DNA from: Arcobacter suis CECT 7833
GTDB lineage: Bacteria > Campylobacterota > Campylobacteria > Campylobacterales > Arcobacteraceae
Assembly: GCF_003544815.1 (NCBI RefSeq)
Contig: NZ_CP032100.1
Coordinates: forward strand, 806,001-870,000
Reading direction: 5' to 3'
DNA length: 64,000 bases
Every line of letters begins with the position of its first letter. The first letter of the stretch is position 1. Shown here piece after piece: positions 1 to 64,000 of this stretch. The notes below the pieces were generated by a model. It saw only the letters and a program-made list of their open reading frames with translations, was not told the origin of the DNA and ran no database searches. Position numbers and translations under genes: made by a program.

Positions 1-3000
1 AGTTCTACAACAAGTAAAGAAATTTTTGTTATGAATGGCGGAAATGATTATGTTTTAGGCGGAGCAGGTGATGATGTCTATGATATGGGAACTGGAGATG
101 ACAGAGTTTCAAATAACTATGGAAGTGATACAATAATCGGTGGAACTGGAGTTGATACTCTTGATATGTGGAATGATATTGGTGCAAACCAAGGAACAAA
201 CATAGTATTTAATTCTATTTTAGCATCTAGTTATACGGGACTTGCAACAGATTTAGGAACATTAACTCTTTCGAATCAAACAGCTGTAATAGAATCTAAA
301 ACTATAAATGGTCTTTCAACTCTAAGTGATGGAGCGTATAATTTTTATAAAATAAAAGATGGACAAGGCGCTTTTGATTATTTATATCAAGATGGAAGTA
401 ATCCAGATTTTGAACAGTTTTTTATGACAGATAATGCTGATATTTTTGTTGGTTCAAATAATAGTGATACTGTTTTTGGATATGGTGGAAATGACACTAT
501 TTGGGCTATGGATGGAAATGATAGTATTTATGCTGGAGATGGAAATGATACTATTTTTGGAGTTAGTGGAAATAACCTTCTAGAAGGTGGTGCTGGAAAT
601 GACCTTATTATAGGTGGAACAGGTAATGACACAATCAGAGGTATTTCAGGAAATAATACTTTATATGGTAAAGCTGGAAATAACGTTATTACAGGTGGAG
701 ATTTTACTGATATTATCTATACTGGAATAGGGCAAGATGTTATTGATGGTGGAACTGGAACTGATACTTTAAGATTTGATGGTGGAACACAAAGAGTTGT
801 AGTAAATTTAGGATCTAATACTTTAACTTATGATGGTGGAAGTACTTTAATTGCAAATAGATTTATCAATAGTTGGCAAAATGCAGGAAGTAATCAAATA
901 GGAACTGTATCAAATATTGAAAATGTTGATGGTACTCAATATAATGACACTATTCGAGGAAATAATTCAACAAACACTATTAAAGCAGGCGCAGGTGATG
1001 ACTATATTTACGCTAGTTCAGGAGATGATAAATATGATGGAGGAGCTAATACTGTAAAAGGTGATAGTGTTGATTATAGTTTAGTTACTACAACTTCTGG
1101 TGTAAAAATAGATATAAATACTCAATCAAATGCTGTATTTACAGTTGGTGGTACAACATATAATCAAACACTTATAGATATAGAAAATATTAAAGGTTCT
1201 AATCAAGATGATCTTATCAGAGGTGGAGTAGGCGCAAATACTATTTATGGAGGAGATGGAGCCGATCAAATCTATGGTACGGGTGGAAATAATAGCCTAT
1301 ATGGTGATGCTGGAGATGATACTATTTATAGTGGAACAGGAAATGACTATATAGATGGAGGAACAGGCAATAATACGGTGAGTTATTCTGACTTTGGAAC
1401 AAGTGTTAAAGTAAATTTAAGTGGAAGTCTACAAGGTACAGTTGCAAATAATACAGGAGTAACTACAGGACTAGTTGATACTTTAGTAAATATTCAAAAT
1501 GTTACAACAGGTGGAGGAAACGATACTATTTGGGCTGGAAGTGGAACAAGTATTATTAAAACAGGTTCTGGAAATGATGTTATTTATGGTGGTTCAGGAA
1601 TTGAAAATATTGATGCTAGTTCAGGAAATGATACTATTTATGCAAGTGCTGGCAATGATATTATAGATGGTGCAGAGGATAGCGATACTGTTGATTATAG
1701 TTCAAGTACGACAGGAATAACTGTAACTTTAGCAAATGATGGAGCTTTAACAAGTGTTAGTCATAATATTTCTGGAGTTTTCATTGATAACTTAACAAAT
1801 ATCGAAGGAATAAAAGGTTCATCTACTGTTTCAAATACTTTAACTGGTAATAATATGAATAACACTTTAATAGGTGGAAATCAAGCAGATGTTATCAAAG
1901 GTGTAAGTGGAAATAACTATTTAAATGGTGGAGCAGGAATAGATACTATTTACGCAGGAACAGGAAGTGATACGATAATAGGTGGAAGTGCCGATGCTAA
2001 TTGGTTGTATTATACTGATGTTTTAGGTGCGAATGTCAATGTTAATTTAAAAGCAGGAATTGCAACTTATGGAACAAGTACAGATACTATTTCTCAAATT
2101 AGACATTTACAAATGGGTAATGGTACAAATACAGTTGAGGGTAATTCAGATGCAAATAGTTTTGTAGGTGGAACGGGAACTGACACTTTAAGTTATAGTG
2201 GATCTTCAAATGCAGTTACATTTAATGTTACAAGTGCAGGTGCTGGAACTTCAACTGGTGATGGTTCAGATACTTTTGTGAACTTTGAAAATTATACACT
2301 TTCAAGTAATGCTGATACTGCAAACTTAAGTGGAGTATTTGGAAGTACAATAGATGGTGGAGCTTTAAGTGATACTGCAAGTTATAGTTCTGTAGCAACT
2401 TCTTTAACAGTTACTGTAGATAGTGGAAACACAAGTGCTACTGTATTTGATGGAACAAAAACTGATACTTTAAAAAATATTGAAAAAATAATTGGTGGAG
2501 ATGGAAATGATACTTTTATCGTTTCAAATGTATCAGGTATTAATACTCTTGATGGAGATGGTGGGACAAACACTTTACAATTAAGTGGAAGTTTAGATTT
2601 ATCAAGTGTGACTTTATTGAATTTTAATAATATCCTTATAGCAAATGGAGATACATTAACTTTAAATGCAGTAGATTTATCTGGTAAAACTATGAATATC
2701 ACAATGAATGGAACAGCTAATTTAGTAATAGTTTCAGATGCAAGTAGTCATGATTTTAGCAATATTACTGTTACAAAAGGAACAGGAAAAGTTACCCTTG
2801 ATGTTAATATAAATAAAGATATAAGTGGAACAAATATACATAATATCATAGATATATTTGATGTAGCTAGTGGTAATAGTTTAACTTTAAGTCATACTCA
2901 ATTTAACACGCATACAGGAATTGGAACAGGAACATTAAAATTAAGTGACACTTCACTTACAGGTGCTCAAATTAAATCTGTGAATGATGCAAGTACCAAT

Positions 3001-5760
3001 GCAATAGATTTATCTAATGTTACTACTATTTCAAGTGCTACTATGTCTGAAATGTTAGAGATAGTAAATAATACAGGTTCAATATTTACAACAGCATCTA
3101 ATTACGCAGTTAATATAAGTAATACAGCAAGTGCGACTAATATAAATAGTGTATTAGGTGATACAACAGGAGTAGTAACAGCAACAGTAACAACAGATAC
3201 CGCATCAAATCTAAATAGTGCATTAGGAAGTGCAACAGCTACAGATGTATTAACTATAACTGTTAGTGCAGGAAGTGCTGCTGCTTCTGATTTAATAGCC
3301 TTAGATAATAAAACATCAGTAACAATAGATGCAACAGCAATTACAACAATTACTGGAACAGGTGCTCAAGTTGCAACAGTTGCAACTGCAAGTGGTATAA
3401 GTACATCAACAAATTATTTAGCAACACTAAGTGGAACATCAACAATTAGTGATGTAAATATAGTTACAGGTGATACAACAGGGATTGTAACAGCAATAGT
3501 AACAGCAGATACAGCAGCTAATTTAAATACAGGTTTATCAAATGCAACAGCAACAGATGCCTTAACATTAACAGTAAATGGAGCAACTGCGACAGCTTCT
3601 GATTTAATATCACTTGATGGAAAAACAAGTGTAGCAATAAGTGTAACAGCAACAGCAGTAAGTGGTTTATATGCAGATTTGACTACAGTTTATGTAACAA
3701 ATGCAAGTAGTTATACAAATCTTGGTGATGAAAATGTAACAATTACTGATGCACAAAGTGCAACAAATGTTAATACGATATTAAATAAAACAAGTGGAAT
3801 AGTAACAGCAACAGTAAGTGCCGATACAGCAGCTAATTTAAATACAAATTTAGTAAATGCAACAGCAACTGATGCTTTATCACTAACAGTAACTGATACA
3901 AGTTTAAGTTCATTAACAAATTTATTAGCTCTTGATGGAAAAACAAGTATGGCAGTAAATGCATCAAGTATAACAGCAATATCAGAAACATACGCTAATT
4001 TAAATACAGCATATTCATCAGCTGGAATAACTGGACTTGGAAATGAAGCTGTAACAATTACAGATACACAAAGTGCAACAAATGTAAATACAATAGCAAA
4101 TAAAACAAGTGGAGCAGTAACAGCTACAGTAACAAGTGGAGCAGTAACAGCTACTTTAGGTGCTCTAACAAATGTAGATGCAAATGATGTAATAACATTT
4201 ACAACTACAGATACAAGTGTTGATGCAAGTGATTTAGTTGCTTTAGCTGTAAAAGTAGATACTCTAGGAGTAAATACTGTAAATACAGTAACTGAAGTTT
4301 ATAATACAGCAAGTTTAGGAACAGTAGTAGTAAATGCATTAAACATAACAGGAAATACAGAAGCCGTAATAATAACAGGTGGATCAATTTCTTCAACTGA
4401 TACAAATGCAATAGTAAATGCAACAAGTGGAATAGTAACAGCAACGGTAAGTGCCGATACAGCAGCTAATTTAAATACAAATTTAGTAAATGCAACAGCA
4501 ACAGATGTTTTAACACTAACTGTAAGTGCAGGAAGTGTAGCAGCTACTGATTTAACTGCATTAGATAATAAAACTTCAGTTGCGGTAAATGCAGCTGCAG
4601 TTACAGCATTAATAGGAACAGCAGCAGAAATCCAAGCTGCATACACAGCAAATACAGCTGGGACTATAAGTGGATTAGGAAATGAAAATATATCTATTTC
4701 TGATACAGGAACATTAGCCTCATCAACAATAACTTCTTTAGATGTATCAACGACTGGAACAATAACATTAAATGGTGCAGGTTCATTAGTATTAACAACT
4801 ACATCAGGACAAATTCTTGATTTAAGTGGAGTAACAAATAGTTTAAGTGGCACATTATCTATTACAGATTCAACAGGAAATGAAACAATTACAGGAACAT
4901 CTGCAAATGATACATTAACTCTTTCAAGTGGAAATGATACAATTAATCTAGGAAATGGTAGTGATACAATAAATGCAACCATTGGAAATTTAGATGTGAA
5001 TGATAATATTTCTGATACAGGAAGTACAGGAACAGATGTATTAAATATTACAAATAGTGGAACTATTGATTCAGCTAATCTTATTGATGCAAAAGGAATA
5101 GAAACATTAAATCTATCAAGTGGTAATGATACAATTACTTTCGATGATACAACAGAGTTTAATGCATTTAGAAATAATTTTACTGATATTGTTGATGCAG
5201 GTGGAAGTGATACTTTATCTTTTGGAACAATAGCTGTAACTGGAAATTTAGACTTTAGTAAATTAAGTGAATTTGAAACACTGAATTTATCATCAGCTTC
5301 TGATAATTTAACAATTAGTGGTGATGAACCAACAAATATAAATGGTGGAGCAGGAAATGATACTTTCTCTTTAGATTTCTCAAGTATTAGAAATTTAAAT
5401 GGTGGGGCAAACACAGATACCGTTAAATTAACTGGAAATACAGGAAGTAATATTTCTTCTGATACAGATTTTACTCCAAATTCAACATTTACAAATATTG
5501 AAAGACTTGATATTTCAGGACTTAATTTAAATACAAATGATAATAATACAGAATTTAATTTTACAGAAGCTATGTTAAATGCATGGACAGGAAGTGATAC
5601 AGGTAGTTTAACCTTATCGTTAACTTCATCTCAAGTGGAAAAAATTAAATTTACAGATAGTTCTAGTGTGGTTCATGATACTTCATCAACTATTACAGAT
5701 AATGCATCTTATACTATAGGTAACAATACTCTTACTATTGATATTATAGATGTACCTTAA
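1..5760 (+). CDS. Giant RTX-type adhesin, C-terminal part (5' end outside window)
   Basis: The reading frame is open from base 1, so the ATG at 31 is an internal Met and the gene starts upstream. About 1,900 residues are visible. The first ~700 contain many glycine/aspartate RTX nonapeptides (GGAGDD, GNDTI, GGTGND types), which in hemolysin-type proteins bind calcium and fold after export. Residues ~1045-1570 are five tandem units of ~105 residues rich in Thr, Ala and Val. A second small RTX cluster (GNDTLTLSSGNDTI) and a final β-rich region follow. No enzymatic domain is seen. The downstream transporter has a LapB-like layout, so this is probably a LapA-like surface adhesin exported by the adjacent type I system (inference). 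Confidence 0.85.
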   Translation, partial: SSTTSKEIFVMNGGNDYVLGGAGDDVYDMGTGDDRVSNNYGSDTIIGGTGVDTLDMWNDIGANQGTNIVFNSILASSYTGLATDLGTLTLSNQTAVIESKTINGLSTLSDGAYNFYKIKDGQGAFDYLYQDGSNPDFEQFFMTDNADIFVGSNNSDTVFGYGGNDTIWAMDGNDSIYAGDGNDTIFGVSGNNLLEGGAGNDLIIGGTGNDTIRGISGNNTLYGKAGNNVITGGDFTDIIYTGIGQDVIDGGTGTDTLRFDGGTQRVVVNLGSNTLTYDGGSTLIANRFINSWQNAGSNQIGTVSNIENVDGTQYNDTIRGNNSTNTIKAGAGDDYIYASSGDDKYDGGANTVKGDSVDYSLVTTTSGVKIDINTQSNAVFTVGGTTYNQTLIDIENIKGSNQDDLIRGGVGANTIYGGDGADQIYGTGGNNSLYGDAGDDTIYSGTGNDYIDGGTGNNTVSYSDFGTSVKVNLSGSLQGTVANNTGVTTGLVDTLVNIQNVTTGGGNDTIWAGSGTSIIKTGSGNDVIYGGSGIENIDASSGNDTIYASAGNDIIDGAEDSDTVDYSSSTTGITVTLANDGALTSVSHNISGVFIDNLTNIEGIKGSSTVSNTLTGNNMNNTLIGGNQADVIKGVSGNNYLNGGAGIDTIYAGTGSDTIIGGSADANWLYYTDVLGANVNVNLKAGIATYGTSTDTISQIRHLQMGNGTNTVEGNSDANSFVGGTGTDTLSYSGSSNAVTFNVTSAGAGTSTGDGSDTFVNFENYTLSSNADTANLSGVFGSTIDGGALSDTASYSSVATSLTVTVDSGNTSATVFDGTKTDTLKNIEKIIGGDGNDTFIVSNVSGINTLDGDGGTNTLQLSGSLDLSSVTLLNFNNILIANGDTLTLNAVDLSGKTMNITMNGTANLVIVSDASSHDFSNITVTKGTGKVTLDVNINKDISGTNIHNIIDIFDVASGNSLTLSHTQFNTHTGIGTGTLKLSDTSLTGAQIKSVNDASTNAIDLSNVTTISSATMSEMLEIVNNTGSIFTTASNYAVNISNTASATNINSVLGDTTGVVTATVTTDTASNLNSALGSATATDVLTITVSAGSAAASDLIALDNKTSVTIDATAITTITGTGAQVATVATASGISTSTNYLATLSGTSTISDVNIVTGDTTGIVTAIVTADTAANLNTGLSNATATDALTLTVNGATATASDLISLDGKTSVAISVTATAVSGLYADLTTVYVTNASSYTNLGDENVTITDAQSATNVNTILNKTSGIVTATVSADTAANLNTNLVNATATDALSLTVTDTSLSSLTNLLALDGKTSMAVNASSITAISETYANLNTAYSSAGITGLGNEAVTITDTQSATNVNTIANKTSGAVTATVTSGAVTATLGALTNVDANDVITFTTTDTSVDASDLVALAVKVDTLGVNTVNTVTEVYNTASLGTVVVNALNITGNTEAVIITGGSISSTDTNAIVNATSGIVTATVSADTAANLNTNLVNATATDVLTLTVSAGSVAATDLTALDNKTSVAVNAAAVTALIGTAAEIQAAYTANTAGTISGLGNENISISDTGTLASSTITSLDVSTTGTITLNGAGSLVLTTTSGQILDLSGVTNSLSGTLSITDSTGNETITGTSANDTLTLSSGNDTINLGNGSDTINATIGNLDVNDNISDTGSTGTDVLNITNSGTIDSANLIDAKGIETLNLSSGNDTITFDDTTEFNAFRNNFTDIVDAGGSDTLSFGTIAVTGNLDFSKLSEFETLNLSSASDNLTISGDEPTNINGGAGNDTFSLDFSSIRNLNGGANTDTVKLTGNTGSNISSDTDFTPNSTFTNIERLDISGLNLNTNDNNTEFNFTEAMLNAWTGSDTGSLTLSLTSSQVEKIKFTDSSSVVHDTSSTITDNASYTIGNNTLTIDIIDVP
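3169..4740 (+). repeat. Five tandem ~315-bp repeats inside the adhesin
   Basis: Units begin near 3169, 3481, 3796, 4111 and 4429, a spacing of 312-318 bp. Each starts with codons for G-[IVA]-V-T-A and most continue with DTAANLN, NATATD and ALDNKTS-type segments. The 3796 and 4429 copies are nearly identical at the DNA level over their first ~80 bp; the 4111 copy is the most diverged. Confidence 0.85.
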
Positions 5761-5790
5761 ACAGTCACTTTTTAGTGATTGTTTCTTTTT
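5759..5790 (+). terminator. Rho-independent terminator after the adhesin gene
   Basis: An 11-bp stem (AAACAGTCACT with AGTGATTGTTT, one G-T pair) with a loop of four T is followed by CTTTTT. It overlaps the adhesin stop codon and could set the adhesin mRNA apart from the secretion genes. Confidence 0.75.
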
Positions 5791-5811
5791 AAAATTAGAA
5801 AAAGGCTTTTA

Positions 5812-6627
5812 GTGAATAAAAATGTTATTAATACTGGTTTTAATAAAGTTATAAAATCAAGACATGGATTTCTTTTATATAATAAAAATGATATATATAT
5901 TGGAAAATCAATAGAAAAATATGGGGAATTTTCACATCTTGAAGCAAAACTTTTTGAGCAAATTTGTAAAGAAGGAGATATTGTAATAGAAGTTGGAGCA
6001 AATATTGGCGCTCACACTGTATATCTTTCAAAACTTGTGGGAAAAGGTGTTGTTATTGCATTTGAACCACAAAGATTGGTTTTCCAAAATCTATGCGCAA
6101 ATCTTGCAATAAACAGTATTTCAAATGTATTTGCTTATCAAGAAGCAGTTTCACATGAAAATGGAAGCATATTAATTCCTGAATATGATTTTACAAAAAA
6201 TAACAACTTTGGTGGAATAAATATAGAAAATACTAAAAATGGAACAACTGTAAATAAGCAAAAATTAGATAATTTTTTGAATAAAATAAACAGATTAAAA
6301 TTACTAAAAATTGATGTTGAAGGTATGGAAATATCAGTAATAAAAGGGGCTAGTGAATTAATTAAAAAGTTTAGACCAATTATTTATGTTGAAAATGATA
6401 GACAAGAACATTCAAAAGAGCTAATAGAGTTATTATGGAGCTTAAATTATAAGATGTATTGGCATTTACCAAGGCTTTACAATAAAAATAATTTTTTCAA
6501 TGAAGAAGAAAATATTTTTGGAAATATAGTCTCTGTAAATATGTTATGTTTACATAAAGATAGTTCTATAGAAATACTAGAAATGGATGAAATAATCAAT
6601 TCAAAGCATCATCCAATGAAAAAATAA
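5812..6627 (+). CDS. FkbM-family SAM-dependent methyltransferase
   Basis: This 271-residue protein has the SAM-binding signature EVGANIGAHT, followed by the FEPQ acidic strand and KIDVEGME, typical of the FkbM methyltransferase family. I place the start at the GTG at 5812, which has AAAGG six bases upstream. An in-frame TTG at 5779 lies inside the preceding terminator hairpin and has no ribosome binding site. FkbM enzymes methylate sugars or other small hydroxyl groups. Beside a TPR/glycosyltransferase-like gene and an adhesin, a role in modifying a surface glycan or the adhesin is possible, but the substrate is unknown. Confidence 0.8.
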   Translation: MNKNVINTGFNKVIKSRHGFLLYNKNDIYIGKSIEKYGEFSHLEAKLFEQICKEGDIVIEVGANIGAHTVYLSKLVGKGVVIAFEPQRLVFQNLCANLAINSISNVFAYQEAVSHENGSILIPEYDFTKNNNFGGINIENTKNGTTVNKQKLDNFLNKINRLKLLKIDVEGMEISVIKGASELIKKFRPIIYVENDRQEHSKELIELLWSLNYKMYWHLPRLYNKNNFFNEEENIFGNIVSVNMLCLHKDSSIEILEMDEIINSKHHPMKK

Positions 6628-6653
6628 TATAACAAAAATCTAAATTTTTTAGA

Positions 6654-6659
6654 TATAAT
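6654..6659 (+). promoter_or_regulatory. Candidate -10 element (TATAAT) for the secretion genes
   Basis: TATAAT sits 31 bases before the start of the TPR gene, in AGATATAATTCCCC. Campylobacterota promoters often have a strong -10 and a weak -35, which fits, but no -35 is evident. Confidence 0.4.
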
Positions 6660-6690
6660 TCCCCTAATTTAATGATTTGAAGGTAATATA

Positions 6691-8478
6691 ATGATAGAAC
6701 AAGAAAAAAAACTTTTTGAACAAGCAGTCGAATTTTTTAATAAAAAAGATTACGATAAATCAAAAACTTTATATGAAGAAATCTTAAAAATAAATCCAAA
6801 GTCTTCTAATATTTATGGAAACTTAGGTGTTATTTATAAAATAAAAGGTGATATCAATACAGCTATAAAATATTATATTACAGCAATCAATTTAAATCCT
6901 AAAAATACTCTTGTATATAATAATTTAGGTAATGCTTTTAAAGAAATAAAAAATTATAAAATGGCTATAAGAGTATATACAGATGCTTTAAAAATAAATC
7001 CAAAAGATTTTAATATGTTTAATAATCTAGGTATAGTTTTTGAATTAATTGGTGATAGCAATAGAGCAATTGAAGCATATAAACAAGCTGTTAAAATAAA
7101 TCCAAAATATGCAAAAGCTATAAATAATATAGGTGTTGTATTATATAAACAAAAAAGATATAAAGAATCAGCTCAGATTTTTGAAATAGCATTACAATCA
7201 GACTCAGATTATAATGAAGTTTATAGTAATAAAGGCGCTGCTTATAACAAAGCAAAAGATTATGATAAAGCAATAGAATCTTTAGAAATGGCAATTCTTA
7301 AAATGCCAAATCATGGTGGTGCATATACAAATTTAGGAAATGTATATAATAAATTACATGATTATAAAACAGCTGCAAAAATGCATGAAAAATCTATAGA
7401 ATTAGAACCAAATGGTTCAAATGCATATAGTAATGTAGGTACTTCATATAAATATTTAGGATTATCAGATAAAGCTATTACTTCATATAAAAAAGCAATT
7501 GAATTAGATCCAAATTTTGTTAATGCACATTTTGACTTAGCAACTATGTATTTAGCATCTGAAGATTTTAAAAATGGTTGGAAAGAGTATGAGTGGAGAT
7601 TTAGAAAAGAAGAGATGATTCCTCATATCATAAAACACAAAGATATTTTTACTAAACCCTTATTTACAGGAGTTGAAGATATAAAAGGTAAAACTTTATT
7701 ACTTCATTCAGAACAAGGATATGGAGATAGTATTCAATTTATAAGATTTGTCCCACAATTAAAAGAAAAATTTGGATGTAAAATAGCAGTAAAATGTCGA
7801 GAAGGTTTAAAAGAACTATTTAAAACAATTGATGAAATCGATGTAATAGTTGATAGAAGTGAAGAAACACCAGCATTTGATTATCAATTATCAATTATGA
7901 GTATGCCATTTATTTTAGATATGAAAAGTATAGATGAATTACCAAAAAAAATGCCATATTTAAAAGCTATTTTTGATAAAGATTTAGAAATTAAAAAAGA
8001 AAAAGACAAAATTAATATTGGTATTTGTTGGAGTGCTTCACTAACAGGAGAAAGCTATGAAGGAAAAGTATTTGATTTAAAATTCTTTGAACCTTTAATG
8101 AATAATCCAAAAATTAATCTTTACTCTTTACAAGTTGGTGATGGAAGTGAAGATATTAAAAAACTTGGATTTGAAGATAAAATCATTGATTTAACACATA
8201 AATTGACAGATTTTTCAAAAACTGCTTCATTGATTAATGAATTAGATTTAGTTATTTCATCTGATACTGCAGTTGCTCATTTAACAGGTGCATTAAATAA
8301 ACCAGTTTGGATTCCTTTACAAAAAATTCCAGATTGGAGATGGACAAATAAAGGTGAAACTACAAAATGGTATCCTAGTGCAAAACTGTTTAGACAAAAA
8401 ACAGCAAAAGTTTGGGAAAGTGTATTTCAATCTATAAATGCAAAACTTTCAAAACAATATAAAATTAAAATAAATTAA
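6691..8478 (+). CDS. TPR protein with C-terminal glycosyltransferase-9-like domain
   Basis: This 595-residue protein has about eight or nine tetratricopeptide repeats in residues 1-300 (units such as YNNLGNAFKE and AYKQAVKINP). The C-terminal ~260 residues resemble the heptosyltransferase (GT9) fold, with LLHSEQGYGDSIQFIRF and the late motif SSDTAVAHLTGALNKP. GAAGG precedes the ATG. Such TPR-GT9 proteins are often encoded beside large secreted adhesins, where glycosylation or retention of the adhesin has been suggested. That role is inferred here; nothing in the sequence fixes donor or acceptor. Confidence 0.75.
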   Translation: MIEQEKKLFEQAVEFFNKKDYDKSKTLYEEILKINPKSSNIYGNLGVIYKIKGDINTAIKYYITAINLNPKNTLVYNNLGNAFKEIKNYKMAIRVYTDALKINPKDFNMFNNLGIVFELIGDSNRAIEAYKQAVKINPKYAKAINNIGVVLYKQKRYKESAQIFEIALQSDSDYNEVYSNKGAAYNKAKDYDKAIESLEMAILKMPNHGGAYTNLGNVYNKLHDYKTAAKMHEKSIELEPNGSNAYSNVGTSYKYLGLSDKAITSYKKAIELDPNFVNAHFDLATMYLASEDFKNGWKEYEWRFRKEEMIPHIIKHKDIFTKPLFTGVEDIKGKTLLLHSEQGYGDSIQFIRFVPQLKEKFGCKIAVKCREGLKELFKTIDEIDVIVDRSEETPAFDYQLSIMSMPFILDMKSIDELPKKMPYLKAIFDKDLEIKKEKDKINIGICWSASLTGESYEGKVFDLKFFEPLMNNPKINLYSLQVGDGSEDIKKLGFEDKIIDLTHKLTDFSKTASLINELDLVISSDTAVAHLTGALNKPVWIPLQKIPDWRWTNKGETTKWYPSAKLFRQKTAKVWESVFQSINAKLSKQYKIKIN

Positions 8479-8489
8479 TAGGTAACTTT

Positions 8490-10625
8490 TTGCAAATTCA
8501 AGAAAATAGTACTACATCTCAAGAAGAATCAATATTTGAAGATACTACTTTAAATAGAGAAGAATATCCTTTATTATTTACATTAAAGTATATTTTAGAT
8601 TTCTATTTTGGAGAAATATCTTTAAATACAATTATAAGTTTTAGTGCTAAATCAAATAAAGGATTTACACAAGAATTAGCAATTGATGTTGTAAAAGAAG
8701 TTGGTTTTACAGCAGTTTGTAAAGATATGAAAGCTTCAGATATTCCAAATCACTTTTTACCATGTATTGTTTTTGATAAAAATGAAAAACCATATGTTTT
8801 AAAAAGAAAAGGTAAAGAGTGTTTTTTACATGATCCAATTACTAATGGTGAAATAAAAAAAGATAGTAGTTATTTAAAAAACTTTACAAAAGCTATTTTA
8901 GTATTTAGAGACCCTAAAAAAGAAAAAATACTTGATCAAATTAAAGGCAAAGAGTGGTTTTGGAATCCTGTAAAGAAATTTTGGAGAGCATATATAGAAA
9001 TAGGATTTTTAACTTTTTTTATAAATATTTTTGCTCTTGCAGTTCCTTTATTTTCCATGAGTGTATATGATAGAGTTGTTCCAAATAATGCTACAGAAAC
9101 GCTATTTGTACTTGCTAGTGGAGTAATAATTATTCTTTTATTTGATGTATTTTTCAAAAGTGTTAGAAATCATATTATTGAAAAAGTAGGAAAAGAATTA
9201 GGACTTCATTTAGAAGAAGAACTTTTAAAAAGAGTTTTAAGTATTCAATCACAATATGATAGTATGCTTGTTGGAACAAAGGCAAATTTATTTAGAGAAT
9301 TAGCTTTAATCAAAGATTTTTTTGCTACAAAATCTATTGTACAAGTAATAGATTTTCCTTTTTTCTTTATAGCAGTTGCAGTTATATTTATAATTTCACC
9401 AATGATTGCTTTAGTTCCTATTTCTATTGCTATATTAGTACTTATTTTTAATTTCGCAATGCAAGTTCCAATTTCAAATTTAAGTAAAAAGAACATAGAA
9501 AATGTTCAAGCAAAACACTCTTATTTAGTTGAAACTATTCAAGGAAGTGAAATAATAAAACTTTCAAATGCTCGAGCAACAAAACTTTTTAATTGGAGAA
9601 ATATCATCGCTGTAACAGACTCTATTTCTCATAAAATACAATCTTTAAATGTATTTTCAATGAATTTATCTCAAACAGTAATTCAATTTGTTACGCTTTT
9701 AGTTATTATAGTTGGGGTATTTGAAATAAATAACAAAACTTTATCAGTTGGTGGATTAATAGCAGTTACAATTCTTGCAAGTCGTGCAATGGTTCCTGTA
9801 ATTCAAGCTTCAATGATGGCAATAAAGTTAAAAGAGATTAAAGAATCATTAGATAATATAAATGAATTTTGGCATTTACCATTAGAAAATGATAAAAATA
9901 TTGAAATTGGTTTAGGTGAAATAAAAGGAAATATTGAATTTAAAAATGTTGATTTTTATTATAAAAATAGTAAATATGCATCTTTGGAAAATTGTAATAT
10001 AAAAATAAAAGAGGGTGAAAAAGTAGGAATTATCGGACAAACAGGTGCTGGGAAAAGTACTTTTTTACGAATATTAACAGGTCTTGATAGCCCAACAAAA
10101 GGATCAGTTTATTTAGATGGACATGAAATATCTACAATACATCCTGTTGAAATAAGACAAAATATAGGTGTAATGCCCCAAGAACCATTTTTATTTTCTG
10201 GTACATTAAAAGAAAATATTGAATTATCAAGCCCTATTAGTAAAGAAAAAATGATGCAATTAATAAAAATTACTGGCTTAGAAGATTTAGTAAAAAAATC
10301 AGGACAAGGTGATGGTTTACAAGTTGGTGAACGAGGTTGTAATTTATCGGTTGGGCAAAGACATTTAGTCGCACTTGCAAGGGCATTATTAAATAATCCT
10401 CCTATTTTGATTTTAGATGAACCCACAACAGGACTGGATGTAGGTCTTGAAAAATCTTTAATAACACATATGAAACAAGTATTAGATAATAAAACCTTAA
10501 TAGTAATTACACATAGATTTGCTGCCTTAGATTTAGTTGATAGAGTAATCGTTCTAAATCAAGGTAAAATTGTTGCAGATGGTCCAAAAAATGCAGTTTT
10601 AGCCGCATTACAAGAGAAAAAATAA
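8490..10625 (+). CDS. Type I secretion ABC transporter with C39-like domain (LapB-like)
   Basis: The 711-residue protein has three parts. Residues ~15-150 form a peptidase C39-like domain lacking the catalytic Cys, as in the CLD of HlyB and LapB. Residues ~165-470 are a six-helix membrane domain. Residues ~480-705 are an ATPase with Walker A GQTGAGKST, signature LSVGQ and Walker B LILDEP. The start is TTG at 8490, preceded by AATAGGT. It should form the inner-membrane ATPase of the exporter for the adjacent adhesin, recognising an uncleaved C-terminal signal. The HlyD gene follows after one base. Confidence 0.9.
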   Translation: MQIQENSTTSQEESIFEDTTLNREEYPLLFTLKYILDFYFGEISLNTIISFSAKSNKGFTQELAIDVVKEVGFTAVCKDMKASDIPNHFLPCIVFDKNEKPYVLKRKGKECFLHDPITNGEIKKDSSYLKNFTKAILVFRDPKKEKILDQIKGKEWFWNPVKKFWRAYIEIGFLTFFINIFALAVPLFSMSVYDRVVPNNATETLFVLASGVIIILLFDVFFKSVRNHIIEKVGKELGLHLEEELLKRVLSIQSQYDSMLVGTKANLFRELALIKDFFATKSIVQVIDFPFFFIAVAVIFIISPMIALVPISIAILVLIFNFAMQVPISNLSKKNIENVQAKHSYLVETIQGSEIIKLSNARATKLFNWRNIIAVTDSISHKIQSLNVFSMNLSQTVIQFVTLLVIIVGVFEINNKTLSVGGLIAVTILASRAMVPVIQASMMAIKLKEIKESLDNINEFWHLPLENDKNIEIGLGEIKGNIEFKNVDFYYKNSKYASLENCNIKIKEGEKVGIIGQTGAGKSTFLRILTGLDSPTKGSVYLDGHEISTIHPVEIRQNIGVMPQEPFLFSGTLKENIELSSPISKEKMMQLIKITGLEDLVKKSGQGDGLQVGERGCNLSVGQRHLVALARALLNNPPILILDEPTTGLDVGLEKSLITHMKQVLDNKTLIVITHRFAALDLVDRVIVLNQGKIVADGPKNAVLAALQEKK

Positions 10626-10626
10626 T

Positions 10627-11901
10627 ATGAATAATAGATTATTTGAAGAGAAAAATTGGAATTATTACACTACTGTAATTCCAATTATGATATTTTTTAC
10701 GATTTTTTTATCTTGGGCTACTTTTAGTGAAGTGGATGAAGCAATAAAAGGAACAGGAAGAGTAGTTCCTTCTGGTCAAACAAAAGTTATACAAAATCTT
10801 GAAGGTGGAATTATTTCTGCGATTTTAGTAGAAGAAGGAAAAACAGTAAAAAAAGGAGATATTATATATAACCTTTCTAATGCTTTTTTTAGTTCAGAAT
10901 TTGTTACAAAAGAGATTGATTTATTAAGCCTTCAAGCAGTTTTAGTAAGATTAGAAGCTTTAATTGACAATAAAACAACAATTGAATTTCCCGAAGAATT
11001 AAAGAAAAAAATCCCCGATATAATCGAAAATGAAACTAGAATATTTTATGAAGATTTAGAAAATAATCAAAGAAAAGTAGATATAGCAAAAGATCAATAC
11101 AATCAAAAAGATTATAAATTAAGAGAAACAAAAATTAGGTTTAATAATCTTAGTATAGAGTTAAATTTAGCTATGGAAAATATGAAAATATTAGATGAAT
11201 TATTAAATAAAAAAGTAGCTTCTAAAAAAGAGTATATATTAGAATTATCTAAAAAACAAAATATTGTAACTCAAATTGATGAAACAAGAAATAGTATTCC
11301 AATATTACAAGAAGAAATTGAAGAATCAAAAAAGAAAATTGCTTCAGTTGAATCAGAAAATAGAAGTAAACAATTAAGTAAATATTCAGAGATTAAAACA
11401 GAAATTAATAAAGCAATAGAAAAAAACAAAGCAAATGTTGATAGAGAACAAAGAAAATCAGTAATTTCACCTGTAAATGGAATTATTAATAAACTCTATT
11501 TTTATACAGAAGGTGGAATTGTAAAACCTGGTGATAAAATGGCTGAAATTACTCCCATAGAAGATTCCTTAACAATAGAAGCAAAAATCAAGAGTTCAGA
11601 TAGAGCATTTATTTGGGAAGGTCAAGATGTATCTGTTGAAATTACAGCTTATGATTTTTCTAAATATGGTTTATTAAATGGAAAATTAATTTCTATTTCT
11701 CCTGATAGCTTTGAAGATAGAAATGGTTCAATTTTTTATATAGCAAAAATAAAAGCAGATGTAAACCAATTTGCACCAGATCTTCCGATTTTACCAGGGA
11801 TGGTTGCAAATGTTAATATTTTGACAGGAAAAAAGACAGTACTTCAATATATAATTAAACCACTTAAAGATATTAGTAAAAATGCTTTAAGTGAACAATA
11901 A
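10627..11901 (+). CDS. HlyD/LapC-family periplasmic adaptor of type I secretion
   Basis: The 424-residue protein has one N-terminal membrane helix (residues ~17-33, PIMIFFTIFLSWATF), then a lipoyl-like half (EGGIISAILVEEGKTVKKGD), a long coiled coil (~85-270), the returning lipoyl half (VISPVNGIINKLYFYTEGG) and a β-barrel domain. It bridges the inner-membrane ABC transporter and the outer-membrane TolC-like channel. One base separates it from the ABC gene, so the two are co-transcribed. Confidence 0.92.
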   Translation: MNNRLFEEKNWNYYTTVIPIMIFFTIFLSWATFSEVDEAIKGTGRVVPSGQTKVIQNLEGGIISAILVEEGKTVKKGDIIYNLSNAFFSSEFVTKEIDLLSLQAVLVRLEALIDNKTTIEFPEELKKKIPDIIENETRIFYEDLENNQRKVDIAKDQYNQKDYKLRETKIRFNNLSIELNLAMENMKILDELLNKKVASKKEYILELSKKQNIVTQIDETRNSIPILQEEIEESKKKIASVESENRSKQLSKYSEIKTEINKAIEKNKANVDREQRKSVISPVNGIINKLYFYTEGGIVKPGDKMAEITPIEDSLTIEAKIKSSDRAFIWEGQDVSVEITAYDFSKYGLLNGKLISISPDSFEDRNGSIFYIAKIKADVNQFAPDLPILPGMVANVNILTGKKTVLQYIIKPLKDISKNALSEQ

Positions 11902-11989
11902 TTCAAAATTGCTTTTAAATAAAATTATTTTAATAATGAAATAAGAGAAAATAAAATATAATGAAAGTTATTACTACAAAAGGATTGAT

Positions 11990-12940
11990 GTGTTTAGTTT
12001 TATAAAAGCTATCCAAAACTTACTTAGCGAATTAAAAAAGAGAAAAGGATTGTGGTTTACAATCTTAAGTGTTTTGTCTATATTTGGAATCTCCCTTTCT
12101 ATGTATTTACTCACAACAATGACAGCTAAAATCGCTGAAGAAGTTTATGCTAATATGTCAATAAATTATAAAAGTAATTTAGAATATAAGTTTGAGGATA
12201 AACAAAAAGAGTTTAGAAAAATTGTTTTAGGATTAAAAGCAAATGATTATTTTAAAAATAATTTAAGTAACAAACAAGTTATAGATTCAATTATTGATGT
12301 TTATAATAAAAGTCTAATAGAATCAGGTTTTGATACTATTTCTATGACTTTTTATCCAACAGTTTATCAAACAAGTCAACATCGTACTATTATAAATAGT
12401 GTAATAAATAGAAAAATTACATCATTTGGTATTGAAGTTTTACCAGATGGTCCAAACATAGTTTATATTGAACCTATTATGTCAGGAGAAAATGTATTAG
12501 GTGTTCTTGAAGTAAAAGAGAGTTTAGTAAATTTAAAAAAAGATTTAGAAAGAGATAAACACAGTATATTTTTAGTATTAATACAAGAAAAAATGATGTC
12601 TCAGTTAGCAATTGATGCTAAAAATGGTAGATATCGTCCTGTTGTAGATGATTTAAGAGTAGAAGAACAAAAATATGATGGCTCATTTTTCGCAAATATT
12701 ATAGAAGAGGGAATAGAAGGCTTTAAAGAGCTAAAAGCTAAAGGTTATGTTGTTAATAAAGAGTATTTCAAAACATATAATGAAATGGTAGATGTAAATG
12801 GTGTTACTATTGGATATATCTTACTTGGAGAGAAAGTTAAAGGTAATGATGGTTTTGTAAATATTGTTGATAATATGACTAAATCAGTTACGATGATAGC
12901 ATTAGGTTTAGTAATATCAATATTATTATTTATGTTTTAA
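11990..12940 (+). CDS. Two-helix membrane protein with extracytoplasmic sensor-like domain
   Basis: The 316-residue protein starts at GTG 11990, with AAAAGGA just upstream. A membrane helix (~22-45) is followed by ~240 residues that look like a Cache/PDC-type extracytoplasmic sensor (YIEPIMSGENVLGVLEVKE resembles the C-terminal strand of such domains), then a last helix (~296-316) that ends the protein. There is no HAMP, kinase, GGDEF or methyl-accepting output domain, so any signal must pass to a partner. Nine bases separate it from the MotA-like gene, the obvious candidate. I do not recognise a named family. Confidence 0.65.
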   Translation: MFSFIKAIQNLLSELKKRKGLWFTILSVLSIFGISLSMYLLTTMTAKIAEEVYANMSINYKSNLEYKFEDKQKEFRKIVLGLKANDYFKNNLSNKQVIDSIIDVYNKSLIESGFDTISMTFYPTVYQTSQHRTIINSVINRKITSFGIEVLPDGPNIVYIEPIMSGENVLGVLEVKESLVNLKKDLERDKHSIFLVLIQEKMMSQLAIDAKNGRYRPVVDDLRVEEQKYDGSFFANIIEEGIEGFKELKAKGYVVNKEYFKTYNEMVDVNGVTIGYILLGEKVKGNDGFVNIVDNMTKSVTMIALGLVISILLFMF

Positions 12941-12949
12941 AGGGCAATA

Positions 12950-14080
12950 ATGAGAAGAGTTAAAATATTAAAAATCTTTTTTATTGTATTACTATTTATA
13001 ACATTTATTTTATATGCAAATTTTTCTTTAATAAAAACATTTTTTCTTGCAACATTAACATTTAATGTTCCTATTATTACTATTTTTGTTCTTGCTTTAA
13101 TGGTAATTTATCAATCAGCAATAAAATTAACAATGTTAGCTGGTACTTTTGGAATTTTGGCATATAAATCAGGAAAAAGTTTAGAATTCTATTTAGAAGG
13201 AATTAGTAAAATTATGCCAGCAAGTATTGCTCATATGTTTCAAAGAAGAGCAAAAAAAGGTGTAATACATTTTTCTGAACAAGAAGCAAAAGATGTAACG
13301 GAATGGTTAGAAAATCAATTCTTTAAAGAAAAAGGATATACAGCTTTTTTCGTGGGAACTTCATTAACACTTGGATTACTTGGAACTTTTGCTGGATTAT
13401 TAGTTTCAATTGATGAAATGGGAAAAATTATTTTGTCTTTTGGTGGAGATAATATAGATATGGGTGAGATAATGACAGGATTCTCTGGTCCTTTAAGTGG
13501 TATGGCCATTGGATTTGCTTCTTCTTTATTTGGTGTTGCTTCTGCAATTATATTGAATCTTATGCAATATATTTTAACAAAAAGTCAAGCAGCTTTTTTA
13601 GAAGATGTACAAGATTGGATAAAAGGAAGAATTGTTGAAACACAAGCAATAGACACTATTGAAGAAATGGGTGATATTAAAGGCTTTAATAAAAGTGGTG
13701 CAAATAATATGCAAGCTGCTGGATTTATAGATATTTTTGTGGATACAATAAGTGATTTTACTGACCGAATGGAACATTCAAATCAAGTATCTCAAGATAT
13801 GTTTATGAAAATTGCTAATAAATTAGAACAAACAGTAAGTAAAGCAGACAATGAGTCAATTTTATTAAAAAACTTAATTGAAGTAATGAAAGAATCTAAT
13901 GTTAATCAATATTCTAGTTCAAAACTTATTGAAGAATCTTTGCAAGAAATTTCAACAGTAATTTTATCAGAGCATAAAACTATTAAGAAAAGTTTACTAT
14001 TACAAGAAGAAAATAATAAATTACTTATTCAGTTAGTTAAAAGTTTAGAAAAAGAAAATAATTTAGAAAGTAAGAGATAA
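12950..14080 (+). CDS. MotA/TolQ/ExbB-family proton-channel protein
   Basis: The 376-residue protein has an N-terminal hairpin (residues ~8-70), a cytoplasmic segment, and the two characteristic helices of the family: ~131-154 (GLLGTFAGLLVSI) and ~181-208 (SGPLSGMAIGFASSLFG). The C-terminal ~80 residues are predicted coiled coil (my reading). Family members make pentameric rings around two MotB/TolR/ExbD helices and turn ion flow into motion. AAAGGG precedes the ATG. The MotB-like gene starts three bases after its stop. It is too short and divergent to be the flagellar MotA. Confidence 0.8.
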   Translation: MRRVKILKIFFIVLLFITFILYANFSLIKTFFLATLTFNVPIITIFVLALMVIYQSAIKLTMLAGTFGILAYKSGKSLEFYLEGISKIMPASIAHMFQRRAKKGVIHFSEQEAKDVTEWLENQFFKEKGYTAFFVGTSLTLGLLGTFAGLLVSIDEMGKIILSFGGDNIDMGEIMTGFSGPLSGMAIGFASSLFGVASAIILNLMQYILTKSQAAFLEDVQDWIKGRIVETQAIDTIEEMGDIKGFNKSGANNMQAAGFIDIFVDTISDFTDRMEHSNQVSQDMFMKIANKLEQTVSKADNESILLKNLIEVMKESNVNQYSSSKLIEESLQEISTVILSEHKTIKKSLLLQEENNKLLIQLVKSLEKENNLESKR

Positions 14081-14083
14081 TAT

Positions 14084-14812
14084 ATGGCTTGTAAGTTTGA
14101 AGAAGAATTTAATCCTTGGCCATCATTCGTGGATATTTTCTCTTCGGTTATTTTAGTATTATTATTGTTTTTATTAGTTGTTCTTGCAAATTTAGGATAT
14201 TATGCACAATTTAAATATAAAGTATCATTTACAGGTTCAGTTTCGTCTAGTGAATTAATTTCAAATACAACTAATCCACCTGCTGTAAGTACAACTAATC
14301 CAAATTCAGACCTTAATATACAAATTATAAATGAACAAAAGCAGATGATTTTAGCTCTTCAACATCAAATTGCATCCCAAGATACTTCAATCAAATCGGC
14401 TAAAGGAACGGATGAAATAGAATCTTCTGGTATAAATGTCGCAGATAAAAAAGAGGATTCAACAAAAATACAAAAAATCCTTTCTACGGATGAATATTTA
14501 GTAATAACATATAAAGCAGATGAGTTTTTTGTTGATGATGTTGCTTCTAAACAAATAAAAGATTTTTTAAACAAAGCAAAAAATAAATATTCTAATCATC
14601 AAGTTAATATTTATTCATCAGATATAAAAGATCAATTAAGTGCAACTATTTCTAAACAAATTTCATTAGCAAGAACAATGAGTGTTAGAAATTTAATAAG
14701 AAAATTTGGTTATGAAAAGAAAGATATAAAAATTGATTTAACAAGTAATCCCGAATTAAAAGAATCTGTAGATGCCACAAATGGCTATTTAGTAATTAAA
14801 ATAGTAAAGTAG
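14084..14812 (+). CDS. MotB/OmpA-like partner of the MotA-like protein
   Basis: This 242-residue protein has a short cytoplasmic N-terminus and a single helix (~15-40). An Asp at residue 17 (WPSFVDIFSS) sits where MotB, TolR and ExbD carry the proton-binding Asp. After a flexible linker, residues ~130-242 resemble a divergent OmpA-like peptidoglycan-binding domain (SLARTMSVRNLIRKFG matches its RAxxVxxYL helix). Together with the preceding gene it would form a cell-wall-anchored, ion-driven stator unit. The OmpA assignment is weaker than the membrane part. Confidence 0.72.
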   Translation: MACKFEEEFNPWPSFVDIFSSVILVLLLFLLVVLANLGYYAQFKYKVSFTGSVSSSELISNTTNPPAVSTTNPNSDLNIQIINEQKQMILALQHQIASQDTSIKSAKGTDEIESSGINVADKKEDSTKIQKILSTDEYLVITYKADEFFVDDVASKQIKDFLNKAKNKYSNHQVNIYSSDIKDQLSATISKQISLARTMSVRNLIRKFGYEKKDIKIDLTSNPELKESVDATNGYLVIKIVK

Positions 14813-14819
14813 AAAATAA

Positions 14820-17270
14820 ATGAAAAAACAATTGATATTTTTGATATTTTTAAGTGTTATTTTAAATGCTAATGAAGAAAAAATAATTGATGAAAATCCA
14901 AGTATTTCAGTATATCTTGATGAAAATCCAAGTAACTCTAAAATAGAAAAAATGAATGACAGTTTTGGTAGGTATGAGAGAGATTTTAATGTAGATATGA
15001 CTAAATATAAAAAAGTATCATTAATGGATGTTGTTCTTGAAACAGTATCAAATAGTGATTTATTAAAAGCAGCAAGAGAACAAGTAATTCAAAGCGAAAT
15101 TAAGTTAAAAGATTCTGTTGCTGGATATTATCCAACTTTGAATTTTGAAGCTGAAAATGGAAGAACACAAGCAACTAACGTAGATAGTGGAACAAAAGAT
15201 ACAAAATTCTTTAGATATTATAATGATAGAAATTATAAATTTATTTTAAGTCAAAATATTTATTCTGGTGGAGAAACTTCTAATACAATTAAAAGTTTAG
15301 AAAAAAAATTAAATGTAGAAAAAAATCAATATCAAATTGTTTTACAAGAACAAATTACAAAAGCAATAAAAGCATATTTTGATGTAGTATTTTCATATAG
15401 AACGGTTTTAGCTAGTGAAAGTAATATGGAGAATTTAAATAGGATTTTAGAAATTGTAACAATAAAATATGATAATGGTGCAGCAACAATTGGCGATTTA
15501 ACAGCAATAAAAGCAAATGTTTCAAATGCACAAACACAACTTACTAAAGTAAAATCTAAACTTACTGAATCAATTCGGTATTATGAATATATTGTAGGTC
15601 AGAATTATATTCAAACCCTTCCTTATGAGAAAAATTTTAATATTAATGTTTCAACTTTTGATTTATTATATGAAAGAGGGATCAAAAGAAATAGTATGAT
15701 TTTAAATTATTATGAATCTCTTGAAGCCGAAAAATTTAATTTAAAATCAAAAAGATCAAGCTTTGCTCCTAAACTAGATTTTGAAGTTTCATTGGATAAT
15801 GTAATGGATAAAGAAGATTACGAAGAAAGAGAACAAGAATTTAATGCACTTTTTAGACTAACTTTTAATTTATATAATGGTGGAAAAGATGAAAATAAAA
15901 TTTTAAGTGCTTTTAGTGTTATTAGAGAACTAAATTTTAAATTAGATGAAGAAAAGAAAAAATTAAAATGGAATATTTCTAAATTATTCACATCAATACA
16001 ATCTACAAATGAATCTTTAAAAAGTAATATTTCTGAAGTTATTTCACTGAGAAAAATGGTTGATGCTTATTGGGAAGAGTTCAATTTAGGACAACAAGAT
16101 TTACAATCTTTATTGCAAGGACATAAACAACTAAATTCAGCAGAAATTGAGTTGATAAAATATGAAAATAGTAATATTACTGATTTCTTTACATTATTAG
16201 GATATACAGGAGATTTATTAGCCTTTTTTGATATGGATCCTGAACATCCGAAATTTATTGATTTTACAAAAAGCAATTACACACAAGATGTATATATTGA
16301 TGATAAATTTTTAACAGAAAAAGAAAAATTAGAAAGAGAAGAACAAAGAAAAAAAGAAGAAGAATTACGAAATTCATTTGCAAATAAAGCTATTAAAGAT
16401 GAGAATATAAATGATTTTACAAAAAGATTTTTAATAACAGATGACAATTTTTATACTATTGAAATAGGAACATTTAATAATCAAAAAGATGCAATAGATT
16501 TTATAAAAAATAAAGAATTAGATAAAAATTCTTTTTCTTATGATTCTATAGAAAATTCAAAAGTTAGTTCTAAAATTGCACATGGAGTTTTTGAAAATAT
16601 TGAAATGGCAAAAGCTGAAATAGATAAGTTATCAAAAAATAACAGCCAAAAAACTCTTGTTATAAAAAAAGTGAAAGATATTAAAAAATCATATAATGAT
16701 TATATGGTTGGATTAAAAGTACAAACACCTGCTCCTGAGATTAAAGTTGTTGAAAAAATTAATACTATTGAAAAAATCAAACAAGAGAAAAAAATAGAAG
16801 AGTTCCAATTTAATGAAACAATAAAAAATACTTTTATAAATTCAAATCCAGAAGCTTATACTATTAATGTAACATCATTTAATAATAAAAAAGAACTAGA
16901 AAAAATTCTAACTGAAAATCCAAATTTATATGAAAATTCTTTTTCATATAATTATTCAAATGGTACAAACTTAATTAGATGGAATTATGGAATTTATAAT
17001 ACATACGAAGAAGCACAAAAAGCAATTGAAGAATTGAATAAAATAGGTGCTCCTTATTATCCTGTTATTCAGAAAGTTTCAAAAGAGCAAGAATTGTATA
17101 ATTTAAATATAACACAAAATACAAATGAACCAAAAAAAGAACCAGAATTTGAATACATAAATGAAACTTCTAAAATGGAATATAAAGAGCCTACACAAGA
17201 AGAAACAGAAAAAAAAATAGACTCAAATTCTGTAAAAGAAAAATTTCTACTTTTGGAAAAAGTTAAATAA
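14820..17270 (+). CDS. TolC-like outer-membrane efflux protein with C-terminal SPOR-like repeats
   Basis: The 816-residue protein has a signal peptide (~1-17), a TolC/OEP domain (~60-470; VLETVSNSDLLKAA, SAGYYPTL-type and NLYNGG motifs, duplicated helical hairpins), a Lys/Glu-rich linker, and two SPOR-like units (~535-625 with TIEIGTFNNQKDA, and ~675-745 with TINVTSFNNKKE). TolC family members are usually 430-500 residues, so the extension is the odd part. SPOR domains bind glycan strands lacking stem peptides, so the channel may be tethered to peptidoglycan. Its stop codon overlaps the next start (TAATG). Confidence 0.85.
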   Translation: MKKQLIFLIFLSVILNANEEKIIDENPSISVYLDENPSNSKIEKMNDSFGRYERDFNVDMTKYKKVSLMDVVLETVSNSDLLKAAREQVIQSEIKLKDSVAGYYPTLNFEAENGRTQATNVDSGTKDTKFFRYYNDRNYKFILSQNIYSGGETSNTIKSLEKKLNVEKNQYQIVLQEQITKAIKAYFDVVFSYRTVLASESNMENLNRILEIVTIKYDNGAATIGDLTAIKANVSNAQTQLTKVKSKLTESIRYYEYIVGQNYIQTLPYEKNFNINVSTFDLLYERGIKRNSMILNYYESLEAEKFNLKSKRSSFAPKLDFEVSLDNVMDKEDYEEREQEFNALFRLTFNLYNGGKDENKILSAFSVIRELNFKLDEEKKKLKWNISKLFTSIQSTNESLKSNISEVISLRKMVDAYWEEFNLGQQDLQSLLQGHKQLNSAEIELIKYENSNITDFFTLLGYTGDLLAFFDMDPEHPKFIDFTKSNYTQDVYIDDKFLTEKEKLEREEQRKKEEELRNSFANKAIKDENINDFTKRFLITDDNFYTIEIGTFNNQKDAIDFIKNKELDKNSFSYDSIENSKVSSKIAHGVFENIEMAKAEIDKLSKNNSQKTLVIKKVKDIKKSYNDYMVGLKVQTPAPEIKVVEKINTIEKIKQEKKIEEFQFNETIKNTFINSNPEAYTINVTSFNNKKELEKILTENPNLYENSFSYNYSNGTNLIRWNYGIYNTYEEAQKAIEELNKIGAPYYPVIQKVSKEQELYNLNITQNTNEPKKEPEFEYINETSKMEYKEPTQEETEKKIDSNSVKEKFLLLEKVK

Positions 17271-19447
17271 TGCTAAAAAAAATTAAATTTAGAATAATAA
17301 AAAATATCACGATATTAATATTAATATTTGTTGGTTTTTTATTTTTATTCTTTTGGACATTTTTTTTAGATTTTAAAGAAAAAGCTTTTATAAATGCCAA
17401 AAATAATATTGAATTAAATGTTGATAAATATACTGATAAACTCGAAAGTAAAATTATTTTATTTGATAAAATATCTGTAAATCAATATATTAAAGATATT
17501 AAAAATACTAATTTTATAAGTAATGTAAAAATTAAATACAATAAAATTTTGTTTAATAAAGAAGCTTTGATTTTCCAAACTGATGGTTTTAATGATACTT
17601 CATGGAACCTATCAGATGTAACAACAGATATAAGATTTGGAGAAATTCAAAAAATACAAGGAACATCTTTTTTTGAATTTATACCAGCAAATGATTTTAA
17701 TTCAAATGAAAATTTAATAATCAAATTTCAATTATTCAAAAATAATGAGATTAAAAATTTTATAGTTTCACTTAATTCAAATTTAGTAGATAATAAAGAT
17801 ATTGAAGAAAAACATGAACCATTCTATAGTATTTATGAATACTTCTATAATTTAAAATTAGATAATGTAATAACAAAAGAGCTAACAATTGCTTATATAA
17901 ACTATGCAACAATAGAATATACTATTGATGATTATAATTTAAAAAAAGAGATTTATGATTTTTCAAATAAATTATTTATGTTTATAATAATCTTGTTTTT
18001 TCTAATAGTAATATTAATAGTTTATTATAATAAGTATATAGAAAATAAATATATAACTGAACCAATTAATTATCTTGAAAATCTTGTTTTGGATATGTTA
18101 AATAACAAATTCTCAAATATAGACAATAAAATTCTTAATGAAAATCATGAGTATAAAAATTTGTTAGCAAATATATCAAAATTATCAAACAGAGTAGCAT
18201 CTTTAGTAAATGAATTAAATATTAATAGAGAATCTATGGAAAGAAATTTATTAACTGATAATTTAACAGGATTATATGATAAAAAGATGTTTGATATTGA
18301 TATGAAAAGTATTTTTGTATCATCTTTTGAAGGTTATATCTTTTTATTAAAAATTGCTAAACTGAATCAAATAGAGAGTTTAAATGGCACAGTAAAAACT
18401 GATGATTTTATTTTGTCTTATGTAAATATTATAAATAATATTATTTATTCATACCAAAATGACAAAATGTCTTTTTATAGATTTCATGGAGCAGAATTTA
18501 TAATTTTAGCAAAAGATATGAATTATTTAGAAGCAGTTGATTTTTCAAATAGAGTGATTAATGGATTGCTTACTGAAATATCGAGAAATTATAAATTACC
18601 TGATAATATATTCCATATTGGTGGAACTCCAATTGATAAATATGGAACAATAGATTCAATTTTAAATTTAGTAAATGGGGCATATAAAGAAGCTGTTTTA
18701 AGAGATGAAAATGGTTATGAAATTATTGAAAAAAATAAAATTTCTGAAGAAGTAGAAAAAACAGAAAAAAAAGTTAAATATATAATTGAAAATAATTATT
18801 TTGATATATCGTTTGCTTTTGATAGTTATTCATTTGAAGATGAATTATTAATGAGAGAATTAAAACCAATACTAAAAGATGAAGATGGTAATATTTTGCC
18901 AATAGGTTCATTTATTGCAATTAGCGAGAAGCTAAATTTAAATAAGAATTTTGACGAACAAGTAATCTTAAAAGCTTTTGAATATATTGAGAATAATAAA
19001 ATCGAGTATAAAATTGCAATAAATTTATCAATCAAAACAATATCAGATGATGAATTTATAGAATTTTTAAATAGATTAGTAGATGAAAATAAAAATGTTG
19101 TAAAAAATATTTTATTTAGTATTACATCTTATACTGCTTCTGTTTACAAAAAACAATTTGTTGAATTTGTTAAACAGTTAAACAAATTAAATTTTGAAAT
19201 ATTAATTAAAAGATTTAAAACAAAAGAATATCCACTCGAAGAATTATCAGAAATAAATATTAATTATATAAAAATAGATAAAGACTTAACACAAAATATT
19301 CATAATGATTTAATAAAAAAACATAGAATTAAAAATATTATTGTTTATGCTGAAGTAAATGAGATAAAAATTATAGTTGAAAATGTAGAATCAGATCAAG
19401 ATTATAAATTTTTAAGTAGATTAGATTTGTATGCAGTTAATAGATAA
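17270..19447 (+). CDS. LapD-like c-di-GMP receptor with degenerate GGDEF and EAL domains
   Basis: The 725-residue inner-membrane protein has helix 1 (~12-32), an extracytoplasmic domain (~35-235), helix 2 (~240-260), a HAMP-like linker, a GGDEF-fold domain (~325-490) and an EAL-fold domain (~505-725). The diguanylate cyclase signature reads HGAEF. The EAL metal-binding glutamate motif is absent (the position reads ELLMRELKP). Both domains are therefore probably inactive, as in LapD, which binds c-di-GMP and sequesters the LapG protease. The fold position matches LapD, but the identity is inferred from architecture and context; no lapG-like gene lies in this window. Confidence 0.75.
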   Translation: MLKKIKFRIIKNITILILIFVGFLFLFFWTFFLDFKEKAFINAKNNIELNVDKYTDKLESKIILFDKISVNQYIKDIKNTNFISNVKIKYNKILFNKEALIFQTDGFNDTSWNLSDVTTDIRFGEIQKIQGTSFFEFIPANDFNSNENLIIKFQLFKNNEIKNFIVSLNSNLVDNKDIEEKHEPFYSIYEYFYNLKLDNVITKELTIAYINYATIEYTIDDYNLKKEIYDFSNKLFMFIIILFFLIVILIVYYNKYIENKYITEPINYLENLVLDMLNNKFSNIDNKILNENHEYKNLLANISKLSNRVASLVNELNINRESMERNLLTDNLTGLYDKKMFDIDMKSIFVSSFEGYIFLLKIAKLNQIESLNGTVKTDDFILSYVNIINNIIYSYQNDKMSFYRFHGAEFIILAKDMNYLEAVDFSNRVINGLLTEISRNYKLPDNIFHIGGTPIDKYGTIDSILNLVNGAYKEAVLRDENGYEIIEKNKISEEVEKTEKKVKYIIENNYFDISFAFDSYSFEDELLMRELKPILKDEDGNILPIGSFIAISEKLNLNKNFDEQVILKAFEYIENNKIEYKIAINLSIKTISDDEFIEFLNRLVDENKNVVKNILFSITSYTASVYKKQFVEFVKQLNKLNFEILIKRFKTKEYPLEELSEININYIKIDKDLTQNIHNDLIKKHRIKNIIVYAEVNEIKIIVENVESDQDYKFLSRLDLYAVNR

Positions 19448-19455
19448 GGTTATTT

Positions 19456-20403
19456 ATGAATAAAATTATAGTTGTATTGGTAATGATAATATTTGCAGGA
19501 TGTTCTCAAAAACAAGATATTTTAATTACAAAAAAGGTTTATCCTGATATTTCTAAAAATGCTGTTTTTGATGCTGCAAAAACTCTTTTTACTCTTTCAA
19601 ATAAAGAAAATGGAAATAAATCTTTTATAGTAGATGCATATAGAGATAAACTAGAAGTAAATAAAATAATGTTTGAAGATAATATAATCAAAGTAGATAT
19701 TGTTTTAGATAAATGGATATTAGAATTATATCAAGTAGAAAAAGAAACGAGAGCTAATTTAATTATTATTCGAAGAGATGGCTTAAACAAAGATGATATT
19801 GAATATATAGATGAAAATGCACATAAGCTTTTTTGGGATAGATTAGATTATTTATTAGGTTTAAAAAAAGAGTGGAAAATGTGTAATAGATATTTTTCAT
19901 TTAATTTATTAAATGGTTTTTGTGATAACTATTTTATTACATTTAGTCCAGATGATAGTTATATTCAAAAAAATATTTTAATATCGCAAGAAAATATTAA
20001 TAAAAACACTATTGATACTATAAAAGCAGATATTTATGAAAAGACAGATTTATCTTTGGGTTTAAGTAATAGCGATATTTTTAATCAAAGTGAGAATATA
20101 GAAGATACAAATATTTTATCTCCAGTTATTACTGATGATATTTTTAAAACAGAAGCACAAAAAAAAGAAAAAGTAAAAAAAGTGCAAAACTTAGATACAA
20201 ATGAAAATATTGCTCCACAAGATTTAAAAGATGATAAATTATTGAAAGAAGATAAAGAAATTAATAAATTTAAAGAAGATTTAGAAAATATAATAAATAT
20301 GAGACCTCAAAATGAGAATACTGACTCAAATAAAATTATTTTAGATAGTAATAATTTAAAAGAAAATAGTGAGTTTGATTTGAAATCAAAAGAAAAGAAA
20401 TAA
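19456..20403 (+). CDS. Lipoprotein of unknown function in the secretion operon
   Basis: The 315-residue protein has a lipoprotein signal ending in the lipobox FAGC (Cys at 16). Residues ~25-165 look globular and the C-terminal ~110 residues are charged and low-complexity, probably disordered. AAGG lies upstream of the ATG and the gene begins nine bases after the LapD-like gene. No domain was recognised. Its place in the operon suggests an envelope accessory of the exporter. Confidence 0.7.
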   Translation: MNKIIVVLVMIIFAGCSQKQDILITKKVYPDISKNAVFDAAKTLFTLSNKENGNKSFIVDAYRDKLEVNKIMFEDNIIKVDIVLDKWILELYQVEKETRANLIIIRRDGLNKDDIEYIDENAHKLFWDRLDYLLGLKKEWKMCNRYFSFNLLNGFCDNYFITFSPDDSYIQKNILISQENINKNTIDTIKADIYEKTDLSLGLSNSDIFNQSENIEDTNILSPVITDDIFKTEAQKKEKVKKVQNLDTNENIAPQDLKDDKLLKEDKEINKFKEDLENIINMRPQNENTDSNKIILDSNNLKENSEFDLKSKEKK

Positions 20404-20418
20404 TTTAAAAGGATTTTT

Positions 20419-21351
20419 ATGAAACTAATTATTTATATATTTTTATTTTTTACAACTTTATATGGAGTAACTTTTGAAGAAGCTACTGATAGTTTTAATA
20501 AAAAGAATTATATTGAAGCCTATGATAAATATAGTGAGTTAGCATTAAATGATGATGCAAATGCCCAATATAATATTGCATTGATGAATTATAAAGGATT
20601 AGGTGTTACTAAGAATTATAAGTTAGCTTTTTTTTGGTATGAAAAATCTGCACAAAATGGAAATCCCGCAGCGCAAAATAATTTAGCACATATGTATCAT
20701 TTAGGTGAAGAAGTTAAAAAAGATTTAGAGTTAGCTGAAAAATGGTATAAGCTTTCTGCACAGTCTGGTTATCCTTTTGCTCAACTTAATATAGCAATGT
20801 TATATGATTCAAGTACAAATGAAGAAAAAGTAAAAGAAGCATTTTTTTGGTACGAAAAAGCTTCTTTACAAGGTGTAATTATTGCACAAAATAATTTGGC
20901 AAAAATGTATTATATGGGAAGAGGAACAAAAGTTGACAAAGAAAAAGCACTTTACTGGTTTAGTAAATCAGCAGATGCTTCAAATTCTGTTGCACAAGCT
21001 AATTTAGCAATGATGTATTTAACTGCCGATGGAGTAGAAAAAGATATTCCAAAAGCAATAGAATTACTTACTAAATCAGCAGAACAAAACAACTTATCTT
21101 CAATGATTAAACTTGCTGATTTATATGGAAAAGGGAATGAAACTTCTTTGGATTATAAAAAATCATTTTATTGGTATAACAAAGCTTCTGAATTAAAAAG
21201 TACAACTGCAATTTTTCATGTAGGTTTATATTATTATAATGGATATGGAGTTGAAAAAGATATAAATAAAGGGATTACTTATATCAAAGAAGCAAAAGAC
21301 AAAGGTTATCAAAGAGCTGAAAACTTTTTTAAATTAAATAATATAAAATAA
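20419..21351 (+). CDS. Secreted Sel1-repeat (TPR-like) protein
   Basis: The 310-residue protein has a signal peptide (~1-16) followed by about seven Sel1-like repeats (AQNNLAHMYHLG, AQNNLAKMYYMGRG, AQANLAMMYLT and similar) covering the whole chain. Sel1 repeats are protein-interaction scaffolds; in the periplasm they often organise envelope complexes. AAAGGA precedes the ATG. As the last gene of the locus, ended by a strong hairpin, it may assemble the secretion or motor parts (inference). Confidence 0.8.
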   Translation: MKLIIYIFLFFTTLYGVTFEEATDSFNKKNYIEAYDKYSELALNDDANAQYNIALMNYKGLGVTKNYKLAFFWYEKSAQNGNPAAQNNLAHMYHLGEEVKKDLELAEKWYKLSAQSGYPFAQLNIAMLYDSSTNEEKVKEAFFWYEKASLQGVIIAQNNLAKMYYMGRGTKVDKEKALYWFSKSADASNSVAQANLAMMYLTADGVEKDIPKAIELLTKSAEQNNLSSMIKLADLYGKGNETSLDYKKSFYWYNKASELKSTTAIFHVGLYYYNGYGVEKDINKGITYIKEAKDKGYQRAENFFKLNNIK

Positions 21352-21352
21352 G

Positions 21353-21383
21353 AGTATAACTGAGGTAAAACCTCAGTTATACT
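21353..21383. terminator. Bidirectional terminator between convergent genes
   Basis: A perfect 14-bp stem (AGTATAACTGAGGT with its complement) with an AAA loop lies between the Sel1 gene and the reverse-strand ybdD-like gene and can serve both directions. Confidence 0.8.
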
Positions 21384-21396
21384 AAGTCAATTAGCC

Positions 21397-21594
21397 TTAG
21401 CAACACTTAGTAAAACCACCACTATTATATTTTCTCTCTATACACTCTTTGAAAAAATCACCACGACTTTGTACTTCTTTTTCTGGATGATTTCTTTTCA
21501 TATGATCAAGATATTTATCATAGCTAGATAGCCCCACAAGGGGATGAAAAAACCTTTCGGATTTTTCATAGAAAGCTTTAATTTCTTTAAGCAT
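21397..21594 (-). CDS. ybdD: YbdD/YjiX-family small protein (CstA partner)
   Basis: The 65-residue protein matches the short YbdD/YjiX (DUF466) family in length and layout: an aromatic N-terminus, YDKYLDHMKRNHP and a Cys-rich end (GGFTKCC). These proteins are almost always encoded directly after cstA or btsT, and the start here is one base past the cstA stop. In Enterobacteria the partner is needed for CstA-type pyruvate uptake. Confidence 0.85.
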   Translation of the reverse strand: MLKEIKAFYEKSERFFHPLVGLSSYDKYLDHMKRNHPEKEVQSRGDFFKECIERKYNSGGFTKCC

Positions 21595-21595
21595 A

Positions 21596-23695
21596 TCAAA
21601 CCTTTTTTAAACTATCAACATGAACATAAGGATATTCTTTTAGTGGAATTTTTAGTTTTCCAATACAAATACCAATAGTTGCAATAATAACTAATAATGT
21701 ACTAATCATAAAAAATACACATAAAATTGCATTAAGAATATTTGAAAATTTAATTTGTTGAGCTAAACTTAAATCTTTATTTGCCTTATTAATTTCATCT
21801 TGTTGTGTTAGTGTTGGAATTTTTGCTTCAAGTTCAATTATTTTTTTAGATTGAATTTGTGCAACTGCCACATGACTTACAGCATTATGAACTTTATCAC
21901 CTTCTTTGTATGGTAATATTTTTTGAATTCCACCATAAAGTGTTGCTGTTAATACAAACGTTGCTGGAATAACTGTAATCCAAACATATTTTGCTTTACC
22001 CATTTTAAATAAAATCGCAGTTGCTAAAAGCAATGCCATACCAGCAAGCATTTGATTACTTACACCAAATAATGGCCAAAGAGAATAAATTCCTCCTCTT
22101 GGATCGATCGTACCTTGATATAAGAAATATCCCCATCCTGCAACACTAATTGCAGTTGCAAGTATTCCTGCTGCATAGTTATTTGTATTTCCTAATGGTT
22201 TGTAAAGATTTCCTAAAATATCTTGAACCATAAATCGGCAAGCTCTTGTACCTGCATCAACAGCTGTTAAAATAAATAAAGCTTCAAATAATATAGCAAA
22301 ATGATACCAAAATGCCATCATATCAATTCCACCAAAAAGTTCATGAAGAATTAATGCAACTCCAATAGCAAATGTTGGAGCTCCTCCTGTTCTTGATAGA
22401 ATCGTTTCTTCACCAATATTTTTAGTAAGAGACATGATTTCTTCAGGACTTACTGTAAATCCCCAAGTTGAAATATTTTGAGCAACAGTAATTACATCTG
22501 TTCCTATTATTGCAGGAGAAGAGTTAATCGCAAAATATATTCCAGGATGTAAAATAGAAGCACAAATTAAAGCCATAATAGCAACTGCACTTTCCATTAA
22601 CATAGAACCATATCCAACAGGAAGCGCATGAGTTTCATTTTCAAGCATTTTTGGAGTTGTTCCAGTTGAAATTAAAGCATGAAATCCACTAATAGCTCCA
22701 CAAGCAATTGTAATAAATAGGAATGGAAATAATGCTCCTGCAAAAACAGGACCAGAACCATCAAAATATTGTGAATTCATTTTTGGCATTTGTAAATCAG
22801 GAGAAACTACAATTATCGCAATAGCCATAAGTAAAATAACACCAATTTTTAGGAATGTAGATAAATAATCTCTAGGAGCTAATAAGAACCAAACAGGTAA
22901 AATTGCAGCTATAAATCCGTAAGCCATCATAATAATAGCTAAAGTTGTAGCATCAAAAGTAAATCTAGCTGCCCAAATTGGATCAGCTGCTATTATACTT
23001 CCATAATGAATAGCTAAAATTAAAAGAACAAAACCTATAACAGAAGCTTCACCAACTTTTCCAGGTCTTAAATATCTCATATAAATTCCCATAAATATAG
23101 CAATAGGTATAGTCATAGAAATAGTAAATAAACCCCAAGGAGAGTGAGCAAGTGCTTTTACAACAACCATAGATAAAATGGCAATAATTATAAGCATAAT
23201 TCCGAAAATTGCAATCATAGCAACTGAACCAGTGAAAGTTCCTAGTTCATCTTTTATTATTTCACCTAATGATCTTCCATCTCTTCTTGAAGATATAAAT
23301 AAAACAACGAAGTCATGAACAGCACCTGCAAAAACCCCACCAACTAAAATCCAAAGCATAGATGGTAAATATCCCATTTGCGCAGCTAAAATAGGACCAA
23401 CAAGTGGACCAGCACCTGCAATTGCAGCAAAATGATGACCAAATAAAACTGATTTATTTGTAGGAACATAGTCTCTTCCATCATCTCGAATCATCGCAGG
23501 AGTTGCTCTATTCTTATCCAATTCTAAAACTGTATAAGCAATAAACCTTCCATAAAATCTATACCCAATTGCATAAATACACACAGCCGCAACAACTAAA
23601 TACATAGCTGAAACCGTTTCACCATTTTGTAAAGCTAAATATCCAAAGCAAACAGCCCCAATAATAGCAACAAAAATCCAAATAATTTTGTTCAT
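21596..23695 (-). CDS. cstA: CstA carbon-starvation transporter (peptide/pyruvate uptake)
   Basis: The 699-residue polytopic protein has the CstA signatures: GHHFAAIAGAGPLVGPILAA near the N-terminus, the ISSRRDGRSLGEI loop, and many hydrophobic helices. Start set at ATG 23695 (MNKIIWIF) because GAAAGG lies eight bases upstream; the frame is open 15 codons further but without a start signal. CstA imports peptides in Campylobacter jejuni, and its E. coli relatives BtsT and CstA carry pyruvate. The length matches the family. Confidence 0.93.
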   Translation of the reverse strand: MNKIIWIFVAIIGAVCFGYLALQNGETVSAMYLVVAAVCIYAIGYRFYGRFIAYTVLELDKNRATPAMIRDDGRDYVPTNKSVLFGHHFAAIAGAGPLVGPILAAQMGYLPSMLWILVGGVFAGAVHDFVVLFISSRRDGRSLGEIIKDELGTFTGSVAMIAIFGIMLIIIAILSMVVVKALAHSPWGLFTISMTIPIAIFMGIYMRYLRPGKVGEASVIGFVLLILAIHYGSIIAADPIWAARFTFDATTLAIIMMAYGFIAAILPVWFLLAPRDYLSTFLKIGVILLMAIAIIVVSPDLQMPKMNSQYFDGSGPVFAGALFPFLFITIACGAISGFHALISTGTTPKMLENETHALPVGYGSMLMESAVAIMALICASILHPGIYFAINSSPAIIGTDVITVAQNISTWGFTVSPEEIMSLTKNIGEETILSRTGGAPTFAIGVALILHELFGGIDMMAFWYHFAILFEALFILTAVDAGTRACRFMVQDILGNLYKPLGNTNNYAAGILATAISVAGWGYFLYQGTIDPRGGIYSLWPLFGVSNQMLAGMALLLATAILFKMGKAKYVWITVIPATFVLTATLYGGIQKILPYKEGDKVHNAVSHVAVAQIQSKKIIELEAKIPTLTQQDEINKANKDLSLAQQIKFSNILNAILCVFFMISTLLVIIATIGICIGKLKIPLKEYPYVHVDSLKKV

Positions 23696-23840
23696 TATAT
23701 AACCTTTCAAAAAATAAAATTGAATTCTAGTATAACACAAAAATATATAAGGAAATAGTTAAAAAACTTCTCAAACGAATGTAATTTCTCAAGATTTCTT
23801 TTATAATACACATTTTATCTACTTCTTTGGCATTTTCGTT

Positions 23841-23846
23841 TATAAT
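23841..23846 (+). promoter_or_regulatory. Candidate -10 element (TATAAT) for ychF
   Basis: TATAAT occurs 78 bases upstream of the ychF start in the divergent intergenic region, with no clear -35. Confidence 0.35.
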
Positions 23847-23924
23847 CTGTTTATAGTAAATACTCTCTTAAGTTGAGTTTTTTAAAATATTGTTGCAGAT
23901 ATAAATAATTACAAAAGGATTATA

Positions 23925-25028
23925 ATGGGATTAGGTGTAGGAATAGTAGGACTTCCAAATGTGGGTAAATCAACAACTTTTAATGCTTTAACAAAGGCGC
24001 AAAATGCAGAAGCTCAAAATTATCCATTTTGTACAATTGAGCCAAATAAAGCGATAGTTCCAGTTCCTGATAAAAGATTAACTGCTTTAGCAAAAATCGT
24101 TAATCCAGATAAAATTCAACATTCAACTATCGATTTTGTTGATATTGCTGGATTAGTTCGTGGTGCTTCAAAAGGTGAAGGTTTAGGAAATCAATTTTTA
24201 TCAAATATTAGAGAAGTTGAAGTGATTTTACACATGGTTAGATGTTTTGAAGATGGAAATATCGTACATGTTGAAGGTGACGTAAATCCTTTAAGAGATA
24301 TTGAAATTATTGAAACAGAATTAATTTATGCAGATATTTCTCAATTAGAGAAAAAAATCGATAGATTAAAAAAACAATCAAAAGCTTCAAAAGAAGCAGC
24401 TGCATCTTTAGTTATTGCAGAAGATTTATTTAAACATTTAGAAGAACTACAACCTGTAAAAACTTACGAAAATCAAGACAATGAAGTATTTGTTGCACTT
24501 GATAAAGAGATGAGATTTTTATCAAATAAAGATGTAATTTATGGAGCAAATGTTGATGAAGATTCATTAGCAGATGGTGGAAATAAATTTGTTGATATTT
24601 TAAAAGAACACGCAGAAAGTGTTGGTGCTGATGTTATTGTTCTTTGTGCAAAAATTGAAGAAGAACTTGTAGGTCTTGAAGATGAAGAAGCAACAGAATT
24701 TTTAGCAGATTTGGGTGTTAGTGAATCAGGATTAGAGCAAATTATCCATAAAGCATTTGATAAATTAGGATTACAGTCTTATTTTACAGCTGGAAAAGTT
24801 GAAGTGCGAGCTTGGACAATTAGAAAAAATACAAAAGCACCACAAGCAGCAGCGGTTATTCATAATGATTTTGAAAAAGGATTCATTAAAGCTGAAGTTA
24901 TAGCTTATGAAGATTTTATAAATCTTGGTGGTGAAGCTAAATGTAAAGAAGCTGGTAAGTTAAGACTTGAAGGTAAAGATTATGTTGTTCAAGATGGAGA
25001 TATAATGCACTTTAGATTTAATGTGTAG
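23925..25028 (+). CDS. ychF: YchF/Obg-family ATPase
   Basis: The 367-residue protein has G1 GLPNVGKST, FCTIEPNKA, DIAGLVRGASKGEGLGN (G3 and Obg-like loop), a coiled-coil insert (~130-200) and a C-terminal TGS domain (EVRAWTIRKNTKAPQAA, then HNDFEKGFIKAEV). YchF binds ATP rather than GTP and associates with ribosomes and the proteasome/stress machinery. AAAGGA is seven bases before the ATG. Length is normal. Confidence 0.95.
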   Translation: MGLGVGIVGLPNVGKSTTFNALTKAQNAEAQNYPFCTIEPNKAIVPVPDKRLTALAKIVNPDKIQHSTIDFVDIAGLVRGASKGEGLGNQFLSNIREVEVILHMVRCFEDGNIVHVEGDVNPLRDIEIIETELIYADISQLEKKIDRLKKQSKASKEAAASLVIAEDLFKHLEELQPVKTYENQDNEVFVALDKEMRFLSNKDVIYGANVDEDSLADGGNKFVDILKEHAESVGADVIVLCAKIEEELVGLEDEEATEFLADLGVSESGLEQIIHKAFDKLGLQSYFTAGKVEVRAWTIRKNTKAPQAAAVIHNDFEKGFIKAEVIAYEDFINLGGEAKCKEAGKLRLEGKDYVVQDGDIMHFRFNV

Positions 25029-25093
25029 AAATTTATTTACTATTGATACAAGTTCTGTTACAATCAAAATAATAATTAAATTAGGAGTTAAAT

Positions 25094-25918
25094 TTGACGT
25101 CTACTAATATTTTAGAAAAGATAGAATCCCTTCCACCTCTCCCAAAAACGATAATTGAGATAGAAGAGTTTAGAAAAAAACTTAATAAAGAAGCTATAGA
25201 TTTATTAGAAATAATTGAAAAAGATGCATTAATAATTTCTACTTTATTAAAAATTTCTAACTCTGCAATGTTTGGATTTAGATCAAAAGTTGAAACACCT
25301 AGTCGAGCTATTAATCTACTAGGAATAAATTTTACAATTTCTATTGCAATTGGTGGAACAGTTCAAAATCTTTTAATGACAAGTTTAGAACCTTATGCAA
25401 TTACTAGTGATGATTTTATGAAAGCTTCTAATATATCTTCAACATTGGCAAGTTTGTGGTTATCAAAAATTGACATTGACTTAAAAGAAGAGATTATTCT
25501 TCCTGCATTATTACAAGAAACAGGTAAATTTATTTTATCTGATTTAATTTTGAGCGAAAAAAAATCTGATTTATTTAAAGAAAAAATAGCTTCAGGTGCT
25601 TCAATAGAAGAAGCTGAAAAAGAGTTATTAGGTATTACAACTAATCAAATTACAGCTCAAATTTTTAGACACTGGAAATTAAGTGATAATTTGATTAATA
25701 TGATTGAACATGTTGATGATATATCAAATGCAAATGATAATTTTAAGAAAAAATCTCAAATTTTAGATGTGATTAAAACTGCCTGTAATATAAAAAATCC
25801 ATTGAGTGAAGAAAATGTAGCAAAAGCTATAAAAAAAGCTACAATTTATGGCTTTGATATAAAAATACTTATAAAAGCTATTGAAACTTTACAAGATAGA
25901 TTGTTAGACGAAAAATAG
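25094..25918 (+). CDS. HDOD-domain protein
   Basis: The 274-residue protein starts with TTG at 25094, with TTAGGAG seven bases upstream. It is a single HDOD domain: LPPLPKTIIEIE at the front, then LLKISNSAMFGF and SRAINLLGI, followed by helical segments. HDOD proteins are HD-fold regulators without the metal residues, commonly linked to signalling, motility or stress. No output domain is attached. The tail nearly meets recO on the other strand (two bases apart). Confidence 0.85.
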   Translation: MTSTNILEKIESLPPLPKTIIEIEEFRKKLNKEAIDLLEIIEKDALIISTLLKISNSAMFGFRSKVETPSRAINLLGINFTISIAIGGTVQNLLMTSLEPYAITSDDFMKASNISSTLASLWLSKIDIDLKEEIILPALLQETGKFILSDLILSEKKSDLFKEKIASGASIEEAEKELLGITTNQITAQIFRHWKLSDNLINMIEHVDDISNANDNFKKKSQILDVIKTACNIKNPLSEENVAKAIKKATIYGFDIKILIKAIETLQDRLLDEK

Positions 25919-25920
25919 TC

Positions 25921-26535
25921 TCACAAACCTTGAAGTAGAATATTCCATAAATATTCTACTTCATCATCACTAAAACTAATTACTTTCTTTTTTTCAAACA
26001 AATCTTTCATTTTTGATAATTCAAAACCTCTTGAGTAAGTGCAATTTGCATGAACGGGTAAAAAACCTCTAACTAATGAAATATCTTCTGTTATAGTACT
26101 TTCACACATTAAACATTCAAAATCACTATGAAGTCTACCTTCATATTCAAGTAATGAAATATATGACTCGCAAATGGCTCTTAGGGCATTTTGTTTTATC
26201 ATAATATGAACTAAATTTTCTAAAGAGTAAAAATAAAAAGCATCAATTTGCTCTATATCTTTTAAGTGAGGATAAAAAAGCTTTATATATCTTTGCCAGC
26301 AATACATTTTTTCATTGTCTAAAATCCAAGGAAATCCAAGTTGAATAACATCTTTTAATCGAGGGATTGAAGATCTTGTATTTTCTAGTTCAAAATCGAT
26401 TTTATAACCTAAGTTTATATTAGAATGTCTAGCACCATAAAATCTATAGGTTGTCATAACTTCATGCTCAGTTAAAATTGATACAATTAAATCATCGTCT
26501 TTTACGGGTTTTATATCAATTATATAACCTTGCAT
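25921..26535 (-). CDS. recO: RecO recombination mediator
   Basis: The 204-residue protein has an OB-fold start (MQGYIIDIKPVKDDDLIVSIL...TYRFYGARHS), the helical middle and CLMC...CTYSRGF, with the pattern of the short Campylobacterota RecO. It loads RecA onto SSB-coated DNA in the RecFOR pathway. GAGGA lies ~12 bases before the ATG; the preceding acidic small gene ends nine bases upstream. Confidence 0.85.
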   Translation of the reverse strand: MQGYIIDIKPVKDDDLIVSILTEHEVMTTYRFYGARHSNINLGYKIDFELENTRSSIPRLKDVIQLGFPWILDNEKMYCWQRYIKLFYPHLKDIEQIDAFYFYSLENLVHIMIKQNALRAICESYISLLEYEGRLHSDFECLMCESTITEDISLVRGFLPVHANCTYSRGFELSKMKDLFEKKKVISFSDDEVEYLWNILLQGL

Positions 26536-26544
26536 GAAAAATTT

Positions 26545-26811
26545 CTATTCCTCGTCTTCTTCGTCTTTTCTCATATCATTGATTTCTTCGATGATTTCTT
26601 TACACTCTTCATCATCAATTTCACCATTTGCTAGATCAACTAACATATCTTCAAAATCTTTTTTCATTTCTTGCATTTCTTTTAATTCTTCTTTTGTGCT
26701 TTCATCTTCTTTTTTTGCAGCAATTATTTCAAATAACTCATCAATATAATCTTCAATCTCAATAAGTACATCATTTTTTATTAAATCTTCTAACTCTTTT
26801 TGGATACTCAT
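26545..26811 (-). CDS. Small acidic conserved-type protein of unknown function
   Basis: The 88-residue protein is extremely acidic (runs such as NDMRKDEEDEE at the C-terminus) and probably helical, with a good ribosome binding site (AAAGGTG) before ATG. It is in an operon with recO. No family was recognised; the opposite frame is a mirror of its biased codons and is not a gene. Confidence 0.65.
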   Translation of the reverse strand: MSIQKELEDLIKNDVLIEIEDYIDELFEIIAAKKEDESTKEELKEMQEMKKDFEDMLVDLANGEIDDEECKEIIEEINDMRKDEEDEE

Positions 26812-26928
26812 TTTTACACCTTTTTTTTTGTTTTTTGGATTATAACAAAAAAGAACTACTCTTTTGCTTCAATATAATCATATGATTTTTGTGGTAAAAT
26901 ATTCTAAATAATCATGTAAGGAAAGTAA

Positions 26929-27246
26929 ATGGCAGAGTTTAATAATGTTTCTATTGCAAAAGCAGCAAATATTCTTTTTGAAGGAAATATTACTAGTAGA
27001 ACAATAGTATTTGAAGACGGTTCTAGAAAAACATTAGGAATTATGTTACCAGGAGAATATGAATTAAATACAGTTCACAAAGAAATTATTGATATTCAAA
27101 GAGGTATTTTAGAAGTTATGTTACCAGCACAAGATTGGGTAAAATATGAAGGACCAGCATCATTTGAAGTTCCTGCTAATTCAAAATTTAAATTAAGAGT
27201 ACATATGTTAGTTGATTATTGCTGCTCTTTTATAAAAAACAACTAA
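26929..27246 (+). CDS. ppnP: Pyrimidine/purine nucleoside phosphorylase PpnP
   Basis: The 105-residue single-domain cupin matches PpnP (YaiE, DUF1255) throughout: KAANILFEG, RKTLGIMLPGEYEF-like, IIDIQRGILEVMLP and the closing FKLRVHMLVDYCCSF. It phosphorolyses nucleosides to base and ribose-1-phosphate. AAGGAAAG precedes the ATG. It stands alone, with a terminator after it. Confidence 0.93.
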   Translation: MAEFNNVSIAKAANILFEGNITSRTIVFEDGSRKTLGIMLPGEYELNTVHKEIIDIQRGILEVMLPAQDWVKYEGPASFEVPANSKFKLRVHMLVDYCCSFIKNN

Positions 27247-27269
27247 TCTTATTATTTGTCATTTATTAG

Positions 27270-27290
27270 CAATGCGATAAAATCGCATTG
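27270..27290. terminator. Bidirectional terminator between ppnP and the NosL gene
   Basis: A perfect 9-bp stem (CAATGCGAT with ATCGCATTG, loop AAA) separates two convergent genes. Confidence 0.65.
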
Positions 27291-27300
27291 TAATAAAGTA

Positions 27301-28395
27301 CTATTTTATCATTTCTTCTTTTATTTCGTCAAAACTTACAACTTTTTTCCCAAAATGATCAGTCATAAATTTTTTTGCTTCATCTTCATTTTTAAATGGA
27401 ATTAACTCTTCTCCCATTGGACCATAAACATTTGAACCAATCACATAATAAGCTTTTTTTGCATCAGTTGATTCAAGACTATAATAATCAGTTACATTCA
27501 TTTGTAATATTTGTTCATTTGAATGAGCATGATATTTTGTTGGATTAAAATAAAATTTCATCATATCTTTTACCCCATCAAAATAGTGATCATGTCCATC
27601 TTGAAGTTGAATTTGTGCAGCCCATTTTGGGAATTTTGACACAAACATTCCACATACAGGACATTTTGCATCTTTTGGGATATTTATCATTTTTGATTTA
27701 TCAGCTGCATAAAGTGGATTGTATAGATATATTGAAACAGCTTGAAGCATTGAAGAATCTAAATTTTTGCAAGAATTGTTATCTATTAAATACTGTTTTG
27801 CTTCACCTATTGAATTAAACTCTTTTATTTGAGTTCCATCACACATTGATTCAAATATTTTTTTCCCTTTTATTGCAATTGGAACTCTTTTTTCATCTAA
27901 AATATCATTATCTTTAGTTAATTTATCTTTTGAGAGTTTTAAAGCTTCTTCAAAATTATAAATTTCTCCACCAAACTCTTTTTTAAATTTTTCTGCTTCA
28001 ACTTTTGTTAAAAATGCATATTCACTTACTGAACTCATTGTTCCTTCTTTTGAACTTCCAACAACATAAAATGCTTTTGAAGCATCAATTAGTTTTAAAG
28101 AGTTTGTATCTACAACTTGAATATTTTTAATCTTTTGCGCATGATTTTTATGAACTTCAGCTAAACAATGAAGAGAACAATATTGTTCTTTATGACCATT
28201 TTTAAACTCTGCTGTGTGGTTGGTTTTATAATATTTTGTTAAGTGCATTCCACAAACATTACAAAACTCTTTTGAAGAATCCGTTTTTACTAAAGTTGCA
28301 TCTTTAGGTTCTACTGTTTGAAACATTTCAGCCGCATTTAAATTCGAAAAAATAATTCCAAATAAAAATATGAATAATCCTAAAACTTTTTTCAT
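27301..28395 (-). CDS. Exported protein with two NosL-type domains
   Basis: The 364-residue protein has a signal peptide (~1-22) and two copies of a NosL-like metal-binding domain. The first starts at ~41 (CNVCGMHL, then QYCSLHC) and the second at ~242 (CPVCGMFVSKFPKW, then DGHDHYFDGVKDMMKF). NosL binds Cu(I) and supports assembly of the CuZ centre of nitrous-oxide reductase, but duplicated NosL proteins also occur outside nos clusters in Campylobacterota; no nos gene is in this window. AAGGAAG precedes the ATG. Confidence 0.85.
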   Translation of the reverse strand: MKKVLGLFIFLFGIIFSNLNAAEMFQTVEPKDATLVKTDSSKEFCNVCGMHLTKYYKTNHTAEFKNGHKEQYCSLHCLAEVHKNHAQKIKNIQVVDTNSLKLIDASKAFYVVGSSKEGTMSSVSEYAFLTKVEAEKFKKEFGGEIYNFEEALKLSKDKLTKDNDILDEKRVPIAIKGKKIFESMCDGTQIKEFNSIGEAKQYLIDNNSCKNLDSSMLQAVSIYLYNPLYAADKSKMINIPKDAKCPVCGMFVSKFPKWAAQIQLQDGHDHYFDGVKDMMKFYFNPTKYHAHSNEQILQMNVTDYYSLESTDAKKAYYVIGSNVYGPMGEELIPFKNEDEAKKFMTDHFGKKVVSFDEIKEEMIK

Positions 28396-28581
28396 AAAAC
28401 TTCCTTATAGTTGATATAAAAAATTATAGTTAAAAGTAGTTAATTTTTTGTTAAGTGTTGTGTTATTTAAATTTAATATATTTTTAATATATTAAATAAT
28501 AACAAAAATTAATATAGTTTTTAACATAATATATATACAATAACTTATATACAATATTAAGATAAATTATGTAGTATTTAT

Positions 28582-28602
28582 ATTGTATATTAAATATACA
28601 AT
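28582..28602. promoter_or_regulatory. 21-bp palindrome in the promoter region of the Cache-CheW gene
   Basis: ATTGTATATT-A-AATATACAAT is a perfect inverted repeat ending 12 bases before the ATG at 28615. Two further TATACAAT copies lie upstream at ~28535-28556. This looks like an operator set, regulator unknown. Confidence 0.5.
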
Positions 28603-28614
28603 TATGGGACAAGT

Positions 28615-31293
28615 ATGAATATTGATTATGCAAAACATTCAGCCCTTTTAGTGGATAAAATACCAGATGTAAGCTATTATAAAAGAAAATTATCAGAGTT
28701 AAGCATTCAGTGGAATACCTTGAATTTACTAAATCAAGTTAATGAAGGTGGAACAAGTATAGAAAATACACAAGAAGAGTTTGCAAAATTAACAGAAGTT
28801 TTGATTAAGAATTTGACAATAGAATCTTTAAAACAGTTATCAAATGAATTAAATTCTAAATCACAAGTTGTTGTTGATATTGTAATTAGAAATCTTTTTG
28901 AAAGAACTGCTGATATTGGCTTTTTAGCAACTGATGATTCTATAAGAGAATTTATAAATAAAAGTAAAACTTTATTAAAAGATGAACTTAAATTTACTAC
29001 TTTTACAGAGAAAAATAATGCTTGTATAGTTTGTCCTGAACCTTTTGTTAGTGAATGTAAAAAAGGTAATAATTCAAATGAAATGAAATTGCTAAAAAAT
29101 ATTCTTTGTAAAAATAATGATCCCACACAAAAAGATAAACTAAAACAAGAATTATTTGGACTAAAAAAAGAGATAAAACAGAGATTTGAAGAGTATATTT
29201 TAAAATATAGCGTTTATTATGATGTTATATTAACTGATACTTTAGGAAATGTTTTAGTAAATTTAGATGACAATAATAAAATCACTAAAACAAATGATTC
29301 TGTTGTTCAAGAAGCAATAAATAGTGAAATGGATTATGTTGAGAAATTAGGCAAAAGTGATTTAAGAGCAGATAAAGATTCTATTCTTACATACTCTTTT
29401 AGAGTTACTCAAAACAATGACAAAAACTCAGAAGTAATAGGTGTATTGATATTATGTTTTGATTTTATTGGTGAAATGCAAAGTGTATTTTCTGCTTTAA
29501 GACAAACTAATGAAAATTTAAATCTTATGTTATTAGATAAAAATGGTTATGTGATTTCAACAAGTAATAAATTTAATATGCCAATAGCTACAAAAATAGA
29601 AAAAATCTTAGATAAAGATTTTGATATTATTGATTTTTGTGGGAAAAAATATTTTGCCAAAAGTGCTAATACAAAAGGTTATGAAGGATTTTTTGGTTTA
29701 GAATGGTTGGGTCATATTATGGTTGGAATTGATGAAGCTTTTACTAAATCTCAAAGTAATATTTTAAATAAAATCGATAAAGAAATACTTGATAATGTAA
29801 TGCATTCAAGTTCATTGTTTTCAAAAGAGTTACAAGAAATACCAATTATTGCAAAAAAAATACAAGATGATTTAAATCGTACAGTTTGGAATGGTAATTT
29901 AAAACAACAAACTAATATTGCAAAAAAGTTATTGCTTCAATTATCTATTATTGGAGAAGAAACAAAATCAGTTTTTAATCACTCAATTGATACTTTACAT
30001 GATACGGTTTTACAAACAATACTTGATATGGTATCTTTTCAAGCATATTTAGCCATTGATATTATGGATAGAAATTTATATGAAAGAGCAAATGATTGTA
30101 GATGGTGGGCATTAACACCAAAATTTAGAGAAATACTTTCAAAAGAGTTCTGTGAAGAAAAAGATATATCAAATATTTTGGCTTATATAAATGGTTTATA
30201 TACCGTATATACTAATATCATTGTATATGATAATTCTGGGAAAATCATCGCTGTTTCAAAAAAAGAGTATGGAAATCTTGTTGGAAATATATTAAATGAA
30301 GAGTGGCTAAATGAATCTTTATTGATGAAAAATAGTCAAATGTATCGTGTTTCAAAATTTGAAAAAAGCAAATTATATAACAACGAACATACTTATATTT
30401 ATAGTTCATCTATTCTTTCTTCTAACAATAAAGAAGTTGTTGGTGGAATCGCAGTTGTTTTTGATTCATACCCACAATTTAAAGCAATATTAAATGATAT
30501 TTTACCTTCTGATATTAATAGTTTTGCATTGTTTGTAAACAAGGATAAATCTATAATTTCATCTACTAAAGATGATTTGATTATTGGTTCATTAATTCAA
30601 ATAAAAGATGAATTTTTTAATCTTAAAAATGGTGAATCACATTCAGGAATATTAGAATTAAATAATAAATATTATGCAGTAGGTTCAAGATGTTCCTTTG
30701 GTTATAGGGAATACAAAATAAATGATGGATATAAAAATGATGTAATTTCTTTGATATTTACATATTTGTGTGATAAAAAAGAGAGCAATATAAGTAATAC
30801 TTTTAAAATATTTAATCAAGTAAGTTATGAAAAAGATAATACTTCTATTGTTGAATATGGAACATTTTTTATTCAAAATTATTGGTATGGAATAAATACA
30901 AAAGAGTTAGTTGGTGCTGTTGGAATTGAACAATTACAACATAATAAACAAAATGAAATTATTGCAGGTAGAACATTTTATGAAAATGAATTAGTAGAAG
31001 TTATTGATTTGCATAAATATTTAAACATAAAAAATAGTGAAAATGAGCAATAACAAATAGTGATTTTAAGACTAGATGATAAAAATAAAACCTCTTTTAT
31101 AGGAATAATTGTTGATGCTTTAGGAGCAATCGTAGAAGTTCCATCTTCAAATATACAAAAAGCTGAATCTTTACATTTTAAAACTGATTATTTTGTAAAA
31201 GAGATATGTAAACCACCAAAAGAAAATAACACTCTTTTATCTATTATCGAACCAAAAGAGCTTTTGAATAAACTTTGGGAATATCATAAATAA
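28615..31293 (+). pseudogene. Cache-type sensor fused to CheW, split by an in-frame TAA
   Basis: The frame runs 812 codons to TAA at 31051-31053 and then continues in the same frame for another 80 codons to 31293. Order: helical region with NLFERTADIGFLA (~90-120), Cys-rich segment (CIVCPEPFVSEC), Cache-like domain (~195-370), a second helical block repeating the same motif (NLYERANDCRWWAL), a second Cache-like domain (~510-690) and CheW (~735 on: YGTFFIQNYWYGI). The TAA falls in the middle of CheW; the rest of CheW (GIIVDALGAIVEVP) lies beyond it. The protein likely tuned chemotaxis signalling; truncated, it may not bind CheA. A sequencing error is possible. Confidence refers to the interrupted-gene reading. 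Confidence 0.75.
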
Positions 31294-31323
31294 AAAAGAT
31301 AAGAAGTTAAAACCTCTTACTTT

Positions 31324-32472
31324 TTATTTTGCTAGATTTAAAATCTCTTCAAATACTTCTTTTGTGTAAATTTCACCAACCCCAAAATATTCAGCATTTC
31401 CAAGCCCAACTTTTATAATTTCTTCAAAATTTGATTCATTTAAACCAAATTGAGATAATTTTGTAGGAGTTCCTATTTTGTTAAACCAATTTTCTAAAGC
31501 TTGAATTCCTTCTTGTGAAGAGTATAATCCAAAAATTTCATTGGCAAATCTTTCAAATTGAATGCTATTTTTTGAATAATACCATTTCATCCAAGCAGGC
31601 ATAATTACAGATAAACCAGCACCATGAGGAACATTATAAAGTGCAGATAAAATATGTTCTATCATATAATTTGGATAAGAAAAATCTTTTGTTCCAATAT
31701 ATGTTAAACCATTTAAAGCACAAGTTGATGCCCAAGCAAATTCAGCTCTTGCGTCATAATTATTTGGATTTTCTATTAATTTTTCAGTAGTTTCCATAAC
31801 TGTTTTAATAATAGATTCAATTTGTCTATTTATAAATGTAGGTTGAACAGATGCTGTAAAATATCCTTCAATACAATGAGCAATAATATCAGCTGCTGAA
31901 TAAACCAAATAATCCTTTGAAACTGTATTCATAAGTTCTGGATTAATCACTGAAACTTTTGGATAAAGATGAGCTGATTGAATAGCATATTTTTGGTTTG
32001 TTTTTTCATTTGTTACAACTGCTCCACAGTTCATTTCACTTCCTGTTGCTGCAAGTGTTAAAATATCAAAAATCGGAAGAGCATTTTGTACTGTATTTTT
32101 TCCAATAAAAAAATCCCAAACATCACCATCATATAAACTTCCAGCTGCTATTGCTTTTGAACTATCTAAAACAGAACCTCCACCAACACTTAAAATTGCA
32201 TCAACTTTTTCTTTTTTTGCAACTTCAATAGCTTCATAAACCTTTGATAAAACGGGATTACTTGTGATTCCTTCAAACTCTATATATTCAATATTATTTT
32301 CTTTTAAACTTTTAATTACTACATCAAAAAGACCATCTTTTTTGATTCTATCACTTCCAAAAGTAAGTAAAACTTTTTTAATATTAAAAGGTTTTATATA
32401 TTCACCTATATTTTTTTCTTTTTCTTTTCCAAACTCTATTTTTGTTGGGTTGTAAAAACTGAAATTTTCCAT
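31324..32472 (-). CDS. Iron-containing (group III) alcohol dehydrogenase
   Basis: The 382-residue protein resembles YqhD/butanol-dehydrogenase enzymes: NPTKIEFGKE at the N-terminus, cofactor loop SVGGGSVLDSSKAIAAG, AATGSEMN, and metal-binding histidines in AADIIAHCIEGYF and NVPHGAGLSVIMPAW. Such enzymes reduce aldehydes with NADPH. AGGAG lies upstream of the ATG. It follows the MFS gene by 17 bases, so the two probably share an mRNA. Neighbourhood with an AraC regulator and an aldo-keto reductase recalls the yqhC-yqhD-dkgA set of E. coli. Confidence 0.9.
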   Translation of the reverse strand: MENFSFYNPTKIEFGKEKEKNIGEYIKPFNIKKVLLTFGSDRIKKDGLFDVVIKSLKENNIEYIEFEGITSNPVLSKVYEAIEVAKKEKVDAILSVGGGSVLDSSKAIAAGSLYDGDVWDFFIGKNTVQNALPIFDILTLAATGSEMNCGAVVTNEKTNQKYAIQSAHLYPKVSVINPELMNTVSKDYLVYSAADIIAHCIEGYFTASVQPTFINRQIESIIKTVMETTEKLIENPNNYDARAEFAWASTCALNGLTYIGTKDFSYPNYMIEHILSALYNVPHGAGLSVIMPAWMKWYYSKNSIQFERFANEIFGLYSSQEGIQALENWFNKIGTPTKLSQFGLNESNFEEIIKVGLGNAEYFGVGEIYTKEVFEEILNLAK

Positions 32473-32489
32473 TTTTTTCTCCTAATTTT

Positions 32490-33674
32490 TTATTGTTTTT
32501 TGTATGTATGAAAAGCTGTAATACTAGCCATTAATGTTGCCATTGCTAATATTATCGCACTAAATACAAAGGTAATTTCAAATCCATATATATCAAAAAG
32601 TAATCCACCAAATGCAGCACCTAAAGTTATTGCTAATTGAATAATTGCAACCATTAATCCACCTCCAGCTTCTGCTTCATGTGGTAAAACCTTACTAAGC
32701 CAAGTCCACCAAGCAACAGGAGCTGAAGTTCCTAAAAATCCCCATAGAGCCATCAAAATAAATATGACTGTTATGGAGTGAGCAAAATAAATAAGCCCAA
32801 TAACAATCAACATCATTAAAAATGGAATAATGATTAATAAACTATAAAGCCTTGTTTTTAAAACATCTCCGATTATAAAAGTTCCAATAAGCCCACCAAT
32901 TCCCATAACTAATAAAATTAAAGATAACATCTCAAAATCAACTTTTGTTTGTGTCTCTAAAAAAGGACGAAGATAAGTAAAAAGAGCAAATTGTCCCATA
33001 AAAAAAAGCATTGTTGAAAGCATTCCTAAAGTTACTTTCCATTGTTTTAACAGTTTAAATACACTACTCAATTTTGGTCTATGCCCATAAGTATGTCTTG
33101 ATGGAAGTGATGGCATAGATTTATATAACCAAATAAAAGCAATAATTGCAATGGGAACAATACAAAAAAATGCACCTCTCCAACCAATAATTCCTCCTAA
33201 AAAACTCCCAAGTGGTGCTGCTATCATTGTTGATAAGGCATTTCCACCATTTAAAATTGCCAATGCTTTTGGAACTAAATGTGAGGGAACTAACCGCATA
33301 ATAGTTGCTGCTGACATTGACCAAAAACCACCAATACAAATTCCTAAAAGAGCTCGTCCAATCATTAAAATCATAGCATTTGGAGCATTTGCCACAATAA
33401 CACCTGATATTCCCATTAAAATAGTAAAAAACAGCAATACAGTTCGTCTATTTGTATGTCCAATTATTGAAGTTAAAAAAAGACTAGTTACTAATGCAAA
33501 CAGACCTGAAATTGAAATAGATTGCCCAGCATATCCCTCTGTTATAGTTAAATCTGTGGCAAGAGGTGTTAATAAACTAACAGGCATAAATTCGGATGCC
33601 ACTAAAACCATGGCACATAAAGACATTGCCCAAACTGCACTCCATAAAGGAGTTGTATTTTCATTTTCTTTCAT
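32490..33674 (-). CDS. MFS efflux transporter (DHA1/NepI-like)
   Basis: The 394-residue protein has 12 predicted helices and the drug:H+ antiporter-1 pattern: ASEFMPVSLLTPLATDLTI in helix 1, the loop 2-3 motif GHTNRRTVLL, and GRALLGICIGGFWSMSAA in helix 4, which is typical of the NepI/AraJ/SotB group. Substrate cannot be told. AAAGGTC is close before the ATG. Confidence 0.85.
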   Translation of the reverse strand: MKENENTTPLWSAVWAMSLCAMVLVASEFMPVSLLTPLATDLTITEGYAGQSISISGLFALVTSLFLTSIIGHTNRRTVLLFFTILMGISGVIVANAPNAMILMIGRALLGICIGGFWSMSAATIMRLVPSHLVPKALAILNGGNALSTMIAAPLGSFLGGIIGWRGAFFCIVPIAIIAFIWLYKSMPSLPSRHTYGHRPKLSSVFKLLKQWKVTLGMLSTMLFFMGQFALFTYLRPFLETQTKVDFEMLSLILLVMGIGGLIGTFIIGDVLKTRLYSLLIIIPFLMMLIVIGLIYFAHSITVIFILMALWGFLGTSAPVAWWTWLSKVLPHEAEAGGGLMVAIIQLAITLGAAFGGLLFDIYGFEITFVFSAIILAMATLMASITAFHTYKKQ

Positions 33675-33719
33675 TATTGACCTTTGAAAATTTATAAATT
33701 ATTTATGTAAGATTAAAAT

Positions 33720-33744
33720 TACAAGAAGAGTTTTTCTTCTTGTA
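33720..33744 (-). terminator. Hairpin after the cyclophilin-like gene
   Basis: A 9-bp stem (TACAAGAAG with CTTCTTGTA) followed on the reverse strand by ATTTTAATC lies between the cyclophilin-like gene and the MFS gene. Confidence 0.5.
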
Positions 33745-33754
33745 TGGTTAGGAA

Positions 33755-34204
33755 TTATTCTAAATCGAAAGTAATTTTTATATCATCACTTCCAAGTGTT
33801 TGAGCTAACATATTAGGATTATCAATTTTTCCAACTTTTGTATATTGATAGTTAGTTGAAAAAGTTTCATAAAAAAGAACTAAACTATTGTCATTCCATA
33901 ACATTAAATCACCAGAATTAATCATTTTTGGGCTGAACTTATCCATAGAAAAATTTTTAGAAAAATGAAAATATTTTTCATTTTTATTCAAATCAATCAT
34001 ATTAAGTGATATGGGTAACATTCTTTTAAACTCTTTAGCTGTTTCATTTTCAAACAAAGTTGCAACAAATACCTTTGTTCCTATGATTAATTTTATTTTA
34101 TTATTCATATTGATTTCTTTTTGTTCTATTTCATTTGCCATTACCGTTGTAAAACCTTGTATAAATAGAAACAACCCCAAAATAATTGAATATTTAATTT
34201 TCAT
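33755..34204 (-). CDS. Exported cyclophilin-like fold protein
   Basis: The 149-residue protein has a signal peptide (~1-23, ending VMANE) and a ~115-residue domain with KIKLIIGTKVFVATLFENETAKEFKRMLP and GDLMLWNDNSLVLFYE, the pattern of the bacterial cyclophilin-like family. Members often sit beside oxidoreductases or flavodoxin-type genes. Function unknown. Confidence 0.75.
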   Translation of the reverse strand: MKIKYSIILGLFLFIQGFTTVMANEIEQKEINMNNKIKLIIGTKVFVATLFENETAKEFKRMLPISLNMIDLNKNEKYFHFSKNFSMDKFSPKMINSGDLMLWNDNSLVLFYETFSTNYQYTKVGKIDNPNMLAQTLGSDDIKITFDLE

Positions 34205-34222
34205 GTTTTATTCAAAAATTCA

Positions 34223-35371
34223 TTAAATTGTTGCTACATCAATAACATATCTGTATCGAGCTTTTTTATTTTCTACATTTTTCCAAGCTTGATTTATTTC
34301 ATCTGCTTTTATGATTTGTATTTCAGGTAAAACATTGTTTTTTGCACAATAATCAATCATCTCTTGAGTTTCTTTCATTCCACCAATTAATGAAGCATTA
34401 AAATTAACTCTACTTACAGATAGTCCAAGGTTATTTAGAGTAATTTGAAAATTCTCAGGCATTCCAACTTGTGTAAAAAAACCATAAGGTTTTACAACAC
34501 TTGCATATGAAGCTACATCAAATTGATAAGGAATTGTAGAAATCATATAATCCATTTGTCCTTGGTATGCTAAGAATTTTTCTTTGTTATCCACAACAAT
34601 TACTTCTTTCGCTCCAAAAGCTTTAATATCTTTTACTTTATCAGCACTTGTAGTAAAGGCATAAACTTCAGCTCCTTTTGATACAGCCAATTTAACAGCC
34701 ATATGTCCTAATCCTCCAATTCCAGCAACAGCAACTTTATCACCTTTATTAATTTGGGCTTTCATAATTGGTGAATAAGTTGTAATTCCTGCACATAAAA
34801 GTGGAGCTGCTTTCTCAAAACTTAAGTTATTTGGAATATGTACCGCAAAATGGTTATTTACAACAATATGAGTTGAATATCCTCCTTGAGTAATTTTTGT
34901 AGGTTCTCTTTCATCTGCATATCCATAAGTAAATTTTGTACCATCTTCATATTGTTCTTCTTCTCAAGTAGTACAACCATCAACCATACAACCAACTCCA
35001 GCTCTATCACCAATTTTGAATTTAGATACATTTTTGCCAATAGCAGTTACAACTCCTACGATTTCATGTCCTGGAACTTGAGGATATTGTTGTTTTCCCC
35101 AATGTCCTTTTTCTTGATGAATATCTGAGTGGCAAATACTTGCAAATTTGATTTCAATTAAAATATCATTATCTCCAACTGCTCTTCTTTCGAAGGTCCA
35201 AGGTTTTAATATTCCCGATTCATCAAAAGCAGCATAAGCTTTTGTTTTTATATAATTATTCATTTTTGTTTCTTCCTTTGCTAAAACTTCGCTGGATTTA
35301 AAAAGAACTAAACCTGCACCAATCATTGCTGAATTTTTTATAAACTCTCTTCTTGAATCTTTGTTTTTCAT
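34223..35371 (-). pseudogene. Tat-exported zinc alcohol dehydrogenase, split by an in-frame TGA
   Basis: Start ATG 35371 follows AAAGGA. The protein has a twin-arginine signal (DSRREFIKNSAMIGAG), the MDR N-terminal catalytic domain (CHSDIHQEKGHWG and PGHEIVGVV with the catalytic Cys and His/Glu) and then a TGA at 34964-34966. The frame continues unchanged to 34223 with the rest of the enzyme (FTYGYADERE, AAPLLCAGITTYSP, AVAGIGGLGHMAVKLA Rossmann motif). The TGA falls where homologues carry the structural-zinc Cys loop, which is also shortened. A truncated product would lack the cofactor domain. Sequencing error and selenocysteine are alternatives; I see no hairpin after the TGA. Confidence 0.8.
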
Positions 35372-35436
35372 TTTTAATCCTTTAGTATTATAATGCACAT
35401 AAAAAAATCTGGCTAGAATATTAATCCATACAAGAT

Positions 35437-35476
35437 GCCTAATTCTCTAAAAAGATAAATTTATTATAAATTAGGC
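35437..35476. promoter_or_regulatory. Inverted GCCTAATT pair between the araC-type gene and the dehydrogenase
   Basis: GCCTAATT (35437-35444, extending to GCCTAATTCTCTAAA at 35451) and AATTAGGC (35469-35476) face each other 24 bases apart, 66 bases upstream of the dehydrogenase start. The right arm overlaps the end of the regulator gene. Confidence 0.6.
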
Positions 35477-36382
35477 AATTTTTTCTTTTGAAGAAGTAAC
35501 ATAAGTTTTAGGAGATACTCCAAACATTCTTGTAAATTCTCGACTAAACTGTGAGGGACTTTCATAACCTACCATATATGCAGCTTGTGAAATTTCTATA
35601 TTTCTCACCATTAAAAGCTGTTTTGCTTCTTCAAGTCTAAGTTTTTTTTGAAACTGAATGGGAGACATAGAAGTAACTGTTTTAAAATTTTGATATAAAG
35701 ATGATTCGCTCATTTGAATTAAATCAGCTAATTCTTTGATATTGAGTTTTTCACTAAAATTGTTTTTTATTTCACTAATAGCTTTAACAACTTTATTTGA
35801 TGTAGTTCCATCCATTGCAAATTTATTTAAAAAATAGCCACTTTTATCATTTACTAAAGTATATAAAATCTCTTTTATTATAAAGGGTGATAAGTAATTT
35901 ATATCTTCATTTGGTTTATCTAGTAGTTTAACAAGTCTTGAAATTGGCTCATATAATCGTAAGTTTAAATCATCAAAAAAGAGACCTTTTTCAGATTTCT
36001 TTTGAAACAGAAGTTTATCTGGATTTGTATTTTTCAAAACCTCATAAATATCTTCAATTTTAAATCTTATTCTTAATGACATATAAGGCTCAATTTGTGA
36101 AGCTTGGGTTATTTTTACATTAGCAGGAACATGAGCTGATGAGAGTAAATACTCTTTGTGATTATATCCATACATTTTATCACCAAAACCTACAGCTTTA
36201 CTTCCTTGTAAAATAATACATAAAGATGGTTCATACATAACACTTGTACTAAACTCAGAAGGAACACTTGAAAAATAAAAATCTAAACAAGATATAACAG
36301 ATTGAACACTGCCATTTAAATCGTATTTGTTTTTAATAAAATCAATCAAATCAAATCGATATTCATCTAAATGTTTGTTCAT
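35471..36382 (-). CDS. AraC-family transcriptional regulator
   Basis: The 303-residue protein has an AraC_N-type effector domain (~20-190, with PSLCIILQGSKAVGFG) and a C-terminal double HTH (~200-300: LNIKELADLIQMSESSLYQNFK and AAYMVGYESPSQFSREF). This domain pairing is that of YqhC, which senses aldehydes and activates yqhD and dkgA. Here the same enzyme types lie on both sides, so control of aldehyde/alcohol enzymes is a fair inference. Confidence 0.88.
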   Translation of the reverse strand: MNKHLDEYRFDLIDFIKNKYDLNGSVQSVISCLDFYFSSVPSEFSTSVMYEPSLCIILQGSKAVGFGDKMYGYNHKEYLLSSAHVPANVKITQASQIEPYMSLRIRFKIEDIYEVLKNTNPDKLLFQKKSEKGLFFDDLNLRLYEPISRLVKLLDKPNEDINYLSPFIIKEILYTLVNDKSGYFLNKFAMDGTTSNKVVKAISEIKNNFSEKLNIKELADLIQMSESSLYQNFKTVTSMSPIQFQKKLRLEEAKQLLMVRNIEISQAAYMVGYESPSQFSREFTRMFGVSPKTYVTSSKEKIA

Positions 36383-36467
36383 AAAATTTCCTTGAATTAA
36401 ATATTGAAGTTTATTTTATTATATAAAATAACTTAACAAAACAATATAAAGATTCTCTAATTTATTT

Positions 36468-36515
36468 GCCTAATTCTACAATTTATATAAAATTTCTATA
36501 TTTAGAGAATTAGGC
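36468..36515. promoter_or_regulatory. Inverted GCCTAATTCT pair upstream of the aldehyde oxidoreductase operon
   Basis: GCCTAATTCT (36468-36477) and AGAATTAGGC (36506-36515) face each other 28 bases apart. The longer TTTAGAGAATTAGGC (36501-36515) is the exact complement of the 15-bp element at 35437-35451. Confidence 0.65.
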
Positions 36516-36559
36516 AAGTGATTTGTAAAATTGTTCTATTGGAAAAGTTTGTATTTATC

Positions 36560-36565
36560 TATAAT
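36560..36565 (+). promoter_or_regulatory. Candidate -10 element (TATAAT) of the oxidoreductase operon
   Basis: TATAAT lies 35 bases before the ATG at 36601 and about 45 bases after the right arm of the GCCTAATTCT pair, a spacing compatible with activation from upstream. Confidence 0.45.
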
Positions 36566-36600
36566 TAAAATAGATAAAAATTTTATAGAAGGAAGAGAAT

Positions 36601-37053
36601 ATGAATTATGTAATTATAAATAATAAAAAATATGAATTAAAAGATATTCCACAAGATACGCCAATTTTATGGGTATTAAGAGATTATTTAAATATGACAG
36701 GAACAAAATTTGGTTGTGGAGTTGCCCAATGTGGAGCATGTACAGTTTTACTTGAAAATAAAGCAATACGAAGTTGTTCAACTCCTATTAGTGAGGCTTA
36801 TGAAAAAAATATTACAACTATTGAAAATAAAGAAGACAAGGAGTTAAAAGCTTTACGAATTGTATGGCGGGAACATGATGTTGCCCAATGTGGATATTGT
36901 CAAAGTGGACAAATAATAAATGCAGCTGGACTTTTAAAATCAAATGCCCATCCTTCAAACGAAGAAATCAAAGAAGCAATGAATGGAAATATTTGTAGAT
37001 GTGGAACTTATAACAAAATCTTAAAAGCTGTAACAACAGTGGCAAAAGGATAA
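36601..37053 (+). CDS. [2Fe-2S] small subunit of a molybdenum aldehyde/isoquinoline oxidoreductase
   Basis: The 150-residue protein has both iron-sulfur motifs of the xanthine-oxidase family small subunit: CGVAQCGACTVL (~40-51) with a later Cys, and QCGYCQSGQ plus NICRCGTYNKI (~100-143). It passes electrons from the Mo site of the large subunit. Length equals IorA-type subunits. GAAGGAAG precedes the ATG, and the large subunit begins three bases after its stop. Confidence 0.92.
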   Translation: MNYVIINNKKYELKDIPQDTPILWVLRDYLNMTGTKFGCGVAQCGACTVLLENKAIRSCSTPISEAYEKNITTIENKEDKELKALRIVWREHDVAQCGYCQSGQIINAAGLLKSNAHPSNEEIKEAMNGNICRCGTYNKILKAVTTVAKG

Positions 37054-37056
37054 AAA

Positions 37057-39201
37057 ATGAAATTAACTAGAAGAGACTTTTTAAAAAATAGCACACTTTT
37101 AACTTCGGCTTTTGTTATTGGATTTCATCTTCCAATAAAAGGAATGGCAGCTCAATTAGAAAATAAAAAAGAAATCATAGAGCCAAATGCTTTTATTAAA
37201 ATTAATAAAGATAATAAAATTACATTTATTCTTGGGCAAGTAGAGATGGGACAAGGAGCATATACAGGAATTGCTATGTGTATAGCTGATGAGTTAGATG
37301 CTTTTTGGGATGAGATTATTTTTGAACCAGCACCTGTAAAAGATATTTATAATATTCCAGGAATGCCTATGATGTTAACGGGTGGTTCTATGAGTATTAA
37401 AACTCAACAACAAAGAGTTAGACTTGTAGGTGCAACTTTGAGATTTATGCTTAAATCTGCTGCTGCAAAAAGATGGAAAGTAAGAGTTTATGATGTAGAA
37501 ACAAAAGACTCATATGTTATAAATAAAAGAACAAAAGAGAAATTATCTTATGGTAGTTTAATTGATGAAATAAAAAATATGCCAATTCCAAGTGATGTGA
37601 AATTAAAAGAAAAAAATGAGTATAACTTAATAGGAACAAGAGTTAAAAGACATCCAATTGAAGTTGAAGAAAAAATAACAGGAATTGCTAAATTCGGTAT
37701 TGATGTTAGACTTCCTGATATGAAATATGCAGCACTCGTACAACCAAGGGTATTTGGTGCAAAAATTAAAAGTTATGATGATTCAATTGCTAAAAATATG
37801 GCAGGAGTTTTAAAAATAAAACAACTCCCAAATGAAAAAATTGCTGTAATAGCAAATCATTGGTATCAAGCAAAACAAGCAAGTGAAGCAATAGATGTTG
37901 TTTGGGATAATGGTGAATTTGAAAAAATTAGTTCAGCTGATTTAGAAAAAGAGTATAAAAGCTATTTAGGTAAAGAAGATTTACCAATAATGAAAAAAGA
38001 TGGTGATAGTAAAACTGCATTTGATAAGGCTTTTAAAGTTGTAGAGGCAGAGTATTCTTTTCCATTTTTAGCCCATGCTCCAATGGAACCACTAAACTGT
38101 ACAGTTCATCATCAAGGTTCTAAAGCATTTATGTCTGTTGGGGGACAATTTCAAACATTATATAGAGGAACAGCAGCAAAGATTCTAGGAATAAATCCTG
38201 AAAATGTTGAATATTATAACAACTATTTAGGAAGTAGTTTTGGAAGACGAGCAAATCTTTCAAGTGACTTTGTTGTAGATGCTGTTTTGGTTGCCAAAGA
38301 TGAAGCTTATCCTATTATGACTTTATGGACAAGAGAAGATGATATTAAAATGGGTTATTATAGACCAATGACTTTAAGTCGTGCAAAAATGGCTGTTGAT
38401 GAAAAAGGAAATATCACAGCTTTTAAAGCTGATTTAATCAATCAATCTTTAACAAAAGGAACAATGTTTGAATCAATGATGTTTAAAGACGGTATTGATA
38501 AAACTCAAAGAGAGGGAATTGAAGACCATCCGTATAAAATATCAAATCATGATTTAAAAGCATTTTGTCCAACTTCACCTGTTACTGTTTTATGGTTGCG
38601 TTCAGTTGGGCATACAGTATCAGCACCCATTGTTGAAAATATAATTGACCAAGCTGCTGTTTCTATAGGAGCTGACCCACTTGATTTTAGAATCAAAAAC
38701 TTACAAAATCCAAGATTTGTAAAACTACTTGAAAATGTAGCAGCTCAATCAAATTGGTACAAAAGAGAAAAAAATAGTGGGTTTGGAGTTGCAATCGCAG
38801 AAAGTTTTGGCAGTATCGTAGCTTATGTGGTAAAAGTAAAAGTTGAAAACAATGATTATAAAGTGCAAAATGTTTGGGCTTGTGTTGATTGTGGAATGGC
38901 AGTAAATCCACTTGGAATTGAAAATCAAATTGAAGGTTCAATTAACTTTACAATTGGATATATTAAATCAGCTCAAATTACTCTAACAAATGGTGCAGTT
39001 GACCAAAACAATTTTTATGATTATGAAGTAAATAGACTAAAAGATGCTCCTGATTCAATCAAAGTTGAAATCATAAATTCAGGTGAAAAAATAGGTGGAA
39101 TAGGTGAGGTTGGAGTTCCTCCGATGTTTGCAGCTGTTATAAATGCTTTAGCTGATGCAACTGGAAAAAGATATACAAAATTTCCAATAAAACTGGGATA
39201 A
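37057..39201 (+). CDS. Molybdopterin large subunit, IorB-like, Tat-exported
   Basis: The 714-residue protein begins with a twin-arginine signal (LTRRDFLKNSTLL) and has the two Mo-binding halves of the aldehyde-oxidase family: GQVEMGQGAYTGIA, HAPMEPLNCTV, SSFGRRANLSSDF and the late GEKIGGIGEVGVPP, where a Glu serves as the usual catalytic residue. The arrangement (no flavin subunit, signal on the large subunit) is that of isoquinoline 1-oxidoreductase/periplasmic aldehyde dehydrogenases. True substrate unknown. Confidence 0.9.
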   Translation: MKLTRRDFLKNSTLLTSAFVIGFHLPIKGMAAQLENKKEIIEPNAFIKINKDNKITFILGQVEMGQGAYTGIAMCIADELDAFWDEIIFEPAPVKDIYNIPGMPMMLTGGSMSIKTQQQRVRLVGATLRFMLKSAAAKRWKVRVYDVETKDSYVINKRTKEKLSYGSLIDEIKNMPIPSDVKLKEKNEYNLIGTRVKRHPIEVEEKITGIAKFGIDVRLPDMKYAALVQPRVFGAKIKSYDDSIAKNMAGVLKIKQLPNEKIAVIANHWYQAKQASEAIDVVWDNGEFEKISSADLEKEYKSYLGKEDLPIMKKDGDSKTAFDKAFKVVEAEYSFPFLAHAPMEPLNCTVHHQGSKAFMSVGGQFQTLYRGTAAKILGINPENVEYYNNYLGSSFGRRANLSSDFVVDAVLVAKDEAYPIMTLWTREDDIKMGYYRPMTLSRAKMAVDEKGNITAFKADLINQSLTKGTMFESMMFKDGIDKTQREGIEDHPYKISNHDLKAFCPTSPVTVLWLRSVGHTVSAPIVENIIDQAAVSIGADPLDFRIKNLQNPRFVKLLENVAAQSNWYKREKNSGFGVAIAESFGSIVAYVVKVKVENNDYKVQNVWACVDCGMAVNPLGIENQIEGSINFTIGYIKSAQITLTNGAVDQNNFYDYEVNRLKDAPDSIKVEIINSGEKIGGIGEVGVPPMFAAVINALADATGKRYTKFPIKLG

Positions 39202-39205
39202 TTTT

Positions 39206-39988
39206 ATGTTTAGTGATAAAGAACATCTAAAATTTATTGAAAAATGTAAAAATGAAAAACTTGATATTGTAGTAACCAGTGTTGTTGAAACACTTGGTTC
39301 TACTTATGCAAAAGCTGGAAATATAATGCTTGTAAATTCAAATGGTGAATTTATAGGTGTTTTAGGAAGCAAATTTTTACAAAATAAAATAGTTGAATCT
39401 TCAATAAAAGCTTTAGAAAATTGTCAAATAGATACATTTGAATCAATTCCTTTAGATGAATCCTCTGGGCATGGAACTTCAAAATATAAGATTGAGCCAT
39501 TTTTTTATGAAGAAAATTATGGCAAAATTTACGAATATATAAAAAAGCCATATTCTGTTTTGATTTTTGGTTCAGGTGCTCATGTGACTTCTTTTATTTT
39601 TATGGCAAATTTAATGTCTTGGAAAACAACAGTTATTGATGTTAAGATTTCTAAAGAGTTTGTAAAAGAGGCTGATGAGGTAATAGAACTTTCAAATCTT
39701 GAAGATATTTTATCTATGGATTTAAACTCTTATGATGCTTCTGTGATTTTAAGTCATAGCCCAAAAACCGATGATATTTATTTAAAAGCTTTGCTTAATT
39801 CAAATATGAATTATATTGGAATGATGGGAAATAAAAAAAATATGCAAAGAATAAAACAAGAGTTTGGTTTACAAAATGACAAAAGATTTTTTGCACCAAT
39901 TGGACTTGATATTGGTGGAAATACTCATCAAGCTATTGCACTTTCTATTTGTTCACAAATAGAAGCCCAAAAAAATGGAAAAATTTAA
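39206..39988 (+). CDS. XdhC/CoxI-family molybdenum-enzyme maturation factor
   Basis: The 260-residue protein has the XdhC-CoxI start (VVTSVVETLGSTYAKAGN) and a C-terminal Rossmann domain (VLIFGSGAHVTSFIFMA, then YIGMMGNKKN and PIGLDIGGNTHQAIALSI). XdhC proteins bind and insert the molybdenum cofactor into xanthine-oxidase family enzymes, matching the gene just upstream. Confidence 0.88.
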   Translation: MFSDKEHLKFIEKCKNEKLDIVVTSVVETLGSTYAKAGNIMLVNSNGEFIGVLGSKFLQNKIVESSIKALENCQIDTFESIPLDESSGHGTSKYKIEPFFYEENYGKIYEYIKKPYSVLIFGSGAHVTSFIFMANLMSWKTTVIDVKISKEFVKEADEVIELSNLEDILSMDLNSYDASVILSHSPKTDDIYLKALLNSNMNYIGMMGNKKNMQRIKQEFGLQNDKRFFAPIGLDIGGNTHQAIALSICSQIEAQKNGKI

Positions 39989-40574
39989 AATGCAAAACGC
40001 TAAAGATTTAGCAGTTGTGATTTTAGCAGCGGGAACTTCTTCAAGATTAGGAGAGATAACAAAACAACTTTTAGTTTATAAAAATGAAACTCTATTAAAA
40101 ATTGCAGTTAAAAAAGCCCTTGAAATCTCAAAAGACGTTTTTGTGATTTTAGGACATGAAAAAGAAAAATGCGAAAAAGAGTTGGAAGATTTTGATGTGA
40201 ATATCATTTATAATCCAAACTACAAAAAAGGAATGGGAACAACACTCTCTTTGGCAATTAGTTGTACAAAAGAGTTTGATCATACTATGGTTATGCTTTG
40301 TGACCAGCCTTTTATTCCAATATCACATTTTCAAGCTTTGAAAGAAAATATTCAAAAAGAAAATATTATTGCTTCTTCATACGAAAAAAGCAAAAGTCCA
40401 AAAGTTCCAGCAATTTTTCCTAAAAAGTATTATGATGAACTTTTAAAACTAGATGCTGATTTTGGAGCAAAAGAGCTCTTACAAAAAGAGAGTTGTATTA
40501 ATATTCAGTTAGAAAAAGATTTTTGTATAGATATTGATACTATAAATGATATTGAATTTTTAAAGGATAAATAA
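39975..40574 (+). CDS. MocA-like molybdenum cofactor cytidylyltransferase
   Basis: The 199-residue nucleotidyltransferase has [27 protein letters not shown] and DIDTINDIE. MocA adds CMP to molybdopterin for aldehyde-oxidase-type enzymes. The start at 39975 overlaps xdhC by 14 bases; an ATG at 39990, one base past the xdhC stop, is equally plausible and neither has a clear ribosome binding site. Confidence 0.85.
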
Positions 40575-41572
40575 TGAAATACACAAAATTTGCAAATACA
40601 GACATAAAACTTTCAGCTATTGGTTTAGGTTGTATGGGAATGAGTGCAGCTTATGGACAAAGAGATGATACTGAAAGTATTGCTACTTTAGAGCGTTCAA
40701 TAGAACTTGGAATAAATTTTTGGGATACAGCTGATATTTATGCAAATGGGTCTAATGAAGAGTTGATTTCAAAAGTTTTGACAAAAAATAGAGATAAAAT
40801 ATTTATAGCTACAAAATTTGGTTTTAGAATGAAAAATGATATTGGTGACTCTTTTAGTGGAGATGTTTTCATAGATTGTTCAGTAAAACATATAAAAGAA
40901 GCTGTGGAAAAAAGTTTAAAAAGATTAAATACAGATATAATTGATTTATATTATGCCCATAGAATTGACCAAAATACTCCTATTGAAGAGACTATTGAAG
41001 CTATGAGCCAACTAGTACGTGAAGGAAAAATAAAATATTTAGGACTTAGTGAATGCACAGCTGATGAATTAAAAAAAGCCCATGCAATTCATCCAATTTC
41101 TGCCCTTCAAAGTGAATTTTCACTTCTAACTCAAGATATTAAAAAAGAGATATTGCCACTTACAAAAGAGTTAAATATTACTTTAGTTCCTTTTGCTCCA
41201 TTAAGTCGTGGTCTTATGTCAAATAGTTTAGAAATTGATAAATTAGTTGATAATGATTTTAGAAAAAATCTTCCAAGATATAGTGGAGAATATCTTGAAA
41301 ATAATAAAAATCTTGCAAATGAATTTGCTTTATTTGCAAAAGAAAAGAATTGTACACCAGCTCAACTTGCAATTTCTTGGGTTATAAATCAAAGTGATAA
41401 TATCATTCCAATTCCAGGAACTAAAAGAAGAAAATATTTAGAAGAAAATGCAAGTGCTGTTGATGTGAGTTTGAACTTAAATGATTTAGAAAGAATTGAA
41501 AATATTTTAAAAAAATATCCAAATATAGGTCCAAGATATTCTCAAAGAGAAAATAACTTTGTAAAAAAATAG
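40574..41572 (+). CDS. Aldo/keto reductase
   Basis: The 332-residue TIM-barrel enzyme has [25 protein letters not shown] (catalytic Asp and Tyr), FIATKFGF (Lys), DLYYAHRID (His) and the NADPH-binding [16 protein letters not shown]. It resembles the YakC/AKR13 group, which reduces aldehydes. The start overlaps the preceding stop (TAATG). As the last gene of the operon it links the molybdenum oxidase to aldehyde turnover. Confidence 0.92.
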
Positions 41573-41589
41573 TATGTTATAGGTATAAG

Positions 41590-41615
41590 AACAGCTAAAA
41601 ATATGTTTAGCTGTT
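41590..41615 (+). terminator. Terminator after the aldo/keto reductase
   Basis: A perfect 10-bp stem AACAGCTAAA/TTTAGCTGTT with a 6-base loop, followed by TTATGTTGTT, closes the operon. Confidence 0.65.
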
Positions 41616-41703
41616 TTATGTTGTTAAAAAAATTATTAGTCAAATTTGATTAAATATCTATCTATTTAAATTCCTATGATAAAACTTTTAGATTTATATA
41701 TGT

Positions 41704-42057
41704 TTATTTTTGTAGATTTATATGATAAATTGAATTTCTTTTAATTTCTAATTTATCAAGCTGATTTGATAAAAAATATTCAGCAATTCTTTTAATTTTA
41801 TGTTTTGTCATATCTTTATTTAGTTTATTGATAGTAATAAACTTATCAATTTGTTCTTCCCTTGTTTTTTCATCATTGATATGTATATATAATCTTTTAA
41901 TAAAAAGCAAATTTATAGGGATTGAATTATATTCTAATTGTTTTGATGAACAAGTTGAAGAACAAACACCTTCGTATAATCCACCTTTTGAAGACATTTT
42001 TTTCTCACAACATTTACAAGTTTTTACTCCATCACCATTAAACGTAAATGTTTGCAA
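41704..42057 (-). CDS. Small Cys-rich protein, unknown
   Basis: The 117-residue protein starts at TTG 42057, preceded by AAGGGG. Its N-terminus has paired cysteines (CKCCEKKM, then GVCSSTCSS), like a zinc ribbon; the rest is charged and helical. No family recognised. It lies between the metabolic block and the accessory region and may belong to either. Confidence 0.5.
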   Translation of the reverse strand: MQTFTFNGDGVKTCKCCEKKMSSKGGLYEGVCSSTCSSKQLEYNSIPINLLFIKRLYIHINDEKTREEQIDKFITINKLNKDMTKHKIKRIAEYFLSNQLDKLEIKRNSIYHINLQK

Positions 42058-42450
42058 CTTTTCCCCTTTACTAAATTATTTATAATTTTTTTTTGGAAGT
42101 ATAACAAAAAAAATCAGATTATTTTAATTTTTATGCTAAATAATATTCAGTAACACTATTTATAGTGATTTTAAATCAAAAAAAAGGCAAGAGATAAAAA
42201 CCTCTTGCCTTTTTGATAAAGTAGTAATTAAGTGCTTATTCAGCTACTGATACTTCTACTGGTGTACCTTCTCTAATTTACATAATATCTCTTTTTTACT
42301 ATTTTATTCTAAATGATACTATAAGCTCCTAATTATAGGTATTTTAAAAACTATTTTAAAATATAAAATAACTCTTTTATCCTATCTTAACCTATTAAAT
42401 TCTATTATTAGGTGTCAAATAGGTGTCAAAAATATACATAGGAAAATCCA
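42058..42450. other. Intergenic left border of the accessory region (candidate att area)
   Basis: This stretch has no complete gene. On the reverse strand, 42236-42277 encodes a 13-residue C-terminus (IREGTPVEVSVAE then stop), preceded by a stop codon and followed by the terminator at 42181-42214. It looks like the 3' tail of a resident gene left next to an integrase. Two tandem AGGTGTCAAA copies (42410-42430) lie just before the integrase start. Confidence 0.45.
42181..42214. terminator. Strong symmetric terminator
   Basis: A 13-bp perfect stem (AAAAAGGCAAGAG with CTCTTGCCTTTTT) and an 8-base loop. T-tracts on both sides allow use in either direction. Confidence 0.8.
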
Positions 42451-43596
42451 TTGAAAAAAACAAAATTTACAGGTGTTTTTTATAATGAAACAATAAATAA
42501 TGGTAAAGTATTTTACATAAGATATAAGTTAAATGGTAAACCAATTAGAGAAAAAGTTGGGAGTGAGAAAGAGGGCATTAATGCAGCTTATGCAAATAAA
42601 ATAAGAGTTAAAAGAACATTAATAGATAGATTAAAAGAAGATGCACCAATGCTTTTAAATCAAAAGTTACCAACTTTTGATGAATGTTTTAATTTATACT
42701 ATAAATCAATAGAAAATAAAAGTGATAGTCAAAATACTAAAAGAAGATATGAATTACATGTAAAATCGACTTTTAGACATATAAAAATAGATGACATTAC
42801 AACTCAAATGGTAGATGATTTTAAATTAAAAGCTAAGAAGTTAAAAAGTCTCAAAACAGGAAGAGAATATGCTCCTAAAACAATCAATGATTGGATAAAT
42901 ATCATTGGAACGGTTTTTAATTATATGATTTCAAAAAAAGATTTGAATGTTAAAAATCCAGCAATTGCAACTAAAGTAGAAAGAGAAAAAGTTGACAATG
43001 ATAGAGAAAGATATTTAGAATTAGATGAAATTAAAAAGATTTGGGATGCATTAGATAATAGACAAGAATACTTTGATAATCAAATTAGAGATGAAGTAAC
43101 TGAAAATATAAAAGTATTTTTAGCATTAAGCATATCAACTGGAGCAAGATTAAGAAGTGTATTAACTATTTCAAAAGCAGATGTTAATTTAAATTCAAAT
43201 ACAGTAATTATCAAAAATCATAAATCAAATAGAACATATAACGGATATATACATTCTGCATATAAAGAAATAATTGCTAAAAGAATAGAAAAACTTAGTC
43301 CAATTGATTATCTTGTAAATAGTTCTCCTAATGAATTAAATAGAGTTGCAATAAATAAAGTTTTGCAACCAATCTTTGATAAATTATTTAATCAGGGATT
43401 AAAAGTTGAAGATAGTAAACGAAGAGTAGTAATACATACTCTTAGACATACTTTTGCTTCACAGTTAGCAATTCAAGGAACACCAATATATACAATTATG
43501 AGATTAATGGACCATGCAGATATTAGTCAAACTATTAGATATGCAAAATTAAATTCTAATAATGGGAAAGATGCTGTACTTGAATTGAAGTTTTAA
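42451..43596 (+). CDS. Tyrosine recombinase/phage-type integrase
   Basis: The 381-residue protein has an N-terminal arm-binding segment (~1-60), a core-binding SAM-like domain (~70-180) and a catalytic domain with Arg 233 (STGARLRSV), HTLRH (His 329, Arg 332) and Tyr 364 (TIRYAKL). The start is TTG at 42451 with AGGAAAA upstream. It probably inserted the accessory region; its gene points into the island and away from the apparent 3' gene remnant at 42236. Confidence 0.9.
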   Translation: MKKTKFTGVFYNETINNGKVFYIRYKLNGKPIREKVGSEKEGINAAYANKIRVKRTLIDRLKEDAPMLLNQKLPTFDECFNLYYKSIENKSDSQNTKRRYELHVKSTFRHIKIDDITTQMVDDFKLKAKKLKSLKTGREYAPKTINDWINIIGTVFNYMISKKDLNVKNPAIATKVEREKVDNDRERYLELDEIKKIWDALDNRQEYFDNQIRDEVTENIKVFLALSISTGARLRSVLTISKADVNLNSNTVIIKNHKSNRTYNGYIHSAYKEIIAKRIEKLSPIDYLVNSSPNELNRVAINKVLQPIFDKLFNQGLKVEDSKRRVVIHTLRHTFASQLAIQGTPIYTIMRLMDHADISQTIRYAKLNSNNGKDAVLELKF

Positions 43597-43685
43597 TTAT
43601 TAAAATAGACTTAATTATATTAAAATATAAAATCATATATATCTTACAATATACTATAATATAGTACTTTGTGAATAATTTAATT

Positions 43686-43722
43686 TTATATTAATATTCT
43701 ATTATATAGAATATTAATATAA
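43686..43722. promoter_or_regulatory. Long palindrome upstream of the winged-helix gene
   Basis: Two perfect 16-bp arms (TTATATTAATATTCTA and its complement) with a 5-base spacer lie 46 bases before the start of the next gene. This could be an autoregulatory operator or an AT-rich hairpin. Confidence 0.5.
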
Positions 43723-43768
43723 AGTAGAATATATTTTCTATAAAATAAAACATATGGAGGGATTTATT

Positions 43769-44122
43769 ATGTTAGATATTTTGTTTGGTAGTAAAAATGC
43801 AGAAAGAGTATTACAATTTTTGTTAGCAAGAAATAGTGCCTATGCAAGAGAAATAGCATTATTTTACGATGTAAGTCCCTCTGTAATTAAAAAACAATTA
43901 GAAAAATTTGAAACAGGAAGTATTATTGTTGGTAGAGATATTGGAAATATAAGAATTTATGAATTAAATCAAAGAAATCCATTTATTAAAGAACTTACTG
44001 CGTTATTAATAAAGTCTAGATCTACTTACGAGCCAGAGGAAAGAGCTAAATTAGTTAGAAAAGATAGAAGTAGACCCAGAAGTAAAAATAAACCACTTAT
44101 TCAAAGAAAAGATAATATTTAG
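43769..44122 (+). CDS. Winged-helix DNA-binding protein
   Basis: The start is ATG 43769 because GGAGG sits at 43756-43760. The 117-residue protein has a winged HTH (~1-75: SKNAERVLQFLLARNSAYA, SPSVIKKQLEKFE, wing GNIRIYELN) and a basic tail (RKDRSRPRSKNK). Similar small wHTH proteins are found next to nucleotidyltransferase-type toxins and on mobile elements; here no such partner follows, only 172 bases of non-coding DNA. Confidence 0.7.
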   Translation: MLDILFGSKNAERVLQFLLARNSAYAREIALFYDVSPSVIKKQLEKFETGSIIVGRDIGNIRIYELNQRNPFIKELTALLIKSRSTYEPEERAKLVRKDRSRPRSKNKPLIQRKDNI

Positions 44123-44294
44123 GATATATTATTTTACAGGCTCATTTTCACTTCGTTTGACACTAGATATTAATTTATATATTAAATCCATTAAAAATTA
44201 GTCAATAGCTTTAAAAGAGCCATTAATTAATTCTATAAATTAGCAAAACTAACAGAAGATTCAAGTATTTAAATGAGGATTGAAGCTAAAAGCT

Positions 44295-45659
44295 TTATTC
44301 CCAAAAACCACTTTCAGAATCTTTTTTTGTTGTAGTTTTTTCAAGTAAATTTTTCTCAATAAATTCCAACCTGTTGTTATAATATTTTCTCAATACTGCA
44401 TCAAGTGTTCCTTTTGAGTATTTCCCATGATGAAATACAAGACCTTTAATTTCATTAGGTAATTTTTCAACATACATTAAAAATGTATCTTTAAATTGGG
44501 AATAAACTTCATTAATAAGATTAATAGCAATATCTTTATCAATTTTAATAATATCTGCAAATTTTAAAAGTATTTGTCTATCAATATTTTTTGTTTTATT
44601 TATAATCTTAAGACCTATATCTCTATCAATTAGTCCTTTATAGATTTTAGTGGTAGAGATATCATAAAATGGTGAAAGTTGTTTATTCTCTTCAGTAGAC
44701 TTATTACTTACATTAATTAAAGATAAGTTTTTTGCATGTAAATCTCCATGTCCTATTACAACTGAAAATATTATAAATTTAAAAAGTATGATTTCCTCTC
44801 CGTGGTTTAAATACTCTTTTGCAGTTTCAAATACCTCTTGCATTGTAACTTTATATTTTTCTGTACTTATTTTATTCATAAGAGTTAATAGTTCTGTATG
44901 ATCAATCTTACTGTCATTATATCTATCGAATCTTTTTATAAAGTAGTGATAATCTATTTCATGTTTAATAATTCCATTATAAGGTACTTTAAAACCAAAA
45001 TCTCTTGCAAGTGTCATAAATAGATGTTCATTGATTAATAAATAAGGTATGTAACTTCTATCTTTATCTTTGTAATCATAATGGGAATAATGCCTATTAT
45101 ATGGTTTCATAAAATAATTACTCAATTTTCCTGAATCATGAGTAATTGTTTTATCTTCCTTATTTATCAAAATTGAGAATTTATATTGAAAACCTGATAA
45201 TCCAATAACCTTTCCCTTTGTTATACCCTCAGGATATAAAGTTTCATTTGAAATATTCAATTCGTAATCTTTTAATATATTAGGAAATTCATAATTATTA
45301 TCCAAGATTTCATCAATTTTTTCATTATATACAAACTTTTCAAAGCTCTCTAGTGGTCTATATGCTTCAAATTCTTCTTGCGAGTAAAATTCGTATGTAC
45401 CATGAACATTCTCTAGATGTAAAAGAATATCTATACTGTTTGTTATTTCATATTGACTTTCCAATAAAATTTTTTGGTCATGTTCTGGGATCATATTTTC
45501 AAATATTGGAAATAATACATCTGAAGTATTAATTTTCTTACTTAAACTTCCTAAATATTGCTCTTTTGGTACAAAATCGAGATATTCAAAAGTAATTACC
45601 CCTTCAGAAGACTGGGTTAAAATTCCTAGAGGTAAAGTGTTTTTGATTACATAAATCAT
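44295..45659 (-). CDS. HipA-like serine/threonine kinase (toxin-type)
   Basis: The 454-residue protein has an N-terminal HipA_1-like region and a HipA kinase domain: GLSGFQYKFS (loop like the HipA SGvQ.K motif), YHYFIKRFDR (ATP-binding Lys/Arg region), catalytic loop HGDLHAKNLS (Asp 306, Asn 311) and metal-binding FYDIS (Asp 343). HipA kinases phosphorylate tRNA synthetases or other targets and are held by a DNA-binding antitoxin, usually HipB. No HipB-like gene adjoins; instead an AbiEi-like gene diverges from it. The residues for activity are all present. Confidence 0.82.
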   Translation of the reverse strand: MIYVIKNTLPLGILTQSSEGVITFEYLDFVPKEQYLGSLSKKINTSDVLFPIFENMIPEHDQKILLESQYEITNSIDILLHLENVHGTYEFYSQEEFEAYRPLESFEKFVYNEKIDEILDNNYEFPNILKDYELNISNETLYPEGITKGKVIGLSGFQYKFSILINKEDKTITHDSGKLSNYFMKPYNRHYSHYDYKDKDRSYIPYLLINEHLFMTLARDFGFKVPYNGIIKHEIDYHYFIKRFDRYNDSKIDHTELLTLMNKISTEKYKVTMQEVFETAKEYLNHGEEIILFKFIIFSVVIGHGDLHAKNLSLINVSNKSTEENKQLSPFYDISTTKIYKGLIDRDIGLKIINKTKNIDRQILLKFADIIKIDKDIAINLINEVYSQFKDTFLMYVEKLPNEIKGLVFHHGKYSKGTLDAVLRKYYNNRLEFIEKNLLEKTTTKKDSESGFWE

Positions 45660-45674
45660 AAAATTAAACTCCTT

Positions 45675-45696
45675 AATTAAGTAAATTTACTTAATT
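45675..45696. promoter_or_regulatory. 22-bp palindrome, hipA-side operator
   Basis: A perfect palindrome centred on AAGTAAATTTACTT. It overlaps by three bases the -10 of the reverse promoter, whose TTGACA is at 45717-45722 (complement), 17 bp from TAAAAT at 45694-45699. Confidence 0.7.
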
Positions 45697-45713
45697 TTAA
45701 CATTATATTTAAA

Positions 45714-45743
45714 ATATGTCAAGGTTTGAAAAACTTGACATAT
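45714..45743. promoter_or_regulatory. Shared divergent -35 region (inverted repeat)
   Basis: ATATGTCAAG and CTTGACATAT are 10-bp arms 10 bases apart. Each arm contains a TTGACA, so the arms are the two -35 boxes. Forward promoter: TTGACA 45735-45740, 17 bp, TAAAAT 45758-45763. Reverse promoter has the same boxes and the same spacing. Confidence 0.7.
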
Positions 45744-45760
45744 AAATATAATACTGATAA

Positions 45761-45782
45761 AATAAAGTAAATTTACTTTATT
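45761..45782. promoter_or_regulatory. 22-bp palindrome, AbiEi-like-gene-side operator
   Basis: A perfect palindrome with the same 14-bp core AAGTAAATTTACTT as the one at 45675, ending 10 bases before the ATG and overlapping the forward -10 by three bases. Confidence 0.7.
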
Positions 45783-45792
45783 AAGAGAAGTT

Positions 45793-46635
45793 ATGAGACA
45801 AGATAAATATACAAGAAATAAAGAAAAAATCCTTGAACATGTAAAAAATCATGGTGTCTTTTCTTTTGAACATATCCCTATGATATTAGAAAACTTAAAA
45901 GATGAAAACCTGCTTCAACAAAGTATGTCTTCAAATATGTTCTATTCTAAACTATTAGAAGATGGGTTAATCTCTTATACAGTAACTTTTAGAGATATTC
46001 AAAAAATAAGATATACACTAGATAAAGAATTTAATATATATGATTTTGCATGCTCTCTTGAAAATAAGAGTTTTTTCCCAATGTTTACATCACTTAATAT
46101 TCAGGGATTATCAAATTATAGAAACAACTTTGTCTTTATTTCTAGAGAAAGAAAAGAGAGAAACAACTTTACTTCAAGAAGTTTAACCCAAGATGCAATT
46201 GATAAAGCATTTACTAGCAACCCAAGAAGAACAAAAGCTCATGATGTTATAAATGGATATAATCTTGTTTCTCTAGAAAGTAATAACACAGGTAGCATTG
46301 GTATAACTAATTATAAAGGTTATAGAGTATCCTCAATTAATAGAGCTTTTGTTGAAATTATAAGTAATATTCACTATTTTGTATCACCTGACAATGTAAT
46401 TAATGAATTCAAAATAATAAAAAATAAATTAGATATTGATGAGATATTTAAAATAATTGAGAAATTTGATTTTATATATCCTTACTACCAACTTGCAGGT
46501 TATTATTTGGAAAAAATTGGGTTTATAAAAGATGAATTATTTAAATTTTATTCAAAAAAAAGTGACTTAATTTTTTATACAGTTAAGAACAAAGAAAGAT
46601 ATAAACTTGATGAGTATTGGAATATAAAATATTAA
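45793..46635 (+). CDS. AbiEi-like transcriptional regulator (putative antitoxin)
   Basis: The 280-residue protein has an N-terminal winged-HTH-like segment (~8-75) followed by a region like the AbiEi antitoxin C-terminal domain (FTSLNIQGL; YRVSSINRAFVEIISN; YYQLAGYYLEKIGF). AbiEi proteins repress their own promoter and neutralise a nucleotidyltransferase toxin. Here the only candidate toxin is the divergent HipA-like kinase. AAGAGAAG precedes the ATG. The AbiEi link is by residue pattern only. Confidence 0.65.
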   Translation: MRQDKYTRNKEKILEHVKNHGVFSFEHIPMILENLKDENLLQQSMSSNMFYSKLLEDGLISYTVTFRDIQKIRYTLDKEFNIYDFACSLENKSFFPMFTSLNIQGLSNYRNNFVFISRERKERNNFTSRSLTQDAIDKAFTSNPRRTKAHDVINGYNLVSLESNNTGSIGITNYKGYRVSSINRAFVEIISNIHYFVSPDNVINEFKIIKNKLDIDEIFKIIEKFDFIYPYYQLAGYYLEKIGFIKDELFKFYSKKSDLIFYTVKNKERYKLDEYWNIKY

Positions 46636-46880
46636 TTTACGCTAAAATTATCATAAATCAAATTGTACGTATAAATGATGTAACAACCATATAAGATTTA
46701 TTACATAGTGAATATCTCAATCTTATTTGTTCAAGATTATCAAATGGAAACGGATTCTTAATAGTTTAATTGGTGGATTTAAAATTAACTCTTCTTTTAC
46801 AGTTGATAATGCTTTAATCTATATCTCTAATATTTTAACAAAATATATTAAATGGGATAATCTTTATTTTCTAATATTTG

Positions 46881-47927
46881 TTAGCGTTCATTTTCATTTA
46901 ATAAGTTTATAATAGCTTTTTTATCTATAGAAGGTAATCCTAAAGTAAAACTTTCTTTAACTTTTTTATTAAAATCTTTTTTAATACTTGAATTATGTAA
47001 ATGGACTGGACCAAACTCCAATTCAGGGTGGTGATCCGCTGAATCTATTCTAGCAAATTGTTCACCTGTTTCATCAAAAAACATATAGCCATAATCTAAT
47101 GGACTTGTTATTCTAAATATTATTTTAATATTCGATTTATTTCTAATTGCTGTAATCGTGTCTTTTTTATTACATTTTATTATCATACAATCTAGTTCTT
47201 CTTTTAGAAATTTTTTCGTATCAGCTAAAAGTTCATCTGTAGATATATTAGTCAATGAGATAAATTCTTCACTAGTATAATTTTTTACAAAGTAATTAAG
47301 TGCTGAAATATCGTTTGAATGTATATTATCAAAACATATTTCACATACATCATAAGAGAAAAAGAAAGCTTTTTCCGCTGAAACTGTAGTACTCACTGTA
47401 TATTTAATTTCATTAGAGCAAAATAAACAATCTTTTGTATTAATTCTTAGTCCATATTCAGTATTTGTGTTTTTTTCTCTACCCAAAAACAGTTTTGTTA
47501 TTAGTTTATTTTTTTCTTTTACATAATTAATTATTCGTTCTGAAAAGTTTCCTTCCTGTTTTAAAAATACATTATAATTATGTGGACCATAAATATTTTC
47601 TAGTTCATATTTTTTTCGATATTTTCCTGCATCAAGCAATTTTTTAGTTTCGATATAATATGAACGTGATAGATGATATAGTTCAGTATTATTATAATAA
47701 GCAATCAACTTGAATATACTATTTTCACAATAAATATGGACATTGTTTGCTTCAGTTATCATATATTCTAATTGTTCACTAGTTTTTAATTTAATTCCAA
47801 TAAATGGATATTTATAATCTTCTTTTATAACTAAAAAAGCATTAAATAATGCATCAATTTCAGTTCCTTTTACACCTTTTTTCATTAAAGAATCAATATC
47901 TATTAAATCTTGAATATCAATTTTCAT
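46881..47927 (-). CDS. Unrecognised protein with Cys4 knuckle and TumE-like C-terminus
   Basis: The 348-residue protein has no clear family over most of its length. Residues 167-198 contain two CxxC pairs (CLFC and CEIC), probably a zinc knuckle. Residues ~265-302 read YMFFDETGEQ, RIDSADHHPELEF and HLHN, the pattern seen in TumE/DUF6516-type proteins (a domain carried by some toxin-antitoxin toxins). It has its own upstream region of 171 bases. Role unknown; a toxin or nucleic-acid-binding factor on the island is possible. Confidence 0.55.
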   Translation of the reverse strand: MKIDIQDLIDIDSLMKKGVKGTEIDALFNAFLVIKEDYKYPFIGIKLKTSEQLEYMITEANNVHIYCENSIFKLIAYYNNTELYHLSRSYYIETKKLLDAGKYRKKYELENIYGPHNYNVFLKQEGNFSERIINYVKEKNKLITKLFLGREKNTNTEYGLRINTKDCLFCSNEIKYTVSTTVSAEKAFFFSYDVCEICFDNIHSNDISALNYFVKNYTSEEFISLTNISTDELLADTKKFLKEELDCMIIKCNKKDTITAIRNKSNIKIIFRITSPLDYGYMFFDETGEQFARIDSADHHPELEFGPVHLHNSSIKKDFNKKVKESFTLGLPSIDKKAIINLLNENER

Positions 47928-48098
47928 TTTGTTCCTCTTCTAAAGACTTGTTAGAAATTCTGTTTAAGTTACTATATTAGCTAAGTCTACTATGATATAA
48001 TATAATTTTATTAATGTTATTTATATTTATAGAAAATATCAATAATTTATTTTTTGTCAGTTCTAACACTTATAAAATAGTCATTTCTGTAGAAATAT

Positions 48099-49643
48099 TT
48101 ATATCTCGATTCTTTTTAAAAAACTATTCATATCGAAATTAGTTTTCCAAAATACTATACGACTTGGGCTAAATTTACTCCAGTCAATTGTATATTCTCT
48201 GCAAATTACACCTCTTAATTTAAAACTATTATCTATCATTTGCAGAAATGAACCTATTAAAGTTCTATGATTACCTGTTGAAACTATGTATCTTTTTACT
48301 CCATTAATATCATTAAATGAAATATATATTGGTTTATCTATTTCAAATTCCTTAAAGAAATAATTTGTATCATAGTTTGCTTTTGTAGAATCAAAAAACT
48401 CACAAAATTTATATCTATCTTTACCATTTAATATATTAATTAATGAGGTATGAGTAAAAGGTTTTTGATAAGAACCAATCACATCAAGAGGAAAAATATC
48501 CATTGTATAGGTCTTTGAACAGATACTATATTTTTCATTATTTAAGATTTGATCTAGTGTTAGTTTACCAAATTTTTCACCTCCAATATTAATCCAACAT
48601 TTATTGATGTTTTTATTTTTAGAGGTAAAAGTTTTAATCGCACTAATTGCATTTTCTGGGTTTTCATGAAATATTTGTTTAATATTTGTAATTACTCCGT
48701 TATCTAAATCAATTAGTCGAAGATTTTTATATCGGTCTAATATTTTTTTATTATCAAAAATATCTAATTTCTTTAGAAATAAATTACTGTTTAATACAAT
48801 TTCATTGTCAGTCATTCCTAAATATCTTAAATAAGAAATTAATGATAATCCACTTTCTAATAGAAAATCATCTTTACTTATATTTAATTCTTTTCTTAAT
48901 TCATCAACTTTTAAATTTATCGAGCCATTAAAAAACATAGCTCTTTCTATTCCTAAAGGATGAGATGCCTTTTTTCTTTTTTCTTTTGAAATAGGATTAA
49001 AAAAATCAAATAAAAAATATAAACCTAAAAGATGATTATATATTAAATCTTTATCCGTCAACTTCTTTAATCCTTTATTAATTTCTTTTTTTATACTAAG
49101 AATACTTGCAAAAGTAAGTATTGCTGCAGTTGAGTCTGCTTCTAACTCCATAGCTTGAGATTCTATTAATTGATCTTCAGAAAGGCAAGATAAATCAATA
49201 AATTCTAAAATTTTTTTACTAGATCTTTTATAATCAGTATGTCCTAAAATTATATGAGAATATTCATGTAAAGAAATAAAATATAACCAAAAGTAAAATA
49301 AACTATCTGCAAATAGTTGTCTATTATCATTCTTATTAATTCTAAAAATATCTAATGTTGAAGTATAATGTGCAAATGTATAAAGGTCTTTAATTAGTAA
49401 AGAACATATATATATTTCATAAGTATTTGGAATTCCAATTATCTTGTCTGCATATGCATTATATTGATATTTATAGTTAGTGCTCCAAGGGTTTCTATAT
49501 CTAATATTGATCTCTTTTTTATATTTGATAAATTGATTTTTTATAAACTTATTTAAATTAGTTTCTATATTTATATATATGCTCTCCATTTTTTCTTTTG
49601 ATAATTCATATACTAATAATTTTTCTAAATCTTCTTTTTTCAT
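48099..49643 (-). CDS. Unrecognised HEXXH-peptidase and ParB-like fusion protein
   Basis: The 514-residue protein has a zinc-peptidase-like motif HEYSH at 126-130 (LHEYSHIILGH), followed at 161-170 by ESQAMELEAD, a possible third-ligand helix as in M48/M78/U49-like peptidases. The C-terminal ~110 residues resemble ParB/Srx folds: PIYISF, YIVSTGNHRTLIG (GNHR at 457-460) replaces the usual DGxHR. ATG follows AAAGGAAAG. I know of no established family joining these. A protease- or nuclease-based island function is possible. Confidence 0.6.
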   Translation of the reverse strand: MKKEDLEKLLVYELSKEKMESIYINIETNLNKFIKNQFIKYKKEINIRYRNPWSTNYKYQYNAYADKIIGIPNTYEIYICSLLIKDLYTFAHYTSTLDIFRINKNDNRQLFADSLFYFWLYFISLHEYSHIILGHTDYKRSSKKILEFIDLSCLSEDQLIESQAMELEADSTAAILTFASILSIKKEINKGLKKLTDKDLIYNHLLGLYFLFDFFNPISKEKRKKASHPLGIERAMFFNGSINLKVDELRKELNISKDDFLLESGLSLISYLRYLGMTDNEIVLNSNLFLKKLDIFDNKKILDRYKNLRLIDLDNGVITNIKQIFHENPENAISAIKTFTSKNKNINKCWINIGGEKFGKLTLDQILNNEKYSICSKTYTMDIFPLDVIGSYQKPFTHTSLINILNGKDRYKFCEFFDSTKANYDTNYFFKEFEIDKPIYISFNDINGVKRYIVSTGNHRTLIGSFLQMIDNSFKLRGVICREYTIDWSKFSPSRIVFWKTNFDMNSFLKRIEI

Positions 49644-50027
49644 AACTTTCCTTTTATTTTTTTAATTTTACCATATGATTTTTTTATTATTAAAATAATT
49701 ACAAATTGTAATAATAAATAAAATTTAAGTAAATAATTTTCAAATATTATTTTAATTTTAGAAATATCTTAATTCAAATTTGTCACCTTTGGTGAACAAC
49801 GAGTTGCAAAATTGGGAATAAATTGCGTTAGAAATTTGTGACCACATTTGGCATACTCGCTTAGTTTATTTTCGTAGGCAATTTTTATTATATAATTAAG
49901 ATATATTTAACTAATATTTAATTTTTATTTAATACTATTTATTAATATTAAATATATTTAAAGTATTATTGATTTTGTTAAATATTTACTATATAATACT
50001 TAATAATTTAAAATAAGGTTTAATTAA
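49644..50027. other. AT-rich intergenic stretch, no gene
   Basis: No open frame is supported. A less AT-rich core (about 49785-49875) contains GTCACC-TTT-GGTGAAC and AAATTTGTGACC, short inverted and direct elements without a recognised function. The rest is A/T only, typical of a promoter region for the following gene. Confidence 0.4.
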
Positions 50028-50585
50028 ATGAAATTAGAAGAATTTATGAATAAATATGAACCTAAGAAAAAAAGTTCTGTTTTTGATGAATATTTAGATG
50101 ATATAAATACTCTTTTAAATCTTAATTATTCGCAGAAACAAATTATAGAATATCTAAAATCAAATTCTAAAAATAAATCTGGATTAACAGAAGCTAATCT
50201 TAGCATTTATTTATCAAAGATTAAAAAAGAAAATAAATTTGAAAAAGCAAAAGATAAAATAGTTGATGAAAATTCAAAAGAAATAGTTATTGAAGATAAA
50301 ATTAAACCTAATCAAAATGAAGAAAAAGCAAAAGCTTATGATGAAATTAAAGAGCATTGTATGGTATTAAGAAAAAAGTATTTAAGTGAGAGTGAACAAA
50401 AAGAAGTTAAATCAGTTATTTCATTAATTGATTTTTTTGTAAAAAAAGCAATTAACAAAGATATTACTCAAAAATTACCTAAGAATGATAATTATATAAC
50501 TCCTATTGAATCAAATGAAGAAGATAACTCAATTTCTATTTATACCAAAATTGCAAAAATGAGAGAAAATAACAGCTTAGGTTAA
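50028..50585 (+). CDS. Small charged coiled protein, unknown (plasmid-like)
   Basis: The 185-residue protein has an N-terminal helix-rich segment (~1-70: YLDDINTLLNLNYSQKQIIE, GLTEANLSIYLSKIKKE) that looks like a helix-turn-helix, then a lysine/glutamate-rich coil and a helical block. AAGG precedes ATG by ~9 bases. Such proteins occur on plasmids and mobile islands, but I do not recognise this one. Confidence 0.5.
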   Translation: MKLEEFMNKYEPKKKSSVFDEYLDDINTLLNLNYSQKQIIEYLKSNSKNKSGLTEANLSIYLSKIKKENKFEKAKDKIVDENSKEIVIEDKIKPNQNEEKAKAYDEIKEHCMVLRKKYLSESEQKEVKSVISLIDFFVKKAINKDITQKLPKNDNYITPIESNEEDNSISIYTKIAKMRENNSLG

Positions 50586-51025
50586 AAATATTAACCAAAA
50601 CTTAAATAGATACAATTTCGCACTAGAGGATTAATAAAATGGAAATAGTCTTCTCAAACTTTTGTATATGGGTATTCAGAATGCTTCTAAAAAATGGACT
50701 ATACCTATTTGGAATTGATCGCTAACTATTTCACAGTTGGCAATATTGTTTGAGGGCAGACTAGATGAATCTTTAAACTTATGACTTAAAAAGTGATTTT
50801 TGTTGTTCAAAAAGTCCTAAGGGTTTGAGAGAATCTCCAAATTCTACTTTTTGAACAATTTTTGGAACAAATTATATCTCTAAATAAAGGTTATAAAGCC
50901 AATAAGTGAGATTTTCTAATTTTGTTCCAAAATTTAGAGTTAATGATACGATAAATATAGTTTTTCATACCGTTATTTGGTATGAAAAACTTGCTTTTTC
51001 ATACTAATTTAGTTAAAATGATTCC
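50586..51025. other. Intergenic region with several inverted repeats (structured RNA, origin or recombination site?)
   Basis: No gene is supported in 440 bases. Notable pairs: TTGTTCAAAAAGT (50803-50815) with ACTTTTTGAACAA (50846-50858), and TTTTGGAACAAA (50860-50871) with TTTGTTCCAAAA (50921-50932). The half upstream of 50780 (CAGTTGGCAATATTG and others) is less AT-rich. The Fic promoter elements follow. Confidence 0.55.
50959..51004. promoter_or_regulatory. Candidate operator of the fic gene
   Basis: AGTTTTTCATACC (50959-50971) and its complement GGTATGAAAAACT (50979-50991) are 13-bp arms with a 7-base spacer, followed by a third half-site TTTTTCATAC (50995-51004) 22 bases before the ATG. 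Confidence 0.6.
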
Positions 51026-52162
51026 ATGAAAAAACAAAAATGGATTTGGGAATACGAAGAGTATCCTAATTTTAAATATGATAAAGATAGATTATCACTA
51101 ATATTAAGAGATATTGCATATGAGCAAGGTAAACTAAAAGCTTTTATGCTTTTAATGGATCAAGAAAGTACAAAATACTCTTTAGCTACTACCCTTGAAA
51201 ATGAGATAATAGCCAGTTGTCAAATTGAAGGAGAAATATTAAATAGACAAAGTGTAAGATCTTCTATTAAACAAAAACTTGGACTTGAATCTCATGAACA
51301 TTATAATGCTATTAGGAAAGAAGACAACTATGTTGAAATATTAATTGATGCTAATACACATTATAATGAAGCTTTAAATTTAGAAAAAATATTTGGTTGG
51401 CATCATGCAATGTTTGAAAAGGGTTACAGTGGATTTTCTAAAATAAAAGTAGCTCAATTCAGAGGCGATGGCTCTATGCAAGTTGTATCAGGTGATTACG
51501 GAAAGGAAAAAATTCATTACGAAGCACCACCCTTTGATACATTAGAGCAAGAAATGAATAGTTTTATCCAATGGTTTAATGAAACACCTAGTTCTTTAGA
51601 AAAAGCAGCAATTACACATCTTTGGTTTGTAATTATTCACCCTTTTGATGATGGAAATGGTCGTATAACTAGAGCTTTAACAGATAGAGTTTTATCCAAA
51701 TTAGAAAAGTCTTCTTTTTCAAAAATTTATACTATGTCAAAGAGTATCTATGAAGATAGAAAAGGATACTATAATGCACTAGATAAAACAACAGGTAGAT
51801 TTGAAAAAGACGAGCCTTTAGATATTACATATTGGATGGAATGGTTTTTTAAAACTCTACATGACGCTTTATTAGATGCCCAAAAACAACTATCATACAT
51901 TGTTGATAAAACAAAGTTCTGGGATGCTCATAGGGGTGATGAATTAAATGCAAGACAAATTAAAGTATTAAATAAACTTCTAGATATAGGTAATGAAAAT
52001 TTTAAAGGTGATTTAACAAAGAAGAAATATGTAAAAATTGCTAATACAGCAGAAACCAATGCATCAAGAGACTTAGCAGACTTACTTGAAAAAGCTTGCA
52101 TCAAAAAAGTTGAAGGTACTTCAGGTAAAGGTACTAAATATACGATAAATCATAAAACTTGA
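51026..52162 (+). CDS. Fic-family AMP-transferase-type protein
   Basis: The 378-residue protein has a DUF4172-like N-terminus (WIWEYEEYPNFKYDKDRL) and a Fic domain with the complete motif HPFDDGNGR (His 205). An (S/T)xxxE(G/N) inhibitory motif is visible upstream (S64, E68, G69 in SCQIEGE), so it is a class II Fic with its own inhibitory helix. The C-terminal ~80 residues form a winged-helix-like segment. Fic proteins modify target proteins with AMP; on islands they often act in toxin-type modules. Confidence 0.88.
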   Translation: MKKQKWIWEYEEYPNFKYDKDRLSLILRDIAYEQGKLKAFMLLMDQESTKYSLATTLENEIIASCQIEGEILNRQSVRSSIKQKLGLESHEHYNAIRKEDNYVEILIDANTHYNEALNLEKIFGWHHAMFEKGYSGFSKIKVAQFRGDGSMQVVSGDYGKEKIHYEAPPFDTLEQEMNSFIQWFNETPSSLEKAAITHLWFVIIHPFDDGNGRITRALTDRVLSKLEKSSFSKIYTMSKSIYEDRKGYYNALDKTTGRFEKDEPLDITYWMEWFFKTLHDALLDAQKQLSYIVDKTKFWDAHRGDELNARQIKVLNKLLDIGNENFKGDLTKKKYVKIANTAETNASRDLADLLEKACIKKVEGTSGKGTKYTINHKT

Positions 52163-52184
52163 TATTTTTAACTAGTGATTAAAT

Positions 52185-52207
52185 GAAGTAGTCAAATTGA
52201 CTACTTC
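52185..52207. terminator. Hairpin between convergent fic and recombinase genes
   Basis: A near-perfect stem (GAAGTAGTCAA with TTGACTACTTC around one A) overlaps the end of the recombinase gene and can terminate both. Confidence 0.55.
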
Positions 52208-52764
52208 TTCTTAGCTACATCTTTAATTGCTCTATAGATTGTATTACGAGCTACATGAAAAAACTTAGATAACCATGCAACAGATTTTCCTTTTTCATGC
52301 TGCTTGTGTATAACAATTTTCTCTTTAGTATCCAGAATAGCTTTTCTGCCAAACTGAACACCTTTTTTCTTTGCAGCTTCAATCCCTTCTCTAACACGCT
52401 CATTTATAAAATCACGTTCAAACTCTGCAATAGCACCTAACATTGTGAATAATAGTCTACCTGCTGGAGATGTTGTATCAATGTTTTGATGTAATACTTT
52501 GAGATTTACATCTTTATTTTGTAAAAACTTTGCAATGTTATGAAGGTCTATTACAGACCTTGCTAATCTATCCAGTTTTGTAATATAAAGCACATCACCT
52601 TCTCTTACGAAGCCCATCATAATCTTAAATTGCTCGCGATCTACTTCATTCTTTCCTGATCTTTTTTCTGAAAATATCTTTTCACAGCCTGAATTCTTGA
52701 GTTGATCAATTTGATTCTCAAGATTTTGACTGGAAGTTGAAACTCTTGCGTAACCTACATTCAT
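52201..52764 (-). CDS. Serine recombinase (resolvase/invertase family)
   Basis: The 187-residue protein has the catalytic Ser 9 (GYARVSTSSQN), RSGKNEVDREQF, DRLARS and the C-terminal HTH (AWLSKFFHVARNTIYRAIKD). It is the size of Tn3-type resolvases and DNA invertases. AAAGGATTT lies before the ATG. No transposase gene accompanies it. A 19-bp inverted repeat lies just upstream (52780 and 52983). Confidence 0.9.
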   Translation of the reverse strand: MNVGYARVSTSSQNLENQIDQLKNSGCEKIFSEKRSGKNEVDREQFKIMMGFVREGDVLYITKLDRLARSVIDLHNIAKFLQNKDVNLKVLHQNIDTTSPAGRLLFTMLGAIAEFERDFINERVREGIEAAKKKGVQFGRKAILDTKEKIVIHKQHEKGKSVAWLSKFFHVARNTIYRAIKDVAKKK

Positions 52765-52779
52765 AATAAATCCTTTGTA

Positions 52780-53001
52780 TTGAACTTATTATTTATCTCA
52801 TATATTAGAATGATTGTAAAGTAATATCTATTTTTCGGAAAGTACAGGTTGTTGAACTTGTGTTATGACTCATTTTTTCGTGTCTTATTTCTTGTTGCCA
52901 GATCAGTCTAATTTTTACTCTGTTTTCGTATATAAAACCTATTAAAACCCTTACAATTTCTAAAAATATCATAAAATAGAGTAGATAAATAATAAGTTCA
53001 A
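52780..53001. repeat. 19-bp inverted repeats upstream of the serine recombinase
   Basis: TTGAACTTATTATTTATCT at 52780-52798 is repeated as its exact complement at 52983-53001, with 184 bases between. The right copy is inside the psiE-like pseudogene, so this piece was probably duplicated or inverted. Confidence 0.7.
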
Positions 53002-53097
53002 CAATCAAGCCAAAAATAGAAGCTATTACAAGTAGTGTAACAGCTAAAAAACTTCTAAATTCAATCTATTTTGAAAAAATATTTTTAATTTTTCCAT
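52805..53097 (-). pseudogene. PsiE-like membrane protein, frameshifted and truncated
   Basis: From ATG 53097 (GGAG upstream) the reverse strand reads MEKLKIFFQNRLNLEVF, then needs a one-base shift at a run of six T (about 53046-53051) to continue as LAVTLLVIASIFG and ELIIYLLYFMIFLEIVRVLI, the PsiE pattern ending in ENRVKIR. At about 52900 the similarity stops and an unrelated tail runs to 52805. So the gene carries both a frameshift and a 3' replacement next to the recombinase. Confidence 0.6.
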
Positions 53098-53154
53098 AAT
53101 TCTCCAAAGTTAAAAAATTTAAACCATAACAATTTACCAATATGTCAATAGTGA

Positions 53155-53847
53155 CTACTTTACTGTTGGCACTTGACATCGATACCCCATCCCTGATTCT
53201 GTAACAATATACTGTGGCATAGATGGATTCTCTTCTATTTTTTTACGAAGTTGCGCCATGAAAACACGTAGATAATGTGTCTCATTTCCATAGCCTCTTC
53301 CCCACACATTTTCTAAGACAAAGATATGGGTCAAAATTTTGCCGCGATTTTTGGCAAAAAGAGAGAGAAGTTCAAACTCTTTTTTTGTAAGCTTAACTGG
53401 TTTGGAATCGATAATCACCGTTTTATTGATTAAATTAATCGTGAGTTTACCAATTGTAATCTCATCTTGAACAGATTCGTCTTTTTCTTGGACACGACGA
53501 TATAATGCTTTTATCCGTGCAATCAGTTCACCGATACTGAAAGGTTTAGTCAGGTAATCATCTGCTCCCATATTCAATGCTTCAATCTTTTCACTCTCAA
53601 TGTCACGTGCACTGACTACTATAATAGGTACATCACTGAACATCTTTGCTTCTTTGATGAACTTTTTGCCATCACCATCAGGAAGCCCTAGATCAAGGAG
53701 CACTAACGAGATAGGATTCTGAGAAAGTGTAACAAGACCTGATTTTATTGAGTCTGCTTTTAACAACTCATATCCTGCTGCACCAAGAGAAATAGACAAC
53801 ATTTTTTGGATTCTGCTGTCATCCTCAATCAATAAAATATTTGCCAT
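53155..53847 (-). CDS. kdpE: KdpE response regulator
   Basis: The 230-residue OmpR/PhoB-type regulator has the receiver site Asp 52 (VLLDLGLPDGDG), PIIVVSARD and a winged-helix output domain (KKEFELLSLFAKNRGKILTH, VFMAQLRKKIE). It activates kdpFABC under potassium limitation after phosphorylation by KdpD. Two bases separate it from kdpD. Confidence 0.95.
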   Translation of the reverse strand: MANILLIEDDSRIQKMLSISLGAAGYELLKADSIKSGLVTLSQNPISLVLLDLGLPDGDGKKFIKEAKMFSDVPIIVVSARDIESEKIEALNMGADDYLTKPFSIGELIARIKALYRRVQEKDESVQDEITIGKLTINLINKTVIIDSKPVKLTKKEFELLSLFAKNRGKILTHIFVLENVWGRGYGNETHYLRVFMAQLRKKIEENPSMPQYIVTESGMGYRCQVPTVK

Positions 53848-53849
53848 TT

Positions 53850-56528
53850 TTATCCTTCTATATTCATTTTTGAGTCATTTGAGTTAATCGGGAGAGTAAT
53901 TGTCAATACAAATTCACCATAGTGCTTCACCGCATTGATACTCCCCTTATGTGCCTGTATAATCTCTTTGATAATTGAGAGTCCAAGACCTGAACCTTTG
54001 ATTTTAGCCGAGATTTCAGCCCGATAAAATTTATCAAATATATTAGATAATTCAGACCCATCAATATCGCTAGGATTAGAAACCGTAATTAAAAGATTAG
54101 CTCCTCGCTTTACAGCATTAACTTTAATTTCACCGGCTTTTGAGTATTTTAATGCATTATCAAAGAGATTGAGCATTACCTGCTCTAGCAATGAAAAGTC
54201 CCCTTTAATAGGTGGTGAATCGACATGAAATCTAAAAGTCATATCTTCCCGTGGATGCTGCTTTAATGCTTTTTGATAGGCAGTTCCCAAAATATCTTCT
54301 ACATCACACCAATCTTTTTTCAGATGAATCAATCCGTTTTCAAGTCGTGCAAAATCCAAAAGATTTTTAAGAATCCGCTCCATCTCTAAAGCACTATCTT
54401 CAATATTTTCCAATAACTGCATTTCGGATGCATCAGAGATAGTTACATCTGGGCTATTAATTGTACTAACTGATCCTAGAATTGCAGCTAAAGGGGTTTT
54501 AAGTTCATGATAGACCGAGTTAAACAATACCGATGTTAATTTTTCTGAGGCTTCCACCAATTTAATATGTTGATTTTGGCGAAAGAGACCAATACGCCAC
54601 AATGAAACTGCAAATGTATTCATAAAAGCAGATAGTAATTCATATGTCGGAGTGTCCAATACTGGCAACTCTATTGCAACCACGGCTAAGGTCTTATTAA
54701 AAGCTTTAGATGGGAAATAAGTCATTTCTATATTGGGCAGCGTATTGGTAAATTTTCCGGCACTTTCACCGTTACGATAGACCCATTGTGCACAGGCCTG
54801 GTCATTCGATGAGATACGAAAGAAATTGCACTCCTCATTGCTGAGAATCTCACTGTTCACAATCGCTGAAACAATTTTGAGTTTATCAGATTCATCAGGA
54901 ATTAACACTATTGTTTTCGAATTAAAAATAGCATGCAATTTTTCAACTGCGAATTTTGAAGCATCCTGCTCATTGTCAAAATCTCCTAATCTGGAGCTTA
55001 GCTCATAAAGCCGCCGAAATCTAGTTTCTTCGTTTTTTATTGCCTTATTCTTGGCTTTGATCACATCGGATAGCTTTCCTGACGTATATCCAACAATCAA
55101 AAAGATGATAAACGATAGTATATAACGAAGGTCATTCACGCTAAATCTATAATAGGGCTCAATAAATAAGAAATCAAATAATAATACTCCAACCAGTGCT
55201 GTAAAAAAAGAGTAAGCCACACCATAACGGACTGCAGAAAAAAGAGTTAAAAGGAGATATAGTAGTGTGATATTAACAATTCCAAGTAAATCTTTTCCAA
55301 TAAAAGAGATACCCGTTATGCCGACTAACATAACCAGTGAATTTAGATAATAGCGAAGATTATCGGATATCCCCTCTAAAGGCTTAATCTGTTCAAATAA
55401 AGAGGTGTTTTTTTTCTCAAATGGAACGACATCAATGATACATTTAGGCTTTCTATCCATTACACTTTTAGTCAGATTTGGAAACATTAACCCGAAAAAG
55501 CGACTTTTAGGACGAGTCATCACCAATTCAGTGATACCATACTCCTCGATTGACTCGATTACTGAATCAGTTTTATCTCCAGATACTTTAGAAACAATTG
55601 TAGCACCTAATCTTTCAGCAAGTTTGACATGTTTGCGTATCTTCTCACTTTTTTTGGAATTTCCTGGGGCATCAGAAGTGATTTGCAATGCGATTAATGG
55701 TGCTTTTAATGAATCACTGAGCCGTTTGGCATAACGTACCGCATCCATTGACTCTTCGTGATGATCAATACAAACCATAACCGTGTTGGTTTGAACCCGT
55801 CTGCCATCACGTTTGGCAACTGAATATTCGTTGATCTCATCGCTTACTTTAAGAGCAGCTTTACGTAATGTGAGCTCACGCAATTTATTAAGATTTTGTT
55901 CTGTGAAGAAATTATTGAGTGCAGACTCAACCCTATTTTGTGGGTAAATTTTGCCATTTTTTAGCCGCTCGATCAGCTCATCTGGCGGTGTATCGATGAG
56001 CCGAAAACTGTCCACTCTCTCCAAAATACTATCGGGAACTGTTTCAATTACGCGAACATTTGTGAGTGAATAAACGACATCATTAAGGCTCTCAATGTGT
56101 TGAATGTTCATCGTCGCAATAACATCAATGCCATGTGAGAGAATTTCAAGAACATCCTGATAGCGCTTTTCGTAGCTAGAACCTTGTGTATTGGAATGAG
56201 CAAGTTCGTCAATCAGTACCACTTCAGGGTCACGTTTGAGAATCGCATCGATATCGACTTCACTAAATTCCGCTCCACCGTAACGAATCTTTTTGCTAGG
56301 GATAACTTCCAAACCTTCGGCTAACGATTCAGTTTCCATACGTCCATGTGCTTCAAGATACCCAACGACCACATCAATACCACTTTCTTGGAGTTGACGC
56401 CCTTTTAAGAGCATGGCATAAGTTTTACCTACTCCAGCAGCAGCACCAAGATAAAGGATAAAATTTCCCTGTTCAGCTTTTTGTATCTCTTCTAGGAGAC
56501 TTTCAGCCTTAGATTTTAACTTTTCCAA
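53850..56528 (-). CDS. kdpD: KdpD potassium-sensing histidine kinase
   Basis: The 892-residue sensor has the cytoplasmic KdpD domain with Walker A GAAAGVGKTYAML, a universal-stress-like domain, four membrane helices (~395-490), a GAF-like region, the phospho-acceptor helix (SVYHELKTPLAAI) and ATPase motifs (GSGLGLSIIKE). Length is the full-size E. coli-like class. It overlaps kdpC by 20 bases, so translation is probably coupled. Confidence 0.95.
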   Translation of the reverse strand: MEKLKSKAESLLEEIQKAEQGNFILYLGAAAGVGKTYAMLLKGRQLQESGIDVVVGYLEAHGRMETESLAEGLEVIPSKKIRYGGAEFSEVDIDAILKRDPEVVLIDELAHSNTQGSSYEKRYQDVLEILSHGIDVIATMNIQHIESLNDVVYSLTNVRVIETVPDSILERVDSFRLIDTPPDELIERLKNGKIYPQNRVESALNNFFTEQNLNKLRELTLRKAALKVSDEINEYSVAKRDGRRVQTNTVMVCIDHHEESMDAVRYAKRLSDSLKAPLIALQITSDAPGNSKKSEKIRKHVKLAERLGATIVSKVSGDKTDSVIESIEEYGITELVMTRPKSRFFGLMFPNLTKSVMDRKPKCIIDVVPFEKKNTSLFEQIKPLEGISDNLRYYLNSLVMLVGITGISFIGKDLLGIVNITLLYLLLTLFSAVRYGVAYSFFTALVGVLLFDFLFIEPYYRFSVNDLRYILSFIIFLIVGYTSGKLSDVIKAKNKAIKNEETRFRRLYELSSRLGDFDNEQDASKFAVEKLHAIFNSKTIVLIPDESDKLKIVSAIVNSEILSNEECNFFRISSNDQACAQWVYRNGESAGKFTNTLPNIEMTYFPSKAFNKTLAVVAIELPVLDTPTYELLSAFMNTFAVSLWRIGLFRQNQHIKLVEASEKLTSVLFNSVYHELKTPLAAILGSVSTINSPDVTISDASEMQLLENIEDSALEMERILKNLLDFARLENGLIHLKKDWCDVEDILGTAYQKALKQHPREDMTFRFHVDSPPIKGDFSLLEQVMLNLFDNALKYSKAGEIKVNAVKRGANLLITVSNPSDIDGSELSNIFDKFYRAEISAKIKGSGLGLSIIKEIIQAHKGSINAVKHYGEFVLTITLPINSNDSKMNIEG

Positions 56529-57099
56529 ATTCTCTGTCTAATGTTAAATTTAATGTTACGACATTTATTTTTTCTTCCCCTATGATACTCCAATAAACCT
56601 TTTGAGTATTTTTATGAATAACATCTATCACTTTAGATTCTTCAATTCCACGTGATAGGGCTACTCGTTTTGCCTGTATCATTGCATTCACCACAGTGAT
56701 GTGCGGATCAAGTCCACTTCCACTAGTCGTCACTGCATCCATTGGAACCTTTTGAGTTGCCTTCAATCCATTTTCCATTCGATATGCATTCACTCGCTCT
56801 TTCACCGCATCGTGGAGTTTTTGGCTAGTATATCCAAAATTTGATCCGCTCGACGATGTAGCATCATACCCATCCGTTCCTGCTGATGAAGGACGAGGAT
56901 GAAAATAATACTGCTGTGTAAAATTTTGGGCTATCAATGTCGAAGCTATAGGTGTTTTACCTTCATATACCAATGAGCCATTAGCTTCGGATGCAAATAC
57001 ACTTTCGCCAATTGTATTTATAAGCAATGGATAGGCAAGACCACATATTAGTGTTAATGTTCCAAATACTATAACCGATTTTTTAATTTCTTTTAACAT
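56509..57099 (-). CDS. kdpC: KdpC subunit of the potassium-transporting ATPase
   Basis: The 196-residue protein has one membrane helix (~8-28) and KdpC motifs: FHPRPSSAGTDGYDATSSSGSN and SGSGLDPHITV. The start is ATG 57099, with AAGGAG eight bases upstream; the frame is open ten codons further but has no signal there. KdpC couples KdpA and KdpB. Confidence 0.95.
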   Translation of the reverse strand: MLKEIKKSVIVFGTLTLICGLAYPLLINTIGESVFASEANGSLVYEGKTPIASTLIAQNFTQQYYFHPRPSSAGTDGYDATSSSGSNFGYTSQKLHDAVKERVNAYRMENGLKATQKVPMDAVTTSGSGLDPHITVVNAMIQAKRVALSRGIEESKVIDVIHKNTQKVYWSIIGEEKINVVTLNLTLDREFGKVKI

Positions 57100-57109
57100 C
57101 TTTTTCTCC

Positions 57110-59131
57110 TTAAACCAAACCGAGTGCACTAATGAGCATATCGATTAATTTGATACCTATAAATGGGGTAATAATTCCCCCTAATCCATAAATAGCGAGG
57201 TTACGTCGTAGTGCCGCCTCCTCACTTTGGGCTTTAAACGCTGCTCCTCGTAATGCAACAGGTATTAGTGCCACAATAATAAGAGCATTGAAAATTACCG
57301 CTGAGAGTATTGCACTTTTAGGGCTAGTCAAGTCCATGATATTAAGCACCGATAAGGATGGAAAAATAATCACAGCTAAAGCGGGAATGACAGCAAAATA
57401 TTTTGCCACATCATTTGCAATACTAAACGTTGTTAACGCTCCTCGCGTCGAAAGAAGCTGTTTTCCTACTTCAACAATTTCAAGCAGTTTTGTTGGGCTG
57501 CTATCGAGGTCAATCATGTTCGCAGCTTCTTTAGCTGACTGTGTCCCACTATTCATAGCAAGCCCAACATCAGCTTGTGCTAGTGCAGGAGCATCATTAG
57601 TGCCATCACCAGTCATTGCGACTAGATGCCCCTCTTTTTGGTACTGCTGAATCAAACGAATTTTGGTCTCAGGAGTCGCTTCTGCGACAAAATCATCCAC
57701 TCCAGCTTCTGCTGCGATAGCGGCAGCAGTAAGGGGATTATCCCCTGTAATCATAACCGTTTTAATTCCCATTAATCTTAATTGCGCAAACTTTGTTTTA
57801 ATCCCAGGTTTTACGATATCTTTTAACATCACTACACCCAAAATTTTTGCATTAACCGCAATAACAAGTGGTGTAGCACCCTCTTTAGCAATTTTTTCGC
57901 AGATTCCTCTACACTCAACATCGAACATTCCACCATAGTTCTCGACAAATGTAGCAACTGAATCCATCGCCCCTTTTCGGATATGAACATCAGCAATGTT
58001 TACACCACTCAAACGAGTATCAGCACTAAAGGCGATTAATGTTTCATTCCCTTCGAGTAATAATGTTTTTGCATTCATAGCTTCCGCAAGAGCCACGATA
58101 CTACGTCCCTCAGGTGTTTCATCTGCTTTAGATGAAAGAACTGCATAGGAAAGTAGCTCTTCTTGACTCACATTGCCAACAGTAAAAAATTCACTTGCCA
58201 TACGGTTCCCGAATGTAATAGTTCCAGTTTTGTCAAGCAATAATACAGAAATATCTCCCGCCGTTTCAACCGCTTTACCACTAGTAGCAATAACGTTTTT
58301 TTGTAGTAGTCTATCCATACCAGCAATTCCGATAGCACTAAGTAATCCCCCAATGGTTGTCGGTATAAGACAAACAAATAGCGCTGCAAGTACGAGCAAT
58401 GAAAAGGAACCATTAAAATATCCAACCAAAGGCTGTAATGTCGCTACTGAAAGCAAAAATATTAAACTAAATCCGATAAGAATCAAACTTAATGCAATTT
58501 CATTTGGAGTTTTTTGACGTTTAGCACCCTCGACAAGTAAAATCATTTTATCAAGAAAACTCTCGCCCTTAGCTGCTGTTACACGAATTTTAATCCAATC
58601 TGATAGAACCGAAGTCCCACCTGTAACCGAACTACGGTCTCCTCCGCTCTCACGGATTACTGGTGCAGATTCTCCAGTAATTGCACTTTCGTTGACACTT
58701 GCAACCCCTTCAATTACTTCACCGTCAATAGGGATTAACTCACCAGCCATTACTATTACAATATCACCTTTAGTTAGTAATGATGCATCAATATATTCAG
58801 TTTTATCACCTACAAGACGATTGGCTTTCAAGTTGCTTTGAGTTTGACGTAAACTCGATGCCTGTGCTTTTCCTCTCCCCTCAGCCAACGCTTCGGCGAA
58901 ATTAGCGAACAAGACGGTAAACCAAAGCCAAAATAGGATCTGAAAGTTAAACCAAAAATCAGCAGAATCAAAATTTCCCGTGCAAAAAAGAACCGTACAA
59001 AATGCTGAGCACAATGTCACGGCAAAGATGACTGGATTTTTAATCTGATGTTTAGGATTGAGTCGTATAAACGACTCTTTAAATGCATTTTTTATTATTG
59101 CGTTATTATTAATTTGAACTGTTTCTTTCAT
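57110..59131 (-). CDS. kdpB: KdpB catalytic P-type ATPase subunit
   Basis: The 673-residue P-type ATPase has TGES (A domain), the phosphorylated Asp 300 in [17 protein letters not shown] (nucleotide domain), [14 protein letters not shown] and [17 protein letters not shown]. It hydrolyses ATP to drive potassium into KdpA. Normal length. Confidence 0.96.
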
Positions 59132-59140
59132 ATTTTTTCC

Positions 59141-60838
59141 TTAATATATCTTGCCAGATAGCATAAGTACATGCTCTGCAATCGCTGTAAACGTTAATGC
59201 TGGTAAAAATGTCAACGCTCCCAAAATTAGAATGGTAAACGCCAAAAAGATGGTAAACGTCGTATTATCACTTTTCACTGAACCAGAAGATAGAGCATAC
59301 GTTTTTTTGTTCGACATACTCACAGCAATTGCAATCATTGGAATGATTACCCCGAAACGACCAATAAACATCGCAATAGCCAACGTAATGTTATAGAACG
59401 GTGTATTCGCTGTAAGTCCAGCAAATGCACTTCCATTGTTTGCAGCTGCAGATGTGTAAGCATAGAGAATTTCTCCCAAACCATGCGGTCCAGCGTTGTT
59501 TAAGCCTGCTAGTCCATCGGCATAATTCGCCGCAATTGCCGAAAATCCCAAAATTGCCATCGATGGAAGCAATAAAGCGATGATAACAGCTTTAATCTCA
59601 TAAGCTTCAATCTTTTTACCCAAATACATAGGTGTTTTTCCAACCATTAGACCGATCATAAACATTGAAAGGAGTACATAAACTATCATTGCGTAAAATC
59701 CTGCACCGACCCCACCAAAGATAACCTCTCCAACCATCATCTGAAGCATCATTGTCCCACCAGCAAGAGGCGAATAACTGTCATGCATAGAGTTAACTGC
59801 ACCACATGATGCCGCTGTCGTAACCGTTGCAAATAGACTCGATGCACCTAAAGCAAACCGAACTTCTTTCCCTTCCATACTTGGTCCATTTTCAACACCC
59901 AAAGAGCTCAGCATCGCATTTCCCTGCGATTCAGCATAGTACGTACCACCCAGCGTTAGCGCAAACAACAGTGTCATCGCCCCAAAAATAGCAATCCCCT
60001 CTCGACGGTTACCTGCAAATTTACCATATGTAAACAACAATGCGACAGGAATTAAAAAGATTGAAAATATTTGTATAAAATTAGTCAATTCATTCGGATT
60101 CTCAAAAGGATGGGCACTGTTGACATTGAAAAATCCGCCACCGTTAGTCCCAAGCAGCTTAATTGCCTCTTGACTTGCAACAGGACCCATTGCCAAAGTT
60201 TGTTTTGCTCCTTCTATTGTAGTTACATCAATATACGGTGCTAAAGTCTGAATTACCCCTTGTGACACGAAAAAGACTGCACAAATCAGCGCAATTGGCA
60301 ATAACAAACGTAATGTTGTTTTAGTCATATCAACATAAAAATTGCCAATTCCTCTACCCGTTAAACCACGCATAAGAGCTACTGCCACTGCAGCACCAGT
60401 AGCTGCGGAAAGGAAGTTTTGAATACTTAACCCGACCATTTGTGAAAAGTAGCTCATCGTACTTTCACCACCATAACTTTGCCAGTTTGTATTAGTAACA
60501 AAACTAATGGCTGTATTGAGTGCTAAATGCCAACTTAAATTCGAGAAATTTTGTGGATTAAGCGGAAACACATTTTGAAAAAATAACATAAAAAATAAAG
60601 CAAAAATTCCAAGAATATTAAACACCATCAGTGAAACAGTGTACTCTTTGAAACTTTGTGATTTTTTAGAATCAATACCACTGATACGAAATAAAATATT
60701 TTCAATCGGAGATACAATTGGATCTAAAAATGTTTGTTTACCATCAAAAATCTTGTAAATATAATTACCAAGAAAAAAGCCAAAAATGACCACCAAGATT
60801 GCGAATAACGCAAATAATACCATGTCTAATTCTTCCAT
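59141..60838 (-). CDS. kdpA: KdpA potassium-translocating subunit
   Basis: The 565-residue polytopic protein has the four filter-like loops of the SKT superfamily (TNTNWQSYGGE, LGTNGGGFFNVNSAHPFENP, TVTTAASCGAVN, SAAANNGSAF). It is the right length. kdpF precedes it with the kdpF stop touching the kdpA start. Confidence 0.96.
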   Translation of the reverse strand: MEELDMVLFALFAILVVIFGFFLGNYIYKIFDGKQTFLDPIVSPIENILFRISGIDSKKSQSFKEYTVSLMVFNILGIFALFFMLFFQNVFPLNPQNFSNLSWHLALNTAISFVTNTNWQSYGGESTMSYFSQMVGLSIQNFLSAATGAAVAVALMRGLTGRGIGNFYVDMTKTTLRLLLPIALICAVFFVSQGVIQTLAPYIDVTTIEGAKQTLAMGPVASQEAIKLLGTNGGGFFNVNSAHPFENPNELTNFIQIFSIFLIPVALLFTYGKFAGNRREGIAIFGAMTLLFALTLGGTYYAESQGNAMLSSLGVENGPSMEGKEVRFALGASSLFATVTTAASCGAVNSMHDSYSPLAGGTMMLQMMVGEVIFGGVGAGFYAMIVYVLLSMFMIGLMVGKTPMYLGKKIEAYEIKAVIIALLLPSMAILGFSAIAANYADGLAGLNNAGPHGLGEILYAYTSAAANNGSAFAGLTANTPFYNITLAIAMFIGRFGVIIPMIAIAVSMSNKKTYALSSGSVKSDNTTFTIFLAFTILILGALTFLPALTFTAIAEHVLMLSGKIY

Positions 60839-60928
60839 TTATAGCTCCTCAATCTTTACAAGAGAGTAAATGAAGTAAATAAGCAACATTATTGCAAGCG
60901 TTGCGCCTGCGATTATTTCAAACATCAT
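60839..60928 (-). CDS. kdpF: KdpF small stabilising subunit (29 residues)
   Basis: The reverse strand at 60928 starts ATG ATG and encodes 29 residues with one hydrophobic helix (MMFEIIAGATLAIMLLIYF, then SLVKIEEL), the pattern of KdpF. GGAG is six bases before the first ATG. Its stop is directly before kdpA. It is too short for ordinary gene finding but clearly belongs to the operon. Confidence 0.85.
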   Translation of the reverse strand: MMFEIIAGATLAIMLLIYFIYSLVKIEEL

Positions 60929-60978
60929 GTTTGACTCCACATAAAATAGATTTCAAGTGGTATTGTACTCCGTAATAA

Positions 60979-61020
60979 GTCAAGAAAATCTCAAATAATT
61001 CGGCAATGATGTCAAGAAAA
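60979..61020. promoter_or_regulatory. Direct repeats upstream of kdpF (possible KdpE site)
   Basis: GTCAAGAAAA occurs at 60979-60988 and again at 61011-61020, 32 bases apart, in the promoter region of the kdp operon. The reverse-strand reading TTTTCTTGAC resembles a -35 context. Binding by KdpE is inference. Confidence 0.4.
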
Positions 61021-61770
61021 AATCAAGATTTAATATTATACTTCTTGAATAAACTGTAAATCCTTTATCCCAATTTATTATGGCACATGCTATTTAATAT
61101 AGTTTCAATAATAATCTTTTGATTTCATTAAAATTCTAAAGAAAGAAAAAGTATTTTTTCAAGTAAGGATTCAAAACCTATAGTTCTATTATTTTTATCA
61201 CTTGGGAAATGTCCAGTTACGGAACGATAGTTTTTTTGATTTATCTTTGTTCAAAAAGTTATTGCATCATCATACATAATTTATCCAAAGTTATTTTGAT
61301 AGGTTATAGTCTAAATTTTTTTAAATATTAAAATATTTCTTCGTACTATTACTTTTTAATGAATTAATATATTTTGAAACATAAGGTTATAATGGTATTA
61401 ATATAAAAATTAGACTTAATTAAAAAGTTTTTAGAATCATTTTTAATTTGATTAATAAATCAATATGTTGAATGATTATTAAGTTTTCAATTGATGTTGA
61501 TATATCTTTAATTCAAGATTATATTTATAAAAATGTAAAAAAAATTTAATTTTATTAACTATTATCATTTTTTAATGAATATGACATTTTATAACTGGTT
61601 TAATACTAGAAATATCATAATCAGCTCTTTTTTTTAAGCAACTCAGAAATAACATGAGAATCAGCCATAATTAAGTATCCTTTAAATTTGAGAAAATAGA
61701 AAGAATTTAGTAAATTTTAGAGATTTTTTCTTGTGCAAGTGCTACATAATATTGTATTTGTAACTCATCT
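61021..61770. other. Non-coding stretch with decayed fragments
   Basis: Apart from the TnsA-like fragment and a 15-codon remnant near 61628-61672 (reverse strand MADSHVISELL, good AAAGGA site, then stop), this AT-rich stretch has no gene. It forms the right border of the higher-GC kdp block. Confidence 0.45.
61128..61250 (-). pseudogene. Fragment resembling the N-terminus of TnsA endonuclease
   Basis: The reverse strand reads KNYRSVTGHFPSDKNNR then IGFESLLEKILFLSLEF and stops. Heteromeric-transposase TnsA proteins have this segment (RxVTGxFPSxK followed by xxFESLLExD) near the N-terminus. Only ~40 codons are left, bounded by stop codons, with no upstream start. It is a decayed piece of a Tn7-like element (inference). 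Confidence 0.5.
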
Positions 61771-61869
61771 TTATTCTTCATCTTTATTATAAGTTTTTAT
61801 TAATTTATAAATTAGAATTACAACTAAAATACCTATTATGCTCACCATTGTTATATTTCCATAAGACAT
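61771..61869 (-). CDS. 32-residue single-helix membrane peptide
   Basis: An ATG at 61869 with AAAGGA five bases upstream begins a 32-codon frame encoding a hydrophobic helix (VSIIGILVVILIYKLI) and a charged tail (KTYNKDEE). Size and pattern fit the small membrane peptides often missed in annotation. No family recognised. Confidence 0.45.
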   Translation of the reverse strand: MSYGNITMVSIIGILVVILIYKLIKTYNKDEE

Positions 61870-61997
61870 ATAAATCCTTTAATTTTATTATAGGTTTATT
61901 CTAAATCAAAATCTATCAATTATTTATCAATATATAAAGATAAAAATAAAGATTTTATAAAAACAGTTTTAATTTACTTTAATTAGAAAATAGTACA

Positions 61998-62223
61998 AAA
62001 TATGTTCTCAACTAGAGAGATTTATTATCTTCAAAATATAACACTTTATATGATAAACCCTTAATAAATTGGAAAGAAAATCAAACATTTTATTTTAATT
62101 TAAAAAAGAACTATACGCCAAAAATTGACGAAAAAAATAACTTGTTTTATGAATTAGAAAGCGAGAAAAAAAATGGAGAATTTTTATTAAATAGTGATAA
62201 AAAATATTCAGCAAAAAAATAGT
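61998..62223 (+). pseudogene. C-terminal fragment of an unknown gene
   Basis: A forward frame without a start, bounded by stop codons, reads YDKPLINWKENQTFYFNL then KKNYTPKIDEKNN and ELESEKKNGEF. The composition is protein-like and it ends with TAG at 62221-62223, exactly where the reverse-strand fragment loses protein-like character. Probably a remnant. Confidence 0.35.
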
Positions 62224-62349
62224 AAATTTATCATCAATTTGTTTTACTAAATTTATTAGAATATCTTTATCAATAGGATTTTGATGTTCTCTCCTTTGAA
62301 TTGCATGTTTTGAGATGATAAGCTTTGTTTGATTTAATAAATTGTTCAT
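62224..62349 (-). pseudogene. N-terminal fragment of an unknown gene
   Basis: The reverse strand from ATG 62349 encodes about 42 plausible residues (NQTKLIISKHAIQRREHQ, NPIDKDILINLVKQ) vaguely like DUF4258-type small proteins. The frame continues to 62095 but only through the complement of the neighbouring forward fragment, so the gene is likely truncated at ~62223. Confidence 0.35.
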
Positions 62350-62958
62350 GGTGTCTCTTTTTGGATTTTATAATGTAATTATATATAATATATAAAAATA
62401 CTTCTTTTTAATAACTTTTATCTTAAAATTCTTAAAACTTCAAATCAAATTAAAGATAAATAATGGATAATAAAAAAACTGCTCCAACTGAAAAAATAAA
62501 AAAGATTAAGTGGGGGAGAAAGATTTAAGTAAAGGCTTATATGTTCCAAACACTAATAGCCTCAAAAGAAAAGGCTTTTAGAGATATCATGTGCAATTGA
62601 CCGACTTAATTACAATGAAGGACCAAAAACAAAAGGAGACGGAATGTATTGGATCTACACAAATTATAATCCGTCAACAAGAAATAGGACACAAAAATGA
62701 TTGACAAATTGGTACAAAGATGAATTATAAAAACAAGCTCAACAACCTGTACCTGGAGTATGTTCAAAAACTTAAACTTTTTTGGAACAAGCTTACCTTT
62801 AATAAAAACTGCTCGTAAGAGATTTTAGAACAATTAAACTGAAGGGCAAGTGGCAAAAAGACTTGATAGTTTGGTCTTTAAATTTTACTTATTCGACACT
62901 TGAAAGCTCAAAAATCTCGTTCTTTATACTTGTCCTTCCTCTGTGTTTTGTTGTATAT
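62350..62958 (+). pseudogene. Decayed gene remnants, forward strand
   Basis: Between 62463 and 62700 several pieces read like protein in different forward frames: WGGRDLSKGLYVPNTNSLKR, VKAYMFQTLIASKEKAFRD and GPKTKGDGMYWIYTNYNPS, interrupted by stops and shifts. A third piece near 62735 reads QAQQPVPGV. They look like one eroded gene. The rest of the stretch holds nothing I can support. Confidence 0.4.
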
Positions 62959-63606
62959 TTATCTAGTGCCTATTACTTTTACTATAGGTTCAATTTCATT
63001 TTCTAACAATGTAATTCCAAATTCATGCTTGCTTAGTACTAATATTCTTTTAGTTCTTTGTTTTATTACATCACTATTTATCTTTTGAGGATTATTTTCA
63101 AATTCTTTTTTTGATAAATATGTAATAATACCTTCCTTTGATAAATTTGATATTAAATTTATATCAATTCGTTCTACAATAATTTTAAGTAATTTAATGA
63201 TATCTATTGTCTCTTCTTCTTTAAAAGATAATATATTTGTTGATGTAAAATCAAGACTATTAATTGTTCCTGACCAATAATTATTTAAAATATTACCTTG
63301 AGTCGTAATTAAACTTGAAAAGGAAGGTGAAATACTATCAGCAATATGAGTAAAATGATTTCTTCTTAGTCTAATATATTTTAAAGTGTCAATTATCTCT
63401 CTATTAATAATATTATAACTTGAGTTAGTTAAAGTTAATATATATTTTTCTTCTAATTCCTTACTGTTTGATAATTGGTATGTTAATGGATTAAAATCTT
63501 TTAATAATTGAATACCATCTTTTAGGTAATTACTTGTTACCTCATAGCTAGTTGATATATATGAACCAAAAGTAACTGTTTGATCTGTCAACCCTTGAAA
63601 TGACAA
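62959..63606 (-). CDS. Putative HEPN-domain protein
   Basis: The 215-residue protein begins at TTG 63606, eleven bases after the HTH gene. It is helical and contains RRNHFTH (Arg 82, Asn 83, His 87), the R-N-x3-H pattern of HEPN ribonuclease domains, within IRLRRNHFTHIAD. HEPN proteins serve as RNases in toxin and defence systems. The rest is unrecognised. Pairing with the HTH gene suggests a two-gene module; this is inference from one short motif. Confidence 0.5.
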   Translation of the reverse strand: MSFQGLTDQTVTFGSYISTSYEVTSNYLKDGIQLLKDFNPLTYQLSNSKELEEKYILTLTNSSYNIINREIIDTLKYIRLRRNHFTHIADSISPSFSSLITTQGNILNNYWSGTINSLDFTSTNILSFKEEETIDIIKLLKIIVERIDINLISNLSKEGIITYLSKKEFENNPQKINSDVIKQRTKRILVLSKHEFGITLLENEIEPIVKVIGTR

Positions 63607-63633
63607 AAAGTCATACCCTATGACAATTTGTCA
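63601..63633. promoter_or_regulatory. Imperfect palindrome over the HTH/HEPN gene junction
   Basis: TGACAAA-AA-GTCATA-CCC-TATGAC-AA-TTTGTCA: 15-base arms with two mismatches around CCC. It covers the stop of the HTH gene and the start of the HEPN-like gene and could be an operator or an RNA hairpin limiting translation. Confidence 0.5.
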
Positions 63634-63863
63634 CCCCTAGTAATTTGTACATTTTTGAGCATTTGATATTGGACAAATTCATCGAACCATTTTTGAGTTG
63701 TCCTTAAAAAATTAGTTTCAGCATTTATCGTTAAGAGTTCCTTTTCAAAAAGTTCATTAATTGCTCTTTGCACACTTCTTTTACTAATCCCGAAAATATC
63801 AGCAATCGATTGTCTTGAAGAGTAACACCAACCAGGAGCTATAGAACTTGGATTATTTGACAC
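63618..63863 (-). CDS. Helix-turn-helix protein, possibly 5'-frameshifted
   Basis: From GTG 63863 the 81-residue frame has an HTH (SSRQSIADIFGISKRSVQRAINELFEKELL style) and ends RTTQKWFDEFV and TRGDKLS. A much better start, ATG 63888 with AAAAGGA six bases upstream, reads MSSDKRKEGV and then hits a stop one base out of frame, so a one-base shift in the A/G-rich run at ~63865-63878 probably separates start and body. Similar proteins occur on plasmids and phages. Confidence 0.55.
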   Translation of the reverse strand: MSNNPSSIAPGWCYSSRQSIADIFGISKRSVQRAINELFEKELLTINAETNFLRTTQKWFDEFVQYQMLKNVQITRGDKLS

Positions 63864-63888
63864 CTTCTTTTCTTTTGTCAGAAGACAT

Positions 63889-64000
63889 AAATATCCTTTT
63901 ATAGTAATTGTTATATTAAATAATTGATTAGTATTTGTGTTATAATGCTAGTCAATTAGAACCTTAAGTGCTTTAATTGGCTCTCTCTTAGTTATACTCA
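63889..64000. other. Right edge of window, upstream of the HTH gene
   Basis: Non-coding AT-rich DNA that holds the promoter region of the reverse-strand HTH gene; nothing else is supported. Confidence 0.4.

Follow-up and report, generated by a model that had tools for sequence, protein, structure and literature searches.

Export of LapA and of other giant adhesins proceeds without a stator pair. A proton-channel pair within an adhesin type I secretion system has been described in Salmonella, where SiiA and SiiB are encoded in SPI4 (PMC6272769; PMC12607715). SiiAB controls the retention of the adhesin SiiE in a manner that depends on the proton motive force and involves no proteolysis (PMC6272769): retention goes up with the proton motive force and down with an uncoupler (PMC6272769; PMC12607715), and after deletion of siiA and siiB, SiiE still reaches the medium normally but invasion declines (PMC12607715). 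A 2025 review describes it as unclear how SiiAB draws on the proton motive force (PMC12607715). A term search of a 2025 survey of stator evolution found no mention of SiiAB, and papers on the Dvh operon of D. vulgaris and on BapP of P. tunicata make no mention of such a pair; the published Dvh operon has three unnamed genes, DVU1014-DVU1016, located between TolC and ABC.

The DNA analyzed here (hereinafter the window, 64,000 nucleotides) spans 806001-870000 on the complete chromosome (2.64 Mb) of an Arcobacteraceae species and contains an adhesin secretion operon, for which Aliarcobacter and Arcobacter caeni are the nearest named relatives with the same system. All genes of the operon, from the RTX adhesin to a Sel1-repeat protein, are encoded on the forward (+) strand. 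The window opens within the adhesin gene, so that the ORF at 31..5760 represents the C-terminal part of the protein (HemolysinCabind repeats, E 9.7e-67); the full ORF of 10,734 aa starts upstream (G000:C1:779556-811760). Downstream are genes for an FkbM-family methyltransferase (5779..6627; TIGR01444, 5.5e-29), which is found again in many related loci, a TPR protein with a glycosyltransferase-9-like C-terminus (6691..8478), a LapB/LssB-type ABC exporter (8490..10625; TIGR03375, 3.6e-218, above the cut-off) and a LapC/HlyD periplasmic adaptor (10627..11901; TIGR01843, 2.6e-101, above the cut-off). Three genes then follow that we refer to as the triad: a two-helix sensor protein, Sens (11990..12940, GTG start), a MotA/TolQ/ZorA-like stator subunit (12950..14080) and a MotB/SiiA-like stator subunit (14084..14812). 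The next gene encodes a TolC-type outer-membrane channel (14820..17270; OEP, 8.7e-34) with two stretches of C-terminal SPOR domains (1.7e-8); its base 17270 is shared with the gene for a LapD-like c-di-GMP receptor with degenerate GGDEF and EAL domains (17270..19447; NCBIfam LapD, 9.2e-37, under its cut-off). A lipoprotein-like protein (19456..20403), which comes after LapD in the same clade, and the Sel1-repeat protein (20419..21351; PF08238, 1.5e-61) complete the conserved gene order. The positions and order of the ORFs and the spacings of 9 bases between Sens and the MotA-like gene, 3 between the MotA-like and MotB-like genes and 7 between the MotB-like gene and TolC agree with those given in an earlier note on this DNA. 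A search for a terminator-like site in the 88-base gap between HlyD and Sens found none, and a promoter scan was uninformative (23 found vs 22.9 expected).

The gene content combines features of two described systems. As in SPI4, a MotA/MotB-like pair accompanies adhesin type I secretion genes in an operon that lacks LapG; unlike SPI4, the clade to which the window belongs also possesses LapD and the SPOR-bearing TolC, and the adhesin is an RTX protein of 10,734 aa rather than a BIg-repeat protein such as SiiE. The LssB-type ABC exporter, HlyD, TolC, the LapD homolog and the giant RTX adhesin resemble the Lap system of Pseudomonas (LapA/B/C/D/E/G), from which the present operon differs in the addition of the stator pair and the sensor and in the location of LapG outside the operon. 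A further difference from SiiAB is the dCache sensor, which is present in every locus; to our knowledge, no such sensor has been described for Salmonella.

Assignment of the pair to the stators rests on the family, that is, on profile matches across relatives and on predicted folds, because the matches of the window's own proteins to Pfam are weak (MotA_ExbB, E 0.22, for the MotA-like protein; OmpA, E 0.085, for the MotB-like protein). With an E value of only 0.22, the MotA-like protein is easily overlooked, and a scan of the genome with the Pfam MotA_ExbB profile matched six other proteins and missed this one. Among the family members, 25 of 41 match MotA_ExbB (best 3.9e-6), up to 34 of the 41 match ZorA profiles (best 4.5e-18), which are the best profiles of the library, and 13 of 48 MotB-like relatives match ZorB profiles. 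When the PDB was searched with sequence profiles of the MotA-, MotB- and Sens-type families, no meaningful direct match emerged; the numerous hits of the MotA-type profile were coiled coils aligning to its tail. Hydropathy indicates four membrane segments in the MotA-like protein, followed by a short cytoplasmic coiled tail, one in the MotB-like protein and two in Sens. Because the MotA-like and MotB-like genes are in frame and three bases apart, the two proteins could be folded as a single read-through chain; the resulting model is modest (mean pLDDT 70, pTM 0.41), with low values in the linker and the tail. The predicted fold of the MotA-like protein matches TolQ, ZorA and ExbB with Z 11-12 over about 190 residues (Z 12.2 for ZorA, 8vvn). 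For the periplasmic domain of the MotB-like protein, which is of the peptidoglycan-binding type, the best match in the PDB is SiiA (6qvp; Z 13.7, 2.1 A, 100 of 104 residues, 21% identity), ahead of generic OmpA-like domains (Z of 11.5 or lower). The MotB-like protein also shares with SiiA an aspartate-bearing single helix and a disordered linker. Collectively, the profiles and predicted folds place the pair in the 5:2 stator superfamily (MotAB/TolQR/ExbBD/ZorAB).

The conservation of individual residues is consistent with this assignment. Asp17 of the MotB-like protein, the putative proton-binding residue at the start of the single membrane helix, is retained in all 59 complete relatives. In the MotA-like protein, the third helix carries Thr146, which is retained in 41 of 41, and P181, M185 and S192 are likewise invariant. 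The invariance of Asp17 and Thr146 points to protons as the likely energy source, in line with the earlier note. Compared with TolQR and ExbBD, one pore threonine is kept, whereas the invariant Met185 occupies the position of the second pore threonine of TolQ/ExbB, so that the pair may differ in its use of protons; the four membrane segments and the OmpA/SiiA-type periplasmic domain are further differences from these systems. One arginine of the MotB-like protein, R197, is invariant as well and may correspond to one of the conserved arginines through which SiiA binds peptidoglycan, although profile searches do not align SiiA with the family.

Sens consists of a dCache ligand-binding domain related to those of chemoreceptors and two membrane helices, and of nothing else. 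In the structural model (pLDDT 84), a Cache/PAS-type sensor domain is located between the two helices, and Foldseek matches it to the ligand-binding domains of chemoreceptors and kinases (Tlp3, E 2.2e-5); a second structural comparison with Cache/PAS sensor domains gave Z 10-12.6. Pfam dCache_3 is matched by 26 of 53 relatives (best 2.1e-9). All 53 aligned relatives stop at the same point of the second membrane helix and lack a cytoplasmic output domain. The next matches outside the family are domains of larger proteins from the same phylum (143 bits or less), and the top two of these are MCPs, as judged by an MCP signaling hairpin read from their sequences. Thus, Sens aligns with the ligand-binding domains of Campylobacterota dCache MCPs in both sequence and fold but, unlike these, has neither HAMP nor the signaling hairpin and ends inside the second membrane helix. 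Among 44 diverse Sens sequences, mean pairwise identity is 48% and 57% in the membrane helices and 26% in the periplasmic sensor domain. Because the helices are better conserved than the periplasmic domain, Sens would appear to have a constant partner within the membrane, whereas its ligand or other input on the outside would vary.

A scan of GTDB genomes by short conserved patterns, shallow outside Campylobacterota and of a kind that more distant relatives elsewhere could escape, detected 60 loci with a MotA-like relative, all in Campylobacterota. Sens is present in 60 of the 60 and the MotB-like gene in 59, the last contig ending inside the MotA-like gene, so the recurrence of the three genes together is not due to chance. 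In 25 of these loci, at least 9 kb of sequence is available on both sides (full-flank loci); a TolC gene is located beside the triad in all 25, LapB or LapC is found within 10 kb in 20, and the remaining five contain, besides TolC, an adhesin-like ORF or LapD. The constant linkage to TolC, LapB and LapC genes that the earlier note had proposed to look for is thus borne out, and no full-flank locus places the homologs away from secretion genes. Of 397 genomes drawn evenly from the phylum, 28 contain a member of the MotA-like family, and exactly these genomes also contain full-length Sens, with no orphan either way and a score gap between Sens and all other matches; in one of the 28, Sens is split over two contigs. 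The distribution is patchy and the locus probably moves as a block, given that only 4 of 30 other genomes of the window's own genus contain the system and that one copy resides on an Arcobacter plasmid, the sole match among plasmids. The divergence of all parts of the locus is strongly correlated (r 0.88-0.98); as the entire operon diverges together, these correlations were rejected as a sign of a special link between Sens and the MotA-like protein.

These observations bear on whether Sens belongs to the stator at all. It could act independently of the stator as a periplasmic component of the exporter, such as a scaffold whose worn receptor fold binds no ligand. This would fit the poor conservation of its sensor domain, in which we identified no ligand-binding motif, and the three loci (L082, L084, L086) in which several genes separate it from the MotA-like gene. 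We consider this unlikely, in view of the perfect co-occurrence of Sens with the MotA-like protein across genomes, the adjacency of the two genes in nearly all other loci, and the conserved membrane helices, which indicate a partner in the membrane.

An alignment shows that the LapD-like protein and the genome's LapG-linked LapD have a periplasmic tryptophan in common. Its gene is restricted to one clade of the tree, which includes the window, and many triad loci lack LapD; the members of this clade classified as having no LapD are those in which contigs end too early. LapD is adjacent in 24 testable loci, all of which belong to this single clade, with MotA-like proteins of 358-393 aa, whereas those of the other clades are mostly 419-855 aa. 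We rejected the association of LapD with a short MotA tail as a repeated correlation, since one clade amounts to one event. The operon contains no LapG protease; LapG homologs are encoded at 350 and 700 kb. LapG occurs throughout the genus independently of the triad, and two genomes that are 99-100% complete (G376 and G358) possess LapD and the triad and gave no LapG match. Moreover, the adhesin contains no AAG motif, as found in LapG-type sites, before residue 577, although such sites may vary. Because LapG is missing from the operon and does not track the triad, this part of the adhesin has no AAG motif, and SiiAB provides a precedent, the simplest interpretation is that a proton motor controls retention and that Sens gates it. 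LapD may feed c-di-GMP information to the motor or may still bind LapG encoded elsewhere.

On balance, we favor as the probable function of the triad that of a sensor-gated, proton-driven motor of the SiiAB type that retains the giant adhesin. The MotA-like and MotB-like proteins would form a MotA5:MotB2 channel, and the periplasmic domain of the latter would grip the cell wall close to the conduit formed by LapB, LapC and TolC. Proton flow would then drive a movement that holds the half-exported adhesin in the channel or frees it, as proposed for SiiAB and SiiE; the suggestion of the earlier note that proton flow moves or locks the exporter would hold if the parallel with SiiE retention under SiiAB extends to this system. 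Sens, lacking a cytoplasmic output, would signal to the stator that a ligand is bound, by way of helix-helix contacts in the membrane, and in the clade of the window the LapD-like c-di-GMP receptor would add an internal signal. More tentatively, and with somewhat more doubt than trust on our part, the triad might be a ligand-gated three-part proton motor, in which a chemoreceptor domain without its signaling half controls the stator directly by helix contacts and so tunes adhesin retention. Conserved linkage speaks to a shared process and not to the direction of the effect.

The pair might instead supply force or energy for export itself, pushing or pulling a 10,000-residue protein or opening the TolC end, rather than control retention. 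The very large substrate and the position of the pair next to TolC in every full-flank locus would agree with such a role, and the related TolQR, ExbBD and GldLM complexes perform mechanical work across the envelope (PMC12204202). Nevertheless, the siiA and siiB deletion in Salmonella, which spares SiiE secretion and reduces invasion (PMC12607715), makes this rather improbable. The export of LapA and other giant adhesins in the absence of such a pair weighs in the same direction. With still less conviction, the triad could be regarded as a reporter of wall or surface contact, in which the MotB-like domain feels peptidoglycan tension, Sens detects a ligand, and a proton leak is the signal read by LapD or by the cell. 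The peptidoglycan-binding-type fold, the SPOR domains on TolC, the inclusion of a sensor in the set and the LapD homolog in the same operon are all compatible with this possibility, but many triad loci are devoid of LapD and have no other recognized downstream reader, and Sens itself has no output domain. Finally, a Zorya-like (ZorAB) phage-defense motor lying in the operon by chance would explain why ZorA and ZorB are the closest library profiles for the MotA-like and MotB-like proteins, the similarity to 8vvn and the long, ZorA-like cytoplasmic tails of some relatives (up to 855 aa), but is hardly credible and was rejected on gene neighborhood: adhesin secretion genes are linked in every full-flank locus and the locus diverges together, type I secretion genes flank the triad on both sides, the operon proteins scanned match no other Zorya parts, the periplasmic domain is nearest to SiiA, and the tail in the window is short.

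The earlier note placed a stator-like pair and a sensor inside an adhesin type I secretion operon, which family profiles, folds and neighboring genes confirm, and regarded a full stator-like pair with a sensor as no part of textbook type I secretion. The pair is not foreign to such systems, given that a pair in an adhesin exporter is already known as SiiAB and that SiiA is the top fold match. Our search of the literature found no description of a constant third-part sensor, of the spread across the phylum, or of such a triad combined with LapD and a TolC that bears SPOR domains.

The triad represents a second, much wider lineage of putative proton-channel pairs in adhesin secretion, in environmental bacteria amenable to laboratory work, and Sens could account for the input to which the channel responds. 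Clades that have LapD can be set against those that lack it, as a natural comparison of regulation by c-di-GMP with regulation by the sensor. Should Sens gate the stator, a receptor would be acting on a motor directly, and a very common bacterial sensor domain would be put to a new use; if true, this would link a sensor to a motor with no chemotaxis proteins, phosphorylation or second messenger in between.

Long coiled cytoplasmic tails, resembling that of ZorA, were predicted for most counterparts of the Arcobacter suis MotA-like protein (window 12950-14080) in the clades of loci without an adjacent LapD gene (L062, L063, L065, L082 and L086), where total protein length is mostly 419-855 aa. 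In the Sulfurospirillum-type loci L082, L084 and L086, the stator pair is followed, at least three genes downstream within the same locus, by the gene for the two-helix dCache sensor (window 11990-12940). Pfam MotA_ExbB matched 5 of the 53 proteins of this sensor family weakly (best E-value, 9.8e-5), and the C-terminal helix of the family carries a conserved motif, ALGLVISILLF, which could be either a mimic of a stator helix or a chance resemblance. An 812-aa ORF on the forward strand (window 28615-31053), with dCache_1 as its sole Pfam match (E-value 5.9e-11, just under the curated cut-off), is another sensor with no recognised output domain.

Elsewhere on the same chromosome, a second LapD homolog directly adjoins a LapG homolog at about 700 kb (698786-702130; L007, L030), and a further LapG is encoded at 350 kb; the stator pair is absent from both sites. 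These LapD and LapG homologs represent a separate Lap-type switch.

The entire operon is also found on plasmid CP146529.1 (61531-94592) of Arcobacter sp. AZ-2023 (L126), adjoining IS3 transposases and restriction genes; the ABC and LapD genes of this copy are each annotated in two pieces, through either frameshift or decay.

Finally, complete copies of the TolC-type protein span 743-1388 aa in the LapD-bearing clade (L034-L061, L091, L092 and the window) and are smaller, 383-591 aa, in most loci outside it. Given this enlargement and the SPOR stretches, two of which are present in the window protein (14820-17270), we suggest that the exporter of the LapD-bearing clade is anchored to bare septal cell wall.
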